Source of the DNA: Oleisolibacter albus
GTDB lineage: Bacteria; Pseudomonadota; Alphaproteobacteria; Azospirillales; Azospirillaceae
Length of the DNA: 64,000 nt
Assembly: GCF_003336875.1 (NCBI RefSeq)
Contig: NZ_QGNJ01000011.1
Coordinates: forward strand, 1 to 64,000
Direction: 5' to 3'
The notes under the pieces were generated by a model. That model made no database searches, had not been told where the DNA came from, and was given only the letters and a program-made list of their open reading frames with translations. The position numbers and the translations under genes were made by a program. Shown here piece by piece: positions 1 to 64,000 of this stretch (position 1 is the stretch's first letter; the number at the start of each line of letters is the position of its first letter).

Positions 1-80
1 GCGCCCCGGCAACTCATTCCCTCGTCCAGCACCGCCGCAACCACCCGACGGCGCAGATCCATCGAAAGCCCAAGACCCAT
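1..80 (-). CDS. IS630-type transposase, N-terminal fragment (runs off window)
   Basis: Reading leftwards from the ATG at 80, the product begins MGLGLSMDLRRRVVAAVLDE. The pattern S-x-D-L-R-x-R-V-V-A-A-V, followed by G-M-S-C-R, is typical of the N-terminal helix-turn-helix that binds the terminal repeats in IS630 transposases. The DDE catalytic domain would lie upstream of position 1. Only 26 codons are visible, so family assignment rests on this short motif plus the TA target next to the repeat end. Confidence 0.6.
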   Translation of the reverse strand, partial: MGLGLSMDLRRRVVAAVLDEGMSCRG

Positions 81-171
81 GCAGGCTGGCCTCCATACCC
101 AGCCAGCAGCATGAATCACAAAATCAGCCCCATGGGAATCCCTCACGATTCCTGTCGCTCGGAAACTGCTC
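1..171 (-). mobile_element. IS630-family insertion sequence, left part cut by window edge
   Basis: The reverse strand from position 171 reads GAGCAGTTTCCGAGCGACAG, which looks like a terminal inverted repeat, followed by a leader and the first codons of a transposase. The base pair just outside is TA (172-173), the dinucleotide that IS630/mariner elements duplicate on insertion. The element therefore ends 11 bp from the stop codon of the neighbouring patatin gene. The other end lies outside the window, so its completeness is unknown. Confidence 0.65.
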
Positions 172-182
172 TAGTGGCCCCA

Positions 183-2510
183 TCACCTTAGCCGCGAGAG
201 GGCGGACCATGCGGCGCAGGTTTCCGCCGCCGGCGTGATGCCGGCCGTTTCCGCCGCGGCCACATCGTTGGGCAGGCCGGCACCGGGGCAGCGGTCCAGG
301 CTGTCGCGGATCTCCCGCTTCGACAGGTCCGACAGCACCCAGCCCAACGGCACGTCCGGCACGCTGGCCGGCAGGCGCAGCATCAGGAATTGCATGGGGT
401 GGGTCAAGGGTGCCTCGTCCAGCACGGTGCGGCCATCGACCCGGCGCTTGAAGCCGATCAGCTCCTCCTGCCCCAGGGTGCTGCGCACCGACAGGATGGT
501 GGTGATGGGAGCCGTCAAATCCTGCAATGCCGTGGAGGGGGGCGTGGCCGGCGCCGCGCCCGCTGCCGGCCCGACCGGGGTCCGGGCCACTGCCGGCGGC
601 AGCGGCGTCATCTCCGGGTCATTGGCCACATAGAGGAAGACCAGGCGGATCTTCTCCGGAGTCAGCGCCGGATTGGCGCGGCCGGCGGCGGCATAGGCGG
701 CCAGGGCTGTGCGGGCGATGCCCAGCGCCGTCAGCGTGCCGGAATTGTCGTAATAGCCGCCATCCACATAGAGCCAGTCGAATCCCTCCGGCGGCGGTGA
801 CGGGCAGTCCGCCGCCATCTGCCACTCCACCTCGCCTGCCGGGCTGAGATAGGGGAAACGGGCGCTGGTGTGGGCGGCGGTGGCCATACGCAGCCGCGGC
901 GTCAGGCAGGACAGATCGACGATGCCGGGAAACAGGGCCGGGTCCAGGCGCAGCGGCGCAATGACGGCATGGCGGCCGCTCTGGACCTGGGTGGTGTTGA
1001 AGAACAGATAGGGCAACGTGGTGGCCCCGTCGGCATAGAGCCGGGCCACGGGCTGGTCGAAGGGGCCGGCGATGGCACCGGGGCTGCGGGCCAGACCGAT
1101 TTCGAAACCGCGGGCGCGGTCCAGCAGCGGCGTTCCGCCGACCCGCACCGCCACCGGCAGGAAGCGCTGGGCCAGATCGGGGATCAGGAAGCCGGTCAGC
1201 AGCGGCGACAGGAACTCGGCCCGGTAATAGTCCAGCACGCGCGCCGTGTGCGAGGACGGCACCTGCGCCGGCGCCGTCTGTGCAGGATCGGTGGTGCGGT
1301 CCCCGTCCAGCATCAGGCTGGCGGCATAGGCGCCGATGCCGACGCTGCCGCCGGACACGCCGGACAGACCCAGCACATGGCGGGCCAGGGCAGGATTGGC
1401 ATCGGTCAGCCGCGCCAGGCTGTAGCTGGTCCAGTAAGCGGCACGGATGCCGCCGCCGGCCGAGGCGACGATGACCACGGGATAGGGATCGTCGGCCCCG
1501 CGGGCCGCAATCTCGTCGGCGCGGGCACCGAACCAGCGCGCGAATCCCTCCACAGCCGGGGCCGGCACATCGCCCTGGACTTCCGCCAGACGCAGCTGGT
1601 GGTCGGCGTTCCAGCCCAGCGCGCCGAAGACCAGGGCCAGGCACAGGCTCCAGAGGATGAAGGGGACGCCGGTCCGGCTGCTGAAATAGGACAGCGCGCT
1701 GCCGACGCCGACGAAACCGCCACCCCAGACCAGAAACAGCGGAGCCGTTCCCCAAAATCGGCCGAATCCGGCCGGCAACAACACCGTCAACAGCACGACG
1801 CCGACGAAAGCCGGCAGGAAAGCCCGGATCAGGACCCGGGTCAGCGGTGGCAGGGCCCGAAAGGGCAAGGCACGGGCAACCGGCCTGGGATCTTGGCCGG
1901 CATCGACGGAGCCGCGGCCCCATGTGGCCGAATAGGCGGTGGAGACAGCCGCACCCGGCTGAGGTGCCGCCTCGGCTATCGCGGCGGCCCGTTCCAGCCG
2001 TATGGTATGGTTGCGTTCCGCCTGCCAGTCTCCGACCAGCAGGTGGCGGCGCAGCAGAGTGAAGCCATAGAAGAGGATGGCCAGAGCCAGGGCAACCCAT
2101 GCCAGTTGGTGCAATTGCGCCACTGTCCGCGGGGCCATGTCGGCATTGCTGCGCTCCACCGCGGACCACAGGCTCCAGGCCAGGGCGACCAGAGGCAGGC
2201 TGCCCAGGAGTCGGGGGAGGTGGCGTTCCAGCCAACGGGCGACCGGCGTCAATCTTTCGGAGGGTGCATTGCGGGCATAGACGGCGATGCGGGCCCAGTA
2301 CCAAGCATTGACGGCGTAGAACAGGGCTGCCAGTAGTAACGACGGTGCCCCATGCCAGGACCAGCCCTGCTCTCCGACCAACCACAGCAGGTCACGCGCC
2401 TGCCCGGCGCCAAGCATCACGACCAGGAACAGCAAGGTGAAGACCAGGGAGAACCGCACTGTTACCAGGACACCCCAGACAGCCCCCACCTGCGTCCACA
2501 TCCGCGTCAT
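183..2510 (-). CDS. Integral-membrane patatin-like phospholipase
   Basis: A protein of about 775 aa. The first half carries roughly seven hydrophobic segments. The second half is a patatin-like lipase domain: a glycine-rich oxyanion loop (S-A-G-G-G-I-R-A), the nucleophile elbow G-V-S-G-G-S, and the dyad motif D-G-G-Y-Y-D-N-S-G near the C-terminus. Patatins hydrolyse acyl esters with a Ser-Asp dyad; here the active domain would be tethered to the inner membrane, substrate unknown. The ATG at 2510 was preferred over one 40 codons upstream because GGGAGGAAG lies just before it and the upstream extension is low-complexity and basic. An insertion sequence abuts the 3' end. It diverges from sucA. 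Confidence 0.8.
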   Translation of the reverse strand: MTRMWTQVGAVWGVLVTVRFSLVFTLLFLVVMLGAGQARDLLWLVGEQGWSWHGAPSLLLAALFYAVNAWYWARIAVYARNAPSERLTPVARWLERHLPRLLGSLPLVALAWSLWSAVERSNADMAPRTVAQLHQLAWVALALAILFYGFTLLRRHLLVGDWQAERNHTIRLERAAAIAEAAPQPGAAVSTAYSATWGRGSVDAGQDPRPVARALPFRALPPLTRVLIRAFLPAFVGVVLLTVLLPAGFGRFWGTAPLFLVWGGGFVGVGSALSYFSSRTGVPFILWSLCLALVFGALGWNADHQLRLAEVQGDVPAPAVEGFARWFGARADEIAARGADDPYPVVIVASAGGGIRAAYWTSYSLARLTDANPALARHVLGLSGVSGGSVGIGAYAASLMLDGDRTTDPAQTAPAQVPSSHTARVLDYYRAEFLSPLLTGFLIPDLAQRFLPVAVRVGGTPLLDRARGFEIGLARSPGAIAGPFDQPVARLYADGATTLPYLFFNTTQVQSGRHAVIAPLRLDPALFPGIVDLSCLTPRLRMATAAHTSARFPYLSPAGEVEWQMAADCPSPPPEGFDWLYVDGGYYDNSGTLTALGIARTALAAYAAAGRANPALTPEKIRLVFLYVANDPEMTPLPPAVARTPVGPAAGAAPATPPSTALQDLTAPITTILSVRSTLGQEELIGFKRRVDGRTVLDEAPLTHPMQFLMLRLPASVPDVPLGWVLSDLSKREIRDSLDRCPGAGLPNDVAAAETAGITPAAETCAAWSALSRLR

Positions 2511-2936
2511 GCCTTCCTCCCTGTTCCCCTGTGACGGGTGGCGAGGATAGCACCGGCAAAATCGCTGCGCGCGTAAATCTTTTTGATTTTCCCTCAATCG
2601 GATCAAGCAGGCGCTGCCGGGCATGCGCATGGCTGGCCGGGCACCGCCCCTGCGGGGCAGTCTTTGGGCGGGGTCGGCGCCGGAAACGCTTCGGCCACCG
2701 GAGACGATCGGGAATTTCCTGGAATATTAACCCGCACGCATTATCTGTACCAGCGGGCCATCCGGCGCTTTACAGCTTCTGTGGGCTGCTGTCTACCTGC
2801 GCTTGCCGCGGGAGGCTGCCTCCGCGCTGCTGCATATTGAAGCACCGGGGACGCTCAAGTAAAACCGACGTGGTTTTGCAAGCCCTTGCCCATAGCCTGT
2901 CCGCGTCCTGCGGCGGGCGTTCCGACCGGACATCCC
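2511..2936. promoter_or_regulatory. Divergent promoter region between membrane patatin and sucA
   Basis: A 426-bp stretch without a convincing gene. It must hold both promoters. Visible structures are an inverted repeat with one bulge (CGCGGGAGGC against GCCTCCGCG, about 2807-2827) and a small AT-rich dyad AAAACC-GACGT-GGTTTT at 2861-2877, 60 bp before the sucA start. No confident -35/-10 pair was identified. Confidence 0.4.
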
Positions 2937-5885
<2,949 letters not shown>

Positions 5886-5934
5886 GCCGCGTTCGGAATT
5901 CTCACGGAAACGACAAACACGAAGGCCCGAAGTC

Positions 5935-7161
<1,227 letters not shown>

Positions 7162-7186
7162 TCGGTCCGGCCCGTTCCGGGTCCGA

Positions 7187-7218
7187 AGCCCCGCCGGGCG
7201 ACCGGCGGGGCTTTTTTT
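7187..7218 (+). terminator. Rho-independent terminator of sucAB
   Basis: AGCCCCGCCGG and CCGGCGGGGCT form a perfect 11-bp stem around a short GCGA loop, followed by a run of seven T. It sits 25 bp after the sucB stop codon. Confidence 0.93.
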
Positions 7219-7250
7219 ATGTCGTCGCGCCGCCATTGTCTGCCCATCCG

Positions 7251-7290
7251 GCATGCAATTGCATGCATGTGCTGATGATAATGACTTGCA
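7251..7290 (+). promoter_or_regulatory. Palindrome plus Fur-like box upstream of PepSY gene
   Basis: Positions 7251-7266 are a perfect 16-bp palindrome, GCATGCAATTGCATGC. Four bases later, 7270-7290 reads on the minus strand TGCAAGTCATTATCATCAGC plus a final A. This resembles the TGCAAATGATTATCATTTGC form of a Fur box. Both lie 65-105 bp before a PepSY membrane protein of a type often linked to iron uptake, so iron control is plausible. Regulator identity is inferred. Confidence 0.5.
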
Positions 7291-7355
7291 GTTTTGTGCC
7301 CGGCTGACTATTGACGGGGGCCAGGGCGGGCGCACCATGATCGGGAACGGCGACC

Positions 7356-8507
7356 ATGCAGCAACGCACCATCAAGGCCTGGTACCTCGTCCATAAATGG
7401 ACCAGCCTGATCTGCACCCTGTTCCTGCTGCTGCTGTGCCTGACCGGCCTGCCCCTGATCTTCCATGATGAGATCGACCAGCTGCTGGAAGGGGAGCAGG
7501 CCCTGCCCGCGGTGCCGGATGGCACGCCGATGAAGTCGCTGGACGAGACGGTGGCGGCGGCCCTTGCCCTGCGCCGCGGCGATGTGCCGCTCTATCTCAG
7601 CTTCGACGAAGACCGCCCGGTGGTGAATCTCACCTCCGGCCCCCGGGTCACGGCCACTGCCGACCAGATGCATTTCCAACCCATGGATCTGCGCACAGCC
7701 AAGCCGGTTCCGGCGCATGAGGGCGGGGTGATGGAGATCATCCTGCGCCTGCACAAGGACATGTTCGCCGGCCTGCCGGGCGAGCTGTTCCTGGGCTTCA
7801 TGGGCGTCCTGTTCGTGCTGTCACTGCTTTCCGGCGTGGTGGTCTATGCGCCTTTTATGCGCAAGGTGCCCTTCGGGACTGTGCGCGCCTCGCGCAGTCC
7901 CCGGCTGAAATGGCTGGACCTCCACAATATGCTGGGCATCGTCACCCTGATGTGGGCGACGGTGGTCGGACTGACCGGGGTCATCAACACCCTGGCGACA
8001 CCGCTGGTCGATCACTGGCGCGGCTATGCGCTGGCGGACCTGACGGCGCCCTATGCCGGCGAGCCGGTGCCGGCAACGCTCTCCTCGGTCCAGGCCGCCA
8101 TCGATACGGCCCTGGCCGCCGCACCGGGCAACCGGCCGCAATTCGTGGCTTTTCCCGGCGTACTCTTTAGCAGCAACCACCATTACGCCGTCTGGCTGAA
8201 GGGGGCGACGCCGCTCACGGAGCAACTGCATACCCCGGCCCTGGTCGATGCCCGGACCGGTGCCTTGACGGCCGTGGTCCATATGCCCTGGTACATGACG
8301 GCGCTGCGCCTTTCGCAGCCCTTGCATTTCGGCGACTATGGCGGGCTGCCGCTGAAGATCCTCTGGGCCGTGCTGGATGCCGTCACCATCGTCATCCTGG
8401 GCAGCGGTGTCTATCTCTGGCTCGGCCGTCGGCGCACCAGCCTGAACCGGCGTGTGCTGGAACTGGAAGCCGGCGGCGCACCGCTGACGGCGGGGGGCGG
8501 CCGATGA
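7356..8507 (+). CDS. PepSY-associated transmembrane protein (possible iron reductase)
   Basis: A 383-aa inner-membrane protein of the PepSY_TM family. It opens with W-Y-L-V-H-K-W-T and a first membrane helix. A periplasmic part follows, then helices containing L-H-K-D-M-F-A-G and D-L-H-N-M-L-G-I, and a last helix near residue 340. The histidines at helix ends are typical of the family, some members of which reduce ferric siderophores. The next small gene overlaps it by ATGA, so the two are one operon. A Fur-like box lies upstream. The reductase role is inference; PepSY_TM membership is well supported. Confidence 0.85.
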   Translation: MQQRTIKAWYLVHKWTSLICTLFLLLLCLTGLPLIFHDEIDQLLEGEQALPAVPDGTPMKSLDETVAAALALRRGDVPLYLSFDEDRPVVNLTSGPRVTATADQMHFQPMDLRTAKPVPAHEGGVMEIILRLHKDMFAGLPGELFLGFMGVLFVLSLLSGVVVYAPFMRKVPFGTVRASRSPRLKWLDLHNMLGIVTLMWATVVGLTGVINTLATPLVDHWRGYALADLTAPYAGEPVPATLSSVQAAIDTALAAAPGNRPQFVAFPGVLFSSNHHYAVWLKGATPLTEQLHTPALVDARTGALTAVVHMPWYMTALRLSQPLHFGDYGGLPLKILWAVLDAVTIVILGSGVYLWLGRRRTSLNRRVLELEAGGAPLTAGGGR

Positions 8508-8782
8508 GCATGCGCCCGCCCGCCCAACAGATCGCTCAAAGAGCCGCCCGGCCGGCCGGCCGAACGGCTGCCCGCCGTATGCCGGCTGGCCGGCCCAACT
8601 CCCTGTCCCGGCCGGCCGGACTGCGCACCATCTTCGCCATGCCGGCGCTGATCGCAGCCGTCACGCTGGTGGGACTGGTCGCCGCCCTGCTGGGCAACGG
8701 GCTGCTCGATCTGGTGTCCTGGGCCGCCCTGCTGGTCCCGGTTGCCGTCATCGGCTGGGCCCTGCTTCTGCGACGCTGCTGA
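8504..8782 (+). CDS. Small two-helix membrane protein
   Basis: A 92-aa protein whose ATG overlaps the PepSY stop codon (ATGA), implying translational coupling. The first 45 residues are rich in Arg, Ala and Pro; the rest forms two hydrophobic helices separated by G-N-G-L-L-D-L-V-S-W, ending in L-L-L-R-R-C. Small proteins of this shape often accompany PepSY_TM reductases in proteobacteria. Function is unknown; it may be a partner subunit of the upstream protein. An internal start at Met27 (8582) would give a shorter product and cannot be excluded. Confidence 0.65.
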   Translation: MSMRPPAQQIAQRAARPAGRTAARRMPAGRPNSLSRPAGLRTIFAMPALIAAVTLVGLVAALLGNGLLDLVSWAALLVPVAVIGWALLLRRC

Positions 8783-8852
8783 CGGGTGGGGAAACGGAGC
8801 GGTAGTCGCGGGTGGGCGCTACGCCTATCCCTACCACCTACGTTGCTCCAGC

Positions 8853-10304
8853 TCACACCCTGTAGGCGATACGCAGTCCGCCCCAATGGCGCCCTTGCAC
8901 CAGGATGGGGGCCGAGACGTCCTTCATCAGGGCGTAGTTGCCGTTGCCCATGTCGCGGCGGTAGGCCTGCAGCAGGAAGGGCTGGGTGTTGCGCCCGGCC
9001 GCCAGCCCGACGCGGTCGTTGAACAGGCGGCGGTTGCGGCTGTTGACGGCGTTCCAGGCGGAGTCGCCGGGCCGCTGTGGCTGGCTGAACTTGCGGTTAT
9101 GCGTCGGCAGATAGCCGTTGCGGTCAACGGCTGCGCAGAACACCACCCGGTCCGACAGGGCCAGCACCGGCTCCTGCAGCGGCGGCAGCAGCGTATCGCT
9201 CAGGGTGGTGAAGCGCGTCAGCACCTGGGCCGGGTCGCTGCCGGCCACGGGCCGGTATTCGCTGTCGAACAGGTCGGCCTGGCTGATGCGGCCCTCGGCC
9301 AGCGCTTGCTCGAAGGCGGCACCGATGCGGGCGGCCGTGTCGCAGGCGGCGCGGATGAAGGGTGTGTCCACCGTGTCCACATCCAGCTTCGCCGTGTGGC
9401 CGATCAGCCGTTCGCTGGCGGCCAGCAGCCCGTTCAGCCGGTCGCGCGCCTGATTGAGGCTGCCGCTGGACTGGCTGACGCCCGCCGCCATGTCCATGAT
9501 GCGTTGCTCCACCGCCTGGATGGTGCTGCCGATGCTGCGGGTGGCGCTGTCGATGCGGTCCTGTTGCGTATCCACCTCGCCCATGGCCACGGCCATGGTC
9601 TGCATCACCTGACCCAGCCGGTTGGTGTCGGCGCGAACGGAAGCGGCCTTGGCCACACTGGCGGCACCGCGGCTGGCCAGCGATTTCACCTGCTCCGTCA
9701 GATCGCGCAGGGTGGCGTCGATCTCCTCGGTGGCGCGGGCCGTCTGGTTGGCCAGGGCCTTGACCTCCTGCGCCACCACCGCGAAGCCCTTGCCCGCCGC
9801 TCCGGCGCGGGCGGCCTCGATGGTGGCGTTCAGCGCCAGCAGGTTGGTCTGTTTGGCGATGGTGTTGATCTCGTGCGCCACCTTGCCGACCCGGTTCAGC
9901 GCCGCTGTCAGCCCGCCCAACTGGCCTTCGATGCCGCTCACATCCTCGGTCAGGGCGCGGATGTCGCCCAGGGCCCGGTCGACCTGCTCGCGGCTGTCCT
10001 GGACCTCGGTGCGGGCGCTGGCCGTGGCGGCGCGGGCCGCCTGAACCGCCTCGGCCACATGGCCGGTCCCGCGGGTCATGCCGGCGGCATCGCGGCGCAA
10101 GGCATCGAAAACCATGGCCTGGGCGCTGATGCGGCCGCTGACATCGTCCACATGGCCGGCCACGTCGGCGATGGCGACGCCCAGGCTGCCCACCTCCTGC
10201 GCCAGTTCGGCCACGGCCGTGACGGCCTGTGCCCCGGATCCCGTGCTGGCCCCCGGCGCCGGCTTCGGCCCCAGACCCGGAACGGTAAAGGACCCATCCG
10301 CCAT
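8853..10304 (-). CDS. Soluble methyl-accepting chemotaxis protein with C-terminal sensor
   Basis: A 483-aa chemoreceptor with no transmembrane helix or signal peptide. Residues about 25-290 are the coiled-coil signalling domain, including the hairpin tip [20 protein letters not shown] that contacts CheA and CheW. The C-terminal 170 residues form a separate domain with G-Y-L-P-T-H-N and N-R-R-L-F-N-D and, near the end, M-K-D-V-S-A-P-I; it probably senses an intracellular ligand or state. The order, signalling first and sensor last, is the reverse of the usual membrane receptors. It converges on the PepSY operon and diverges from lpd. Confidence 0.88.
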
Positions 10305-10611
10305 GATGTCATTCCCCCTGAACGGACCCGTGCCTGTGATCGAATCGGCACGTCTGCGCCGGCGACCCTTAGCATTTGTGTCGTTGCTTATCGATTAATC
10401 TCCCCTCATTCCGATCAGGCGGATAGATAGCCATTGGTAGGGAGGGGAGCTCCGTCGGGTGACTCCCGGTCCCGGCCGGGCGGACAGCCATGACCTATGA
10501 CCACGGCAGGCAACCAGGGGCGGTATGTGGACATGGGCACGCCCCCTTGTCATAAAGTCGCACTTATCCTTTCCCGGCCTTTCCGGCCACATCCACACGG
10601 ACGGTTTTTCC
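10305..10611. promoter_or_regulatory. Divergent intergenic region, chemoreceptor and lpd promoters
   Basis: 307 bp without a supported gene. The half next to the receptor gene contains an AT-rich patch around 10370-10410 that could hold its promoter. No strong terminator or long dyad was found. Confidence 0.35.
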
Positions 10612-12021
10612 ATGGCTGACACCCAATTCGACCTCGTCGTCATCGGCAGCGGTCCCGGCGGTTATGTGGCCGCCATCCGCGCGGCCCAGCTGGGCCTGCG
10701 CACGGCCTGCGTGGAGATGCGGAAGACCCTGGGCGGCACCTGCCTCAATATCGGCTGCATCCCGTCCAAGGCGCTGCTGACGGCGTCGGAGAAGTATGAG
10801 GAGGCCAAGCACAGCCTGGCGTCCTTTGGCGTGAAGGTCGCCGGCGTCGAGTTGGACCTGCCGACCATGATGAAGCACAAGGACGGCGTGGTGGCCGCCA
10901 ATGTCGGCGGCGTCGAATTCCTGTTCAAGAAGAACAAGGTCACGCGCTTCATCGGCAAGGGCAGCATCGAGGCTGCCGGCGTGGTGAAGGTCACCAAGGA
11001 GGATGGCTCGGCCGAGACCGTCACCACCAAGAACATCCTCATCGCCACCGGCTCTGATGTCATGCCGCTGCCGGGCGTGGCCATCGACGAGAAGAAGATC
11101 GTCAGCTCCACTGGGGCGCTTGACCTGGACAAGGTGCCGGGCCGTCTGGTCGTCATCGGCGGCGGCGTCATTGGGCTGGAACTGGGCTCGGTCTGGCAGC
11201 GTCTGGGCGCCCAGGTCACCGTGGTCGAGTTCCTGGACCGCATCCTTCCGGGCATGGATGCCGAGGTCTCCAAGCAGTCCCAGCGTATCCTGGGCAAGCA
11301 GGGGCTGGCCTTCAAGCTGGGCACCAAGGTCACCAGCGCCACCGTAAAGGGTGAGACGGTGACCTTGACGGTGGAGCCGGCCAAGGGCGGGTCTGCCGAG
11401 ACGCTGGAGGCCGACATCGTGCTGGTGGCCATCGGCCGCCGCCCCTATACGGCGGGGCTGGGGCTGGACACGGTGGGCGTGGCCCTGGACAACCGCGGCC
11501 GTGTCGTCACCGATCATCATTTCCGCACCAACGTCCCGGGCATCTGGGCCATCGGCGACGTCATCGCCGGCCCGATGCTGGCCCATAAGGCCGAGGAGGA
11601 GGGCGTGGTGGCCGCCGAGGTCATGGCGGGTCAGTCCGGCCACATCAACTATGACGCCATCCCCGGCGTGGTCTACACTTGGCCGGAGATCGCCAGCGTC
11701 GGCAAGACCGAGGAGCAGCTGAAGGAAGCCGGCATCGCCTACAAGGTCGGCAAGTTCCCCTTCACCGCCAACGGCCGCGCCCGTGCCATGCAGGTGACCG
11801 AGGGCTTCGTCAAGGTCCTGGCCGATGCCAAGACCGACAAGCTGCTGGGCGCGCATATCATCGGCGCCAATGCCGGCGACATGATCGAGGAACTGGGGCT
11901 GGCCATCGAGTTCGGCGCCAGCAGCGAGGATGTGGCCCGTACCAGCCACGCCCACCCGACCCTGACCGAGGCCATCAAGGAGGCCTGCCTGGCCGTGGAC
12001 GGCCGCCCGATCCATATCTGA
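10612..12021 (+). CDS. lpdA: Dihydrolipoyl dehydrogenase (E3)
   Basis: A 469-aa FAD flavoprotein that reoxidises dihydrolipoamide with NAD in 2-oxo-acid dehydrogenase complexes. It shows the FAD fingerprint [10 protein letters not shown] near the start, the redox disulfide in [13 protein letters not shown], the NAD-binding G-G-G-V-I-G-L-E, the second FAD motif A-I-G-D-V, and the catalytic H-A-H-P-T-L-T-E-A. The ATG at 10612 gives the standard N-terminus; an extension from 10525 is not family-like. Position near sucAB suggests service to 2-oxoglutarate dehydrogenase, but it has its own promoter region. Confidence 0.96.
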
Positions 12022-12099
12022 TCGGGCTGCCCGGATCGGGACGGGGAATCGGGGTCGATCGGGGTTCCCTCCGGTCACCCCCCCCTTGTCCGGCGCCCC

Positions 12100-13080
12100 C
12101 TACAGCCAGCGCCGCCATTTGAAGTACAGGTAGGGCAGGACGGCGGCCGCCAGCATCACCAGCAGCGCCGCCGGATAGCCCCAGGGCCATTTCAGTTCGG
12201 GCATCCACTCGAAATTCATGCCGTAGATGCTGGCAACCATGGTCGGCGGCATGAAGATCACGGACATCACCGAGAAGATCTTGATGATGCCGTTCTGCTC
12301 GACATTGATCAGACCCAGCGTGGCGTCCAGCATGAAGTCCACCTTGGCCGACAGCACGCCGTCATGTTCCGACAGCGAGGCCAGATCCACCTTCAGCGCT
12401 TCCAGGCGGGCGACCGTTTCCGCCGTCAGCCGCTGAGCCTCGCGCCGCTGAAGCACGAAGCCGGCCAGCCGCGACAGGGTCAGGAGGCTGGCGCGCACCT
12501 TGGACACGACATCATGGTGCTGGCCGATGCGTTCCAGCATCAGCGACAGGTCGGCCCGCGGCTGGGCCGCGCTGGCGATGTGGTTGCCGCGCTTGCGGAA
12601 GATGCGGCGGGTCAAGTCATTGAGATCATCGCCCACCCGCTCCAGCGACTCGGCCAGCCGTTCCACCACCGTCTCCAGCAGGCCCAGCAGCACCGCCCAG
12701 GGATCCGGCCGCGGGATGGGCTGGCGGCTGCACCCTTGCAGGAACAGGGCGAAGGACCGCAACTCGCAATAACGCACTGTGATCAGGCGTTGCGGTGTGA
12801 TGATGAAGGTCACCGGCTCGATCTGCGGGTCGGGGCCGGTGGCATTGGCCACCAGGTCCGCGGTCATCATCAGCATGCCGCGTTCCACATAGAGGCGCGA
12901 CGACGCCTCGATATCGCGCATCTCGGCCCGCGTCGGCACATCCAGATGGATCTGCTGCTCCAGCAGCGTCTCCTCGTCCGGCGTGGGATTGTGCAGATCG
13001 ACCCACAGCACATCCGGTCCAATGATGGTGGACTGTACCGGCACCAGACAGCCCTGGGCCAAAGCATGGAAGGTCAGCAT
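12100..13080 (-). CDS. CorA-family divalent cation transporter
   Basis: A 326-aa CorA-type channel. The long N-terminal cytoplasmic domain is rich in alpha-helix; two C-terminal membrane helices follow. The first helix ends in the signature Y-G-M-N-F-E-W-M-P-E-L, and the last runs to the basic tail F-K-W-R-R-W-L. The GMN signature selects hydrated Mg2+ (also Co2+ or Ni2+) in a pentamer. ZntB zinc transporters have the same fold but a different loop, so Mg2+/Co2+ transport is favoured. It ends facing lpd, 78 bp apart. Confidence 0.9.
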   Translation of the reverse strand: MLTFHALAQGCLVPVQSTIIGPDVLWVDLHNPTPDEETLLEQQIHLDVPTRAEMRDIEASSRLYVERGMLMMTADLVANATGPDPQIEPVTFIITPQRLITVRYCELRSFALFLQGCSRQPIPRPDPWAVLLGLLETVVERLAESLERVGDDLNDLTRRIFRKRGNHIASAAQPRADLSLMLERIGQHHDVVSKVRASLLTLSRLAGFVLQRREAQRLTAETVARLEALKVDLASLSEHDGVLSAKVDFMLDATLGLINVEQNGIIKIFSVMSVIFMPPTMVASIYGMNFEWMPELKWPWGYPAALLVMLAAAVLPYLYFKWRRWL

Positions 13081-13162
13081 TCCGGTCCCTGGTCAGGTGC
13101 CCGGCCGTTCGCACGACCGGGCATGAAATCGCCCGGATGAAACGCCCCGGGGTGTCCGGGTG

Positions 13163-13453
13163 TCACCGGCCCTGGCTGAGAACGGCCTTTACCTCGCCCA
13201 GCCGTTCATAGATGCCGAACAGCACGATCCAGGCCTCGCAGACCAGCCGCCAGAACAGCACGCCGACCGCCCAGCCGACCAGCACGGCCAGCGCCTGCCC
13301 CAGCCCGCCGCCATAGCCGGTGAAGGCGGCGAAGAAGCTGCCGATGGCCCCCAGCGTGCCCAGCACCAGCCCGATCCAGTAGATCAGCTTGATCAGCGCC
13401 GCCGCGATCATCTTGTCGAAGCGGAAGAGGTCCTTGAAAGTAAATCCAAACAT
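13163..13453 (-). CDS. DUF4282 small membrane protein
   Basis: A 96-aa protein starting M-F-G-F-T-F-K-D-L-F-R-F-D-K-M-I, followed by two hydrophobic segments around a glycine-rich turn (F-T-G-Y-G-G-G). This matches the DUF4282 family, in which two helices follow an amphipathic N-terminus. Function is unknown. It lies between corA and xerC on the same strand with gaps of about 80 and 115 bp, so cotranscription is uncertain. Confidence 0.75.
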   Translation of the reverse strand: MFGFTFKDLFRFDKMIAAALIKLIYWIGLVLGTLGAIGSFFAAFTGYGGGLGQALAVLVGWAVGVLFWRLVCEAWIVLFGIYERLGEVKAVLSQGR

Positions 13454-13567
13454 TCGGATATGTCCCCCCGAAATTGTTGAGGGTTCATCCTGCCAGGATC
13501 ACTCCGCAATGCCAATCGCCGCAGTGCAGCATCCGTCCACCGCGGACTCCGCATTTGCGGTATCCGC

Positions 13568-14521
13568 TTACCGCCGCGCACGGGGATGGGCTTTGTCATA
13601 GACCGCCAGCATGGTTTCGGCGTCCACATCGGTGTAGCGCTGGGTGGTGGACAGGCTGGCATGGCCCAGCAGGTCCTGGATGGCGCGCAGGTCGGCGCCG
13701 CTGCCCAGCAGGTGGGTGGCGAAGCTGTGGCGCAGGGCATGGGGGGTGGCGCTGTCGGGCAAGCCCAACAGGCCGCGCAGGGTCTGCATGGCTTTGCGGG
13801 TCACGGCGGCATTCAACCGGTCGCCACGGACTCCGACGAAGATCGGCCCGTCCGGCCCGGTGACATGGGGACAGGCGTCGAGATAGGCCGAAAGCGCCGA
13901 ATGGACGGCAGGCAGCACCGGCACTTGCCGCTGCTTCGATCCCTTGCCCAGTACACGCACCGTCGCCGCCCCGGCCGGCAGGTCGGCCCGGTTTAGGGCC
14001 AGCGCTTCGGAAATGCGTAGGCCGCAGCCATAGAGCAGGGTGAACAGGGCGCGGTTGCGCAACCCCACCCAGCGTGCCTCCGGCACCAGGGCCGCTTCGT
14101 CCAGCAGGCTGGTGGCGTCGGGCACGGCCAGGGGGCGCGGGGCCGGGCGTTTGACTTTGGGGGCGGTCAGGGTGCCGATGGCCGGGTTGTGGACGATTCC
14201 GGCCCGGTCCAGCCAGCGGAACAGGTTGCGCACCCCGGCGATGCCGCGGGCGCGGGTGGCGGCGGTGGCGCCGTCGCCGGCGCGGTGCGACAGCCAGGCG
14301 CGGAAATCGGCCAGGGTCAGCGCTCCCAGGTCGTTCAGCGAGGGCCGCCGGCCGCGGTAATCGGTGATGAAGGCCAGGAACTGGGCCAGATCGGTGGTGT
14401 AGCTGCGCAGGGTCAGCGGCGCGCAGCCTTTCTCCGTGGCCAGCCAGCGCTGCCAGCGCCCGATGGTCTCATCGAGGTCGGCGGCGCAGGAAAAGCCCAA
14501 GGCGGCGGCTGGCTTGGTCAT
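13568..14521 (-). CDS. xerC: Tyrosine recombinase XerC
   Basis: A 317-aa site-specific recombinase that resolves chromosome dimers at dif together with XerD. All catalytic residues are visible in order: Arg in G-C-G-L-R-I-S-E, Lys in G-K-G-S-K-Q-R, H-x-x-R in H-A-L-R-H, His in L-L-G-H-A-S-L-S, and the nucleophile in T-Q-R-Y-T-D-V. The ATG overlaps the stop codon of DUF484 (ATGA), a coupling also seen in enterobacteria, which argues for a resident XerC rather than a phage integrase. Confidence 0.93.
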   Translation of the reverse strand: MTKPAAALGFSCAADLDETIGRWQRWLATEKGCAPLTLRSYTTDLAQFLAFITDYRGRRPSLNDLGALTLADFRAWLSHRAGDGATAATRARGIAGVRNLFRWLDRAGIVHNPAIGTLTAPKVKRPAPRPLAVPDATSLLDEAALVPEARWVGLRNRALFTLLYGCGLRISEALALNRADLPAGAATVRVLGKGSKQRQVPVLPAVHSALSAYLDACPHVTGPDGPIFVGVRGDRLNAAVTRKAMQTLRGLLGLPDSATPHALRHSFATHLLGSGADLRAIQDLLGHASLSTTQRYTDVDAETMLAVYDKAHPRARR

Positions 14522-15282
14522 GGCGGCGGGCCGTCCCGGGCCACCAGCCAGCAGCGCAGGCAGCGCTCGACCACATGGGCCAGGAACTGCAGCAGCTCGG
14601 TGGCCTGGCCGGGATGGAACATGTCCGGTTCGCGGCTGCCCAGCGCCAGCAGGGCCGGTGGTGCCTCCGGCTGCAGGGTCAGGCGCACCAGCGCGTCGGA
14701 CCGCACCGTCTCCAGGCCGTACAGGTCTGTTCCGCCCTGGATGTCGCTGCGCAGCAGCACATGGCGCCGGCCCAGCAGACGGGCGACGCCCCCCGATTCC
14801 AGCAGGCGCAGCCTTGCGCGGTCGATGGGGGTCACCGTTTCCGGCACGCTCTCCACCGCCAGGGCGGCCACGTCCAGATCCAGCAGCACGGCCAGATCGG
14901 TGCCGATGGCCTGGATCAGCTGGGCCAGGCTGCCGCTGTCCAGCAGGAACAGGGCGGCGGCATGGACACGGTTCTGGTTGTTGATGTTGGCGCGGGTGGT
15001 GGCGATCAGTTCGCGCTGCTGGTCGGAAAGGCGTCCGACCTCCCCGCGCAGCCGCTCCAGCAGGAAGGCCTGCATATCGATCACGCCCTGGCCGCGATCG
15101 ACAGCGGGCGGCACCAGATGGGGGATCAGCTCGGGGTGATGAACCAGGAAATCCGGGTGGTCGCGTAAAAAGGCGGCCACATCCTCCGCCGTCAGCGCAT
15201 CGTCCAGGGGGCTGGTGGTCTGGCCGGACTCGCGGATCATGCCGTCAATCCCCCCTTGGCGTTCCCTTCCGCCGTCTGCCAT
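14518..15282 (-). CDS. DUF484 family protein
   Basis: A 254-aa protein. Its N-terminal segment E-D-V-A-A-F-L-R-D-H-P-D-F-L is the hallmark of DUF484, followed by a coiled-coil stretch (E-R-L-R-G-E-V-G-R-L) and a GAF-like domain. The cellular role is unknown, but the gene sits directly before xerC in many proteobacteria. The ATG at 15282 was selected because GGGAGGAA precedes it at good distance; a GTP-independent internal Met also exists. It is the first gene of a two-gene unit with xerC. Confidence 0.85.
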   Translation of the reverse strand: MADGGRERQGGIDGMIRESGQTTSPLDDALTAEDVAAFLRDHPDFLVHHPELIPHLVPPAVDRGQGVIDMQAFLLERLRGEVGRLSDQQRELIATTRANINNQNRVHAAALFLLDSGSLAQLIQAIGTDLAVLLDLDVAALAVESVPETVTPIDRARLRLLESGGVARLLGRRHVLLRSDIQGGTDLYGLETVRSDALVRLTLQPEAPPALLALGSREPDMFHPGQATELLQFLAHVVERCLRCWLVARDGPPP

Positions 15283-15413
15283 GGGGGTTCCTCCCATGGT
15301 TTCCCTGGTCGGAGCGGACCGGGCGTGTGCGGTTCCCTGCTGTCTAGCATGCCAGTTGCTGCACCGGGGACGGGCTGGAAGGGGTGGTCCCTTCCGGCCC
15401 GCCGCACTGTGAC

Positions 15414-16097
15414 TTATTCGCCGCGCTTGGGCAGGGGCTGGCTGAGGATGTCCTGGCCGGTCTTGGCCCAGTCAGCCACGAACTGGGACAGGCCCTTGTC
15501 GGTCAGCGGGTGGTTGGCCAGCTGGCGGATGACCGACGGCGGCATGGTGGCCACATGGGCGCCCATGCGGGCCGACTCGACCACATGGGTCGGGTTGCGG
15601 ATGGACGCCACCAGCACTTCGGTCGTGAAGGCCGGGTAGTTGTTGTAGATCTCGACGATCTCCTGGATCAGCCCCAGCCCGTTCTGGCCGATATCGTCCA
15701 GACGGCCGACGAAGGGGGAGACGAAGGCGGCGCCGGCCTTGGCGGCCAGGATGGCCTGGGCGGCGGAGAAGCACAGGGTGACATTCACCATGGTGCCTTC
15801 GTCGGCCAGAACGCGGCAGGTCTTCAAGCCGGCCGGGGTCAGCGGCACCTTGACCGTGACGTTCGGCGCGATCCGGGCCAGATACCGGCCTTCCTTCAGC
15901 ATGGTCTCGAAATCGGTGGAGGCGACCTCGGCGCTGACCGGGCCGGGCACCACCTCGCAGATCTCGGCGATCAGGTCGATGAAGTTGCGGCCGGCCTTGG
16001 CGACCAGCGACGGGTTGGTGGTGACGCCGTCCAGCAGGCCGGTGGCGGCCAGATCGCGGATGTCGGCAAGGTCGGCGGTATCGACGAAGAACTTCAT
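15414..16097 (-). CDS. Transaldolase, fructose-6-phosphate aldolase type
   Basis: A 227-aa class I aldolase of the small transaldolase (TalC/Fsa) family, transferring dihydroxyacetone units in the pentose phosphate pathway. It begins M-K-F-F-V-D-T-A-D and continues with G-V-T-T-N-P-S-L. The Schiff-base lysine lies in V-T-V-K-V-P-L-T. Length is normal for the short subfamily. The start at 16097 follows an AGGA ribosome site; the 41-codon upstream extension is not conserved. It precedes DUF484-xerC on the same strand. Substrate (transaldolase versus F6P aldolase) cannot be decided from sequence alone. Confidence 0.9.
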
Positions 16098-16209
16098 GGG
16101 GCGGGTCCTGCAAGGCTGGGGCGCCCGGAGGCGCCGGCGGATCTGGCGCTCCTTTACCGCGTGTGGGTCGGTGGAGTCGAGAGGACAGGCCATCTTCCGT
16201 CCCAGCCAT

Positions 16210-16385
16210 GCGTGGGACACGGGAGCTCAGACCGGGGAAGTGACAGACCGGTGCCGATCATCAGTATCGGCAGCTGTCGCCGGTGGCTACGGTGGACCGA
16301 CCGGATCAGGACGCTGAACTCCTCAGAACTGAAATACTGCATCTCATCAAGGATGGTCACGACCGGGCGGCCCGTATCCCCCGCT
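16210..16385 (-). pseudogene. Remnant of an AAA-type ATPase (Walker B region)
   Basis: The minus strand here reads V-V-T-I-L-D-E-M-Q-Y-F-S-S-E-E-F, then L-I-R-S-V-H-R and R-R-Q-L-P-I-L-M-I-G-T-G-L. This is the Walker B and sensor region of a family of stand-alone AAA ATPases whose usual text is L-x-I-D-E-x-Q-Y-L, then Q-R-Q-L-P-x-x-x-x-G-x-G-L-P. No Walker A is seen upstream and the similarity stops soon after, so it is a fragment. It fills most of the 414-bp gap between the transaldolase and the exporter gene. Confidence 0.6.
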
Positions 16386-16511
16386 GCATGGCTGCATCGC
16401 GGTCGCCGCCCTGCCTGCGACCGGTTACCGCTGCTACATGCCATGGCCTGTGAGGACCAAGCGGGGCGGGGCATGGCTGGCGGGGTGGGCGAAGCGGTAG
16501 CGGGAGAGACG

Positions 16512-17732
16512 GTGACGCAGGCGGCACAGCCGGACGCAGCGGCGCTGAAGCCCTGGTTCATTCCCATCTTGGCCCTGCTGACCAGCTTCGGGCCGGTGGC
16601 CATCGACATGTATCTGCCGGCCCTGCCCGTCATTGCCCGTGAATTCGGGGTGGGACAGGGCACGGTGCAGATGACCCTTTCCTGGTTCCTGTTCGGGTTT
16701 GGTGGTGGCCAACTGGTCTGGGGGCCGCTGGCCGACCGTTTCGGCCGCAAGCGCCCGGCAGCGGCCGGCATCCTGCTGTTCGGGCTGGCCAGCGCCGGTT
16801 GTGCTTTGGCCAGTGATGTCGACCATCTCAGCGCCTGGCGCTTCCTGCAGGGGATCGGTGCATGCGCCGCCCCGGTGCTGGCCCGGGCCATGGTGCGCGA
16901 CAGCTTTACGCGTGACCGCGCCGCCGCCACCCTGTCGCTGATGATGCTGGTCATGGGGGTTGCGCCCATGCTGGCGCCGCTGGCCGGCGGACAGGTGCTG
17001 GGACTGTCCACCTGGCGCACCATCTTCTGGGTGCAGGTCGGTTTCGCCCTGCTGGCCCTGGGGGGCCTCGCCACCCTGGCCGAGACGCTGCCCGCCGCCC
17101 GCCGCAGCCGCAGTGCCGGGCCGCTGGCCATGCTGCGCGGCTATGGGCTGCTGCTGGCCGACCGCCGTTTCCTCGGCTACACCCTGTCCTCGGGCTTCGT
17201 CTATGCCGGCATGTTCGCCTACATTTCCGGCACGCCCTTCGTCTATATCGAGTATTTCCAGGTTCCGGCCCGCTATTACGGCTTCCTGTTCGGCGTCAAT
17301 GTCATCGGCATGATGGCGGTGAACAGCTTCAACGCCCGAGCGGTGATGCGGCACGGGCCGGGACTGTTGCTGCGCCGGGGTACCCAGGCCGCTGCGGTAC
17401 TGGGGCTGGTGCTGCTGGCCAGCGGCGGCAGCGGGATCTGGGGCGGCGGGGCGGGCGGCATCGCCGGCGTGGCCGTGCCGCTGTTCTTCTATCTCGCCAC
17501 CACTGGTGTGGTCGGGGCCAACGGCATGGCCGCGGCGCTGGAGAAGTTCCCGACCATGGCCGGCGCCGCCTCGGCCCTGGCCGGCACCATCCAGCTCAGC
17601 CTGGGCGCCCTGGTCGGCGGTGCCGTGGGCCTGCTCAGCACCGGTACGCCGCTGGCCATGTGCGCCATCATCGCTGCCTGCGGTCTGGCCGGGGTGGCGG
17701 TCAACCGGCTGCTGCTGGGCCGGATCGCCTGA
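16512..17732 (+). CDS. Bcr/CflA family multidrug efflux MFS transporter
   Basis: A protein of about 406 aa with 12 predicted membrane helices. The first helix carries [13 protein letters not shown], the signature of the Bcr/CflA drug:H+ antiporter family, and the loop after helix 2 has [12 protein letters not shown]. Such pumps export bicyclomycin, chloramphenicol or sulfonamides, or sometimes peptides; the substrate here is unknown. A GTG at 16512 with GGGAGAG before it gives a family-typical N-terminus; ATGs at 16473 and 16443 are alternatives. priA follows after 76 bp. Confidence 0.87.
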
Positions 17733-17808
17733 TGCTGCCAGGCCCCGGTTCCGTCCGGGGCCGGAGAATGCTACCACCGGCAGGACGGCGCAGGGACGAG
17801 AGGATGGC

Positions 17809-20061
17809 GTGGCAGAGGCGGGAGCGGAGACGGGATTTGCCCTGACGGCGGAGGATGCGCCCGCACACCGCGTGCGCGTGCTGCTGCCGTTGCCCTTTCC
17901 CGAGCCGTTCGACTATCGCGTGCCCGACGGCATGGACCTGCCCGATGGCGCCTATGTGGAGGTGCCGCTGGGACCCCGCCGCCTGTTCGGCGTGGTCTGG
18001 GGGCCGGCGCTGCCGAAACCCGAAGGACAAGTCGTTTCGGATGCGAAACTGAAGCCGGTTCTGCGCCGCTTCGATCTGCCGCCCATGCCGGAGGTCAGCC
18101 GCCGCTTCATCGATTGGGTGGCCGCTTATACCATGAGCCAGCCGGGGGCCGTGCTGCGCATGGCCGTCAGCGTCTCCGCCGCGCTGGAGGAGCCGCGCCT
18201 GCTGACCGGCTATCGTCTGGCCGAGGGCGGCGCTCCGGCGGATCTGCGCCTGACCCCGGCCCGCCGCCGCATCCTGGAGGTGCTGGCGGCATGCGAGGGG
18301 ATGCCGCGCCCGGCCGCCGATCTGGCGGAGGAGGCGGGCTGCACACCCCAGGTGGTGCGCGGGCTGGCCGATGCCGGGGTGCTGCTGCCTGTGCCCATGC
18401 GCAGCCTGCCGCGCTTCGCGGTTCCCGATCATGACCGGCCCGGTCCGGTCTTCTCCGCCGAGCAGCAGGCCGCCGTCGATGTCCTGCGGGCAGCGGTGGA
18501 GCAGGGCGGCTATTCCTGCACCCTGCTGGACGGGGTCACCGGTTCCGGCAAGACCGAGGTCTATTTTGAACTGGTGGCGGCGGCCCTACGCAGCGGGCGG
18601 CAGGCGCTGGTGCTGCTGCCGGAGATCGCGCTGTCGGCCCAGTGGCTCGACCGGTTCGAGCGGCGCTTCGGCGTGCGTCCGGCCGAATGGCATTCCGACC
18701 TGTCGGGCCAACAGCGTCGCCACACCTGGCGGGCCGTGGCCCATGGCGAGGCGCGGGTGGTGGTGGGCGCCCGGTCCGCCCTGTTCCTGCCCTATCCCGC
18801 GCTCGGCGCCATCGTGGTGGATGAAGAGCACGAGGCCGCCTTCAAGCAGGAGGAGGGCGTGATCTACCACGCCCGCGACATGGCCGTGACCCGCGCCCAT
18901 CTCGGCCGCATCCCCATCGTCCTGGTCAGCGCCACGCCCTCGCTGGAGAGCCTGACCAATGCCGAGCAGGGGCGCTACGGCCGCATCGATCTGCCGGCCC
19001 GCCATGGCGGGGCCCAGCTGCCGGACGTGACCCTGATCGATCTGCGCAAACCCGATGCGGCGCCGCCGGCCCGGCGCTGGCTTAGCCCGGTGCTGAAGGC
19101 CGCCCTGATGGAGACGCTGGCGGCGGGGGAACAGGCCATGCTGTTCCTGAACCGCCGGGGCTATGCGCCCTTGACCCTGTGCCGGGCCTGTGGTCACCGG
19201 CTGCAATGCCCGAACTGCACGGCCTGGCTGGTGGAGCACCGGCTGACCAAGCGGCTGCAATGCCACCATTGCGGCTACACGGCGCGGGCGCCGGACGAGT
19301 GCCCGAACTGCGGCACCGAGGGCAGCTTCGTCGCCTGCGGCCCCGGCGTGGAGCGGGTGGCGGAGGAAGTGGCGGAGCTGTTCCCCGATGCCCGCACCGC
19401 CGTGCTGACCAGCGACACGTTGGTTGGCCCCCGCGCCATGCAGCTGGCCATCGAACAGGTCAAGGACCATGCCGTCGATCTGATGATCGGGACCCAGGTC
19501 ATGGCCAAGGGCCACCATTTCCCGCTGCTGACCCTGGTCGGGGTGGTGGATGCCGATCTCGGCCTGTCCGGCGGCGATCTGCGCGCCAGCGAGCGCACCT
19601 TCCAGCTGCTGCATCAGGTGGCCGGCCGGGCCGGGCGCGAAAGCCGGCCGGGACGGGTGTTCCTGCAGACCCACATGCCCGAGCATCCCGTGATGCAGGC
19701 CCTGGCCGCCCATGACCGCGACAGTTACCTGGCCCAGGAGGTGGAGGGCCGGCAGATGCTGGAGATGCCGCCGTTCGGGCGGCTGGCCGCCCTCATCGTC
19801 TCGGGCGAGGACGACCGGCTGGTGGATCAGGTGGCTCTGCGTCTGGGCCGGACCGCCCCGCGCGAGCGGGCGGAGCTGACCATCCTCGGCCCCGCCCCGG
19901 CGCCGCTGGCCGTGCTGCGCGGGCGCCACCGTCGCCGCCTGCTGCTGAAAGGGCCGAAGCAGCTGCCCCTGCAACCGATCCTGGCCGACTGGCTGGCCCG
20001 GGTGGAAATCCCGGCCCAGATCCGTGTCCAGGTGGACATCGATCCCTACAGCTTTATGTGA
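17809..20061 (+). CDS. priA: Primosomal replication helicase PriA
   Basis: A 750-aa 3'-5' helicase that restarts collapsed replication forks by loading DnaB. It has an N-terminal DNA-binding domain ([10 protein letters not shown]), Walker [12 protein letters not shown], Walker B V-V-D-E-E-H-E, and the cysteine-rich zinc module inserted between helicase lobes (C-R-A-C-G, C-P-N-C, C-H-H-C-G, C-P-N-C-G). The helicase motif G-R-A-G-R is present. A GTG start at 17809 follows GAGAGGA and gives normal length. It converges on the glycosyltransferase 32 bp away. Confidence 0.95.
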
Positions 20062-20093
20062 CAGACGGGCAGCCGGATTTTCCCACGTCCACC

Positions 20094-21122
20094 TCACGCC
20101 GCCTGGATGTGCGACGCCTCTTCCGGGTCCAGCGGGCGCAGATTGGCCAGGAACTGTTCGGCCGAGGCGCGCCAGGAGAAGGTGAGGGCATGGTTACGGC
20201 AGCGGGCCGGGTCGAGTTCCAGCGCCTTCAGGCTGGCTGAGCGCAGATCCGCATCCAGCACGCCGGTGCCGCTGGTGCCGATGACGTCCAACGGGCCGGG
20301 TACGGGATAGGCGGCCACCGGCAGGCCGCTGGCCAGCGCCTCCAGCAGCACCAGCCCGAAGGTGTCGGTGCGTGAGGGAAAGACGAAAACGTCGGCGGCG
20401 GCGTAATGCCGGGCCAGATCCTCACCCTGCCGGGCGCCGGCGAACGTCACCTCCGGATAGCGGGCCTGCAGCGCCGACCGCTGCGGACCGTCGCCCACCA
20501 CCAGCTTGGACCCCGGCAGATCCAGTGCCAGGAAGGCTTCGATGTTCTTTTCCACCGCCACCCGGCCGACATAGAGGAAGACTGGCCGTGGCAGATCCAG
20601 GAATCCCTTGTCGCGCGGATGGAACAGGTCGGTGTCCACGCCGCGGGACCAGCGGCGGATATGGGTGAAGCCGCGCGCCTTGAGGTCAGCCTCGATGCTG
20701 GGGGTCGCCACCATGACTGCATGGGCCGGGGCATGGAAGCGCCGCACCAGGGCATAGGTGAGCGCCAGCGGCACCGGCGCCCGGTCACGCACATATTCGG
20801 GGAAGCGGGTGTGGTAGGCCGTGGTGAAGGGGATCTGCCGCTTCAGGCAGTATGTGCGGGCGGCGAAGCCCAGCGGCCCCTCGGTGGCGATGTGGATGGC
20901 CTCCGGCCGCGCCTCCTCGATCAGCCGCGCCAATGCCCGTGCCGGCCGCAGGGCCAGACGGATCTCGGGGTAGGAGGGCAGGGGCAGGGTGCGGAAGCGG
21001 TCCGGCCCGATGACGGTGACGCTGTGGCCCATCCGCTCCAACTCAGCCACGGTGGTGGTCAGGGTGCGGACGACACCGTTGACCTGGGGGTGCCAGGCGT
21101 CGGTGACGATGACCAGCCTCAC
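20094..21122 (-). CDS. GT4 glycosyltransferase, Agt-like (diacylglycerol glycosyltransferase candidate)
   Basis: A 342-aa GT4 enzyme with a GT-B fold. The start reads V-I-V-T-D-A-W-H-P-Q-V-N-G-V-V-R-T-L, followed by S-Y-P-E-I-R-L-A-L, both typical of the SqdX/Agt-like lipid glycosyltransferase group. G-V-D-T-D-L-F-H-P and, near the C-terminus, the E-A-x-A-S-G-L-P-V nucleotide-sugar segment are present. Its GTG start overlaps the stop of the phosphoesterase gene (GTGA), so the two are translationally coupled. Agt enzymes glycosylate diacylglycerol released by PlcP during phosphate starvation. The acceptor here is inferred from this pairing. Confidence 0.82.
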   Translation of the reverse strand: MRLVIVTDAWHPQVNGVVRTLTTTVAELERMGHSVTVIGPDRFRTLPLPSYPEIRLALRPARALARLIEEARPEAIHIATEGPLGFAARTYCLKRQIPFTTAYHTRFPEYVRDRAPVPLALTYALVRRFHAPAHAVMVATPSIEADLKARGFTHIRRWSRGVDTDLFHPRDKGFLDLPRPVFLYVGRVAVEKNIEAFLALDLPGSKLVVGDGPQRSALQARYPEVTFAGARQGEDLARHYAAADVFVFPSRTDTFGLVLLEALASGLPVAAYPVPGPLDVIGTSGTGVLDADLRSASLKALELDPARCRNHALTFSWRASAEQFLANLRPLDPEEASHIQAA

Positions 21123-21907
21123 GCCGCCGCCTTCATCGTGGCGCCACGGGCCCGCATGATGTCGGCCCAGCGCAGGATTTCCAGCCGACCGTCGGCGTGC
21201 TCGACCAAGGCGGTGCATGATTCCACCCAATCGCCGTCATTGACGTAGAGAACGCCGTCCATGTCGCGCATCTCGGCATGGTGGATGTGGCCGCAGATCA
21301 CGCCGTCCACCTGCCGCCGCCGCGCCTCGTCGGTCAGCGCCGTCTCATAGTCGCCGATGAACTCCACCGCCTTCTTGGTCTTGTGCTTGAGATAGGCGGA
21401 CAGTGACCAATAGGAGAAGCCCAGCTTGCGGCGCACGGTGTTGAACAGCGTATTGATGCCCAGCAGCGTGGTGTAGGCGGCATCGCCGATGAAGGCCAGC
21501 CAGCGGGCATAGCGCACCACTGCGTCGAACTGGTCGCCATGGATGATCAGGTAGCGCTTGCCGTCGGCAGCGATGTGGATGGTGTCCTCCAGGATGGTGA
21601 CCCCGCCGAACTGCAGCCCGACGAACTCGCGGAAGGCCTCGTCATGGTTGCCGGGGATCAGGAAGACCTGGGTGCCCTTGCGCGCCCGCCGCAGGATCTT
21701 CTGCACCACGTCATTGTGGCTCTGCGGCCAGAACCAGCCTTTCTTCAGGCGCCAGCCATCGACGATGTCGCCCACCAGATACAGATAGTCGGACTCGGTA
21801 TGGCGCAGGAAATCCAGCAGATAGTCCGCCTGGCAGCCGCGGGTCCCCAGATGGATGTCCGACAGCCAGATGCTGCGGTAGCGGGTAATGCCCTGCTCCT
21901 GCTCCAT
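21119..21907 (-). CDS. Calcineurin-like phosphoesterase, PlcP-like phospholipase C candidate
   Basis: A 262-aa metallophosphoesterase with the full metal set: S-D-I-H-L-G, G-D-I-V-D-G-W, P-G-N-H-D-E, H-G-D-Q-F-D and G-H-I-H-H. The segments G-T-R-G-C-Q-A-D and W-P-Q-S-H-N-D-V-V-Q-K recall the rhizobial PlcP group, which cleaves phosphatidylcholine and phosphatidylethanolamine to diacylglycerol. Databases often label these LpxH-like, but the sequence differs from enterobacterial LpxH (GNHD rather than GNRD), and many alphaproteobacteria use LpxI. The ATG at 21907 follows GGGGAG. It is the first gene of the pair with the Agt-like transferase. Confidence 0.8.
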   Translation of the reverse strand: MEQEQGITRYRSIWLSDIHLGTRGCQADYLLDFLRHTESDYLYLVGDIVDGWRLKKGWFWPQSHNDVVQKILRRARKGTQVFLIPGNHDEAFREFVGLQFGGVTILEDTIHIAADGKRYLIIHGDQFDAVVRYARWLAFIGDAAYTTLLGINTLFNTVRRKLGFSYWSLSAYLKHKTKKAVEFIGDYETALTDEARRRQVDGVICGHIHHAEMRDMDGVLYVNDGDWVESCTALVEHADGRLEILRWADIMRARGATMKAAA

Positions 21908-22163
21908 ATCCAGACTCCCCTGAATATCTCGTCCCAGCCGTCTTTGTCCGGATGGCGGCCAAAGACGAGAATCTGTCATCCCTCAAGTTGAGGCCGGTAT
22001 ACAGGGGTTATGGTTTCTGGACAAACCCTCTGGCGTCACTATCTATTGTCTTCTCTGAAATTTCTCATACCAGAAATTGATGTGCAATGAATAAGTAATT
22101 TATTCGTCATAATCATTAACTATCGCTTCCCTCGTTGCTCTCTTCGCCCGGCGAGTTCTCCCT
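21908..22163. promoter_or_regulatory. AT-rich divergent promoter between PlcP-like and lipid kinase genes
   Basis: This 256-bp region turns markedly AT-rich from about 22040 to 22135. It contains a hyphenated palindrome, GAATAA-GTAAT-TTATTC, at 22089-22105, 59 bp before the kinase start. A GTCAT half-site occurs at 22107-22111, but no second half at the 11-bp spacing of a Pho box was found. Confidence 0.45.
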
Positions 22164-23087
22164 ATGCTATCCGATGTTCCGCCATGGTCCCGCCGCTTCC
22201 TGCTGATCCACAATCCTGCTGCGGGCCTGCGCCGGCCGGGCCTGCTGCCCCGAACGCTGGGGGCGCTACGTGCCCTCGGGGCCGGGTTGGAACTGCGCGA
22301 GACCGCTGGCGCTGGTGATGCTGAGCGGCTGGCCACCGCCGCTGGGGCCGAAGCGGCGGCATTGGGATTTGACGCCGTGCTGGCCGCCGGTGGCGACGGC
22401 ACCATCAACGAGGTGGTCAATGGGCTGGCCAGGTCGGGGCCGCCTACCTTGCCGCTGGGCATCATCCCGCTGGGGACGGCCAATGTGCTGGCGGCGGAGT
22501 TGGGCTTGCCGCGGGAACCGGCCGATCTGGCCCTGCGGCTGGTGCAGGCACCGCCGCGGAGCATCGCCCTGGGCCGGGCCAATGGCCGGCTGTTCGTGCA
22601 GATGGCTGGAGTCGGGCTGGATGCGCGGGTGGTGGCTGGCATGGATCCGGCGCTGAAACGCCGACTCGGCCGCGGCGCCTATGTGTTGGGCGGCTGGGCC
22701 GGGATCCTGCGGGGGCCGGGGCTGGACTATGCGGTGGAGGTGACACGGCCCGACGGGTGGAGCGAGCAGTACCGGGCCGCCTCGGTCATCCTCTGCCGCG
22801 GCCATTTCTATGGAGGCCGCTTCGTGCTGGCGCCGCAGGCCGATCTGGCCCGGGCGCAGTTTCAGCTCTGTCTTTACCTGCGGCCGGGTCGGCTGGCGGC
22901 CCTGTCCTATGCCACCAGTCTGGTGCTGGGGGGCACGGTGCGCCGGGCGGACGTGCGTGTCCTCACGGCCATCCGTGTGCGTATCGATGGCCCGGCGGGG
23001 GAGCCGGTACAGGGGGATGGCGACATCATCGCCCGTTTGCCGCTGACGGCGGAGATCGCCCCCTTCCCCCTTCAGGTGCTGGCCTAA
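22164..23087 (+). CDS. Diacylglycerol/sphingosine kinase-family lipid kinase
   Basis: A 307-aa soluble lipid kinase of the DAGK catalytic family (YegS/DgkB type). It shows N-P-A-A-G near the start, the nucleotide loop G-G-D-G-T-I-N-E-V-V-N-G-L at about residues 75-90, and P-L-G-T-A-N-V-L-A. Members phosphorylate diacylglycerol or related lipids with ATP. It is divergent from the PlcP/Agt pair; if those produce and glycosylate diacylglycerol, this enzyme could return diacylglycerol to phosphatidate. Substrate is inferred, family membership is firm. Confidence 0.87.
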   Translation: MLSDVPPWSRRFLLIHNPAAGLRRPGLLPRTLGALRALGAGLELRETAGAGDAERLATAAGAEAAALGFDAVLAAGGDGTINEVVNGLARSGPPTLPLGIIPLGTANVLAAELGLPREPADLALRLVQAPPRSIALGRANGRLFVQMAGVGLDARVVAGMDPALKRRLGRGAYVLGGWAGILRGPGLDYAVEVTRPDGWSEQYRAASVILCRGHFYGGRFVLAPQADLARAQFQLCLYLRPGRLAALSYATSLVLGGTVRRADVRVLTAIRVRIDGPAGEPVQGDGDIIARLPLTAEIAPFPLQVLA

Positions 23088-23185
23088 GCTGTCCGGTCTG
23101 ATCCCATCGACGGGGACTGGCGGAACGGAAGACCCGGTAACCCCTCTGTTTGCATTCTAGGGATCGGGGACAAAAAGGGTGCATC

Positions 23186-23329
23186 GTGAACCCTGTGCTG
23201 CAGTGCGATGTTACCCAGGGGTCCGACTGCGTTGACGGGATGTTCAAGGCCGTGCCTGCGCAGGTCGTGCGTCCGGGGCAGCCATTGCCCGTCTTCCGAC
23301 CCGTTCGAGCCCTATGGGGTGTCCTGTGA
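23186..23329 (+). CDS. Candidate 47-aa leader ORF overlapping the flippase start
   Basis: A GTG at 23186, preceded by AAAAAGGG, opens a 47-codon frame ending in a TGA that overlaps the ATG of the next gene (TGATG at 23327-23331). The product has no recognisable motif and two cysteines near its N-terminus. Third-position GC is lower than in neighbouring genes, which weakens the case. It could be a coupling leader peptide or chance. Confidence 0.25.
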   Translation: MNPVLQCDVTQGSDCVDGMFKAVPAQVVRPGQPLPVFRPVRALWGVL

Positions 23330-24816
23330 TGCCACGTCTGCCCGTCCGCAGCAGCAATCGCGCCGCCGCCGCCCGCAATCTCGTCTGGGTGGCGCTGGAA
23401 AGCGGGGGCGTCTCGCTGATCAGCTTCGCCACGCTCCTGATCCTGGCCCGGCTGATCGGGCCCCAGGAGTTCGGCGTGGCCGGACTGGCCCTCAGCATCG
23501 TGCTTCTGCTCTATGCGGCGGTGGAGATGCTGTTCCATGACGCGCTGGTGCAACGCCCCGACCTGGACGCTGCCCATGCCGACAGTGCCTTCTGGACCAG
23601 TGTTGGTGCCGGCGTGGCGCTGATGTCCGGCTGTTGGCTGGCCGGGCCGGCACTGGAGCAGTCTTTCGCCGCGCCGGGACTGGCTCCCGTTCTGGGCGTC
23701 ATGTCGCTCTGCCTGCCTTTCGCCGGAGTCAATGGGGTGCTGGCGGCGCTGCTGCGGCGGGACCTGGCATTCAAGCGTGTGGCGACCCGGTCCCTGGCGG
23801 GCCGGATGGCCGGCGCGGTGGCTGGTCTGGTCCTGGCTCTCACCGGCTTCGGCGTTTGGGCCCTGGTGGCGCAGCAGGTGGCGATGACGGCCGGATCGGC
23901 CCTGGCGCTTTGTCTGCATCCGCCACACCGCCTGCAGCTGCGTGTCAGCCAACGACATTTACTGGAGTTGCTGCGCTTCGCTTTGCCAGCCTTCACCGCC
24001 GGTTTCCTCTGGCAGGCCAATCTGCGTCTGTTCGTGCTGGCAGCGGGCTTGATACTGGGCACTACGGCGGTGGGCTATCTCACCGTGGCCATGCGCGTCG
24101 TCGACACGGCACGCGGCCTCTTGGGATCGGCCCTGCACCAACTGGCACTGCCGCTGTTCGCGCGCCGCCAAAGTGATCGTGCGGCCCTGGTGCGCGGCTT
24201 CCGCGAGGCCACCGAACTGGCCGCCCTGGTGACCCAGCCGCTGTTCGCCGGCCTGTTCGCCCTGGCGCCGGAGGTGGTGGCCGTCTGCCTCGGCTCGGTC
24301 TGGGAACCGTCCGTGCCGCTGATCCGCGTGCTGTGTGTCGTCGCCATGGTGCAGTTGTTGCGCCAGTTCGGCACAGTGGCCCTGACCGCGGTGGGCCGAC
24401 CTGGCCTGCTGGCCTGGCAGAATGTGCTGGGGCTGGCGGTCAGCCTTGGCCTGCTGCTCCTGGCTGGCCCCTATGGAGCCCTGGCGGCCATGTTGGCCTG
24501 GGCGGCCCGATTCGTGGCCGTTGTCCCGTTCAATGCCCTGGTGGTGTCCCGCGTGGCCGGCATCCCGGTGTCGGACCAGATGCTGCCCGCGCTGCTGCCG
24601 GTTCTGGCCTCCGGCCTGATGGCGGCGGCGCTGATGGCCGCCCGTGCCGACAGTCCGGCATGGCTTGGCAACGCCGAGGCCATCCTGCTGCTGACCCTGG
24701 TCGGGTCGGTCCTCTATATCATGATGGTGGGGCTGGTCGATCGGGGGCCATTAACCCGGCTTCTTGGCTTCGTTCGCAGCGCACTGGGACCCCGCCGTCC
24801 CCTCGCGGCCGAATAA
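23329..24816 (+). CDS. Wzx-like oligosaccharide flippase (MOP superfamily)
   Basis: A 495-aa polytopic membrane protein of the polysaccharide biosynthesis/flippase family with about 12-14 helices. The N-terminus contains A-R-N-L-V-W-V-A-L-E-S, then L-I-L-A-R-L-I-G-P-Q-E-F-G-V-A-G-L-A, which is the helix 1-2 pattern of Wzx/LPS exporters. These flip undecaprenyl-linked sugars across the inner membrane. No glycosyltransferase or polymerase gene adjoins it, so the glycan is unknown. The ATG at 23329 follows GGGGTG; another ATG lies five codons upstream. Confidence 0.85.
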   Translation: MPRLPVRSSNRAAAARNLVWVALESGGVSLISFATLLILARLIGPQEFGVAGLALSIVLLLYAAVEMLFHDALVQRPDLDAAHADSAFWTSVGAGVALMSGCWLAGPALEQSFAAPGLAPVLGVMSLCLPFAGVNGVLAALLRRDLAFKRVATRSLAGRMAGAVAGLVLALTGFGVWALVAQQVAMTAGSALALCLHPPHRLQLRVSQRHLLELLRFALPAFTAGFLWQANLRLFVLAAGLILGTTAVGYLTVAMRVVDTARGLLGSALHQLALPLFARRQSDRAALVRGFREATELAALVTQPLFAGLFALAPEVVAVCLGSVWEPSVPLIRVLCVVAMVQLLRQFGTVALTAVGRPGLLAWQNVLGLAVSLGLLLLAGPYGALAAMLAWAARFVAVVPFNALVVSRVAGIPVSDQMLPALLPVLASGLMAAALMAARADSPAWLGNAEAILLLTLVGSVLYIMMVGLVDRGPLTRLLGFVRSALGPRRPLAAE

Positions 24817-24874
24817 CGCGCCCCGACAGTGCCTCTACCCGGCGCAGCATCTTGCCGCACCGCAGCAAGCGGCA

Positions 24875-25210
24875 TCAGACTGTTTGGGCCTCGGCGGCCT
24901 TGGTTTCGGTGCGGGGTAGGCGGCCCTTCCAGACGGCCAGACAATCCTCGGCGGTGCTGCCGGAGCCGATCTCGTACCAGCCACGCCGGTCATTGAACAG
25001 CAGCCGATAGGTGCCGCGCCGATCACGTTCGAAGCGGAACACCGGACGCTCCAGATTGGGGAAGCGGACCACCAGCCGGTCGAAGTCCGGGCCGGAGCTG
25101 CGCTCCACCGCTTCCCATAGGCCGCGGGCCAGTTTCGGCTGGGCGACCGTGTTCCACTCGGCCAGGTCGGCAGGGGTGAAACGGGCGGTGGTAAAGGGGA
25201 CCACGGTCAT
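24875..25210 (-). CDS. Conserved-looking hypothetical protein
   Basis: An acidic-basic soluble protein of 111 aa starting M-T-V-V-P-F-T-T-A-R-F. No signal peptide or membrane helix is seen and no family was recognised. Aromatic-rich segments (F-R-F-E-R-D-R-R-G-T-Y-R-L-L-F-N-D and R-R-G-W-Y-E-I-G) suggest a beta-sheet fold. The ATG at 25210 is preferred over one 18 codons upstream, whose leader is Gln/His-rich. It diverges from the ATP synthase operon. Confidence 0.6.
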   Translation of the reverse strand: MTVVPFTTARFTPADLAEWNTVAQPKLARGLWEAVERSSGPDFDRLVVRFPNLERPVFRFERDRRGTYRLLFNDRRGWYEIGSGSTAEDCLAVWKGRLPRTETKAAEAQTV

Positions 25211-25371
25211 GGCGAAGGGACCATCCGGCAAGAGGTGTTGCTGTGGACCACAGTGCGGCTGCAAGGATTAAGGGGCGCTTAAGGCGGAGGGCAGAACAGC
25301 GTCCCGCCGTCATGTCGAATGGATAGGTCGGGGCCAGTGGGCGGTGCCACGCCGCACTCCTCCGCCAGTGC

Positions 25372-25387
25372 TCCGGATGCATCCGGA
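25372..25387. promoter_or_regulatory. Perfect 16-bp palindrome in the atp upstream region
   Basis: TCCGGATGCATCCGGA is fully self-complementary and lies about 165 bp before the atpH start, in the region that must hold the operon promoter. It may be a protein-binding site; no regulator can be named. Confidence 0.4.
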
Positions 25388-25550
25388 TTTCACGGTTCGC
25401 GTGCGGTTCGGGCCTGTGTTGCAGTTGCACCGCCGCGGCCTCTGTGTTACATGCTCGCTCGCTCAACGCCGGGGGGGTCCCTCCCCGGAGTGCCCGATTA
25501 TTGCTAAAGTCCTGAAATCATTCAGGTCTGCGGACAAACCGAGGTTCCAG

Positions 25551-26110
25551 GTGGCTGCCGAAGGAACAGGCGTATCCGGACTTGCGGCGCGATATGCGAC
25601 CGCGCTGTTCGACCTAGCGGACGAGGGGAAGGTTCTGGACCCGACGGCCCAGGATCTGGCCACTCTGAGGCAGATGTTGGCCGAAAGCGCCGATCTCCGG
25701 CGTCTGGTCTCCAGCCCGCTGCTCACCCGCGAAGAGCAGGGCCGTGCCATTGGTGCGGTGCTGCAGGCGGCCGGGATGGGGGATCTGGTCCGCAAGTTTG
25801 TCGGTCTGGTGGCGCAAAACCGTCGCCTGTTCTCCCTGCCGGGCATGATCGACGGATATCTGCGTAAGCTGGCGCTGCGGCGTGGTCAGGAGACTGCCTT
25901 CGTTGTGGCGGCGCGGCCGCTGTCGCCGGATCAGCTGGCGGCTGTGACCGGCGCGCTGCGCCAATCCATGGGCGCCAAGGTGGCCGTCGATGTGAGCGTG
26001 GATCCCGCGCTGATCGGGGGCATGATCGTTAAGGTCGGATCGCGCATGATCGACAGCTCCGTGCGCACGAAGCTGACCAAGCTGAAACTCGCCATGAAAG
26101 GGGTTGGATA

Positions 26111-26111
<1 letters not shown>
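25551..26111 (+). CDS. atpH: ATP synthase F1 delta subunit
   Basis: A 186-aa stator protein linking the F1 head to the peripheral stalk of ATP synthase. The N-terminal helical domain reads [13 protein letters not shown]; the C-terminal region carries [21 protein letters not shown], the classic delta/OSCP ending. A GTG at 25551 preceded by GAGG gives the standard length; upstream in-frame codons are not conserved. The stop TAA overlaps the atpA ATG (TAATG). Confidence 0.95.
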
Positions 26112-27640
<1,529 letters not shown>

Positions 27641-27687
27641 TCGGACAAGACCCGATCCCACGGGCTGTGTGAAAGCGTAGGGCCGTC

Positions 27688-28572
27688 ATGCCGAGCTTGA
27701 AGGACATCCGAAACCGGATTGCCAGCGTCAAGTCGACGCAGAAAATTACCTCCGCCCTGAAACTGGTCGCGGCGAGCAAGCTCCGCCGCGCCCAGGAGCA
27801 GGTGGAGGCCGGCCGGCCCTATGCCGAGCGCATGGGTCGGATGCTGGGGTCTCTGGCCGCCAATGTGGCGGCAGGGGCCGGCGGTCCGCGTCTGATGGCG
27901 GGCACGGGCTCCGACAAGGTCCACCTGCTGGTGGTCATGACTGCGGACCGCGGTCTGGCCGGCGGCTTCAACAGTTCTATCGTCCGCGCCACCAAGCGCT
28001 CCATCGTCCAGCTTCAGGGCGAGGGCAAGACGGTGAAGCTGCTGACCGTGGGCCGCAAGGGCCGCGACGTGCTGCGCCGCGAGTTCCCGACGCTGATCGT
28101 CGCCTCCTTCGAGGAGGTGGGCAAGCGCCGGCTGTCCTTCGCCGATGCGGACCGCGTCGCCACCAAGATCCTGGAGATGTTCGAGGCCGGCGAGTTCGAC
28201 GTGGCCACGATGATCTTCAACAAGTTCAAGTCGGCCATCACCCAGGTGGTGACGCATCAGCAGATCGTGCCCTTTGCCGCGCCGGAAGCGCAGGCGGCGG
28301 CCTCGACCGAGGCCAAGCCCGTCTACGAGTTCGAGCCGAGCGAAGAGAGTATCCTGGCCGATCTGCTGCCGCGCAATCTGGCCGTCCAGATCTACTCGGC
28401 GCTGCTCGACAGCGCGGCATCGTTCTTCGGCGCGCAGATGACCGCCATGGACAATGCGACCCGGAATGCCGGCGACATGATCAAGAAGTTGACTCTGGTC
28501 TACAACCGCACGCGCCAGGCCTCGATCACCAAAGAGCTGATCGAGATCATTTCCGGCGCCGAGGCGGTGTAA
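27688..28572 (+). CDS. atpG: ATP synthase F1 gamma subunit
   Basis: A 294-aa central rotor shaft. The N-terminus [20 protein letters not shown] and the C-terminus [16 protein letters not shown], both forming the coiled coil inside the alpha3beta3 head, are conserved. [11 protein letters not shown] marks the central fold. It stands third in atpHAGDC with short gaps, so one transcript is expected. Confidence 0.97.
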
Positions 28573-30054
<1,482 letters not shown>

Positions 30055-30120
30055 GTCGGAACGGGCGGGCCTGCTACGGCGGGTCCGCCCTCCCGTCCCC
30101 GGTCCGGGGGCGGGTGTTCT

Positions 30121-30148
30121 CCCTCTCCCCCGGTGGAGAGGGTTTTTT
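30121..30148 (+). terminator. Intrinsic terminator-like hairpin between atpD and atpC
   Basis: CCCTCTCC (30121-30128) and GGAGAGGG (30135-30142) form a perfect 8-bp stem with a six-base loop, followed at once by six T. Its position, 66 bp after the atpD stop and about 80 bp before atpC, would make it a partial terminator (attenuator) inside the operon. Confidence 0.7.
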
Positions 30149-30227
30149 CTACCCGGCGCCGGCCCGGGGACTGGCCCGCGGCCGGTCTCTGTTCTGGACG
30201 GCGGGACCGAGGATTGAGGGTTGAGCC

Positions 30228-30656
30228 ATGGTCGACAAGGTTGAGTTCGAACTGGTGTCGCCGGAAAAGCTGCTGGTGTCGCAGCCGGTGTTCATGGTGG
30301 TCGTCCCCAGCGCCGATGGCATGCTGGGCGTGCTGCCCGACCACGCGCCGATGATCGTCACCATCAAGCCGGGCGTCATCGACGTCTACGACAACGACAT
30401 GACGACCATCAGCCGCCGCATCTTCGTGGCCGGCGGGTTCTGCGAGGTGACCGGTCGCCGCGTCACCGTGCTGGCCGAGGAAGCCGGTGATGTGGACACG
30501 CTGCGCGGCCTTGACCGTGCGGCCCTGGAGTCGGCGTTGCAGGCGGCCCGCGCCGAGGCCGATGCGGCCCAGAGTGAGACCGAGCGCAAGGCTGCCGAGC
30601 AGAAAGCCGCCGTGGCCCAGGCCAAGCTGGACCTTCAGGGCACCGTTCTGCACTGA
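30228..30656 (+). CDS. atpC: ATP synthase F1 epsilon subunit
   Basis: A 142-aa rotor subunit that couples gamma to the c-ring and can inhibit ATP hydrolysis. The beta-sandwich shows F-E-L-V-S-P-E-K-L-L, G-M-L-G-V-L-P-D-H-A-P and the C-terminal helices are Ala/Glu-rich (A-L-E-S-A-L-Q-A-A-R-A-E-A). It lies 173 bp after atpD, an unusually wide gap for this operon, with a terminator-like hairpin between, and has its own good ribosome site (GAGG...GAGG). A second terminator closes the operon. Confidence 0.95.
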   Translation: MVDKVEFELVSPEKLLVSQPVFMVVVPSADGMLGVLPDHAPMIVTIKPGVIDVYDNDMTTISRRIFVAGGFCEVTGRRVTVLAEEAGDVDTLRGLDRAALESALQAARAEADAAQSETERKAAEQKAAVAQAKLDLQGTVLH

Positions 30657-30684
30657 TCGCTCCTTCGCCGGGATGTGTATTCGG

Positions 30685-30716
30685 AACGGGGGCGACAACG
30701 CCCCCGTTTGTTTTTT
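30685..30716 (+). terminator. Rho-independent terminator after atpC
   Basis: AACGGGGGCG and CGCCCCCGTT pair perfectly around an ACAA loop and are followed by TG and a T run. It ends the ATP synthase operon 28 bp after the atpC stop. Confidence 0.92.
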
Positions 30717-30811
30717 GCCCTGTTGCTTTTTTTGATCTGCATCCCAATCTGGCGGAGTGCAAACCGGTCGCAGCCTGTTAAAACGAGCTGACTTCAAACT
30801 GTAACAACGGC

Positions 30812-31639
30812 ATGGCGCGGAACATGGCCTACAAGCACTGGACCATCGACGAACTCCCCTGGGACACACTGGACCCGTCCAAGGTTGCGCCGGAGACGTT
30901 GCGGGTGGCCAAGGCTGCGGCTCTGGTCGAGTACAACGGCCATATCTACGCCGAGTATCTCTGCAACGTCTTCCACGACGACCCCGAGTTCCAGCAGGTG
31001 GCCCGCGACTGGGCGGTGGAAGAGGTGCAGCATGGCGAGGCCCTGGGCCGCTGGGCCGAGCGCATCGATCCCAGCTGGAATTTTCAGGATGCGGTGAAGC
31101 GCTTCCGCGACGGCTACAAGATCGAAACCGAGCAGACCGCGTCCACACGCGGTTCCCGCTCCGGTGAACTGGTGGCCCGCTGCATCGTCGAGACCGGCAC
31201 CAGCAGCTATTATCTGGCGCTGGGCGACTCGACGGAGGAGCCGGTGTTCAAGGAGATTTGCCGTCTGATCGCGGCGGACGAGCTGCGCCACTACAAGCTG
31301 TTCTACGACTACCTCAAGCACTATCTGGAGCAGGAGAAGCTGGGCCGGCTGCAGCGCCTGTGGATCAGCCTGTCGCGCATCAATGAGACGGAGGACGACG
31401 AGCTGTCCTACGCCTATTATGCGGCCAACCACTGGACTCGTCCCTATGACCGGGCGGAGAACTACAGCGAATATACCCGCTTGGCCTACAGCTATTACCG
31501 CCCGCAGCATCTCGACCGCATGGTGGCCATGGTGTTCAAGGCCAGTGGTCTGAAGCCTCAGGGCTGGCTGCATGATATGGCGGCCAAGTTCGCCTATAAC
31601 CGCATGCGCAAGCGTGCCGAAGGCAGGCTGGCGGCCTGA
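30812..31639 (+). CDS. Ferritin-like (di-iron) domain protein
   Basis: A 275-aa all-helical protein. Two E-x-x-H-type motifs (V-E-E-V-Q-H-G-E and A-A-D-E-L-R-H-Y-K) and two further carboxylates fit a four-helix di-iron bundle of the ferritin-like superfamily. No signal peptide or membrane segment is seen. Function within the superfamily (oxidase, hydroxylase, peroxide scavenging) is not clear. Met5 (30824) is an alternative start. The gene is separated from atpC by a terminator, so it has its own promoter. Confidence 0.75.
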   Translation: MARNMAYKHWTIDELPWDTLDPSKVAPETLRVAKAAALVEYNGHIYAEYLCNVFHDDPEFQQVARDWAVEEVQHGEALGRWAERIDPSWNFQDAVKRFRDGYKIETEQTASTRGSRSGELVARCIVETGTSSYYLALGDSTEEPVFKEICRLIAADELRHYKLFYDYLKHYLEQEKLGRLQRLWISLSRINETEDDELSYAYYAANHWTRPYDRAENYSEYTRLAYSYYRPQHLDRMVAMVFKASGLKPQGWLHDMAAKFAYNRMRKRAEGRLAA

Positions 31640-31657
31640 TATCGGCGGTCAGGACAG

Positions 31658-31680
31658 AGGCCCCGGTCCCGGGGTCTTTC
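31658..31680 (+). terminator. Weak terminator candidate after ferritin-like gene
   Basis: GGCCCCGG and CCGGGGTC pair around a two-base centre and are followed only by TTTC. The stem is strong but the T tract is short, so termination may be partial. Confidence 0.35.
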
Positions 31681-31768
31681 CCGCTTGCTGCCGCCTGCGC
31701 CCACCGCCACAGTGTGAACCCGGCAGCGGCATGACGTCATGCCGCTGGGAGCCGGCGGGGGCGTATCC

Positions 31769-32779
31769 ATGGCACTCCTGGGAGTCTTGCGCCGCTGGGC
31801 GCGGCGGATCACGGCGGCCAATGCTGCGCCGGTCGCAGCACCGTCGGCGCCCCTCCCGTTGGCCCCACCCGCCGGCGGACTGGCTCTGGCTTTGCAGGGG
31901 GGCGGCGCCTTCGGTGCCTTCACCTGGGGCGTGCTGGAGCGGTTGCTGGAGGAGCGGGCCTTCCAGCCATTGGGCCTGACCGGGGCCAGTGCCGGCGCGG
32001 TCAATGCCGTGGCGCTCGCCACCGGCTGGGCTGCGGGCGGAGCCGAGGGTGCGCGCGACCGCCTGGCCCGCATCTGGACACGGGTCGGTACCGCCGGCAG
32101 CGGCCTGCTGGGATTGGACCTGCCGGGGGCCGGTTTGGCCCGGAGCGTTGGTTCCACCGCCTTCCGACTCACCTCCCGTCTGTTGTCGCCCTATCAGCTC
32201 AATCCGCTGAACCTCAATCCCCTGCGCACCATTCTGGAGGAGGAGCTGGACTTCACCGCCCTGCGCCGCGCCGACGCGCCTCGGGTGGTCATCTCCACCA
32301 CCCGGGTCCGTGATGGCAGGCCCCGCCTGTTCGACAATGACGACATCGATCTTGACGCACTGCTGGCTTCCACCACCCTGCCCATGCTGCACCGGGCGGT
32401 GGAGATCGGGGGCGAGGCGTACTGGGATGGTGGCTTCACCCTGAATCCGCCGATCCGGCCGCTGCTGCCGGCCGGCTCTCCCATCCTGCTGGTGCAGGCT
32501 CTGCCCGTCGGGAGCGGCGAAACACCGGTTACCGCTCCGGCAATCCAGGCCCGTCTCAGCCAGATCGTCTTCAGCCGGGCGCTGGAGGATGAATATGAGC
32601 GGGCCGACGAGTCACTGGCCCGTCTGGGCCGCGCCGGCGCCCTGCAACGGCTGGCCATCGATGCCCATGCGGCGGCGGCCCTGGGGGCCGACGGGCTGCG
32701 CGCCGATCTGGAGCATCTCATCGCCCTGAAGTCCCTCGGCAGGGCTCAGGCCGAGTCCTGGCTGGCCGTCCATGGCTGA
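31769..32779 (+). CDS. Patatin-like phospholipase (soluble)
   Basis: A protein of about 336 aa. It has the complete patatin set: oxyanion loop L-Q-G-G-G-A-F-G-A-F, nucleophile elbow G-A-S-A-G-A-V-N-A, and the dyad aspartate in Y-W-D-G-G-F-T-L-N-P. The first 30 residues are basic and Ala-rich but not a clear signal peptide. Bacterial relatives hydrolyse acyl chains of phospholipids or polyhydroxyalkanoate-linked substrates. The ATG at 31769 was chosen over one ten codons upstream because of the GC-rich purine tract before it. This is the second patatin in the window and, unlike the first, has no membrane domain. Confidence 0.85.
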   Translation: MALLGVLRRWARRITAANAAPVAAPSAPLPLAPPAGGLALALQGGGAFGAFTWGVLERLLEERAFQPLGLTGASAGAVNAVALATGWAAGGAEGARDRLARIWTRVGTAGSGLLGLDLPGAGLARSVGSTAFRLTSRLLSPYQLNPLNLNPLRTILEEELDFTALRRADAPRVVISTTRVRDGRPRLFDNDDIDLDALLASTTLPMLHRAVEIGGEAYWDGGFTLNPPIRPLLPAGSPILLVQALPVGSGETPVTAPAIQARLSQIVFSRALEDEYERADESLARLGRAGALQRLAIDAHAAAALGADGLRADLEHLIALKSLGRAQAESWLAVHG

Positions 32780-32895
32780 TCCGCGGCGCCGCGGCCCGGG
32801 CATCGTCGCCTCTTTCGTCTCCGCCTCTTGCGTTCTGGCTGCGGCTGACCACCTTTGCACGATCCTTAGTGGTTCTCGGCGCGGGAGTAGGGTCA

Positions 32896-34044
32896 ATGGG
32901 CGTGGGGCGGTTTCTGGCGGTGCTGGGGGTTCTGCTGCTGGCCAGGCCCGGTCTCGGGCTGGCGGAGGAAGGGCAACCGGTCTCCGCCGGCGGGCTGGAG
33001 GCCGAGCTGGAGCTGATCCGCAGCCACAACGGCGTACCGGCCCTGGGGGCCGCCATCGTCCATGCCGATGGCCGTGTCGAGGTGGCCGCCACCGGCCTGC
33101 GCCGCCGCGGCCAGCCTGATCGGGTGACGGCGGATGACCTCTGGCATATCGGCTCCAACACCAAGGCGATGACGGCGGTCCTGGCGGCGCGGCTGGTGGA
33201 GCAGGGCCGCATCGGCTGGGACACCACGCTGGCGGAGGTCTTTCCCGACCTTGCCGCCGCCATGCAGCCGGCCTGGGCACCGGTGACGCTGGAGATGCTG
33301 CTGGGCATGCGGGCCGGTGTGCCGGAGGACATTTCCCGCCTGTCGGTCTGGGCCGATTTCTGGCGCAACGACCGGCCCCTGCCGGACCTGCGTCTGGCCC
33401 TGGTGCGGGAGGTGACGGGGGCGAGCCCGGTCACGCCACCGGGCAGTGCCTGGGCTTACTCCAATGCCAGCTACGTCATGGCCGGGGCCATGCTGGAGCG
33501 CCGTACCGACCGCAGCTGGGAGGACCTCATGCGCACGGAGCTGTTCCAGCCGCTGGGGCTGGACAGCGCCGGCTTCGGTGCCCCGACCGGCGGCGACCAG
33601 CCCTGGGGCCATCAGGCCGGCCTGCTGTCGCGGCTGACCGGCGTCACGCCCATGGATCCGGCCGGCGGCAAGGCCGACAATCCGCCGGCCCTTGGCCCGG
33701 CCGGGACGGTACACCTGTCCCTGCGCGACTATGGCCGCTTCCTGAAGCGGGTGCTGGACGGGGCCGATGGCAAGGACGACTTCCTCGGCGCCGACAGCTG
33801 GCGCCGGCTGCTGACGCCAGGCCTATCCGACTATGCCCTGGGTTGGGGCGTGCGCAGGCCCGACTGGGCCGGCGGCCGGCCGGCCTATGGCCATGCCGGA
33901 TCGAACACGCTGTGGATGCTGACGGCGCGGGTGGTGCCGGGCCGCGGCTATGCCATGGCCTTGGCCACCAATGTGGGCGGTTCCGCCGGCGAAGCAGCTA
34001 CGGCGGAGGGCATGGACCGTCTGCGCCTGCTGCGTCAGCCGTAA
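32896..34044 (+). CDS. Exported serine hydrolase, beta-lactamase/D-Ala-D-Ala peptidase family
   Basis: A 382-aa protein with an N-terminal signal peptide (F-L-A-V-L-G-V-L-L-L-A-R-P-G-L-G-L-A). The Ser-x-x-Lys motif is S-N-T-K, the second motif Y-S-N (in W-A-Y-S-N-A-S-Y), and the third H-A-G (in Y-G-H-A-G-S-N). This is the class C beta-lactamase-like serine hydrolase group (Beta-lactamase Pfam family), which mostly contains peptidases and esterases rather than resistance enzymes. A GTAGGG ribosome site precedes the ATG at 32896. Substrate unknown; likely periplasmic. Confidence 0.85.
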   Translation: MGVGRFLAVLGVLLLARPGLGLAEEGQPVSAGGLEAELELIRSHNGVPALGAAIVHADGRVEVAATGLRRRGQPDRVTADDLWHIGSNTKAMTAVLAARLVEQGRIGWDTTLAEVFPDLAAAMQPAWAPVTLEMLLGMRAGVPEDISRLSVWADFWRNDRPLPDLRLALVREVTGASPVTPPGSAWAYSNASYVMAGAMLERRTDRSWEDLMRTELFQPLGLDSAGFGAPTGGDQPWGHQAGLLSRLTGVTPMDPAGGKADNPPALGPAGTVHLSLRDYGRFLKRVLDGADGKDDFLGADSWRRLLTPGLSDYALGWGVRRPDWAGGRPAYGHAGSNTLWMLTARVVPGRGYAMALATNVGGSAGEAATAEGMDRLRLLRQP

Positions 34045-34089
34045 CTGCCTGGCAAGCCTCCGGGGTGGGATCGGCCCCGGTCCGGGCCG

Positions 34090-34563
34090 TCAGCCCGGTA
34101 TGGCCAGCGGGCGGAACTCCGCCACCACGGATTCGTAGATGGCGCGTTTGAACGGCACGATCAGCCCGACCAGATCCTCCACCGGGACCCAGCGCCAGGC
34201 ATCGAACTCGGGATGCTCGGTTTCCAGGTTGATGTCGGCATCCCGGCCCAGGAAGCGGCAGCAGAACCATTTCTGCTCCTGCCCGGCGAAGCGCTTCATC
34301 CAGCCCTTGCGCTGCAGCTCCGGCGGGAACTCGTACCGCAGCCAGCCCGCCGTTTCGCCGAGCACCGCCACCCGGGCGGTGCCGATCTCCTCCTCCAGTT
34401 CGCGCAGGGCCGCGGTACGCGGGTCCTCACCCGGGTCGATGCCACCCTGCGGCATCTGCCAGGCATCGGGCGTGTCCTTGCGCCGCCCGACCCAGGCCAG
34501 TCCGGCCCGGTTCAGCAGCATGATGCCCACATTGCGGCGGTAGGGAAGGGGCGCATCGGTCAT
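34090..34563 (-). CDS. rppH: RNA pyrophosphohydrolase (Nudix)
   Basis: A 157-aa Nudix enzyme that removes pyrophosphate from the 5' end of mRNA to trigger decay. It begins with P-Y-R-R-N-V-G-I-M-L-L-N and has the Nudix box G-G-I-D-P-G-E-D-P-x8-E-L-x-E-E-I-G at about residues 42-64. W-Q-M-P-Q-G-G and the trailing K-W-F-C-C-R-F fit the RppH subfamily. The ATG at 34563 is family-typical. It converges on the serine hydrolase. Confidence 0.92.
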   Translation of the reverse strand: MTDAPLPYRRNVGIMLLNRAGLAWVGRRKDTPDAWQMPQGGIDPGEDPRTAALRELEEEIGTARVAVLGETAGWLRYEFPPELQRKGWMKRFAGQEQKWFCCRFLGRDADINLETEHPEFDAWRWVPVEDLVGLIVPFKRAIYESVVAEFRPLAIPG

Positions 34564-34672
34564 CAACGCGGGTCCAATCAGGTGCAGAGGGCAGGCCACG
34601 GGGCCGGCGGTCGTGGGAGTGGTGAGGGGATGGGCACCAGTGCCCATCCCCACCCGCAGTGTAGTCCGCGCC

Positions 34673-34981
34673 TCAGCCGTGATCCACCAGATGGGTGCCG
34701 TGGGTCACGGCGGCGCCAGCGCGCAGGGCCGCCGCCAGGAAGGTGGTTTCCGCCATTTCCTGCTCGGTGGCGCCGGCGGCCAGGGCCGCCTTGCGGTGGA
34801 TCTCCAGGCAATAGGGGCACTGGGTGGTCAGGGCCACGGCCAGGGCCATCAGCTCCTTGTATTTCCGGGGGATGGCCCCGTCGGCCAGGGCGGCCTGGTC
34901 GAAGGCCTTGAACGCCTCCATGGCCTCCGGTGCCAATTTGCCCAGCGTGCCCAGCTTCTTGATGTTCTGCATGTCGTACAT
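34673..34981 (-). CDS. AhpD-like carboxymuconolactone decarboxylase family protein
   Basis: A 102-aa protein of the CMD/AhpD fold. The redox motif C-P-Y-C-L-E-I-H matches the AhpD type, with the catalytic Cys-x-x-Cys and downstream His, so a thiol-dependent peroxidase or disulfide reductase activity is likely. The ATG at 34981 gives M-Y-D-M-Q-N-I-K-K-L; the long upstream extension is not protein-like. It diverges from the indolepyruvate oxidoreductase gene across 353 bp. Confidence 0.85.
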   Translation of the reverse strand: MYDMQNIKKLGTLGKLAPEAMEAFKAFDQAALADGAIPRKYKELMALAVALTTQCPYCLEIHRKAALAAGATEQEMAETTFLAAALRAGAAVTHGTHLVDHG

Positions 34982-35229
34982 CGGCGTGTCCTCCAGGGTT
35001 GTTCCTCCGGCCGTATCCGTCGCCGGCCAGTTGTCCACAGTGGCCGGGACCGGGGGAGCCGCCAACCCCGTCTTTCGCCAGCCCGGAGACCACCGGACGC
35101 ACATCTGCGATCCCGGCAGAGGCGCTGGAATCAGCGCTGCGGCGCAAAGCCGCACCGCAGCAGCAATATATCGGATCATTGCACCGGATTTTTGCACGAT
35201 CCACGACGGTTGCTGCGCTGCTTCGGACT

Positions 35230-35260
35230 GAAAATAAGTCAGTGGCATTGACCTATTTTC
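35230..35260. promoter_or_regulatory. Long inverted repeat, candidate operator of indolepyruvate oxidoreductase gene
   Basis: GAAAATAAGTCA (35230-35241) and TGACCTATTTTC (35249-35260) are complementary at 11 of 12 positions and are separated by seven bases. The dyad lies 74 bp before the ORF start in a 353-bp divergent region that otherwise holds no gene. This size and symmetry suit a dimeric repressor or activator. Confidence 0.55.
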
Positions 35261-35334
35261 TCCCCTACCATCTGCCCCAGATAACAGGGACGGGTGTGGC
35301 CAGAAGGCCCGCCACAGGGAAGGGGACGTCGACG

Positions 35335-38300
35335 ATGGCAGACCGCACGCTGGCCACCGTATCGCTGGACGACAAGTACGCCCTCGACAAGGGCCGGGTG
35401 TTCATGACCGGGACCCAGGCGCTGGTGCGGCTGCCGCTGCTGCAGCGGCAGCGCGACCGGGCGGCCGGGCGCAACACCGGCGGCTTCATCTCGGGTTATC
35501 GCGGCTCGCCGCTGGGCGCCTATGATCAGGCGCTGTGGCAGGCCCGGCGCTTCCTGGCCAACGGCAACATCCAGTTCCAGCCGGGCGTCAATGAGGAGCT
35601 GGGAGCCACGGCGGTCTGGGGCAGCCAGCAGGTCAATCTCTGGGGCGGGGCCAAGGTCGATGGCGTCTTCGGTATCTGGTATGGCAAGGGGCCGGGCGTC
35701 GACCGTTCCGTCGATGCGCTGAAGCATGCCAATTTCGCCGGCACCAGCCGCTTCGGCGGCGTGCTGGCCATCGCCGGTGACGACCACGCCTCGAAATCCT
35801 CCACCCTGCCGCACCAGTCGGACCAGGCCTTCATGCATGCCTTCATGCCGGTCATCAATCCGGCCGGCGTGCAGGAATTCCTGGATTACGGCCTGATCGG
35901 CTGGGCGCTGAGCCGCTATGCCGGCCTCTGGGTCGGTTTCACCGCCATCGCCGACACCATCGACACCACGGCCATCGTCCAGGTCGATCCCGAGCGCCTG
36001 TCCATCGTCGAGCCCGAGGATTTCGCCCTGCCGCCCGGCGGGCTGAACATCCGCCTGCACGACACGCCGCTGATCCAGGAGGCGCGCATGCTGGACTGGA
36101 AGCTGCCGGCCGCCCGCGCCTTCGCCCGCGCCAACCGGCTGGATCGGGTGGTGTTCGGACATGAGCGGCCGCGCCTGGGGCTGGTCACCATCGGCAAGTC
36201 CTATCTCGATGTGCGTCAGGCCCTGGAAGAGCTGGGCATCGACGAGGCCATGGCCCGCCGGCTGGGCCTCGGCATCTACAAGGTGGCCATGGCCTGGCCG
36301 CTGGAGCCCCAGGGCATCCAGGCCTTCGCCGAGACCACCGAGGAGATCCTGGTGGTGGAGGAGAAGCGCGCCGTCCTGGAAGCGCAGATCAAGGAACAGC
36401 TGTTCAACTGGTCCCGCCGCCCCCGCATCCTGGGCAAGACCGACGAGACCGGCCGGCCGCTCTTTACCGAGAAGGCGGAACTGAACCCCATCGACATCGC
36501 CCGGGTGCTGGGCCAGCGCCTGCTGGGCTTCGGCCCCGACTCCCACATCGCCGAGCGGCTGGCCCGCATCGAGGCGCAGCAGGCCCGCACCACCGCGGCC
36601 GCCACGGTGGCACGCACGCCCTTCTACTGCTCGGGCTGCCCGCACAACACCTCCACCAGGATCCCCGAGGGCAGCCGCGGGCTGGCCGGCATCGGCTGCC
36701 ACTACATGGTCACCTGGATGGGGCGGAACACCGACCTGTTCAGCCAGATGGGCGGCGAGGGCGTGCATTGGGTCGGCCAGGCCCCGTTCGTGACGGACAC
36801 CCATGTCTTCGCCAATCTGGGCGACGGCACCTATTTCCACAGCGGCATCCTGGCGGTGCGCGCCGCCGTGGCCGCCAAGGTCAACATCACCTACAAGATC
36901 CTCTACAACGACGCCGTGGCCATGACCGGCGGCCAGCCGGTGGACGGCACCCTGTCCGTACACGACATCGCCCAGCAGCTGGATGCGGAGGGCGTCTCCC
37001 GCATCGTCGTGGTCAGCGACGGGCCGGAGAAGTACGGGCTGGGCCAGGGCCTGCCCCACGGCACCAAAATCTACCACCGGGATGAGCTGGACCAGGTGCA
37101 GCGCGATCTGCGCACCGTGCCCGGCGTCTCCATCCTGATCTATGAGCAGACCTGCGCCGCCGAGAAGCGCCGCCGCCGCAAGCGCGGCAAGTTCCCCGAC
37201 CCGGCCAAGCGCGTGGTCATCAACGAGCTGGTGTGCGAGGGCTGCGGCGACTGCTCCCAGCAATCCTCCTGCCTGTCCGTCACCCCGGTGGAGACGGAAT
37301 TCGGCCGCAAGCGCCAGATCGACCAGTCCAGCTGCAACAAGGATTTCTCCTGCCTCAAGGGCTTCTGTCCCAGCTTCGTCACCGTGGAGGGGGGGCAGCT
37401 GAAGAAGCCCAGGCCCGCGGCCGGCGGCGCCGATTGGGGCGATCTGCCGGAACCGGCGATCCCCGTGCTGGACCGGCCCTGGAACATCCTGGTCACCGGC
37501 ATCGGCGGCACCGGCGTCGTCACCATCGGCGCCATCCTGGGCATGGCCACCCATCTGGAGGGCCGCGGCTTCACCGCCATGGACATGGCCGGTCTGGCCC
37601 AGAAGGGCGGCAGCGTCACCAGCCATCTGCGCATCGCCGAGCGCCCGGACCAGATCCATGCCAACCGCATCGTCGCCGGCGGCGCCGATCTGGTGCTGGC
37701 CGCCGATCTGGTGGTAGCGGCCAATGCCGACGCCCTGTCGAAGATGGCGGCCGGCCGCACCAGCGCCGTGCTGAACCATACCGACACCATCACCGCCGCC
37801 TTCCTGACCAACCCCGATGCCACCGTGCCGGGCGACAGCCTGGCCCGCACCGTGAGCCAGGCGGTCGGCGGCGCCGACCGCGTCTTCACCCTGGATGCCA
37901 CCCGCATCGCCACGGCGCTCTGCGGCGACAGCATCGCCACCAACCTGTTCCTGCTGGGCTATGCCTGGCAGAAGGGGCTGGTGCCCACCTCGGCCGCCGC
38001 CATCGAGAAGGCCATCGAGATGAACGGGGCGGCGGTGAAGATGAACACCGATGCCTTCCGCTGGGGCCGCCGCGCCGCCCTGGACCTGCCCCGCGTGCTG
38101 GAGGCCGCCTTCCCCAAGGCCGCGGACGGCGACCTCACCGCCCACCGCCGCGTGTCCGACACGCTGGACGAGATGCTGGCCCGCCGGGTGGAGTTCCTGA
38201 CCGGCTATCAGGACGCCGCCTATGCCGCCCGTTACCGCGCCCTGGTGGAGAAGGTCCGCGCGCGCGAGGCCGCCCTGGCGCCCGGCCGCGAGGATCTGTC

Positions 38301-38826
38301 CCGCGCCGTGGCCCGCGCCCTGTTCAAGCTGATGGCCTACAAGGACGAGTACGAGGTGGCGCGCCTCTACACCGACACGTCCTTCCTGAAGCAGGTGGCC
38401 AGCCAGTTCGAGGGCGATTACCGCCTGAAGTTCCATCTGGCCCCGCCGGCCACGGCCCCGCGCGATCCCGCCAGCGGCCGGCTGGTGAAAAAGGAATACG
38501 GTCCCTGGATGCTGACCGGATTCCGCATCCTGGCCCGGCTGAAGCGCCTGCGCGGCACCCGGCTCGACCCGTTCGGCCGCAATCCCGAGCGGGTGATGGA
38601 GCGGCAGCTGATCGAGGCGTACCGCGCCGTGGTGGAGGAGCTGCTGTCCGGCCTGACCCCGGCCAACTACGCCCTGGCCGTGGAGATCGCCACCATCCCC
38701 GACGCCATCCGCGGCTTCGGTCACGTCAAGGAAGCCAACCTGGCCAAGGCCAAGGCCCGCGAAGCCGACCTCCTCTCCGCCTGGCGCCGCCCCCCGGCGC
38801 CGCCGGTGGCTCAGGCGGCGGAATAG
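35335..38826 (+). CDS. Indolepyruvate ferredoxin oxidoreductase, fused alpha-beta form
   Basis: An 1163-aa fusion that oxidatively decarboxylates aryl-2-oxo acids to acyl-CoA with ferredoxin as acceptor. The N-terminal third is the pyruvate-oxidoreductase-type domain (G-F-I-S-G-Y-R-G-S-P-L-G-A-Y). The middle has the TPP segment Y-C-S-G-C-P-H-N-T-S and a cysteine cluster C-E-G-C-G-D-C-x5-C. The C-terminal gamma-like domain begins G-I-G-G-T-G-V-V-T-I-G-A and contains A-Q-K-G-G-S-V. The ATG at 35335 follows AAGGGGAC. The fused form is common in aerobic alpha- and betaproteobacteria. It probably acts in aromatic amino acid breakdown. Confidence 0.93.
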   Translation: MADRTLATVSLDDKYALDKGRVFMTGTQALVRLPLLQRQRDRAAGRNTGGFISGYRGSPLGAYDQALWQARRFLANGNIQFQPGVNEELGATAVWGSQQVNLWGGAKVDGVFGIWYGKGPGVDRSVDALKHANFAGTSRFGGVLAIAGDDHASKSSTLPHQSDQAFMHAFMPVINPAGVQEFLDYGLIGWALSRYAGLWVGFTAIADTIDTTAIVQVDPERLSIVEPEDFALPPGGLNIRLHDTPLIQEARMLDWKLPAARAFARANRLDRVVFGHERPRLGLVTIGKSYLDVRQALEELGIDEAMARRLGLGIYKVAMAWPLEPQGIQAFAETTEEILVVEEKRAVLEAQIKEQLFNWSRRPRILGKTDETGRPLFTEKAELNPIDIARVLGQRLLGFGPDSHIAERLARIEAQQARTTAAATVARTPFYCSGCPHNTSTRIPEGSRGLAGIGCHYMVTWMGRNTDLFSQMGGEGVHWVGQAPFVTDTHVFANLGDGTYFHSGILAVRAAVAAKVNITYKILYNDAVAMTGGQPVDGTLSVHDIAQQLDAEGVSRIVVVSDGPEKYGLGQGLPHGTKIYHRDELDQVQRDLRTVPGVSILIYEQTCAAEKRRRRKRGKFPDPAKRVVINELVCEGCGDCSQQSSCLSVTPVETEFGRKRQIDQSSCNKDFSCLKGFCPSFVTVEGGQLKKPRPAAGGADWGDLPEPAIPVLDRPWNILVTGIGGTGVVTIGAILGMATHLEGRGFTAMDMAGLAQKGGSVTSHLRIAERPDQIHANRIVAGGADLVLAADLVVAANADALSKMAAGRTSAVLNHTDTITAAFLTNPDATVPGDSLARTVSQAVGGADRVFTLDATRIATALCGDSIATNLFLLGYAWQKGLVPTSAAAIEKAIEMNGAAVKMNTDAFRWGRRAALDLPRVLEAAFPKAADGDLTAHRRVSDTLDEMLARRVEFLTGYQDAAYAARYRALVEKVRAREAALAPGREDLSRAVARALFKLMAYKDEYEVARLYTDTSFLKQVASQFEGDYRLKFHLAPPATAPRDPASGRLVKKEYGPWMLTGFRILARLKRLRGTRLDPFGRNPERVMERQLIEAYRAVVEELLSGLTPANYALAVEIATIPDAIRGFGHVKEANLAKAKAREADLLSAWRRPPAPPVAQAAE

Positions 38827-38862
38827 GCCGCGGCCATCCCGACCGGCAGTGACACTGGCCGT

Positions 38863-39024
38863 GCAAAGGCGACGCAAAGGTAACCCCGGGGCGACGCAAA
38901 GGCGACTAACGTAACCTTAAGGTGACGCTAAGGTGACGGGTGTTGCGCCGCAAGCCGCTGATTTTATGGGATTGTGGTCCTTAAGGTGACATGGGTCCAC
39001 ATTTTCGTCTCCTGTCGCCTTTGC
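38863..39024. repeat. Array of 11-bp repeats after the oxidoreductase gene
   Basis: Six 11-bp units with consensus GCAAAGGYGAC run from 38863 to 38937: GCAAAGGCGAC, GCAAAGGTAAC, CCCGGGGCGAC, GCAAAGGCGAC, a 9-base break, then CTTAAGGTGAC and GCTAAGGTGAC. A seventh copy (CTTAAGGTGAC) lies at 38980-38990 and an exact inverted copy (GTCGCCTTTGC) at 39014-39024. The region lies between two convergent genes, in a 325-bp stretch with no supported gene. Confidence 0.75.
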
Positions 39025-39151
39025 CGCGCCGTCCGCCTGTCTTTTCACCCTGTCCAAGATCCGGGCCGCCGTCAGGCGGTCCAGATCAGGGAAGCACGAA
39101 ATAGGATTTTTGTCCACTAGGGGCAGGGGCTGATGCGTTGGCGGCGCGCAG

Positions 39152-40708
39152 TCAGGGCAGGGCGGCGCCCGGGCGGTTCTGGCCTGCCCGGTCGTCGCGC
39201 ACGACCGTAATACCGGAGTCCGTCGGGCGCTGGTCGGGAGCGTGGCGGTCGGGAGCGTGGCGGTCCGGAGCGCGGGGGACCGGGGCGGGGGTGTCGGCCG
39301 TCCGTGGAACGGGTTCGCCGTCCGGAGCAGACGCGGGCGGGGCGCCGGGGCGGGCGAAGCGGTCGTTGAGCTTGCGCACCTCCGCCAGCACCGTGTCATG
39401 GATGCCGCGCAGGCGGCGTTCGGTCCAGCCGCTCCAGCCCTTGGGCCGCTTGCGCAGCAGGGCCCAGCGGGTGGAGGCGACGAAGGCGTCGCGCAGGCGC
39501 AGCTGGAAGCCGCCGAACAGCGCCGGCAGCTCCGCCGCCAGCCGCCGGGTCATGAAGCGGGCGGTGACCTGGCGGATCAGCAGCACCGCCAGCAGCAGCC
39601 CCACCGCCACCAGACTGGGCCAGGGGCTGTCGAAGATGAGGTCCGGCGGCGGGCCGTAGAACAGCCAGAGCAGCAGCCCGGCGGCCACCGCCGCCGCCAG
39701 CGCGGCCCAGGTCACGCCATTGACCACGGTGCGCCAGCGCTTCAGGGCGCGGGTCAGCAGCGGCACCACCTCCTCGCGCAGGTCCTTGGACACCGCCTCC
39801 AGCCCGTTGGCCACGCGGTAGCCGCGGATCGACGGCACCTCGCGGATGCGGCGGGCGATCTCCTCCATGTCGCGGGCGCGAATCTCACGCAGGCGGGTGG
39901 TGACGGTGCTGCCATCGGCCGCCTTCTCGCTGAACACGGAATAGAAGCGGCCGCCGGCGATGCCGACGCTGGCCAGCGCCCGCTGCCAGGCCCCCACCAC
40001 CTCCTCCAGATTGTCCTCGCGGCTGGTGGCGTCGATCTGGTTCAGCACGAACAGGAACTTGTTGGCGTCGGCCCGGTCCTTGACCCGGGCCACCAGCTTG
40101 TCCAGCGTGTCGCGCATCACCCCCGGCTCGGGCTTGCGCGCATCGAACAGCACCAGCGTCAGGTCGGACAGGTCGAGGATATGGTCGATCAGGCGCAGGG
40201 TGGCATCGCGGTACTTGTCGCTGTCGAAGCCGGGGCTGTCCACCAGGATCAGCCCGCGCAGCCGGTCGCTGGGCACGGTCTTCAGGGCCAGATAGCGGTC
40301 CACCATCTTGCCCTCGCCGGGGGCCACCTTCTCGATCTCGTTGCCCATGGCGTGAAAGGGGAAGCGGGGATCGGCGTCCAGGGCCGTGCCGGGCAGTTCC
40401 CGCAGTTCGGTCCCGTGGCAGAGCACGGTGAACTTGTCGTCCACCGCCTGGTTGCCGGTGCGCTGCACCGTCTGCCCCAGCAGGTCGTTGATGAGGGTGG
40501 ATTTGCCGGAGGAGTAGAGGCCGACGGCGCTGACCACCGGCCACCAGCCGATGCGGTTGGTCAGCGTCTCCTCCCGCTGCAACAGGCGCATCCGCCGCAG
40601 CACCCCGTCCATGCGGGCATAGGCATCGACCAGAGGCACCAGGTCGGGATTCTCGGCCCCCAGATGGCTGCGCAGATTCTTGATGCGGAGGGTGGCGGCG
40701 TTGGCCAT
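39152..40708 (-). CDS. Dynamin-like membrane GTPase
   Basis: A 518-aa protein. The P-loop G-L-Y-S-S-G-K-S-T-L-I-N lies near residue 60, the G3 motif is D-S-P-G-F-D-S-D, and N-Q-I-D serves as G4. Two membrane helices follow at about residues 345-410 (W-A-A-L-A-A-A-V-A-A-G-L-L-L-W and L-V-A-V-G-L-L-L-A-V-L-L), with a long Pro/Arg-rich tail containing the repeat A-P-D-R-H. It belongs to the dynamin/YjdA-like superfamily, GTPases that remodel or guard membranes. The ATG at 40708 starts M-A-N-A-A-T-L-R-I-K. Function unknown. Confidence 0.8.
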   Translation of the reverse strand: MANAATLRIKNLRSHLGAENPDLVPLVDAYARMDGVLRRMRLLQREETLTNRIGWWPVVSAVGLYSSGKSTLINDLLGQTVQRTGNQAVDDKFTVLCHGTELRELPGTALDADPRFPFHAMGNEIEKVAPGEGKMVDRYLALKTVPSDRLRGLILVDSPGFDSDKYRDATLRLIDHILDLSDLTLVLFDARKPEPGVMRDTLDKLVARVKDRADANKFLFVLNQIDATSREDNLEEVVGAWQRALASVGIAGGRFYSVFSEKAADGSTVTTRLREIRARDMEEIARRIREVPSIRGYRVANGLEAVSKDLREEVVPLLTRALKRWRTVVNGVTWAALAAAVAAGLLLWLFYGPPPDLIFDSPWPSLVAVGLLLAVLLIRQVTARFMTRRLAAELPALFGGFQLRLRDAFVASTRWALLRKRPKGWSGWTERRLRGIHDTVLAEVRKLNDRFARPGAPPASAPDGEPVPRTADTPAPVPRAPDRHAPDRHAPDQRPTDSGITVVRDDRAGQNRPGAALP

Positions 40709-40928
40709 GGCTCGCGGGTCCCCGTCTGTCGCCCACGCCCCGGACCGGCCGGGACGGACAGGCCCGATCGGCCCCGTCACAAGGATGAACGCGCGAAAGC
40801 CCGCGGTGTGCCCATCTGCGAACGAATTCGGCCATGTCCGCCGCGATCGTGACCGGTCACGGCAGTGCAGGGGGTCGGCATGCCGTCCCCCCGGCCGCCG
40901 GTGCGCGGGCGGCCGGGGAGGGGTGGGA

Positions 40929-42191
40929 TCAGCCCTTGACCAGCGGACAGGCGCTCTTGTCCAGGGGCAGGAAGGCCTCGTCACCGGGGATGGTGCGGAC
41001 CAGCGTGTAGTAATCCCACGGCTTCTTGCTGTCCGAGGGCTTCTTGACCTCGAACAGGTACATGTCATGGGTCATGCGGCCGTCGGCGCGGACCTTGCCG
41101 CCATTCTCGCCCACGAACACGTCCTTGACCGGCAGCTCCTTCATCTTGGCGGCCACGGCCTTGCCCTCGTCGGTGCCGGCCGCCTGCACGGCCTTGAGAT
41201 AGTGCAGGACCGAGGAATAGGTGGCGGCCTGGATCATGTTGGGCATGCGCTGCATCTTCTCGAAGTAGCGCTGGGACCATGCCCGGCTTTCGTCGGTGCG
41301 GTCCCAATAGAAGCCCTCGGTCAGCGTCAGCCCCTGGGCCGTGGGCAGGCCCAGCGCGTGGGCGTCGGTCAGGGTGAACAGCAGGCCGGCCAGCTTTTGG
41401 CCGCCCTGGGTGATGCCGAACTCGGCCGCCTGCTTGATGGCGTTGGTGGTGTCGGTGCCGGCATTGGCCAGGCCGATGACCTGGGCACCGGAGGACTGGG
41501 CCTGCAACAGGAACGAGGAGAAATCGGCCGTGTTCAGCGGATGCCGCACCGAGCCGACCACCTTGCCGCCGGCCGCCTTGACGAACTCGCCGGTGTCCTT
41601 TTCCAGCTGGTGGCCGAAGGCATAGTCGGCGGTCAGGAAGTACCAGGTCTTGCCGCCGGACTGCACCACGGCGCCGCCGGTGCCCCGCGACAGGGAATAG
41701 GTGTCGTAGGCCCAGTGGAAGCCGGTGGGGGAGCAGGCATCCCCGGTCAGGCGCGAGGTGGCGGCCCCGACCACGATATCCACCTTGCCCCGCTCCTTGG
41801 CCAGTTCCTGCACGGCCAGGGCCACGGAGGAGGTGGTCAGCTCGCCGATCATGTCCACGCCCTCGGCGTCGAACCACTGGCGGGCCACGGAAACACCGAT
41901 GTCGGGCTTGTTCTGGTGGTCGGCGCTGACCAGCTCGATCTTCTTGCCCAGCACCGTGCCGCCGAAATCGGCAATGGCCATCTGGGCGGCGGCGACGGAG
42001 CCCTTGCCGCCGAAATCGGCATAGGGGCCGGACTGGTCGTTGAGGATGCCGATCTTGACCACATCGCCGGAAATCCCGGCGCCCGCCGCCTGGGCCCAGG
42101 CGGCCGGAGCACCGGCCGGTCCGCCGGCCAGCCCCCCGACCAGCGCCAGGGCGGCACCGGCCAGCAGGGTCGTCGCAAAAGATGTGCGCAT
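40929..42191 (-). CDS. Branched-chain amino acid-type ABC transporter substrate-binding protein
   Basis: A 420-aa periplasmic binding protein of the LivJ family. A signal peptide is present (M-R-T-S-F-A-T-T-L-L-A-G-A-A-L, cleaved after A-W-A-Q-A). The mature start G-D-V-V-K-I-G-I-L-N-D-Q-S-G-P-Y is typical. GGAGGAGA lies before the ATG at 42191. It diverges from the livGFHM genes, completing the transporter. Ligand (branched-chain amino acid, amide, urea or aromatic acid) cannot be decided from sequence. Confidence 0.9.
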   Translation of the reverse strand: MRTSFATTLLAGAALALVGGLAGGPAGAPAAWAQAAGAGISGDVVKIGILNDQSGPYADFGGKGSVAAAQMAIADFGGTVLGKKIELVSADHQNKPDIGVSVARQWFDAEGVDMIGELTTSSVALAVQELAKERGKVDIVVGAATSRLTGDACSPTGFHWAYDTYSLSRGTGGAVVQSGGKTWYFLTADYAFGHQLEKDTGEFVKAAGGKVVGSVRHPLNTADFSSFLLQAQSSGAQVIGLANAGTDTTNAIKQAAEFGITQGGQKLAGLLFTLTDAHALGLPTAQGLTLTEGFYWDRTDESRAWSQRYFEKMQRMPNMIQAATYSSVLHYLKAVQAAGTDEGKAVAAKMKELPVKDVFVGENGGKVRADGRMTHDMYLFEVKKPSDSKKPWDYYTLVRTIPGDEAFLPLDKSACPLVKG

Positions 42192-42475
42192 GCGCGTCTC
42201 CTCCCGTGGTGGAACGCAGGGGTTCTTGCGCCGGCGTCCGGTCGGCCCCTGTCGAGCGCCAACTATGCCCAAGGCCGGCCCGGCTTCCAAGGGGACAGAC
42301 GGCTGATCCTGCAAGATGAATCACTTTTCATGTCCGGGGCGCGGAAGGGTGCTTGCGGCGATCCCCGCCTTGCGGCCTAATGGGCGAACAGGGAAGGAAA
42401 CGACGGGTCCGCCACGGCGGGCCCGGCAGCGAAGCCGGCACGAAAGCCGGTGGCAAACCCGCACAGGGGGGGACG
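42192..42475. promoter_or_regulatory. Divergent promoter region of the ABC transporter
   Basis: 284 bp between the binding-protein gene and livG-like gene. A small dyad ATGAA-TCACTT-TTCAT sits at 42316-42331. No gene or strong promoter was recognised. Confidence 0.35.
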
Positions 42476-43228
42476 ATGACGGACTACGTCCTGGAGACCC
42501 GCGGGCTGACCAAGGAGTTCAAGGGCTTCACCGCGGTGAAGGACCTGGACCTGACGGTCCGTCGCGGCAGCATCCATGCGCTGATCGGCCCCAACGGGGC
42601 CGGCAAGACCACGGTCTTCAATCTTCTGACTAAGTTCCTGACGCCGACGGCGGGCCAGATCCTCTATCACGGCGACGACATCACCCATGTGCCGCCGGCC
42701 ACCATCGCCCGGCGCGGCGTGGTCCGCTCCTTCCAGATCTCGGCCGTATTCCCGCACCTGACGGTGCTGGAGAATGTGCGGGTGGCCCTGCAGCGCAAGA
42801 CGCCCACCACCTTCCAGTTCTGGCGGTCCGAACGCATCCTGGACGGGCTGAACGAGCGGGCGCGGGATCTGCTGGAGCAGGTGGGCCTGCTGGTGCACGA
42901 GGCGGTGCCGGCGGCCGAACTGTCCTATGGGCGCAAGCGGGCGCTGGAGATCGCCACGACCCTGGCGCTGGACCCGGACGTGCTGCTGCTGGACGAGCCC
43001 ATGGCCGGCATGGGGCATGAGGATGTGGGCCGAACCGCCGACCTGATCCGCCGCGTGGCCGCGGGCCGGACGGTGCTGATGGTGGAGCACAATCTGTCGG
43101 TCGTGGCCGACCTGTCCGACCGCATCACCGTGCTGCAACGGGGGGAGATCCTGGCCGAAGGCAGCTATGCCGAGGTCTCCGCCAACCCGGAGGTGCGTGA
43201 AGCCTATATGGGGACCGGCCATGCATGA
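42476..43228 (+). CDS. livG: ABC transporter ATP-binding protein, LivG-like
   Basis: A 250-aa ATPase. It has Walker A G-P-N-G-A-G-K-T-T, the ABC signature region A-E-L-S-Y-G-R-K-R, and Walker B V-L-L-L-D-E-P-M-A-G-M. The ending G-T-G-H-A and the Met-rich Walker B area are typical of LivG. The ATG at 42476 starts M-T-D-Y-V-L-E-T; upstream codons are not conserved. It overlaps the livF-like gene by 8 bp. Confidence 0.93.
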   Translation: MTDYVLETRGLTKEFKGFTAVKDLDLTVRRGSIHALIGPNGAGKTTVFNLLTKFLTPTAGQILYHGDDITHVPPATIARRGVVRSFQISAVFPHLTVLENVRVALQRKTPTTFQFWRSERILDGLNERARDLLEQVGLLVHEAVPAAELSYGRKRALEIATTLALDPDVLLLDEPMAGMGHEDVGRTADLIRRVAAGRTVLMVEHNLSVVADLSDRITVLQRGEILAEGSYAEVSANPEVREAYMGTGHA

Positions 43229-43922
43229 GATGCTGCGCGTCCACGATCTGCACGGCTATTACGGCGAAAGCCATGTGCTGCACGGGGTCGAGTTCACGGT
43301 CGACCATGGCGAGGTGGTGACCCTGATCGGCCGCAACGGCGTGGGCAAGACCTCGACGCTGAAGGCCATCATGGGCCTGCTGGACCGCCAGGAGGGCTCG
43401 ATCCGGGTCCAGGGCGCGGAGCTGATCGGGCGGCGGCCCGACCGCATCGCCCACCAGGGCATCGGCTATGTGCCGGACGACCGCGGCATCTTCGCCAGCC
43501 TGTCGGTGGAGGAGAATCTGCTGCTGCCGCCGGAGGTGAAGCCCGGCGGGCTGACGACGGAGGAGGTCTATGCCCTGTTCCCGCGGCTGCGGGAGCGGCG
43601 CGGGAGCCAGGGCACCAAACTGTCCGGCGGCGAGCAGCAGATGCTGGCCATCGCCCGCATCCTGCGCACCGGCGCCCGCCTGCTGCTGCTGGACGAGCCG
43701 ACGGAGGGGCTGGCCCCCGTCATCGTGCAGCAGATCGGGCAGATCATCGCCGGGCTGAAGGCCAAGGGCTTCACCATCCTGCTGGTGGAGCAGAACTTCC
43801 ATTTCGCCGCCACCCTGGCCGACCGCCATTACGTCATGGAGGACGGGCGGGTGGTGGACATGATCCCCAATGACCAGCTGGAGGCGCAAGCCGACACGCT
43901 GGCCCGCTATCTCGGCGTCTAG
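43221..43922 (+). CDS. livF: ABC transporter ATP-binding protein, LivF-like
   Basis: A 233-aa ATPase with Walker A G-R-N-G-V-G-K-T-S, signature L-S-G-G-E-Q-Q-M-L-A-I-A-R, and Walker B L-L-L-L-D-E-P-T-E-G-L-A-P. Y-V-P-D-D-R-G-I-F is the LivF-type Q-loop text. The start ATG overlaps the end of the preceding gene (ATGCATGA). It forms a heterodimeric motor with the LivG-like subunit. Confidence 0.93.
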   Translation: MHEMLRVHDLHGYYGESHVLHGVEFTVDHGEVVTLIGRNGVGKTSTLKAIMGLLDRQEGSIRVQGAELIGRRPDRIAHQGIGYVPDDRGIFASLSVEENLLLPPEVKPGGLTTEEVYALFPRLRERRGSQGTKLSGGEQQMLAIARILRTGARLLLLDEPTEGLAPVIVQQIGQIIAGLKAKGFTILLVEQNFHFAATLADRHYVMEDGRVVDMIPNDQLEAQADTLARYLGV

Positions 43923-43937
43923 GGGAAGGGGACAGCC

Positions 43938-44825
43938 ATGATGGACCTGATCGGTATCCCGCCCCAGGCGCTGTTCGGCCAGCTGCTGCTGGGCCTGATC
44001 AACGGGGCCTTCTATGCCCTGCTGAGTCTGGGGCTGGCGGTGATCTTCGGCATGCTGGGCGTCATCAACTTCGCCCATGGCGCGCTCTACATGGTGGGGG
44101 CCTTCGTCGCCCTGCTGCTGTCGCAGCAGCTGGGGCTGGGCTACTGGCCGGCCCTGATCCTGGCGCCGCTGGCCGTGGCCGGCATCGGCGTGGCGCTGGA
44201 GCGCACCATGCTGAAGCGCATCGCCAAGATGGACCCGCTCTACGGGCTGCTGCTGACCTTCGGCGTCGCCCTGGTGATCGAGGGGCTGTTCCGCCACTGG
44301 TACGGCGTGTCCGGCCAGCCCTATCCGGTGCCGGCCCTGCTGCAGGGCGGCACCAATCTGGGCTTCATGTATCTGCCGACATACCGGGCCTGGGTGGTGG
44401 TCATCAGCCTGATCGTCTGTCTGGGCACCTGGTACGCCATCGAGCGCACCAAGCTGGGGTCCTATCTGCGCGCCGCCACCGAGAAGCCGCAGCTGGCGCA
44501 GGCCTTCGGCATCAATGTGCCGCGGCTGGTCACCGTCACCTTCGCCGGGGCCGTGGCGCTGGCCGGGTTCGCCGGGGTGCTGGCGGCGCCCATGTACCAG
44601 GTCAACCCGCTGATGGGGTCCAACCTCATCATCGTGGTCTTCGCCGTGGTGGTCATCGGCGGCATGGGCTCGATCCTGGGGGCGGTGCTGACCGGGTTCG
44701 GGCTGGGGCTGGTGGAGGGGCTGACCAAGGTCTTCTACCCCGAGGCCGCCAACATCGTGATCTTCGTCATCATGGCCCTGGTGCTTCTGGTGAAGCCCGC
44801 CGGCCTGTTCGGGAGGACCGCCTGA
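43938..44825 (+). CDS. livH: Branched-chain amino acid ABC permease, LivH-like
   Basis: A 295-aa inner-membrane permease with eight or more helices. The N-terminus G-L-I-N-G-A-F-Y-A-L-L-S-L-G-L-A and F-G-M-L-G-V-I-N-F-A-H-G are typical of the family. AAGGGG precedes the start. Its TGA overlaps the next ATG (TGATG), coupling it to the LivM-like gene. Confidence 0.93.
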   Translation: MMDLIGIPPQALFGQLLLGLINGAFYALLSLGLAVIFGMLGVINFAHGALYMVGAFVALLLSQQLGLGYWPALILAPLAVAGIGVALERTMLKRIAKMDPLYGLLLTFGVALVIEGLFRHWYGVSGQPYPVPALLQGGTNLGFMYLPTYRAWVVVISLIVCLGTWYAIERTKLGSYLRAATEKPQLAQAFGINVPRLVTVTFAGAVALAGFAGVLAAPMYQVNPLMGSNLIIVVFAVVVIGGMGSILGAVLTGFGLGLVEGLTKVFYPEAANIVIFVIMALVLLVKPAGLFGRTA

Positions 44826-45826
44826 TGGTTGCCGAGCATACGGGACGCGAAGCCAAGGCCGCCGCCCCGGTGACGGTCAGCGTCGTGCCGGCCCGGTCGC
44901 GGGCCGACCGCGCCCTGCCGGTGCTGGCCGGTGCCGTGCTGGTGCTGCTGGTGCTGGCACCGTTCCTGGTCTATCCCGTCTTCCTGATGAAGGCGCTGTG
45001 CTTCGCCCTGTTCGCCTGTGCCTTCAACCTGCTGATCGGCTATGGCGGGCTGCTGAGCTTCGGCCATGCCGCCTTCTTCGGCGGGGCCGCCTATGTCACC
45101 GCCCATGCCGCCAAGGTCTGGGGCCTGACGCCGGAGCTGGCCCTGCTGGCCGGCATGGCGGCGGCGGGCGTCATGGGGCTGGCCGTGGGCGCGCTGGCCA
45201 TCCGCCGCCAGGGCATCTATTTCGCCATGACCACGCTGGCCCTGTCGCAGATGGTGTTCTTCGTCTTCCTGCAATCGCCCTTCACCGGCGGCGAGGACGG
45301 CATCCAGGCCGTGCCGCGCGGGGCGCTGTTCGGGCTGATCGATCTCAACAGCCCGACGGCCATGTATTTCACCGTGCTGGCCCTGTTCGTCGGCGCCGTG
45401 CTGTTCATCCACCGCGTGGTGCATTCGCCCTTCGGCCAGGTGCTGAAGGCCATCCGCGAGAACGAGGCGCGGGCCATCTCGCTGGGATACGACACGGCCC
45501 GGTACAAGCTGGGCGCCTTCGTGCTGTCGGCCATGCTGGCCGGGCTGGCCGGCGGGATCAAGGCGCTGGTGTTCCAGCTGGCCACCCTGACCGACGTGCA
45601 GTGGCAGATGTCGGGCGAGGTGGTGCTGATGACGCTGCTGGGCGGAATCGGCACCATGAGCGGGCCGGCAGTCGGCGCCTTCGTCGTGGTCATGCTGCAG
45701 AACTATCTGGCGGCCACCGGCCTGCCGGTGACGGTGGTCATCGGCGCGGTCTTCGTGGTCTGCGTGCTGCTGTTCCGCCGCGGCATCATGGGCGAGATCG
45801 CGCACCGGCTGAAGGTGCGGCTGTAG
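44825..45826 (+). CDS. livM: Branched-chain amino acid ABC permease, LivM-like
   Basis: A 333-aa permease. The conserved G-Y-G-G-L-L-S-F-G-H-A-A-F-F-G and, later, R-E-N-E-A-R-A-I-S-L-G-Y identify LivM. The first 35 residues form a short cytoplasmic leader before helix 1. It is the last gene of the livGFHM unit. Confidence 0.93.
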   Translation: MVAEHTGREAKAAAPVTVSVVPARSRADRALPVLAGAVLVLLVLAPFLVYPVFLMKALCFALFACAFNLLIGYGGLLSFGHAAFFGGAAYVTAHAAKVWGLTPELALLAGMAAAGVMGLAVGALAIRRQGIYFAMTTLALSQMVFFVFLQSPFTGGEDGIQAVPRGALFGLIDLNSPTAMYFTVLALFVGAVLFIHRVVHSPFGQVLKAIRENEARAISLGYDTARYKLGAFVLSAMLAGLAGGIKALVFQLATLTDVQWQMSGEVVLMTLLGGIGTMSGPAVGAFVVVMLQNYLAATGLPVTVVIGAVFVVCVLLFRRGIMGEIAHRLKVRL

Positions 45827-45909
45827 CCCGGCGCGCGTCCCCCCAATGGGCCGGTTTTCGCCACAAAGGGGTGGCATCCCCTGTCCTGGACCGGGCGGGG
45901 GAGTGGAGC

Positions 45910-46320
45910 ATGCGGTGCAGACGGATGGTCCTGCTGGGCATGGTGCTGGGGGTGGGTCTGGGCGGCTGTGCCGCGCCGCCGCCTGTCCCGCCGCCGGTGG
46001 CGCCGCAGCGTTTCGGTGCGGCACCGGGCAGCGCCGTGGGCAACTATGCCGGCTATGCCACCGGCCGCATGGTGACGGTCCCCGACGGGCGGCACTGCGA
46101 GGAATTCGCCTGGGAGCGGCCGCTGCCCGACAGGCGCATGATCCGGCTGCGCTCGGCCTCCTGCCCGGCCCCGGGTCTGCCCGACCGCTTCGATCTGGTG
46201 GATCTGGGCCGGGAGGTCGTGGCCGACACGCGCGATCTGGCGGCGGTGCAGCCGACATTCCCGACCGATCCGGTCACGACCCGCGTTCCCGTGCCGAAGG
46301 TGGAGCCGGCGCGCCCCTGA
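45910..46320 (+). CDS. Small outer- or inner-membrane lipoprotein
   Basis: A 136-aa protein with a lipobox: hydrophobic M-V-L-L-G-M-V-L-G-V-G-L-G-G-C, so Cys19 or so would be lipidated. A Pro-rich stretch follows, then a domain with two further cysteines (R-H-C-E-E-F and A-S-C-P-A-P) that could form a disulfide. No known family was recognised. It lies 83 bp after livM and converges on fliG. Confidence 0.75.
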   Translation: MRCRRMVLLGMVLGVGLGGCAAPPPVPPPVAPQRFGAAPGSAVGNYAGYATGRMVTVPDGRHCEEFAWERPLPDRRMIRLRSASCPAPGLPDRFDLVDLGREVVADTRDLAAVQPTFPTDPVTTRVPVPKVEPARP

Positions 46321-46350
46321 CGCCGATCCCCCCGGTGCGGATTGCGCCGA

Positions 46351-46390
46351 CGCGGATCAGGGGGACGGGGATCAGGGGGACGGGGATCAG
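46351..46390. repeat. 15-bp tandem repeat at the 3' end of fliG
   Basis: CGSGGATCAGGGGGA occurs 2.7 times in tandem (46351-46365, 46366-46380, 46381-46390). The last unit overlaps the final codons and stop of fliG on the minus strand. Confidence 0.7.
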
Positions 46391-47409
46391 TAGACCAGCT
46401 CGTCCTCGCCCTTGCCGCTGGCGATGACGATTTCGCCGCGGGCGGCCATGTCCTTGGTCAGCTGCACCATGTACATCTGCGCCTCGTCCACGTCGCGCAG
46501 ACGCACCGGCCCCATGGAGGCCATGTCCTCGCGCATGATCTTGGCCGCGCGTTCGGACATGTTGGTGAAGAACAGGTCCTTCAGCGTGTCCGAGGCGCCC
46601 TTCAGCGCCAGCCCCAGCTTCTGCTTGTCCACGCTGCGCAGCAGGGTCTGGATCCCGGCCGGGTCCAGCTTCGACAGATCCTCGAAGGTGAACATCAACG
46701 CCCGGATGCGCTCGGCGCTGTCGCGGTTGCGCTCCTCCAGCGCCGCCAGGAAGCGGGCTTCGGTGTTGCGGTCCAGGCTGTTGAAGATCTCCGCCATCAT
46801 CTCGTGGGCGTCGCGGCGGTTGGTGCGGGCCAGGTTCGACATGAATTCGGTGCGCAGCGTGCGCTCGATGTCGTCGATGACCTCCTTCTGCACCGCCTCC
46901 ATGCGCAGCATGCGCATGATGACTTCCATGGCGAAGCTCTCGGGCAGGAGTTGCAGCACGCGGCCGGCATGGTCGCCCTTGATCTTCGACATGATCACGG
47001 CGACGGTCTGCGGATATTCGTTCTTCAGATAATTGGCCAGGACCTGCTCGTTGACGTTGGTCAGCTTGTCCCACATGGTGCGGCCGGCGGGACCACGGAT
47101 TTCCTCCATGATCTGGTCGACCTTGTCCTTGGGCAGGACCTTGGTCAGCAGGCGCTCGGTCGAATCGAAGGTGCCGACCAGCGAGCCGGTGGAGCTGATC
47201 TGCTCCGCGAACTCCACGAACAGCCGTTCCACGAGATTGGAGCTGACCGAGCCGAGATTGGCCATGGTCTGCGACAGCTCCTTGATCTCGTCATCGCCCA
47301 TCAGGGAGAACAGCTTGGACGCGATCTCCTCCCCCAGGGCGAGCATGAGGATGGCAGCCTTTTCCGGCCCGGTCAGACCGCGATAGTCTTCGCGAACTCG
47401 CATCGCCAT
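46387..47409 (-). CDS. fliG: Flagellar motor switch protein FliG
   Basis: A 340-aa C-ring protein that couples the stator to rotation and switching. It shows [17 protein letters not shown] near the start, the middle-domain [10 protein letters not shown] (the EHPQ-like motif, here Tyr), and the charged torque helix region [13 protein letters not shown]. Length is normal. No other flagellar gene is nearby. An inverted repeat in the leader touches its ribosome site. Confidence 0.95.
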
Positions 47410-47417
47410 GGGGGCAA

Positions 47418-47463
47418 CTCCTGCGGCGCTGGGCCGGTACTCCGAACGGGGTTAGCGCCGCAG
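47418..47463 (-). promoter_or_regulatory. Leader hairpin overlapping the fliG ribosome site
   Basis: CTGCGGCGCT (47421-47430) and AGCGCCGCAG (47454-47463) are perfect 10-bp inverted repeats with a 23-base spacer. In the fliG transcript the Shine-Dalgarno AGGAG lies at 47418-47422, so the stem would pair two of its bases and sit directly against it, possibly limiting translation. Confidence 0.45.
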
Positions 47464-47684
47464 GCTAACACACCCGGACGGCGGGGTGAATCCACTGCGA
47501 ACGGTCAGGACGGCGGCAGCCATCCCCGCGCCCCCATCCTGCGCCGGCGCTGCTGAACAAGGGATTAACCATGCGGCCGGACGCGGCCCCGGGCGGGTGC
47601 CCTTGCCAGGGGCGGGATCGGGCGCCATGATCGCTGCCACCCGACCGGACCGGGACGGCCGGCGGCGAAAGGGAGATCGAGAGC

Positions 47685-48032
47685 ATGTCCATGTCCGTGC
47701 GCACCGCCGCCCGACCCGTTCCGGGTACCGCCGCCCCGCAGAAGGCCGCCCTGGCCGGCCTGCTTCTGTCGGTCCTGTGTCTTTCCGCGGCGCCAGCCCT
47801 GGCCCAGCAGCCGGCGGCCAAGGCCGATATTCCCAAGGCGGTGGCGTGCCAGACCCTGGTGGCCCAGTTCAACGACGCCATCGGCCCCAGCAAGGCCGCC
47901 GACGACGCCAAGAAGGCGGCCCGCGACCTGCTGGCCGCCGGCAACAAGGCCTGCAACGAGAAGAACTACGATGCCGGCATCGAGCAGGTGCGCCAGGCCC
48001 TGACCACCATCGCCGTCAAGCCCGTCGCCTGA
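47685..48032 (+). CDS. Small secreted protein of unknown function
   Basis: A 115-aa protein with a clear signal peptide (L-A-G-L-L-L-S-V-L-C-L-S-A-A-P-A-L-A-Q). The mature part is helical and Ala/Lys-rich, with two cysteines (V-A-C-Q-T and K-A-C-N-E) that could form a disulfide. No family was recognised. It precedes the first moeA-like gene by only 16 bp, so it is probably cotranscribed with the formate dehydrogenase maturation genes. Confidence 0.7.
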   Translation: MSMSVRTAARPVPGTAAPQKAALAGLLLSVLCLSAAPALAQQPAAKADIPKAVACQTLVAQFNDAIGPSKAADDAKKAARDLLAAGNKACNEKNYDAGIEQVRQALTTIAVKPVA

Positions 48033-48048
48033 CCCCCGGCAGGCCGCC

Positions 48049-49245
48049 ATGCAGACCCGTCCGCTCGCGGCCGCCCAGACCGCCCTCGACCAGCTGATCC
48101 GGCAGCGGCCCCTGGACCGGCCGCAGGAGCTGGAGACCGCCGCGGCCCTGGGCCGCGTGCTGGCGCGCGACGTGGCGGCCCCGCTGGCGCTGCCGCCGGC
48201 GGCGCGGGCCGCGGTGGACGGTTTCGCCCTGCGGGCGGAGGACAGTGTCGGCGCCAGCGCCTACAACCCGGCCACCCTGACATTGCAGATGCCGGACATG
48301 GCCTGCCTGCCCGGCACGGTCCTGCCCGTCACCGCGGGCTGGCCCCTGCCGGCGGGGGCCGACGCCGTGCTGCCGCTGCATCTGGCCCAGCTGGCCGGGG
48401 GCGTGCTGGAGGTGCTGGCCAATCTGGCCGCCGGCGACGGGGTGGAGCGGCCGGGACAGGATGTGGCGGCGGGCGCCGTCGTGCTGGAGGCCGGCCGGCG
48501 GCTGCGCAGCATGGATCTGACGCTGGCCACGGCGCTGGGCCTGTCCAGCCTGCCCGTGCGGCCGCAGCCGCGGGTGCGCCTGATCTCCGCCAGCCGGCAT
48601 CTGGTCGCCGCCGGCCCGGCGGCGCTGCCGGACAGTGTCGATGCGGCGGGGCTGCTCTATCCCGGCCTGATCGCCCGCGACGGCGGCGTGCTGGAGCGCC
48701 ATGTGCGGCCGGCGGGGGCGGGACAGCCGGTGGACCTGCGGGCGGCGCTGACCGATCCCGGTGCCGACCTGATCCTGGTCTGCGGCGGGGCCAGCCCCGG
48801 CTCGCTGGACCGGTCAGCCATCCTGCTAGCCGGGGTGGGGGAGCTGGACTGGCAGGGTGTGGCCCTGCGGCCCGGCGAACTGGCCGGGGCCGGCCATGTG
48901 GACGGGGTGCCGGTCCTGCTGCTGCCGGGCAGCCCGGCGGCGGGCTTGACCGCCTATGAGCTGCTGGCCGGGCGGGCCGTGCGCCGGCTGGCCGGGCTGG
49001 ACCCGGCCCTGCCGCACCGGCGGGTGCGCCTGCCGCTGGGCGGGCGCAAGCTGACCTCTGAGATCGGGGTGGTGGAGCTGGTGCCGGTGCGGCTGGCCGG
49101 ACAGTCGGTGCTGCCGCTGCCGCTGGGCTTCGGGCTGGGTACGCTGGTCCAGGCCGACGGCTTCGTGCTGGTGCCGGCGGCGGCGGAGGGCTATGCCCCC
49201 GGCACCCCGGTGGAGGTTCATCTGTTCGATGCCGCGGATCTGTGA
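48049..49245 (+). CDS. MoeA-like molybdopterin protein, probably degenerate
   Basis: A 398-aa protein with the overall MoeA/GlnE-type fold: the N-terminal part has D-G-F-A-L-R-A-E-D and the C-terminal part Q-A-D-G-F-V-L-V-P. In active MoeA the middle domain reads S-T-G-D-E; here the corresponding text is S-A-S-R-H, and K-P-G-K-P is replaced by R-P-G-E-L. This suggests loss of molybdate-insertase activity, or a changed role. It starts 16 bp after the secreted-protein gene and is followed by a second MoeA. The pair serves a locus encoding a molybdenum formate dehydrogenase. Confidence 0.75.
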   Translation: MQTRPLAAAQTALDQLIRQRPLDRPQELETAAALGRVLARDVAAPLALPPAARAAVDGFALRAEDSVGASAYNPATLTLQMPDMACLPGTVLPVTAGWPLPAGADAVLPLHLAQLAGGVLEVLANLAAGDGVERPGQDVAAGAVVLEAGRRLRSMDLTLATALGLSSLPVRPQPRVRLISASRHLVAAGPAALPDSVDAAGLLYPGLIARDGGVLERHVRPAGAGQPVDLRAALTDPGADLILVCGGASPGSLDRSAILLAGVGELDWQGVALRPGELAGAGHVDGVPVLLLPGSPAAGLTAYELLAGRAVRRLAGLDPALPHRRVRLPLGGRKLTSEIGVVELVPVRLAGQSVLPLPLGFGLGTLVQADGFVLVPAAAEGYAPGTPVEVHLFDAADL

Positions 49246-49267
49246 CGCCGGCGGTGTCAGGTTGGGG

Positions 49268-51241
49268 ATGCATGTGATGTCCGAGTCCGATCCCGGCGCC
49301 TTCCTGCGCCGCGCCGCCCGGCAGGAGCAGTTCCTGGCCGTGGTCGACCGGGAGGAGGCCACGCGCCGGTTCCATGCCCATCTGGACCTGACGCCGCGGC
49401 ACGAGACAGTGGCGCTGGATGCCGCCCTGGACCGGGTGCTGGCGGCGGATGTGCGGGCCGGCGTGGACGTGCCGCTGTTCGACCGTTCGGGCGTGGACGG
49501 CTTCGCCCTGCGCGCCGCCGATACGGCCACGGCTTCGGACACAGCACCGGTGCGGCTGCGCCTGAACCCGGAGGTGCTGGCCTGCGGTGTGGCGCCCACG
49601 GGCGCGGTGGCCGCCGGCACGGCCACGGTCATCGCCACCGGCGGCATGGTCCCGCGCGGGGCCGACGCCGTGGTCATGGTCGAGCACACCGATCTGGAGG
49701 AGGCGGCGGACGGGCTGTGGCTGCATCTGCGCCGGGCGGCGGCACCGGGCCAGTTCATCGCGTCCGCCGGCAGCGACATCGGCCGGGGCGAGACGGTGCT
49801 GCGCCGGGGACAGCGGCTGACCAGCCGCGAGATCGGCGTGCTGGCCGCCATCGGCCAGGCGGAGGTGACGGCGGTGCGGCGGCCCCGGGTCGCCATCCTG
49901 TCCACCGGCGACGAGATCGTGGCGCCGGGCCAGCCGATCCGGCCGGGCGCCGTCTATGACAGCAATGCCGCCATCCTGGCCGCCGCCGTGCGCGAGGCCG
50001 GGGGCGAGCCGGTGCCGCTGGGCATCGCCGGCGACGACGAGACGGTGCTGGCGGCCAGGGTGCGGCAGGGGCTGGACGGCGCCGATCTGCTGCTGCTGTC
50101 CGGCGGCACCTCGAAGGGGGCGGGCGATGTCAGCCACCGCATCATCGCCGGGCTGGGGCCGCCCGGCATCCTGGTGCATGGCGTGGCCATCAAGCCGGGC
50201 AAGCCGGTCTGTCTGGCCGTGGTCGAGGGCAAGCCGCTGGTGCTGCTGCCGGGATTCCCCACCAGCGCCATTTTCACCTTCCATGAATTCGTGGCCCCGG
50301 TGATCCGGGCCCTGGCCGGGCTGCCGGCCGCGGCGGCGGAGACGGTGGAGGCGGTGCTGCCGCTGCGCCTGCCGTCGGAGCGGGGCCGCACCGAATATGT
50401 CATGGCCGGGCTGGTGCGGACCGAGGCGGGGCTGGCCGCCTATCCCCTGGCCAAGGGGTCGGGCGCCGTCACCGGCTTCGCCCAGGCCGACGGCTTCTTC
50501 GCCGTGCCGGCGCAGACCGAGATGGTGGAGGCCGGGACACGGGTCACGGTCCAGCTGATCGGCCATGACCTGAAGCCGGCCGATCTGGTCATCATCGGCA
50601 GCCATTGCGTCGGGCTGGACCTGCTGCTGGGGGCGCTGCCCGGCCTGTCGGTGCGGCTGCTGGCCGTGGGCAGCATGGGCGGGCTGGCCGCGGCCCGGCG
50701 CGGCGAGTGCGATCTGGCCCCGATCCACCTGATGGACCCGCAGAGCGGCCGCTACAATGTCGATTTCCTGGCGCCGGGGCTGGAGCTGGTGCGCGGCTAC
50801 GGCCGGCGGCAGGGGCTGGTGTTCCGGCCCGGCGATCCCCGTTTCGCCGGCCAGGAGGATGCGGCGGCGGCGGTGCGGGCGGCGCTGGCCGATCCCGACT
50901 GCCTGATGGTCAACCGCAATGCCGGGGCCGGCACGCGCATCCTGCTGGACCGGCTGCTGGCCGGGGTGCGGCCGCCGGGCTACTGGAACCAGGCCCGCTC
51001 CCACAATGCCGTGGCCGCCGCCGTGGCCCAGGACCGCGCCGACTGGGGCATGGCCATCGACACGGTGGCCCGCGACTATGGGCTGGGCTTCCTGCCGGTG
51101 CAGGACGAGCAGTACGACTTCGTGGTGCCGCAGGCGCGGCGCGACAGGCCGGCGGTGCAACGGTTCCTGTCGTTGCTGACCGAAGCCGGCATGCGCGGCC
51201 GTCTGGCCGCGCTGGGCTTCAAACCGGGAGAGCCGACATGA
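49268..51241 (+). CDS. MoeA fused to a periplasmic-binding-protein-like domain
   Basis: A protein of about 657 aa. The first 400 residues are a full MoeA with D-G-F-A-L, S-T-G-D-E-I-V, S-G-G-T-S-K-G-A-G-D and K-P-G-K-P, the molybdenum insertase of molybdopterin cofactor synthesis. The last 230 residues form a PBP-like domain of the LysR/ModA type (G-S-H-C-V-G-L-D-L-L, then N-R-N-A-G-A-G-T-R-I). Such fusions occur in archaea and bacteria; the extra domain may bind molybdate or tungstate. The ATG at 49277 is an alternative start. It overlaps the next small gene by ATGA. Confidence 0.88.
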   Translation: MHVMSESDPGAFLRRAARQEQFLAVVDREEATRRFHAHLDLTPRHETVALDAALDRVLAADVRAGVDVPLFDRSGVDGFALRAADTATASDTAPVRLRLNPEVLACGVAPTGAVAAGTATVIATGGMVPRGADAVVMVEHTDLEEAADGLWLHLRRAAAPGQFIASAGSDIGRGETVLRRGQRLTSREIGVLAAIGQAEVTAVRRPRVAILSTGDEIVAPGQPIRPGAVYDSNAAILAAAVREAGGEPVPLGIAGDDETVLAARVRQGLDGADLLLLSGGTSKGAGDVSHRIIAGLGPPGILVHGVAIKPGKPVCLAVVEGKPLVLLPGFPTSAIFTFHEFVAPVIRALAGLPAAAAETVEAVLPLRLPSERGRTEYVMAGLVRTEAGLAAYPLAKGSGAVTGFAQADGFFAVPAQTEMVEAGTRVTVQLIGHDLKPADLVIIGSHCVGLDLLLGALPGLSVRLLAVGSMGGLAAARRGECDLAPIHLMDPQSGRYNVDFLAPGLELVRGYGRRQGLVFRPGDPRFAGQEDAAAAVRAALADPDCLMVNRNAGAGTRILLDRLLAGVRPPGYWNQARSHNAVAAAVAQDRADWGMAIDTVARDYGLGFLPVQDEQYDFVVPQARRDRPAVQRFLSLLTEAGMRGRLAALGFKPGEPT

Positions 51242-51444
51242 ACCAGGATGTCTTCAACATCGAGCTGCGCAAATTCCTGAAACAGGTGGGCGTGACCAGC
51301 CAGCGCGCCATCGAGCAGGCCGTGGCCCAGGCCCTGGCCGAGGGGCGCCTGAGCGGGAGCGAGACGCTGAAGGCCCGGATGGTGCTGACGGTGGAGGCGG
51401 CCGGCCTGACCCATGAGGTGGTGGACGAGATTGCGCTGGACTAG
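51238..51444 (+). CDS. DUF6494 small protein
   Basis: A 68-aa helical protein starting M-N-Q-D-V-F-N-I-E-L-R-K-F-L-K-Q-V-G-V-T-S. This fits the DUF6494 family, found near formate dehydrogenase genes. No catalytic motif is seen; it may be a structural accessory. Its start overlaps the MoeA stop (ATGA), and its last 32 bases overlap the start of the WD40-cytochrome gene. Confidence 0.75.
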   Translation: MNQDVFNIELRKFLKQVGVTSQRAIEQAVAQALAEGRLSGSETLKARMVLTVEAAGLTHEVVDEIALD

Positions 51445-52762
51445 GCGGCGTCCTCTCGCGGCCGTCCTGGCGGCGGCGCTGGCGCTGCTGGCGGGGCCGG
51501 CGGCGGCGGAATTCGTCGGCCATGGCGGGCCGGTGCGCGGCCTGGCCCTGACCCCGGACGGCCACACGCTGCTGAGCGCCAGCTTCGACTATTCGGTGAT
51601 CCGCTGGAACCTGGAGACCGGGGCGGCCGAGGCCGTGCTCTATGGCCATGACGCGGCGGTCAACGCCGTGGCGCCGGTGCCGGGCGGGTTCGTCAGCGCC
51701 AGCGACGATGGCAGCCTGGCCCTGTGGTCCTTCGACCGGGCCACGCCGGTCCGGCGGCTGACCGGGCATGCCGGCCGGGTGGTGGCGCTGGCGGTGTCGC
51801 CGGACGGCCGCCGCGCGGCCTCGGCCGCCTGGGACCGGAGCGTGCGGCTGTGGGACCTGGAGACGGGGGCGGCGATCCGCACGCTGGAGGGGCACCGCGG
51901 GCCGGTCGATGCCGTGGCCTTCACCCCCGACGGCACCCTGCTGGCCAGCGCCGGGGCCGACGGGACCGTGCGGCTGTGGCGCGTGGCAGACGGAACCGCA
52001 CTGGCGACCCTGGCCGGCAGCGGCACCGCCATCCATGCGCTGGCCCTGTCGCCGGACGGGACGAGGCTGGCCGCCGCCGGGGCGGACGGTGCCGTGCGGA
52101 TCTGGCCGCTGCCGGGGGGCCGGGCGGCCGCACCGGGACCGGAGACCGGGCCGGAGACGGTGCTGACGGCCCCGGTGCCGGGGCCGCTGCTGGCGCTGGC
52201 CTGGTCCGGCCCGCATCTGGCCGCCACCGGCATCGACGGGGCGGTGACGGTGTGGCAGGGACAGGCGGTGCGCTGGCGCCTGGGCGGCGACCGCGGACCG
52301 CTGTGGGCCGTGGCCTTCTCCGCCGATGGCGGCACGGTGCTGGCCGGCGGCACTGACCGCATGATCCGGCAATGGAGCCTGGAGACGGGGCGGGAACGCG
52401 ATGCGCCGGTGGCCGTGCGCGCCCTGCCGGCCGAGGCCGGACTGCCCGCAGACCCGGTGGGGGAGCGGCTGTGGAAGCGCTGTTCCGCCTGCCATACGCT
52501 GACACCGGACGGGGGCAACCGGGCGGGGCCGACGCTGTACGGCGTCATCGGTCGGCCCATGGGCGCCGTTCCCGGCTACCCTTATTCCCCGGCCTTCCGC
52601 AGCGGCCACATCGTCTGGACCGAGGCGGCCATCGACGATCTGTTCGCCCGCGGCCCCGACACGGTCACCCCCGGCACCAAGATGCCGGTGCAGACCATCC
52701 CCGACCCGGCCGAGCGGGCGGCCCTGATCGCCTTCATCAAGCGGGCCGGGGCGGGCCGGTGA
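51413..52762 (+). CDS. Exported WD40-repeat cytochrome c fusion
   Basis: A 449-aa protein. A twin-Arg-like basic N-terminus leads into a signal peptide (L-A-A-V-L-A-A-A-L-A-L-L-A-G-P-A-A-A). About seven WD40 blades follow (repeats such as V-R-L-W-D-L-E-T-G-A-A and G-H-x-G-x-V), then a class I cytochrome c domain with heme site C-S-A-C-H near residue 360 and a likely axial Met in T-K-M-P-V. It would carry electrons in the periplasm while docking through the propeller. Its position before the bicarbonate transporter and near the formate dehydrogenase suggests an electron acceptor for formate oxidation. Confidence 0.85.
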   Translation: MRWWTRLRWTRRRPLAAVLAAALALLAGPAAAEFVGHGGPVRGLALTPDGHTLLSASFDYSVIRWNLETGAAEAVLYGHDAAVNAVAPVPGGFVSASDDGSLALWSFDRATPVRRLTGHAGRVVALAVSPDGRRAASAAWDRSVRLWDLETGAAIRTLEGHRGPVDAVAFTPDGTLLASAGADGTVRLWRVADGTALATLAGSGTAIHALALSPDGTRLAAAGADGAVRIWPLPGGRAAAPGPETGPETVLTAPVPGPLLALAWSGPHLAATGIDGAVTVWQGQAVRWRLGGDRGPLWAVAFSADGGTVLAGGTDRMIRQWSLETGRERDAPVAVRALPAEAGLPADPVGERLWKRCSACHTLTPDGGNRAGPTLYGVIGRPMGAVPGYPYSPAFRSGHIVWTEAAIDDLFARGPDTVTPGTKMPVQTIPDPAERAALIAFIKRAGAGR

Positions 52763-52834
52763 CCCTGCGCACGGCTTCTGGACAAGGGGCGGCCGGTCAT
52801 GGTCAATCCTGCGCAGGTTGCAAATGGAGGACCC

Positions 52835-53797
52835 ATGGCGGGGATCGATGCGCTGCTGTCTCCGGTGATCCTGTTCTTCGTGCTGGGCGCGGCGGCGGCC
52901 TTCGCCCGCTCCGATCTGGCCATTCCCGAGGCGGTGGCGAAGGGCATCTCGCTCTATCTGATGGCGGCCATCGGCCTCAAGGGCGGGGTGCAGGTGGCGG
53001 CCAGCGGCCTGTCCACCGACATGGCCCTGGCCGCGGCGGCCGGGCTGGCGCTGAGCTGCCTGCTGCCGCTGCCGGCCTATGCCGCCCTGCGCCTGTTCGG
53101 GCGGCTGGACGGGGTCAATGCCGCCGCGGTCGCCGCCCATTACGGCTCGGTCTCCGTCGTCACCTTCGTCACCGGGGCCGAGGTGCTGACCAGCGCCGGG
53201 CATCCGCCGGCCGGCTATATGGTGGCGGTGCTGGCGCTGATGGAGACGCCGGCCATCATCGTCGGCCTGATGCTGGCCCGCCGCGCCGCCCGGGTCGAGG
53301 CGCAGCCCAAGGGCGCCCTGCTGCATGAGACGCTGCTGAACGGCTCGGTCGTGCTGCTGACCGGCAGTTTCGTGATCGGGCTGGTGGCCGGCAAGCCCGG
53401 CTTTGCCCCCATCGCGCCGGTGTTCGAGACGGCCTTCCGCGGCGTCCTTTGCCTGTTCCTGCTGGATATGGGGCTGGTGGCCGCCCGCCGCCTGCGCGAG
53501 GCGCGGGCGCTGACGGCGCGGCTGGCGCTGCTGGGGCTGCTGTTCCCGCTGGTCCATGGCAGCATCGGCGTGCTGCTGGGCAGCGCGCTGGGGCTGGAGG
53601 CGGGATCGGCGGCGGCGCTGGGCATCCTGGCGGCCAGCGCCTCCTACATCGCCGTGCCGGCGGCCATGCGCCTGGCCCTTCCCCAGGCCGATCCGGGGCT
53701 TTATCTTGCCATGTCCCTGGCGGTGACCTTCCCCTTCAACATCACGGTGGGGCTCCCGCTCTACACCGCCCTTGCCCTGCGGATGGCCAGCCCATGA
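52835..53797 (+). CDS. SbtA-like sodium-dependent bicarbonate transporter
   Basis: A 320-aa membrane protein with about ten helices. The start D-A-L-L-S-P-V-I-L-F-F-V-L-G, the helix A-H-Y-G-S-V-S-V-V-T-F, and the later A-A-S-A-S-Y-I-A-V-P-A-A-M are characteristic of SbtA, the Na+-bicarbonate symporter described in cyanobacteria. GGAGGA precedes the ATG at 52835. Its stop overlaps the next gene (ATGA). In a formate dehydrogenase locus it could import, or balance, bicarbonate made from formate; direction is inference. Confidence 0.88.
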   Translation: MAGIDALLSPVILFFVLGAAAAFARSDLAIPEAVAKGISLYLMAAIGLKGGVQVAASGLSTDMALAAAAGLALSCLLPLPAYAALRLFGRLDGVNAAAVAAHYGSVSVVTFVTGAEVLTSAGHPPAGYMVAVLALMETPAIIVGLMLARRAARVEAQPKGALLHETLLNGSVVLLTGSFVIGLVAGKPGFAPIAPVFETAFRGVLCLFLLDMGLVAARRLREARALTARLALLGLLFPLVHGSIGVLLGSALGLEAGSAAALGILAASASYIAVPAAMRLALPQADPGLYLAMSLAVTFPFNITVGLPLYTALALRMASP

Positions 53798-54105
53798 CCG
53801 GAACCGTTCCCCGCCGCAAGATCGAAGTGCTGGTGGATGCGCCGCTGCTGCCGCGCCTGACCGCCCTGGCCGCGGCGGCCGGCGTGACCAGCTACACCCT
53901 GTTCCCCGCCCTGGGCGGCAGCGGTGCCGGCGGGCGCTGGAGCGAGGATCAGGTGACCGGCGCCCAGTCGAAGCTGCTGTTCATGGCGCTGATGGCCGAG
54001 GAAAAGGCCCAGACCCTGGTCGCCGCCCTGGAGCCGCTGCTGGAAAGCCACGGGCTGCTGCTGATGAGCAGCCGGGTCGAGGTGGTGCGCGGCGGCAAGT
54101 TCTGA
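53794..54105 (+). CDS. SbtB-like PII-family regulator
   Basis: A 103-aa PII-like protein. The ferredoxin-like order is visible: K-I-E-V-L-V-D (strand 1), helix L-T-A-L-A-A-A-A, V-T-S-Y-T-L-F (strand 2), a T-loop-like G-G-S-G-A-G-G-R-W-S-E-D, then S-K-L-L-F-M-A-L and a C-terminal strand S-S-R-V-E-V-V-R-G. In cyanobacteria SbtB binds adenyl nucleotides and controls SbtA. The ATGA overlap with sbtA supports that pairing. The C-terminal redox CGPxGC loop of cyanobacterial SbtB is absent. Confidence 0.8.
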   Translation: MTGTVPRRKIEVLVDAPLLPRLTALAAAAGVTSYTLFPALGGSGAGGRWSEDQVTGAQSKLLFMALMAEEKAQTLVAALEPLLESHGLLLMSSRVEVVRGGKF

Positions 54106-54133
54106 GCGGGGGCTTGCCGCCGCACTGGCCCGG

Positions 54134-56152
54134 TCAGGCCTTGTAATCCTCCGCTGTGCGCGGGCGGGGGCGGTCCGGGCCGGCATAGGGATCGATGCTG
54201 CTGCTGGCCTGGGCGACGACGCGGCAGTCCGCGCACATGCGCACGCGGTCGATGGGATTGTCGCCCAGCCCGGCGCTGGCGCCGGCATACATCCAGTGCT
54301 TGCCCTGGAGCTTGGACACGATCTTCTCCACCGTGGCCCTGGTGCCGAAGGGCTTGCCGCAGCTGATGCAGTGGTACGGCTCCTCCTCCTTCACCGGCAC
54401 GGCGCTGCGGGCGGTCCCGGTGAAATCCAGCTGCGGGCGCAGGCTGATGACCTTCTCCGGGCAGGTGGCCTTGCACAGGCCGCACTGCACGCAGGCATCC
54501 TGGGTGAAGGCCAGCTGCGGGCGCTCGGGATTGTCGGACAGGGCGCCGGTGGGGCAGACCTGGACACAGGCCAGGCACAGGGTGCAGCCATCGACGTTGA
54601 TGTCCAGCGTGCCGAAGGGGGCGCCCGGCGGCAGCGGCAGCACCTCCACCGGGGCAGGCGCCGCGGCGTGCAGCTGGCGCAGGCTGAGCTTCATCAGGGC
54701 GCGCTTGTCGCCCATAGGCAGGAAGGGACGGGCGCTGCCGCCCGCCCGTGCCGGCAGGGCCGCCAGCAGGCCGGCCAGCGCGTCGGGATCGTCGGCCTCC
54801 AGCATGCCGCAGCGGCCGGAGCCGTAGCCCAGCCCGCTGGCCACCGTCTCCGCCAGGCCCAGGACTTTGGCCGTGGCCAGCATGTCGTCGCGCGGGCGGG
54901 TGGAGGCCAGCAGCCGCACCTCGGCGGCGCCATAGGCCAGGGCGGCGGCGAAGAACTCGATGCCCAGCTGGGTCAGCGCGTTGACGGCGACGGGGATGAC
55001 CCGGGCCGGCAGCCCGTCGCCCCAGCGCGACAGCAGGTCGATCAGCGGCGCGCCATGCTCGGCCTCATGCACCAGCAGCACGGCATCGCGGCCGCCGGCG
55101 GTGTGGTAGGTCTCCAGCAGGGTGCGCAGCCGCTCCAGCAGCGTGTCGGCCGGCGGCAGCGCGTAGCTGGCGGCGCCGGTGGGGCAGACGGCATGGCAGC
55201 TGCCGCAGCCGGCGCAGATGAACGGGTCCAGCGCCACATGGTCGCCGTCGGGGGTGATGGCACCGGTGGGGCAGACCTCCAGGCAGCGGGTGCAGCCCGT
55301 GCGCCGGTTGCGGCCATGGGCGCAGAGGTCGGCGCGGTAATCCACATATTTCGGCTTGTCGAACTGGCCGACCAGATCGGCGGCCCTGGCCAGCAGGGCC
55401 TGCACCGCGCCGGGGCTGCCGGGGTCGGCGCGCAGATAGCCGTCACGCTTGTGCGCGGCGGAGAACAGCGGCGTGCCGCCGGTCAGGTCGATGATGAGGT
55501 CGCAGCGGCTGCTGGCCCCGTCGCGGGACGGGCCGAAGGCCAGCGCCCGGCGGGAGGAGGGGGCGGGCAGGGCATAATCGTCGACGATGATCTCAAAGGC
55601 GCCGAGATGGCCCTTGGCGATGCGGATATGGCCCTTCAGCACGGGAAAGTCGGTGCTGGCGGGCGGCAGCACTGCGCCCGGCCGGTCCAGCAGCACGGTG
55701 ACATCCAGCCGGTCGGCCAGCTGGCGCGCGGCCTCGATCGCCGTCTCGTCGCGGCCATAGACCAGGGCCACGCCCTCCGACGTCAGGCCGACCAGGGGCG
55801 TCTCCGGCCGGGTCAGCGTCGCCTCCGCCAGCAAAGCGGCGATCTTCGGCGTGGCCGCCGCGGCCTCGGCCGACCAGCCGGCGCGCTCGCGGATATTGAC
55901 CAGGGTCAGCGCGTCCGGGTCGCCGCCGACCTCCTCCACCGTCTCCTCGAACACGGCGCGTTCCTGGGTGCAGGCGATCAGCAGCGGGCCGGCGGTCCCC
56001 GCCGCCCGGGCCAGCCGGTCCCGCTCGCCGCGGCAGAGCTGGTGGGAAAGGGTGGGGGCGGCCTGTCCGCAGGCCTTGCCCAGGGCGGCGGCATCCAGGG
56101 GCATGGTGCCTTCACAGGAGCACAGCAGCACCGTGCGGCCGTTCAACTTCAT
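54134..56152 (-). CDS. Large 4Fe-4S polyferredoxin-like protein
   Basis: A 672-aa protein with four ferredoxin-type clusters arranged in two pairs: C-x2-C-x3-C-P (C-T-R-C-L-E-V-C-P and C-A-G-C-G-S-C-H-A-V-C-P) near residues 285-325, and C-T-L-C-L-A-C-V-Q-V-C-P with C-V-Q-C-G-L-C-K-A-T-C-P near 520-570. The C-terminus has C-I-S-C-G-K-P-F-G and a later C-A-D-C, perhaps a zinc or further cluster. The N-terminus L-L-C-S-C-E-G-T resembles an HdrA-like start. It may pass electrons from formate dehydrogenase to quinone or ferredoxin. It is divergent from the ligase-like gene. Confidence 0.87.
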   Translation of the reverse strand: MKLNGRTVLLCSCEGTMPLDAAALGKACGQAAPTLSHQLCRGERDRLARAAGTAGPLLIACTQERAVFEETVEEVGGDPDALTLVNIRERAGWSAEAAAATPKIAALLAEATLTRPETPLVGLTSEGVALVYGRDETAIEAARQLADRLDVTVLLDRPGAVLPPASTDFPVLKGHIRIAKGHLGAFEIIVDDYALPAPSSRRALAFGPSRDGASSRCDLIIDLTGGTPLFSAAHKRDGYLRADPGSPGAVQALLARAADLVGQFDKPKYVDYRADLCAHGRNRRTGCTRCLEVCPTGAITPDGDHVALDPFICAGCGSCHAVCPTGAASYALPPADTLLERLRTLLETYHTAGGRDAVLLVHEAEHGAPLIDLLSRWGDGLPARVIPVAVNALTQLGIEFFAAALAYGAAEVRLLASTRPRDDMLATAKVLGLAETVASGLGYGSGRCGMLEADDPDALAGLLAALPARAGGSARPFLPMGDKRALMKLSLRQLHAAAPAPVEVLPLPPGAPFGTLDINVDGCTLCLACVQVCPTGALSDNPERPQLAFTQDACVQCGLCKATCPEKVISLRPQLDFTGTARSAVPVKEEEPYHCISCGKPFGTRATVEKIVSKLQGKHWMYAGASAGLGDNPIDRVRMCADCRVVAQASSSIDPYAGPDRPRPRTAEDYKA

Positions 56153-56221
56153 GATGGGCGCGTCCCTTTGCTTCCACGTCGGTGCAGAGGCCCGGCGCCG
56201 GTCCGGCCAGGTCCCTTGTCT

Positions 56222-56238
56222 TGTTCACCTAGAGAACA
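56222..56238. promoter_or_regulatory. Inverted repeat in the divergent formate-locus promoter
   Basis: TGTTC-ACCTAGA-GAACA is a 17-bp hyphenated palindrome in the 123-bp region between the polyferredoxin and the ligase-like gene, 38 bp before the latter's start. It could be a shared operator; regulator unknown. Confidence 0.45.
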
Positions 56239-56275
56239 GATATTGCGCCGGCCGACAATTGGGAGGATGGCATAA

Positions 56276-57010
56276 ATGAATAGACTGCCCGCCGCATCGC
56301 CGGTGGTCAGCCTTCCGCCGCCGTTCCAGCCGGTGTGCTGCGGCCCGTCGGATGCGCTGCTGCGGGCCGTGGCCGAAGCTGAGGCCGAAGCCGGGGCCGC
56401 CACCCTGGTCTACGGCACCCGCCCCGACCGGTTCGACGTGGCTGTGGTGTTCGAGCCGGAGCTGCCGCTGGCCCGCGCCCGCGGCATCGGGCCGGTGATG
56501 ATGCTGGCCATGGCCGATGCGCTGAGCACGCTGGGACCGCCGCAGAAGGACCCGCAATTCGACTGGCCCGACCGCATCCTGGTGGACGGGGCGCTGGTGG
56601 GCGGCGTGGCCGTGACCGCCGCCGCCCTGAGCACGGAGGCGGCGGTGCCGGACTGGCTGGTGGCCGGGGTGCAGCTGCGCCTGTCCTTTCCGGCCGACCT
56701 GACCGATCCCGGCCGCACGCCGGAGCGCACGGCCCTGTATGAGGAGGGATTCGGCGCGGTGGAGCCGCTGCCGCTGCTGGAATCCTTCAGCCGCCACCTG
56801 CTGCTGCATGTCAGCCGCTTCCTGGAGGAGGGGTTCGAGCCGCTGGCGCAGGACTGGCTGACGCGGCTGACGCCGGCCCGGACCCGGGGGTCCGTGCGCC
56901 ACGGGCTGGACCCGCTCACGGGCGATCTGCTGCTGCTGGAGCCGGGATCGGCCAGGCCCCGGCGGGAGAGCCTGGCGGCGGCCCAGGCCCGCCCGAGCTG
57001 GACGCTCTGA
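56276..57010 (+). CDS. Biotin/lipoate protein ligase-like protein without the usual lysine
   Basis: A 244-aa protein related to the BPL/LplA fold, with D-W-P-D-R-I-L-V-D-G-A-L-V-G-G-V at about residues 95-110, aligning with K-W-P-N-D-L and the lysine-bearing strand of BirA. The position of the catalytic lysine (R-K-L-A-G in BirA) reads G-A-L-V-G here, so normal adenylate chemistry is doubtful. GGAGG precedes the ATG. Relatives occur in formate dehydrogenase loci of alphaproteobacteria; the role is unknown. The next gene starts 1 bp after its stop. Confidence 0.7.
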   Translation: MNRLPAASPVVSLPPPFQPVCCGPSDALLRAVAEAEAEAGAATLVYGTRPDRFDVAVVFEPELPLARARGIGPVMMLAMADALSTLGPPQKDPQFDWPDRILVDGALVGGVAVTAAALSTEAAVPDWLVAGVQLRLSFPADLTDPGRTPERTALYEEGFGAVEPLPLLESFSRHLLLHVSRFLEEGFEPLAQDWLTRLTPARTRGSVRHGLDPLTGDLLLLEPGSARPRRESLAAAQARPSWTL

Positions 57011-57011
57011 G

Positions 57012-57548
57012 ATGGAGGCGGCGCGCACGCTGCCCCGCACGCTGCGGCTGGACGCCTCCGACCGCTTCGTGTTCGACATGGCGGCCGAGCCGGGGGAATG
57101 GGCCGTGTCCGGCGCCTTCGCCTTCCTGGGCGGGGACCCGGCGGCGCTGACGGGCAAGCGGCGGCAGGCCTTCAGCAACGGCTTCCTGGGCCTGGACAGT
57201 CTGGGCTGGTCCACCATGGTCACCGTCGCCACGGCCACGGCGGACGAGGCGGCGGCGGCGGTGCGGGCGCTGGCCCGCCGGCTGGTCGAGGATTTCGGCT
57301 GCCCGACCGCGGAGATGGCCCGGGCGGCGGCGGCGGAGGAGGTGGCGTTCGCCGCCGAGCTGTGCCGGGAGCATCCGCCGGGCACGCTGCTGGCCGTGTC
57401 GCGGCGCGTGGAGGCGGACGGGCAGATCCGCGAGGCCTTCCGGGTGGTGCCGCCGCCCGGCGAGCGGGATCATGCCCGCATCTGGACGATTGTTCCGGAT
57501 ACGGAACAGAATGCCGCCGGCAAAGGCGGCAAGGAGGATGGGGCGTGA
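57012..57548 (+). CDS. DUF6505-like formate dehydrogenase accessory protein
   Basis: A 178-aa protein beginning M-E-A-A-R-T-L-P-R-T-L-R-L-D-A-S-D-R-F-V-F, with a helical Glu/Ala-rich centre. It fits the DUF6505 family that travels with formate dehydrogenases. No catalytic motif was seen. Its GTGA overlap with the following gene indicates coupling. Confidence 0.7.
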   Translation: MEAARTLPRTLRLDASDRFVFDMAAEPGEWAVSGAFAFLGGDPAALTGKRRQAFSNGFLGLDSLGWSTMVTVATATADEAAAAVRALARRLVEDFGCPTAEMARAAAAEEVAFAAELCREHPPGTLLAVSRRVEADGQIREAFRVVPPPGERDHARIWTIVPDTEQNAAGKGGKEDGA

Positions 57549-58567
57549 GCCGCGATTTCTGGATCAGTTCCGGCCATCATCTGCTGGACAGGGCCGACAA
57601 TGGCGGGCTGGTGGCCACGCCGGATTTCCTGCGCGCCTTCCTGGCGCGGCCGGAGATGGCCCCGGTGCCGGAGTCCGGCCCGCGGGAACGGGCGCTGCAT
57701 CAGGCGCTGCTGGCCGACCCGACCCTGCGCGTGGACGAGGCCACGCTGGCCGCCATCGAGGATGCGGACGGGCGGGAGAATTACGCGGTCTGGCTGGGTT
57801 TCCGCGACCGGCTGCTGGCCCAGCCGACGCTGGAGGCCGCCTATCTGGGGCTGATGCGCGGCGGGGTCGGCCGGGTGCCGGCCCTGTTCCTGGACCAGCT
57901 GGTGCATCTGATCCTGCGCAACATGCTGGACGGCTGCGCCGATCCGCTGCTGCTGCGCGCGGCGGAATGCCTGTTCCGGGCCCAGCGCGTGTCGATCCAG
58001 GAGGGGGGCATCCTGCTGGCCGACGAGGAGGTGGTGGAGCAGCGGGCCACCACCGGCGGCTTCGGCACTCTGGCCCAGTTGCTGGCCCAGGCCGGCACGG
58101 CGCCGCGCAGCGTCGATCTGGATGTGCTGCACGCCGAGAGCGCCGACCAGTACTGGGAGCGGTCCGACCGCTTCGACATGGTGCTGGACGTGGCCTTCAC
58201 CCGGCCCGGCCTGGACGCGCTGGCGCGGGTGCTGGAACGCTGGGTCGCCCATTTCACCGGCGTCCGCGTCTCCATCCAGCCGGTGCAGACCATCCGCGAC
58301 GCGCGCTGGGTCTGGCATGTGGGGCTGGACGGGGAGGCCAGCCGCAGCCTCAATGCCATGTGGCGGGGGGAAGACGTGCCCCAGGCCGATCTGGCGCGGG
58401 TGCTGTCGCTGTTCCGGCTGGACTTCGCCGATCCCGGCGACATGCTGGAGCGGGTGGCCGGGCGGCCGGTCTATCTGGCCATGGCCATGACCGGGGCCAG
58501 GACCCTGCGGCTGAAGCCGCAGAACCTGCTGTTGAACCTGCCGTTCCGCGAGGGCGGCGCCAATTGA
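57545..58567 (+). CDS. DUF6352 family protein
   Basis: A 340-aa protein that starts with a GTG overlapping the previous stop and reads S-R-D-F-W-I-S-S-G-H-H-L-L-D. This matches DUF6352 and suggests a soluble accessory protein. No signal peptide or metal-binding cluster is visible. It belongs to the same operon as its neighbours and probably helps assemble or insert cofactor into the formate dehydrogenase. Confidence 0.75.
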   Translation: MSRDFWISSGHHLLDRADNGGLVATPDFLRAFLARPEMAPVPESGPRERALHQALLADPTLRVDEATLAAIEDADGRENYAVWLGFRDRLLAQPTLEAAYLGLMRGGVGRVPALFLDQLVHLILRNMLDGCADPLLLRAAECLFRAQRVSIQEGGILLADEEVVEQRATTGGFGTLAQLLAQAGTAPRSVDLDVLHAESADQYWERSDRFDMVLDVAFTRPGLDALARVLERWVAHFTGVRVSIQPVQTIRDARWVWHVGLDGEASRSLNAMWRGEDVPQADLARVLSLFRLDFADPGDMLERVAGRPVYLAMAMTGARTLRLKPQNLLLNLPFREGGAN

Positions 58568-58600
58568 GACCGGCGGCGGACCGCCGGAGGGAGAAGGCCG

Positions 58601-59113
58601 ATGGGCATGGTCGTGGAGCGCATGCCGGTGGGGGTGGTGGTGGAGCGGCGGCCCGCCGCCAGCCGCTGGGCCGACTGGGTCTGGCGCATCGCCGGCGTGC
58701 TGCCCGGATCGCCGCAGACGCCGCCCTGGACCGTGCTGTCCGAGGTGGACGGCGTGACCACCTTCTATGCCGGCACCGCCGACATCACGCTGTATTCGGC
58801 CGAGACGGAAACCTATGAGCCGGCGGTGCAGAGCCAGGCCCCGGCCGTCTATGTGGTGCTGCGCCGGGGCGAGACGCCGTCGGGGTGGGCGCTGCTGCTG
58901 GCCACGGTCGATGCCGGCGAGGCCCATGCCCATGCCGACAGCGGCGACGATCTGATGGAGGCCGTGCCGATGCCGGCGCTGGTGCGCGACTGGGTGGCCG
59001 CCTTCTTCGCCACGCACCATGTGGAGCGGCCGCGGTTCAAGCGCAAGCGCGACAAGGCCGACCCGGAAGCGTTGGCCATGGGACGGCGCCGCGGTCCCGG
59101 CGGCGACCTGTAA
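58601..59113 (+). CDS. DUF3305 family protein
   Basis: A 170-aa protein starting M-G-M-V-V-E-R-M-P-V-G-V-V-V-E-R-R. The two repeats of V-V-E-R and the acidic-basic pattern fit DUF3305, a marker of the FdnG-type formate dehydrogenase operons. GGAGGGAGAAGG precedes the start. The tail is basic (R-F-K-R-K-R-D-K). Molecular role is not known. Confidence 0.8.
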   Translation: MGMVVERMPVGVVVERRPAASRWADWVWRIAGVLPGSPQTPPWTVLSEVDGVTTFYAGTADITLYSAETETYEPAVQSQAPAVYVVLRRGETPSGWALLLATVDAGEAHAHADSGDDLMEAVPMPALVRDWVAAFFATHHVERPRFKRKRDKADPEALAMGRRRGPGGDL

Positions 59114-59128
59114 CGCCCGGAGCCGGCG

Positions 59129-59923
59129 ATGAGCGACGATGAGAGCAGCTTCCTGTCCCGCTGGTCGCGGCTGAAGCGCGACGCGCGGGCGCCCCGGCCG
59201 GCGGCACCGCCGGCACCGCCGGTGGCGGGAGTGGGGCCGGTGGCGGGCGAGGGGACGCCGGTCCAGGGCCGGGCGGCCCGGGGAACACCGGATGGGGGCG
59301 CGGCGGACGCGGCGGCGGCCGGGGCCGTGCCGGCGGCCGGTGCAGCGGCCGAGGAGAGCGTCGATCTGGACAGTCTGCCCCCCATCGACAGCCTGGGGGC
59401 CGACAGCGACTTCACCCAGTTCCTGCGCAAGGGCGTGCCGACGGCGCTGAAGAACGCCGCTCTGCGCAAGCTGTGGGCCGCCGACCCCGCCATCGCCAAT
59501 TACAGGACCTTCGCCGAGTATGACTGGGACTTCAACGCGCCCGGCTATGGCCAGCTGCTGCCCACCGACGATGTGAAGAAGGCGGTGGACGCCCTGTTCA
59601 AGACCATGGACGGGATGACGGGCGAGCGGCCCGGGGCCGAATCCGGGCCGGAGACGGCAGCCGCCGCCGGGGGGGACGATGAGCCGGCGCGCCCGTCCGC
59701 GGGACCGGCGGAGGAGACCGGGCCGGGAGAGCCGGACCTGTCCCGCCCGCAACCGCTGCCGGCGTCCGCTCCGCCCGCATCCGCTCCGGCTGTGCTGCCG
59801 CCCCTGCCGCAGTCGGTGCCGCCTGTGCCGCCGGTTCCAGCGGCCGCCCCCGTCCCGGTCGAGGCCGCTCCGCCCGGGACCCCGCCGCGCCGCCGCCGCC
59901 ATGGTGGGGCTGTGCCGCGGTGA
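59129..59923 (+). CDS. DUF3306 family protein
   Basis: A 264-aa protein that begins M-S-D-D-E-S-S-F-L-S-R-W-S-R-L-K-R, the DUF3306 start, with the conserved centre D-S-D-F-T-Q-F-L and Y-D-W-D-F-N-A-P-G-Y. The remainder is an unusually long Pro/Ala/Glu-rich tail with no fold visible. It pairs with DUF3305 in formate dehydrogenase operons. It starts 16 bp after DUF3305. Confidence 0.8.
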   Translation: MSDDESSFLSRWSRLKRDARAPRPAAPPAPPVAGVGPVAGEGTPVQGRAARGTPDGGAADAAAAGAVPAAGAAAEESVDLDSLPPIDSLGADSDFTQFLRKGVPTALKNAALRKLWAADPAIANYRTFAEYDWDFNAPGYGQLLPTDDVKKAVDALFKTMDGMTGERPGAESGPETAAAAGGDDEPARPSAGPAEETGPGEPDLSRPQPLPASAPPASAPAVLPPLPQSVPPVPPVPAAAPVPVEAAPPGTPPRRRRHGGAVPR

Positions 59924-60257
59924 TGCCGCCGGCAGCGTGTCCGCGACCGGCCGTTGACGTAGTTGCCGTTCCGTCGGAGTCCGGCCCGTTGCATCCCGTC
60001 ATTGGTGGAAACCAAAGAAAGACTTTGCAGAAACATGCAAATTTTACTGCGAGCCATTATTAACTTGGTGCGCGGCCGCGCGGTATTTTGCTGAACGAAG
60101 CATTAACCTCGAAAGCCCCTTGCCTTGACGTTTTTTGTCGCACTAACATCTTCATGATACGGGCCTGATGCCTGTCTGTTGGGCAGAACCGCTTTCGCAG
60201 ACCGGGAAGCCCGTGCTGATGTCCATTTCTGGCGATGATCGAGGGAGGCAAGGGGAC
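59924..60257 (+). promoter_or_regulatory. Intergenic region with promoter and TTTGCA dyad
   Basis: 334 bp without a supported gene; AT-rich between 60005 and 60155. It contains a dyad TTTGCA-GAAACA-TGCAAA at 60024-60041, a perfect 12-bp palindrome GCGCGGCCGCGC at 60070-60081, and a possible -35 TTGACG near 60125. A promoter for the torD-fdhA transcript is likely here. Confidence 0.4.
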
Positions 60258-60947
60258 GTGTCGGACGCGCCGGACAATCGTGCCGCGTTTGCGCGCACCG
60301 CATCGGCCGCGGCACCGGCTGCGGCACCGGCTGCTGCACCGGCGGCGCCATCGGCTGCGGCTGCCCGGCCCGTTCTTGACGAGGCCGACCTGCTGCGCGC
60401 CCGGCTCTGGTCGCTGCTGGGCGGCCTGCTGGCGGCGGCGCCCGATGCCGATCTGCTGCGCCGCCTGTCCGCCCTGTCAGGCGATGCCTCTCCTTTGGGC
60501 ATGGCGCTGAGCGAGCTGGCCCGGCGGGCCGCCACCGCCACGCCCCATGCCGCCGAGCGTGAATACCATCGGCTGTTCATCGGGGTGGCGCGCGGGGAGC
60601 TTGTCCCCTATGCCTCCTTCTATCTGACCGGCTTCCTCAACGAGAAGCCGCTGGCCCGGCTGCGCGCCGACATGGCGCGCCTGGGCATCGGCCGCGCGGA
60701 GGGATCGTCCGACCCCGAGGACCACATGGCCAGTCTGGCCGAGATGATGGCCGGGCTGATCGCCGGGGAGTTCGCGGCCGGTCTGCCGCAGCAGCGCCAG
60801 TTCTTCGACCGCCACATCGCCCCCTGGGCCGGCCGCTTCTTCGCCGATCTGGAACGGGCCGAGGGCGCCGCGCTCTATGCCCCGGTGGGGGCCATCGGGC
60901 GGCTGTTCATGGAGATCGAGGCGCAAGCCTTCGTCCTGGCGGCCTGA
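60258..60947 (+). CDS. TorD-family molybdoenzyme chaperone
   Basis: A protein of about 229 aa. An Ala/Pro-rich N-terminal stretch is followed by a helical domain with R-A-R-L-W-S-L-L-G-G-L-L-A, E-Y-H-R-L-F-I-G-V and P-Y-A-S-F-Y-L-T-G, then D-H-M-A-S-L-A-E-M-M. This is the TorD/DmsD chaperone fold that binds Tat signals of molybdoenzymes. A GTG at 60258 with GGGAGG and AAGGGGA is favoured; ATG at 60219 is the alternative. It is followed by the Tat-target protein and the formate dehydrogenase alpha chain. Confidence 0.87.
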   Translation: MSDAPDNRAAFARTASAAAPAAAPAAAPAAPSAAAARPVLDEADLLRARLWSLLGGLLAAAPDADLLRRLSALSGDASPLGMALSELARRAATATPHAAEREYHRLFIGVARGELVPYASFYLTGFLNEKPLARLRADMARLGIGRAEGSSDPEDHMASLAEMMAGLIAGEFAAGLPQQRQFFDRHIAPWAGRFFADLERAEGAALYAPVGAIGRLFMEIEAQAFVLAA

Positions 60948-61069
60948 GAGGGCGGCCAGGACGTATTCGTGTGTCAGGGCCGGCAAGGATCCGGGGTTCG
61001 GACCCGGCCGGCGCCCGCCGTTCAAAGGCCGGAACGGCCGCGGCGGGTTTTCAGGGAGAGGGTAGGACG

Positions 61070-61294
61070 ATGTCGGTCAAGAACGGTCAGGCGGACGACA
61101 CGGCCGGAGGTTCCGGGCTGGAGCGCCGCGACTTCCTGCGGGCGCTGGGCAGCACGGCCGCCGGGGCCGCCGTGGCCGCGCCGCTGCTGGCGGCCGGCCC
61201 GGCCCAGGCCAAGGAAACCGGGGCGGAGCGCACGAAGGCCCGCTATCGGGAAACCGAGCACGTCAAAGCCTATTACCGGACCAACCGGTACTGA
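61070..61294 (+). CDS. Formate dehydrogenase region Tat-target protein
   Basis: A 74-aa protein with a twin-arginine signal: L-E-R-R-D-F-L-R-A-L-G followed by a hydrophobic stretch A-A-G-A-A-V-A-A-P-L-L-A-A. The short mature part ends A-Y-Y-R-T-N-R-Y. This small Tat substrate is a known marker of such formate dehydrogenase operons. AGGGAGAGGGTAGGA lies upstream. Function is unknown, possibly an assembly helper. The formate dehydrogenase starts 19 bp downstream. Confidence 0.88.
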   Translation: MSVKNGQADDTAGGSGLERRDFLRALGSTAAGAAVAAPLLAAGPAQAKETGAERTKARYRETEHVKAYYRTNRY

Positions 61295-61313
61295 GATCGG
61301 GGAGGCACGACCC

Positions 61314-64000
61314 ATGCTGATCAAGCGCAGCGCCGCGCCGCGGCCGTCCGCGTCCCGCAGCCGTATCGCCGATGCCTTCGCCAGCGTCGCTGGCGCCCCG
61401 GTGGACCGCCGCAGCTTCCTGCGCCGGTCCGGTCTGGCGGCGGGCGGACTGGCCGCCGTCGGCACCCTGTCCCTGACCACGGTGCGCAAGGCCGAGGCCG
61501 GCCCGACCATTCCCGGCGTCCCCACCGAGATCAGGAAGAACGTCTGCACCCACTGTTCCGTGGGCTGCACCGTCACCGCCGAGGTGCAGAACGGCGTGTG
61601 GACGGGGCAGGAGCCCAGCTTCACCAGCCCGATCAATATCGGCACCCATTGCGCCAAGGGCGCCTCGGTGCGCGAGCTGGTGCATGGCGACCGCCGCCTG
61701 AAATATCCGATGAAGCTGGAAGGCGGCGAGTGGAAGCGCATCGGCTGGGACCAGGCCATCGACGAGATCGGCAGCAAGCTCACCGCCATCCGCGACGCCT
61801 CCGGCCCGGACAGCGTGTTCCTGCTGGGCTCCGCCAAGTTCACCAACGAGGCGGCCTATCTGTTCCGCAAGTTCGCGGCCTTCTGGGGCACCAATACGGT
61901 CGACCACCAGGCCCGCATCTGCCACAGCACCACCGTCGCCGGCGTGGCGAACACGTGGGGCTACGGCGCCATGACCAACAGCTACAACGATATCAACAAT
62001 TCCAAAGCCATCATGATCATGGGCGGCAACCCCGCCGAGGCGCACCCGGTGTCGCTGCAGCATGTGCTGCGCGGCAAGGAGGTGAACCGCGCCCAGATGA
62101 TCGTGGTGGACCCGCGCTTCACCCGCACGGCGGCGCACGCCACCGAATATGTGCGGCTGCGCCCCGGCTCCGACATTCCCCTGATCTGGGGCATGCTCTG
62201 GCACATCTTCGAGAATGGCTGGGAAGACAAGGAATATATCCGCCAGCGCGTTTACGGCATGGACGAGATCCGCAAGGAAGTCGGCAAATGGGCGCCGGCC
62301 GAGGTGGAGCGGGTCACGGGCGTGCCGGGTGAGCAGGTCCGGCGCATCGCCGAGATCATGGCCAAGAACAAGCCCAGCACCCTGATCTGGTGCATGGGCA
62401 TCACCCAGCACACCGTGGGCACGGCCAATGTCCGCGCCCTGTCGATCCTGCAGCTGGCGCTGGGCAATATCGGCGTGGCCGGCGGCGGCGCCAACATCTT
62501 CCGCGGCCACACCAACGTGCAGGGCGCCACCGACCTGGGCCTGGATGTCACCACGCTGCCCGCCTATTACGGGCTGGCGGAAGGGGCCTGGAAGCACTTC
62601 GCCCGCGCCTGGGAGGTTGATTACGAGTATCTGCTGAACCGCTTCGGCAAGGCGGACATGCCGCGCGATGCCAAGAAGAAGCTGATGGAGGCCAAGGGCA
62701 TCCCGACGACCCGCTGGTTCGACGGCGTGCTGAACGAGGCCAAGGACGTGGACCAGCCGGACCTGATCCGCGGCATGGTCGTCTTCGGCCATGGCGGCAA
62801 CACCGTCACCCGCATGCCCGAGGTCAAGACCGGCATCGAGAAGCTGGAGCTGCTGGTCGTGGCCGACCCGCACCCCACCACCTTCGCCGCCCTGTCCGAC
62901 CGCAGGGACGGCACCTATCTGCTGCCGATCTGCACCAATTTCGAGACGGCCGGGTCCCGCACCGCCTCCAACCGCTCGCTGCAATGGGGCGAGCAGGTGG
63001 TGAAGCCGATCTTCGAGTCCAAGGACGATTACGAGGTCCTGTACCTGCTGTCGCGCAGGCTGGGCTTCGCCGACCAGATGTTCAAGAACATCAAGGTCGA
63101 CGGCGTGCATCCCGAGCCCGAGGACATCCTGCGGGAGATCAACCGCTCCTGCTGGTCGATCGGCTATACCGGCCAGTCGCCGGAACGCCTGAAGCTGCAC
63201 ATGAAGCATCAGGCCGATTTCGACAAGATAACCCTGCTGGGCCGCGAGGGTTCCCCGGTGGCCGGGGACTATTACGGCCTGCCCTGGCCGTGCTGGGGCA
63301 CGCCGGAGCTGAAGCACCCCGGGACCCATGTGCTCTATGACACCTCCAAGCATGTCATGAAGGGCGGCGGCGCCTTCCGCGCCCGCTTCGGCGTGGAGCG
63401 CAACGGCGAGAGCCTGCTGGCCGACGGCAGCTATTCCGCCGGCTCCGAGATCGAGGACGGCTATCCCGAATTCACCTACGGCATGCTGAAGAAGCTGGGT
63501 TGGGACAGCGACCTGACGGCCGAGGAGCTGGCCGTGATCCAGCGCGTCGGCGGCGCCAGCCCCGATGGCGTGTCCTGGACCACCGACCTGTCCGGCGGCA
63601 TCCAGCGCGTGGCGCTGCTGCATGGCTGCTCGCCCATGGGCAACGCCAAGGCCCGCGCCGTGGCCTGGAACCTGCCCGACCCGATCCCGGTCCACCGCGA
63701 GCCGATCTACACCAGCCGCCCGGATCTGGTGGCCCAGTATCCGACCCGCGACGACAGCCGCGATTTCCGCGTGCTGAACATCGGCCGCACCGTGCAGACC
63801 AAGGCGGTGGAGCAGAAGCTGGCGGACAAGTTCCCCATCCTGCTGACCTCCGGCCGTCTGGTCGAATATGAGGGCGGCGGCGAGGAGACCCGGTCCAACA
63901 AGTGGCTGGCCGAGCTGCAGCAGGACATGTTCGTCGAGGTCAATGTGGACGATGCCCGGCGCCTGGGCGTCCGCGACGGCGGCATGGTCTGGGTCTATGG
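61314..64000 (+). CDS. Formate dehydrogenase alpha subunit, Tat-exported molybdenum enzyme (3' truncated by window)
   Basis: At least 895 aa of an open frame that continues past the window end. A Tat signal D-R-R-S-F-L-R-R-S-G lies near residue 32. The N-terminal cluster motif is C-T-H-C-S-V-G-C followed by a fourth Cys in H-C-A-K-G. The active-site cysteine is in A-R-I-C-H-S, so this is a cysteine rather than selenocysteine enzyme. Motifs N-T-V-D-H-Q and G-G-N-P-A-E-A-H-P follow. It oxidises formate in the periplasm with a bis-MGD cofactor, passing electrons to iron-sulfur and cytochrome partners not seen here. Confidence 0.95.
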   Translation, partial: MLIKRSAAPRPSASRSRIADAFASVAGAPVDRRSFLRRSGLAAGGLAAVGTLSLTTVRKAEAGPTIPGVPTEIRKNVCTHCSVGCTVTAEVQNGVWTGQEPSFTSPINIGTHCAKGASVRELVHGDRRLKYPMKLEGGEWKRIGWDQAIDEIGSKLTAIRDASGPDSVFLLGSAKFTNEAAYLFRKFAAFWGTNTVDHQARICHSTTVAGVANTWGYGAMTNSYNDINNSKAIMIMGGNPAEAHPVSLQHVLRGKEVNRAQMIVVDPRFTRTAAHATEYVRLRPGSDIPLIWGMLWHIFENGWEDKEYIRQRVYGMDEIRKEVGKWAPAEVERVTGVPGEQVRRIAEIMAKNKPSTLIWCMGITQHTVGTANVRALSILQLALGNIGVAGGGANIFRGHTNVQGATDLGLDVTTLPAYYGLAEGAWKHFARAWEVDYEYLLNRFGKADMPRDAKKKLMEAKGIPTTRWFDGVLNEAKDVDQPDLIRGMVVFGHGGNTVTRMPEVKTGIEKLELLVVADPHPTTFAALSDRRDGTYLLPICTNFETAGSRTASNRSLQWGEQVVKPIFESKDDYEVLYLLSRRLGFADQMFKNIKVDGVHPEPEDILREINRSCWSIGYTGQSPERLKLHMKHQADFDKITLLGREGSPVAGDYYGLPWPCWGTPELKHPGTHVLYDTSKHVMKGGGAFRARFGVERNGESLLADGSYSAGSEIEDGYPEFTYGMLKKLGWDSDLTAEELAVIQRVGGASPDGVSWTTDLSGGIQRVALLHGCSPMGNAKARAVAWNLPDPIPVHREPIYTSRPDLVAQYPTRDDSRDFRVLNIGRTVQTKAVEQKLADKFPILLTSGRLVEYEGGGEETRSNKWLAELQQDMFVEVNVDDARRLGVRDGGMVWVY

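Follow-up and report, generated by a model that had tools for sequence, protein, structure and literature searches.

A conserved formate dehydrogenase island that very probably carries a separate sbtAB cassette

Genes for an SbtA-type transporter and an SbtB-like PII protein lie among formate dehydrogenase genes in the 64,000-nucleotide stretch of DNA analyzed here (the window). Is this pair part of the formate dehydrogenase system, or a separate unit lodged within it? The initial annotation had favored the former, proposing that SbtA handles the bicarbonate arising from formate and that SbtB provides nucleotide control. The evidence presented below leads us to regard a conserved formate dehydrogenase island carrying a separate, unrelated sbtAB cassette as very probable.

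Organization of the locus

Domain searches and a reading of the window located every gene named in the initial annotation in its expected place. The genes are as follows, with supporting matches in parentheses.

47685–48032, + strand: small exported-looking protein without a Pfam family (72% over 68 aa in L143, 56% in L145)
48049–49245, + strand: divergent MoeA-like protein (MoeA_N 2e-29; same place in L143 and L151)
49268–51241, + strand: MoeA with a C-terminal PBP-like domain, MoeA-PBP (PRK14498 764 bits, over the cut-off; PBP_like 5e-51)
51238–51444, + strand: DUF6494 protein (PF20104 1.4e-30)
51413–52762, + strand: fusion of a signal peptide, a WD40 propeller and a class I cytochrome c, WD40-cytochrome c (WD40 5e-54; Cyt550 5.5e-14)
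52835–53797, ORF from 52799, + strand: SbtA, Na+/bicarbonate transporter family (PF05982, Sbt_1, 2.1e-113)
53794–54105, + strand: SbtB-like PII protein (P-II 1.8e-7; 31.9 bits, over the cut-off of 25)
54134–56152, − strand: polyferredoxin (4Fe-4S), convergent to sbtAB (Fer4 families)
56276–57010, + strand: biotin/lipoate ligase-like protein (BPL_LplA_LipB_2, PF16917 2e-55)
57012–57548, + strand: DUF6505 (PF20115 4.9e-55)
57545–58567, + strand: DUF6352 (PF19879 7.1e-78)
58601–59113, + strand: DUF3305 (PF11749 7.6e-38)
59129–59923, + strand: DUF3306 (PF11748 3.3e-23)
60168–60947, + strand: TorD/NarJ-family chaperone (PF02613 3.8e-30)
61071–61295, + strand: small Tat-signal protein of the formate dehydrogenase operon (twin-arginine-like signal in the sequence)
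61314–64000, + strand: FdhA, Tat-exported molybdopterin formate dehydrogenase (1170 bits to the solved FdhA 9vap)

The gene overlaps that had been claimed are real: 4 bp between moeA-PBP and DUF6494, 32 bp between DUF6494 and WD40-cytochrome c, and 4 bp between sbtA and sbtB. The likely start of SbtA is at 52835, where it is preceded by GGAGG; a homologue in L060 is 320 aa long. The G+C content is 73–77% across 48000–60000 and 64–72% over the remaining window. Elsewhere, ARAGORN called a tRNA-like gene with an undetermined two-base anticodon at 17678–17767, which is probably false.

The twin-arginine signal of FdhA and its catalytic Cys (motif ARICHSTT) were both read directly in the sequence. 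The fdhA gene runs off the window and ends ~250 bp beyond it. Genes for FdhB (Fe-S) and FdhC (cytochrome b; TIGR01583, over the cut-off) lie just outside and are followed by those for MobB, MoeA, MobA, FdhD, an HTH-PBP regulator-like protein and a TupA-like protein, which suggests a block for molybdenum or tungsten supply. The MobB-to-TupA-like block spans L155 7092–14267, equivalent to ~67.1–74.3 kb of contig 3 of the window's genome (G000), 3' of the formate dehydrogenase operon. The TupA-like tungstate-binding protein scored 226 bits, below its model's cut-off of 400.

The description of the ligase-like protein as a pseudoenzyme fits its sequence. Specifically, 14/14 sequences had no Lys at the position equivalent to BirA K183. 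Judged from these residues, the BPL/LplA/LipB-like protein encoded at 56276–57010 is probably a non-catalytic relative rather than a ligase.

Conservation of the formate dehydrogenase island

The island has the order MoeA-like, MoeA-PBP, DUF6494, WD40-cytochrome c, polyferredoxin (reverse strand), ligase-like, DUF6505, DUF6352, DUF3305, DUF3306, TorD and FdhA. This order was kept in G066 and G054, and largely in G055, G001 and G053 (partial), with no sbtAB inside. In two relatives, the conserved island begins with the counterpart of the small gene at 47685–48032. The DUF3305, DUF3306 and TorD-like chaperone genes upstream of fdhA keep the same order in relatives.

Co-occurrence was evaluated across the window's family, for which 82 genomes were used. 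The polyferredoxin was present in 54/54 genomes with DUF3305 and in 0/28 without it (p ~1e-22; this and every other family p value ignores shared ancestry). WD40-cytochrome c was present in 29/54 and 0/28, respectively. Its match in genus g3 is to the N-terminal part only, so the 29-genome count includes partial relatives; in genus g13, the match stands away from the cluster. Together, the order conserved across several genera and the co-occurrence bear out the earlier assignment of WD40-cytochrome c, DUF6494, polyferredoxin, MoeA-like, MoeA-PBP and ligase-like proteins to a single formate dehydrogenase island. Three of these, the polyferredoxin, DUF6494 and WD40-cytochrome c, go together with this formate dehydrogenase, which makes them candidates for roles in its maturation or electron transfer.

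The junction occupied by sbtAB

The polyferredoxin gene lies on the opposite strand to that of WD40-cytochrome c, and sbtAB sits in the convergent junction between them. In G066, of the same genus, ~90 bp separate the two genes, with no gene between. The same slot holds a short-chain dehydrogenase gene in G055, an enoyl-CoA hydratase gene in G054 and two small ORFs in G001. The content of this junction, bounded by two convergent genes, is variable. In G066, a strong palindrome (z = −5.2) occupies it (L143 6393–6484).

G066 and G055 both carry sbtAB away from the island. The G066 pair, 84%/82% identical to that of the window, is on a different contig, flanked by a NUDIX-like gene and clpB; the G055 pair is 81/70% identical. 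No recognizable gene was common to the neighbors of the closest sbtAB pairs (flanks in G066, L060, L062 and L063). Apart from those in G066, these neighbors comprise a recombinase gene (L060), a TerC-like gene (L062) and mnmA (L063); all except the recombinase, the two in G066 included, were named by eye. L060 comes from the family genome whose sbtAB ranks second in closeness to that of the window, and its recombinase gene, of the serine type (L060 7453–8382), lies ~1.6 kb ahead of sbtA. No such gene was identified at the window's sbtAB, so a mobile-element origin of sbtAB is no more than hinted at.

Linkage of sbtAB to formate dehydrogenase genes

The check set beforehand asked how often sbtAB falls within 20 kb of DUF3305/DUF3306 relative to chance; here, Sbt_1 and DUF3305 were the markers. 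Among the 82 family genomes, Sbt_1 was present in 25, DUF3305 in 54 and both in 18. The two were close in 1/18, the window's own genome, and their presence was independent (18/54 vs 7/28, p = 0.61). A class sample of 385 genomes contained 17 with both markers, which lay within 20 kb of each other in 1/17, again the window's own. Across this sample, Sbt_1 and DUF3305 were weakly associated (17 vs 11.2 expected; p = 0.046, with no correction for relatedness or genome size), and genome size could be the cause. Finally, in 198 genomes of a rhodobacterial family, ~29 carried both markers by a tally made by eye, and these were close in one, that of L122. Pooling the samples, Sbt_1 was within 20 kb of DUF3305 in 2/~62 genomes, the window counted as one; the chance expectation for the other 61 was ~0.8 links, a rough figure based on genome sizes and copy numbers.

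DUF6494 served as a positive control. In the class sample, it was within 20 kb of DUF3305 in 18/41 genomes with both. Where the two were on one contig, they were within 12 kb in 18/22 genomes. Linkage is therefore detectable in these assemblies. Many assemblies are fragmented, so some linkages could hide at contig ends, and the p values and chance expectation are rough. The proposed above-chance linkage of sbtAB to DUF3305/DUF3306 did not hold up in any of the three samples (family, class and rhodobacterial), in which sbtAB was not a regular member of this type of formate dehydrogenase island. This is the outcome that the initial annotation had named as refuting its proposal.

The linked rhodobacterial locus, L122 10034–20984, has SbtA convergent to the DUF6505 gene of a formate dehydrogenase accessory cluster that comprises DUF6505, ligase-like, DUF6494, polyferredoxin, DUF3305, DUF3306, TorD and FdhA. 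No sbtB was detected beside SbtA in L122. Conversely, a formate dehydrogenase cluster was present at 1/80 SbtA-centered loci, that of L122. We rejected L122 as independent support, as it is the sole linked case among the genomes of its family with both markers.

These data bear directly on the proposal of one system joining formate oxidation to bicarbonate handling. It draws on the adjacency and close same-strand spacing of sbtAB in the window's genome, on L122 as one further, distant genome with SbtA beside the cluster, and on the RuBisCO of the window's genome, through which the Calvin cycle could take up CO2 released from formate. However, neither linkage nor co-occurrence is conserved, the same-genus G066 has the island and sbtAB apart, and the L122 SbtA has no detected adjacent partner. 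We consider it highly improbable that SbtA/SbtB is part of the formate dehydrogenase system in this way, and nucleotide control of formate oxidation by SbtB found no support. RuBisCO was found in G000, G066, G054 and G001 and was not found in G055. Autotrophy was rejected as the reason for sbtAB since G055 carries the pair although no RuBisCO was found there; the RuBisCO pattern thus leaves the presence of sbtAB unexplained.

Adjacency had suggested a plausible metabolic story that did not survive a direct test of linkage; the main value of the result is negative. The test tells true island members from a passenger.

Properties of the sbtAB pair

The Sbt_1 domain spans the full length of SbtA (PF05982 positions 1–307 of 308). 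Residues S280 and S282, numbered from 52799, are invariant in 110/110 homologues and match Synechocystis S322 and S324, the Ser residues of the Na+ and HCO3− sites. The best solved relatives of the SbtB-like protein are PII-like proteins, SbtB7001 among them. Moreover, sbtAB is a real unit, as sbtB is directly 3' of sbtA in most of the 80 SbtA-centered loci. Because the Ser-Ala-Ser site is kept and solved PII-like relatives exist, the best reading of the pair from its sequence is a putative bicarbonate carrier with a PII-like partner.

Proposed roles of the island and the cassette

Based on the abovementioned results, the locus would consist of two parts. The first is a conserved island for a Tat-exported, membrane-anchored formate dehydrogenase, comprising FdhABC together with cofactor, chaperone and accessory genes. 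Periplasmic formate oxidation with electron transfer to the quinone pool is established for this enzyme class. FdhA would likewise oxidize formate in the periplasm, with electrons passing to the quinone pool via FdhB and FdhC. WD40-cytochrome c, the polyferredoxin and the ligase-like protein probably help in assembly or electron transfer.

The second part is a separate two-gene sbtAB cassette that appears to have inserted where the WD40-cytochrome c and polyferredoxin genes converge. On its own, SbtA/SbtB is predicted from family membership and conserved residues to be a PII-regulated, Na+-dependent bicarbonate carrier. In the window, sbtA lies on the same strand as WD40-cytochrome c and starts 36–72 bp past the stop of that gene, and no terminator-like site was found between the two; co-transcription is therefore possible. 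Thus, transcription of the WD40-cytochrome c unit may extend into sbtAB, yet the cassette would be no evolved part of formate oxidation.

Comparison with known systems

In its passages on DUF3305/DUF3306, PMC4464133 lists an fdh tat gene with these two in chaperone-linked fdhGHI operons. The window's island shares with the operons described there the genes for the chaperone, DUF3305, DUF3306, the Tat peptide and formate dehydrogenase subunits. It extends beyond what those passages describe in having MoeA-like, MoeA-PBP, DUF6494 and WD40-cytochrome c genes. A literature search found no paper that connects WD40 and cytochrome c with periplasmic formate dehydrogenase. Among the literature passages retrieved on both SbtA and formate dehydrogenase, none reported genomic linkage between them.

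According to PMC12093963, the point mutation A269T in SO_3758, an Sbt-like transporter of Shewanella oneidensis, leads to formate tolerance, and the wild-type SO_3758 confers such tolerance in Zymomonas. The Ser-Ala-Ser-Tyr-Ile site stated there for SO_3758 has the same Ser-Ala-Ser residues as the window SbtA (S280-A281-S282). SO_3758 is linked to formate by tolerance mutants only, and its likeness to the window SbtA is one of stated residues. Because this related transporter affects formate tolerance, some Sbt_1 proteins, the window SbtA included, may by analogy move formate. The tolerance phenotypes and the shared site would suit a recent recruitment, in which sbtAB moved in by chance, now shares a transcript with moeA-PBP, DUF6494 and WD40-cytochrome c and protects against formate by carrying formate or bicarbonate/formate. 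Against this, the Ser-x-Ser site is kept in all of the homologues noted above, most without formate dehydrogenase genes found nearby; being general, it is no special sign for the window copy. We regard such recruitment as unlikely. It is equally doubtful that sbtAB, captured into the formate dehydrogenase transcription unit, would couple the transport of formate or bicarbonate to formate oxidation, with PII-like control.

The preferred reading, a separate bicarbonate-type cassette, invites comparison with cyanobacterial SbtA/SbtB. The window SbtA is distant from cyanobacterial Slr1512 (82 bits) and has Ala between the two serines, whereas cyanobacterial SbtA has Ser. Cyanobacterial SbtB has a Cys-rich C-terminal end, which the window's SbtB-like protein apparently lacks. 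The two systems share the Sbt_1 family, the Ser-x-Ser site and a PII-like gene directly behind sbtA with an overlapping start.

Follow-up and report, generated by a model that had tools for sequence, protein, structure and literature searches.

SbtA and SbtB have been studied almost wholly within the cyanobacterial CO2-concentrating mechanism, and a gene pair of this kind in Oleisolibacter albus raises the question of what such a module does in an alphaproteobacterium. The pair lies in a stretch of 64,000 nucleotides (the window), where an earlier note had described it as an SbtA/SbtB-like pair in a likely non-phototroph. The reading that we judge most likely, and hold with moderate confidence, is a nucleotide-gated bicarbonate supply module for carboxylation, in which an SbtA-family transporter would be paired with a PII-like plug. 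The relevant features of the window are as follows.

49193-51241, upstream of the pair: fusion of MoeA with a PBP-like domain (PF12727), beside a second MoeA-like gene
51413-52762, + strand: WD40 repeat protein (Pfam) with a C-terminal cytochrome c-like CxxCH segment (by eye), 72 bases upstream of sbtA
52826-52830, + strand: GGAGG, likely ribosome-binding site of sbtA (sequence)
52835-53797, + strand: sbtA, SbtA-family transporter, 320 aa (PF05982, PDB match, model, Foldseek)
53141-53155, + strand: YGSVS, sbtA residues 103-107, aligned with Synechocystis F110-S114; S107 corresponds to the HCO3- ligand S114 (alignment; PMC8352866)
53636-53653, + strand: SASYIA, sbtA residues 268-273, aligned with Synechocystis S322-S327; D325 is replaced by Y and S327 by A (alignment)
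53794-53797, + strand: ATGA stop/start overlap of sbtA and sbtB (sequence)
53794-54105, + strand: sbtB-like gene, PII family, 103 aa, without C-terminal R-loop (PF00543, CPII/SbtB matches, model and fold search)
53938-53940, + strand: TGG codon of Trp49 in the T-loop of the SbtB-like protein (conservation given below)
54134-56152, - strand: multi-[4Fe-4S] protein, convergent, at the edge of a formate dehydrogenase cluster (Pfam Fer4 families)
56276-64000, + strand: formate dehydrogenase cluster, comprising BPL/LplA-like, DUF6505, DUF3305, DUF3306, TorD-like chaperone and catalytic subunit genes (Pfam, TIGR01591)

The pairing of an SbtA-family gene with an SbtB-like gene is real, both by Pfam scores and by recurrence in relatives, and the ATGA overlap is present as described. 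The larger open reading frame matches the SbtA family profile PF05982 (TC 2.A.83) at 379.3 bits (cut-off 27) over positions 1-307 of the 308-position profile, and its nearest solved chain in a PDB sequence search is Synechocystis SbtA (E=4.5e-22). The smaller one matches PF00543 (P-II) at 31.9 bits (cut-off 25), with CPII of Thiomonas intermedia (E=3.7e-5) and then Cyanobium SbtB (SbtB7001, E=0.037) as its nearest solved chains. NCBIfam gave no name above cut-off for either protein. Linkage to sbtA and the family scores rule out a chance open reading frame for the small protein, and a defence system was discarded for want of any PADLOC match.

AlphaFold models, built on 63-row and 64-row alignments of the window proteins and their relatives, agree with these assignments. 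For the transporter (pLDDT 94.1), the five best Foldseek matches are all SbtA (TM 0.74-0.83, 26-28% identity); bile-acid symporters come next. By sequence and by fold, the transporter falls within the SbtA family. The small protein is modelled with a PII fold (pLDDT 89.6). Searched against the PDB, this model comes closest to CPII (TM up to 0.92, for 5d4n), followed by a Thermus PII-like protein and the SbtB proteins of Cyanobium and Synechocystis (TM 0.60-0.75). The models thus give a transporter that is genuinely of the SbtA family and a small protein whose predicted fold is nearer to CPII than to SbtB. Both outcomes that the earlier note named as refuting it are thereby contradicted. CPII, which is likewise proteobacterial and which we take to be linked to a carboxysome operon, is about 24% identical to the window protein; the latter differs in being tied to SbtA.

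The SbtA/PII-like pair is widespread in Alphaproteobacteria. An SbtA alignment, run against named genomes, confirmed 437 relatives; the best 80 of these, our named loci, come from Sphingomonadales, Hyphomicrobiales, Rhodobacterales, Spiribacter and others. An SbtB-like open reading frame follows sbtA in 77 of these best 80. Two of the three loci without a partner have 288 and 49 bases of contig left after sbtA; the third (L094) has 2077 bases and no SbtB-like partner within them. An independent class-wide search found SbtA within 1.5 kb of a PII-like match at 30/30 loci (the best 30 of 57 genomes with a match). Partner lengths range from 97 to 108 aa in the 77 relatives, and the ATGA overlap is seen at 15 of the 77 pair loci.

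PF05982 is present in 45 genomes of a 194-genome sample. These include a second SbtA group, mostly from the genus Azospirillum, with lower scores and often an adjoining LysR gene; no SbtB was seen beside this group in the sample. In some genomes (G004, G171 and G109), SbtA or the SbtB-like gene is present twice, the two copies belonging to different groups. Downstream of sbtA on an Arthrobacter plasmid lies an open reading frame of the PII family that is annotated as a hypothetical protein (L135:3944-4246; PF00543, 74.7 bits). A locus titled Candidatus Kuenenia (L093) encodes an SbtB-like protein that groups with Alphaproteobacteria, for which a misbinned contig or a transfer is possible.

The host genome (4.69 Mb, 100% complete) returned no Photo_RC match in a profile search, in keeping with the non-phototroph of the earlier note, yet it holds a Calvin-cycle region with cbbL (RuBisCO large subunit), cbbX, FBPase, PRK, transketolase, aldolase and a CbbR-like regulator. 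From this gene content, the host is probably a non-phototroph able to fix CO2. It also encodes one beta-carbonic anhydrase, away from the pair, and two ordinary PII proteins. Because the Calvin-cycle operon is present, SbtA in this host is unsurprising, and the oddity that had been implied for SbtA outside phototrophs falls away on the published record as well: a passage of PMC10880623 places SbtA in non-phototrophic autotrophs, and one in PMC10030771 notes an SBT permease in SAR11 heterotrophs, pointing to carbonic anhydrase and anaplerosis. A heterotrophic role of SbtA is, in that passage, already in print as an idea (PMC10030771).

Turning to the PII-like partner, we found the C-terminal CGPxGC extension to be absent, as had been claimed; the protein ends in RGGKF. 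CGP is found in 0/77 of the relatives, and a missing R-loop is the rule for this alphaproteobacterial branch. It is, however, no evidence of a different ligand, which the earlier note had thought possible, since Cyanobium SbtB naturally lacks the R-loop and binds ATP, ADP, AMP and cAMP according to PDB entry titles and a portion of PMC10991534. The T-loop (Y34-F63) spans 30 residues in the window protein and 29-31 across the 77 relatives, compared with 31 in Cyanobium SbtB, 31 in CPII and 34 in the host GlnB/GlnK. The loop described as short is therefore short relative to ordinary PII proteins and not relative to SbtB, which rules out a truncated T-loop. Overall, the window protein shares the tail-less PII fold and near-equal T-loop length of Cyanobium PCC 7001 SbtB at about 22% identity; relative to Synechocystis SbtB, it lacks the R-loop and differs in T-loop content.

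The proposal that contact with SbtA may differ thus loses its argument from T-loop length but gains one from T-loop content. The column of Trp49 holds W in 77/77 named relatives, Ser in Cyanobium SbtB, and Tyr in CPII and GlnB. This Trp is kept in 26 of 30 class-wide loci (the best 30 of 57 genomes). It is not universal, being absent in 4/30 class-wide loci and in two of seven extra proteins from other genomes (L004 and L007, the latter from the same GTDB family as the host). In a further protein (L009), a Trp is present but displaced. Because the T-loop of Synechocystis SbtB inserts into a hydrophobic cleft in its transporter (PMC8352866), Trp49 is by analogy a good candidate for the plug residue in the SbtA contact.

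A tree of PII-like proteins sets the host GlnB/GlnK apart from the window protein by a 100/100 branch, which, together with a T-loop four residues shorter, rules out a canonical GlnB/GlnK identity. In this tree, which rests on 104 columns with long branches, many open forks and one reference each for SbtB and CPII, the window protein pairs with a Rhodospirillaceae MAG protein inside a mainly Sphingomonadales/Hyphomicrobiales clade (95/86), and three PII-like proteins from the host's own GTDB family are placed elsewhere (99/93). This placement, along with the lack of shared neighbours described below, suggests that the pair may be a cassette that moves.

The transporter departs from its cyanobacterial counterpart at the predicted substrate pocket. 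In Synechocystis SbtA, HCO3- is docked to S114, Y140, S324 and S327; an Ala at any of these positions leaves 10-40% of transport, and each is needed for full transport (PMC8352866). The aligned window residues are S107, L133, S270 and A273, so the four side chains of SbtA1, which are not a Pfam family trait, are not all present in the window protein (S, L, S, A). Compared with Synechocystis SbtA1-SbtB (Slr1512 and its partner), gene order, both families and folds, S114, S324 and glycine 111 are the same; the transporter is 26-28% identical to the solved chains, with Y140, D325, S327, F110 and A112 replaced. The 80 named relatives all keep S114, and at Y140 they have L, A, M, V or T; where the residue is present, S324 is S, S327 is A and D325 is Y in 78/78 each.

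The same pocket pattern recurs in 9/9 members of the second SbtA group, in 19 further sequences (save S327 = V in two) and in 7/7 plasmid homologues from Alphaproteobacteria, Bacteroidota, Actinomycetota and Bacillota (7 of 16 matching plasmid records); class-wide loci read S.SYI[A/V].P in 30/30 (the best 30 of 57 genomes). The non-cyanobacterial SbtAs seen here thus share a pocket unlike that of SbtA1, a comparison in which the sequence sets overlap slightly and the cyanobacterial side is one sequence. With two of the four ligand side chains missing, substrate or affinity may differ from those of Synechocystis SbtA. Cyanobacterial 'SbtA-like' proteins are described in an excerpt of PMC11890772, and SbtA2/SbtB2 of marine Synechococcus, similar by description in joining an SbtA-family transporter to its own PII-like partner, is reported to have a chloride-dependent SbtA2 with a Km of about 150 uM (PMC13249358, in part).

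What recurs beside the pair speaks to its substrate. Clustering of open reading frames across 98 stretches gave one outstanding neighbour family (32/98) besides the pair itself and antisense frames, and this family is a beta-carbonic anhydrase (one member typed, 142.5 bits). Among the 80 named loci, 28 have it next to the pair, 17 directly downstream of sbtB and 11 directly upstream of sbtA. Since 46 of the 50 pair genomes hold between one and four beta-carbonic anhydrase genes, we estimate chance adjacency to be of the order of 0.1%. The two positions, in different gene orders, suggest that carbonic anhydrase and the pair have become associated repeatedly. No carbonic anhydrase adjoins the window's own pair, but across relatives this adjacency is the best evidence that bicarbonate would be the substrate.

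These observations are consistent with the following mechanism for a bicarbonate supply module. The SbtA-family elevator transporter would bring in, or hold in, bicarbonate, and the T-loop of the PII-like trimer would plug its cytoplasmic side according to adenine-nucleotide state and possibly bicarbonate. The plugging is modelled on SbtB; the ligand role is suggested by CPII, whose PDB entry titles name ADP, AMP and bicarbonate. Bicarbonate would then go to carboxylases, via carbonic anhydrase where CO2 is needed: in this host to RuBisCO and anaplerotic enzymes, in most carriers to anaplerotic and biosynthetic carboxylases alone. For most carriers, this would not be a carboxysome-type concentrating mechanism. 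In favour of bicarbonate supply we count family and fold, gene linkage, the carbonic anhydrase neighbours, the host cbb region, the cbb neighbours of a plasmid homologue (L137, below), the CPII ligands and the scarcity of RuBisCO matches among pair genomes (4 of 50). Weighing against it are the two replaced HCO3- ligands, the pair in the window without a carbonic anhydrase, the formate-type neighbours, and the low identity of the window protein to CPII and SbtB.

Those neighbours raise the possibility, which we regard as unlikely, that the host transporter moves formate, or exchanges formate for bicarbonate, on behalf of the adjacent formate dehydrogenase, with the PII-like protein shutting it under energy surplus or at toxic formate levels. 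The pair does sit between two MoeA-like genes with the WD40/cytochrome c-like gene on one side and the formate dehydrogenase cluster on the other, whose catalytic subunit starts at about 61359 and is cut by the window end (TIGR01591, Fdh-alpha, 438.7 bits against a cut-off of 666). Support also comes from Shewanella oneidensis SO_3758, which by published description has the pocket residues of the window protein at the same numbers (S268, A269, S270, Y271, I272, A273): according to sections of PMC12093963, an A269-to-T change confers formate tolerance, and the wild-type protein raised the formate tolerance of Zymomonas. A formate:bicarbonate antiporter has been suggested in another context (PMC10880623, in a passage).

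However, docking to wild-type SO_3758 gave weaker binding of formate than of bicarbonate in those same sections of PMC12093963, and because the Fe-S gene is convergent, the pair and the formate dehydrogenase cluster do not form one transcript. Formate dehydrogenase-side neighbours, moreover, were found in 0/20 fetched stretches (two of them RuBisCO stretches) and 0/87 further loci, with flanks of 6-10 kb at most, which rules out formate dehydrogenase linkage as a family trait. The MoeA-like and WD40 genes upstream likewise did not recur near sbtA in these 20 stretches and 87 loci, where the recurring element is the sbtA/sbtB-like pair itself. It is carbonic anhydrase, and not formate dehydrogenase, that returns as a partner. 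Separately, the WD40/cytochrome c-like gene could share a transcript with sbtA.

Gene content raises a further alternative, a module linked to light that across the family would serve anoxygenic photoheterotrophs fixing CO2 anaplerotically on light-derived ATP and that this host would keep after losing, or without, photosynthesis; we consider this improbable. We looked at 50 pair genomes, hand-picked from the 77 pair loci to thin near duplicates and so not random: 27 have reaction-centre genes, and 46 have no RuBisCO-family match (four do, two of them strong). Linkage to RuBisCO is weak as a family trait, with matches below E=1e-100 in 4/14 pair genomes against 39/194 overall in the 194-genome sample, by our own count. 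In an independent sample of 385 Alphaproteobacteria drawn by tool, 57 match the PII-like profile, 25 match Photo_RC and 15 match both. A PII-like gene is accordingly present in 15/25 reaction-centre genomes and 42/360 others (odds ratio 11.4, one-sided Fisher p=6.6e-8, with kinship ignored); at E<=1e-15, the figures are 13/25 and 34/360. The 25 reaction-centre genomes represent 19 families, and 14 of these, among them the host's, have a PII-like match.

Two species of the host's genus have reaction centres, but neither of these phototrophs carries the PII-like gene. The association statistics also ignore descent, 42 of the 57 PII-like carriers in the 385-genome sample have no reaction centre, and the tree groups the window protein with Sphingomonadales/Hyphomicrobiales and not with the three family members, a placement that points to transfer and away from descent from a phototrophic ancestor. 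A literature search returned, judging by titles, no paper on a link between SbtA and anoxygenic phototrophs, and a search joining sodium-dependent bicarbonate, carbonic anhydrase, PII and Sphingomona returned nothing, nor did one on CPII. Finally, that the PII-like protein is a free CPII-type sensor with another target, merely co-transcribed and plugging nothing, is suggested by its closest structural match (CPII, ahead of SbtB) and made very improbable by its near-complete linkage to sbtA.

The pair as headlined in the earlier note is ordinary, but its branch is a distinct, testable variant. More unusual features, which that note did not see, are the alteration of the pocket, the association with carbonic anhydrase, the over-representation in RuBisCO-less anoxygenic phototrophs and the formate dehydrogenase neighbourhood. 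Extending the bicarbonate supply reading, we tentatively propose a RuBisCO-independent SbtA-SbtB branch, possible but on present evidence doubtful in its full form, that would unite a transporter with the SASYIA pocket, a CPII-like plug tipped by Trp and, in many cases, a beta-carbonic anhydrase. It would have spread horizontally as a small cassette favoured in anoxygenic photoheterotrophs, adjusting the flux of bicarbonate (or formate/bicarbonate) to the energy state of the cell in the service of anaplerotic carboxylation, and would here have been placed beside formate dehydrogenase. If so, the alphaproteobacterial form would make anaplerotic bicarbonate supply in photoheterotrophs directly testable. 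It would also offer naturally altered versions of a substrate site whose main residues proved necessary in Synechocystis, and these could help to settle whether SbtA recognizes bicarbonate or also formate.

A different arrangement is seen on a Cereibacter sphaeroides plasmid (L137), where an SbtA homologue without SbtB, of the same pocket type as the window protein, has an OxyR-like regulator on one side and, on the other, a LysR gene followed by cbbL-cbbS-cbbQ. Plasmids of Aureimonas, Maritalea and Tritonibacter also have OxyR-like or LysR genes, as labelled in the record annotation, in the vicinity of SbtA.
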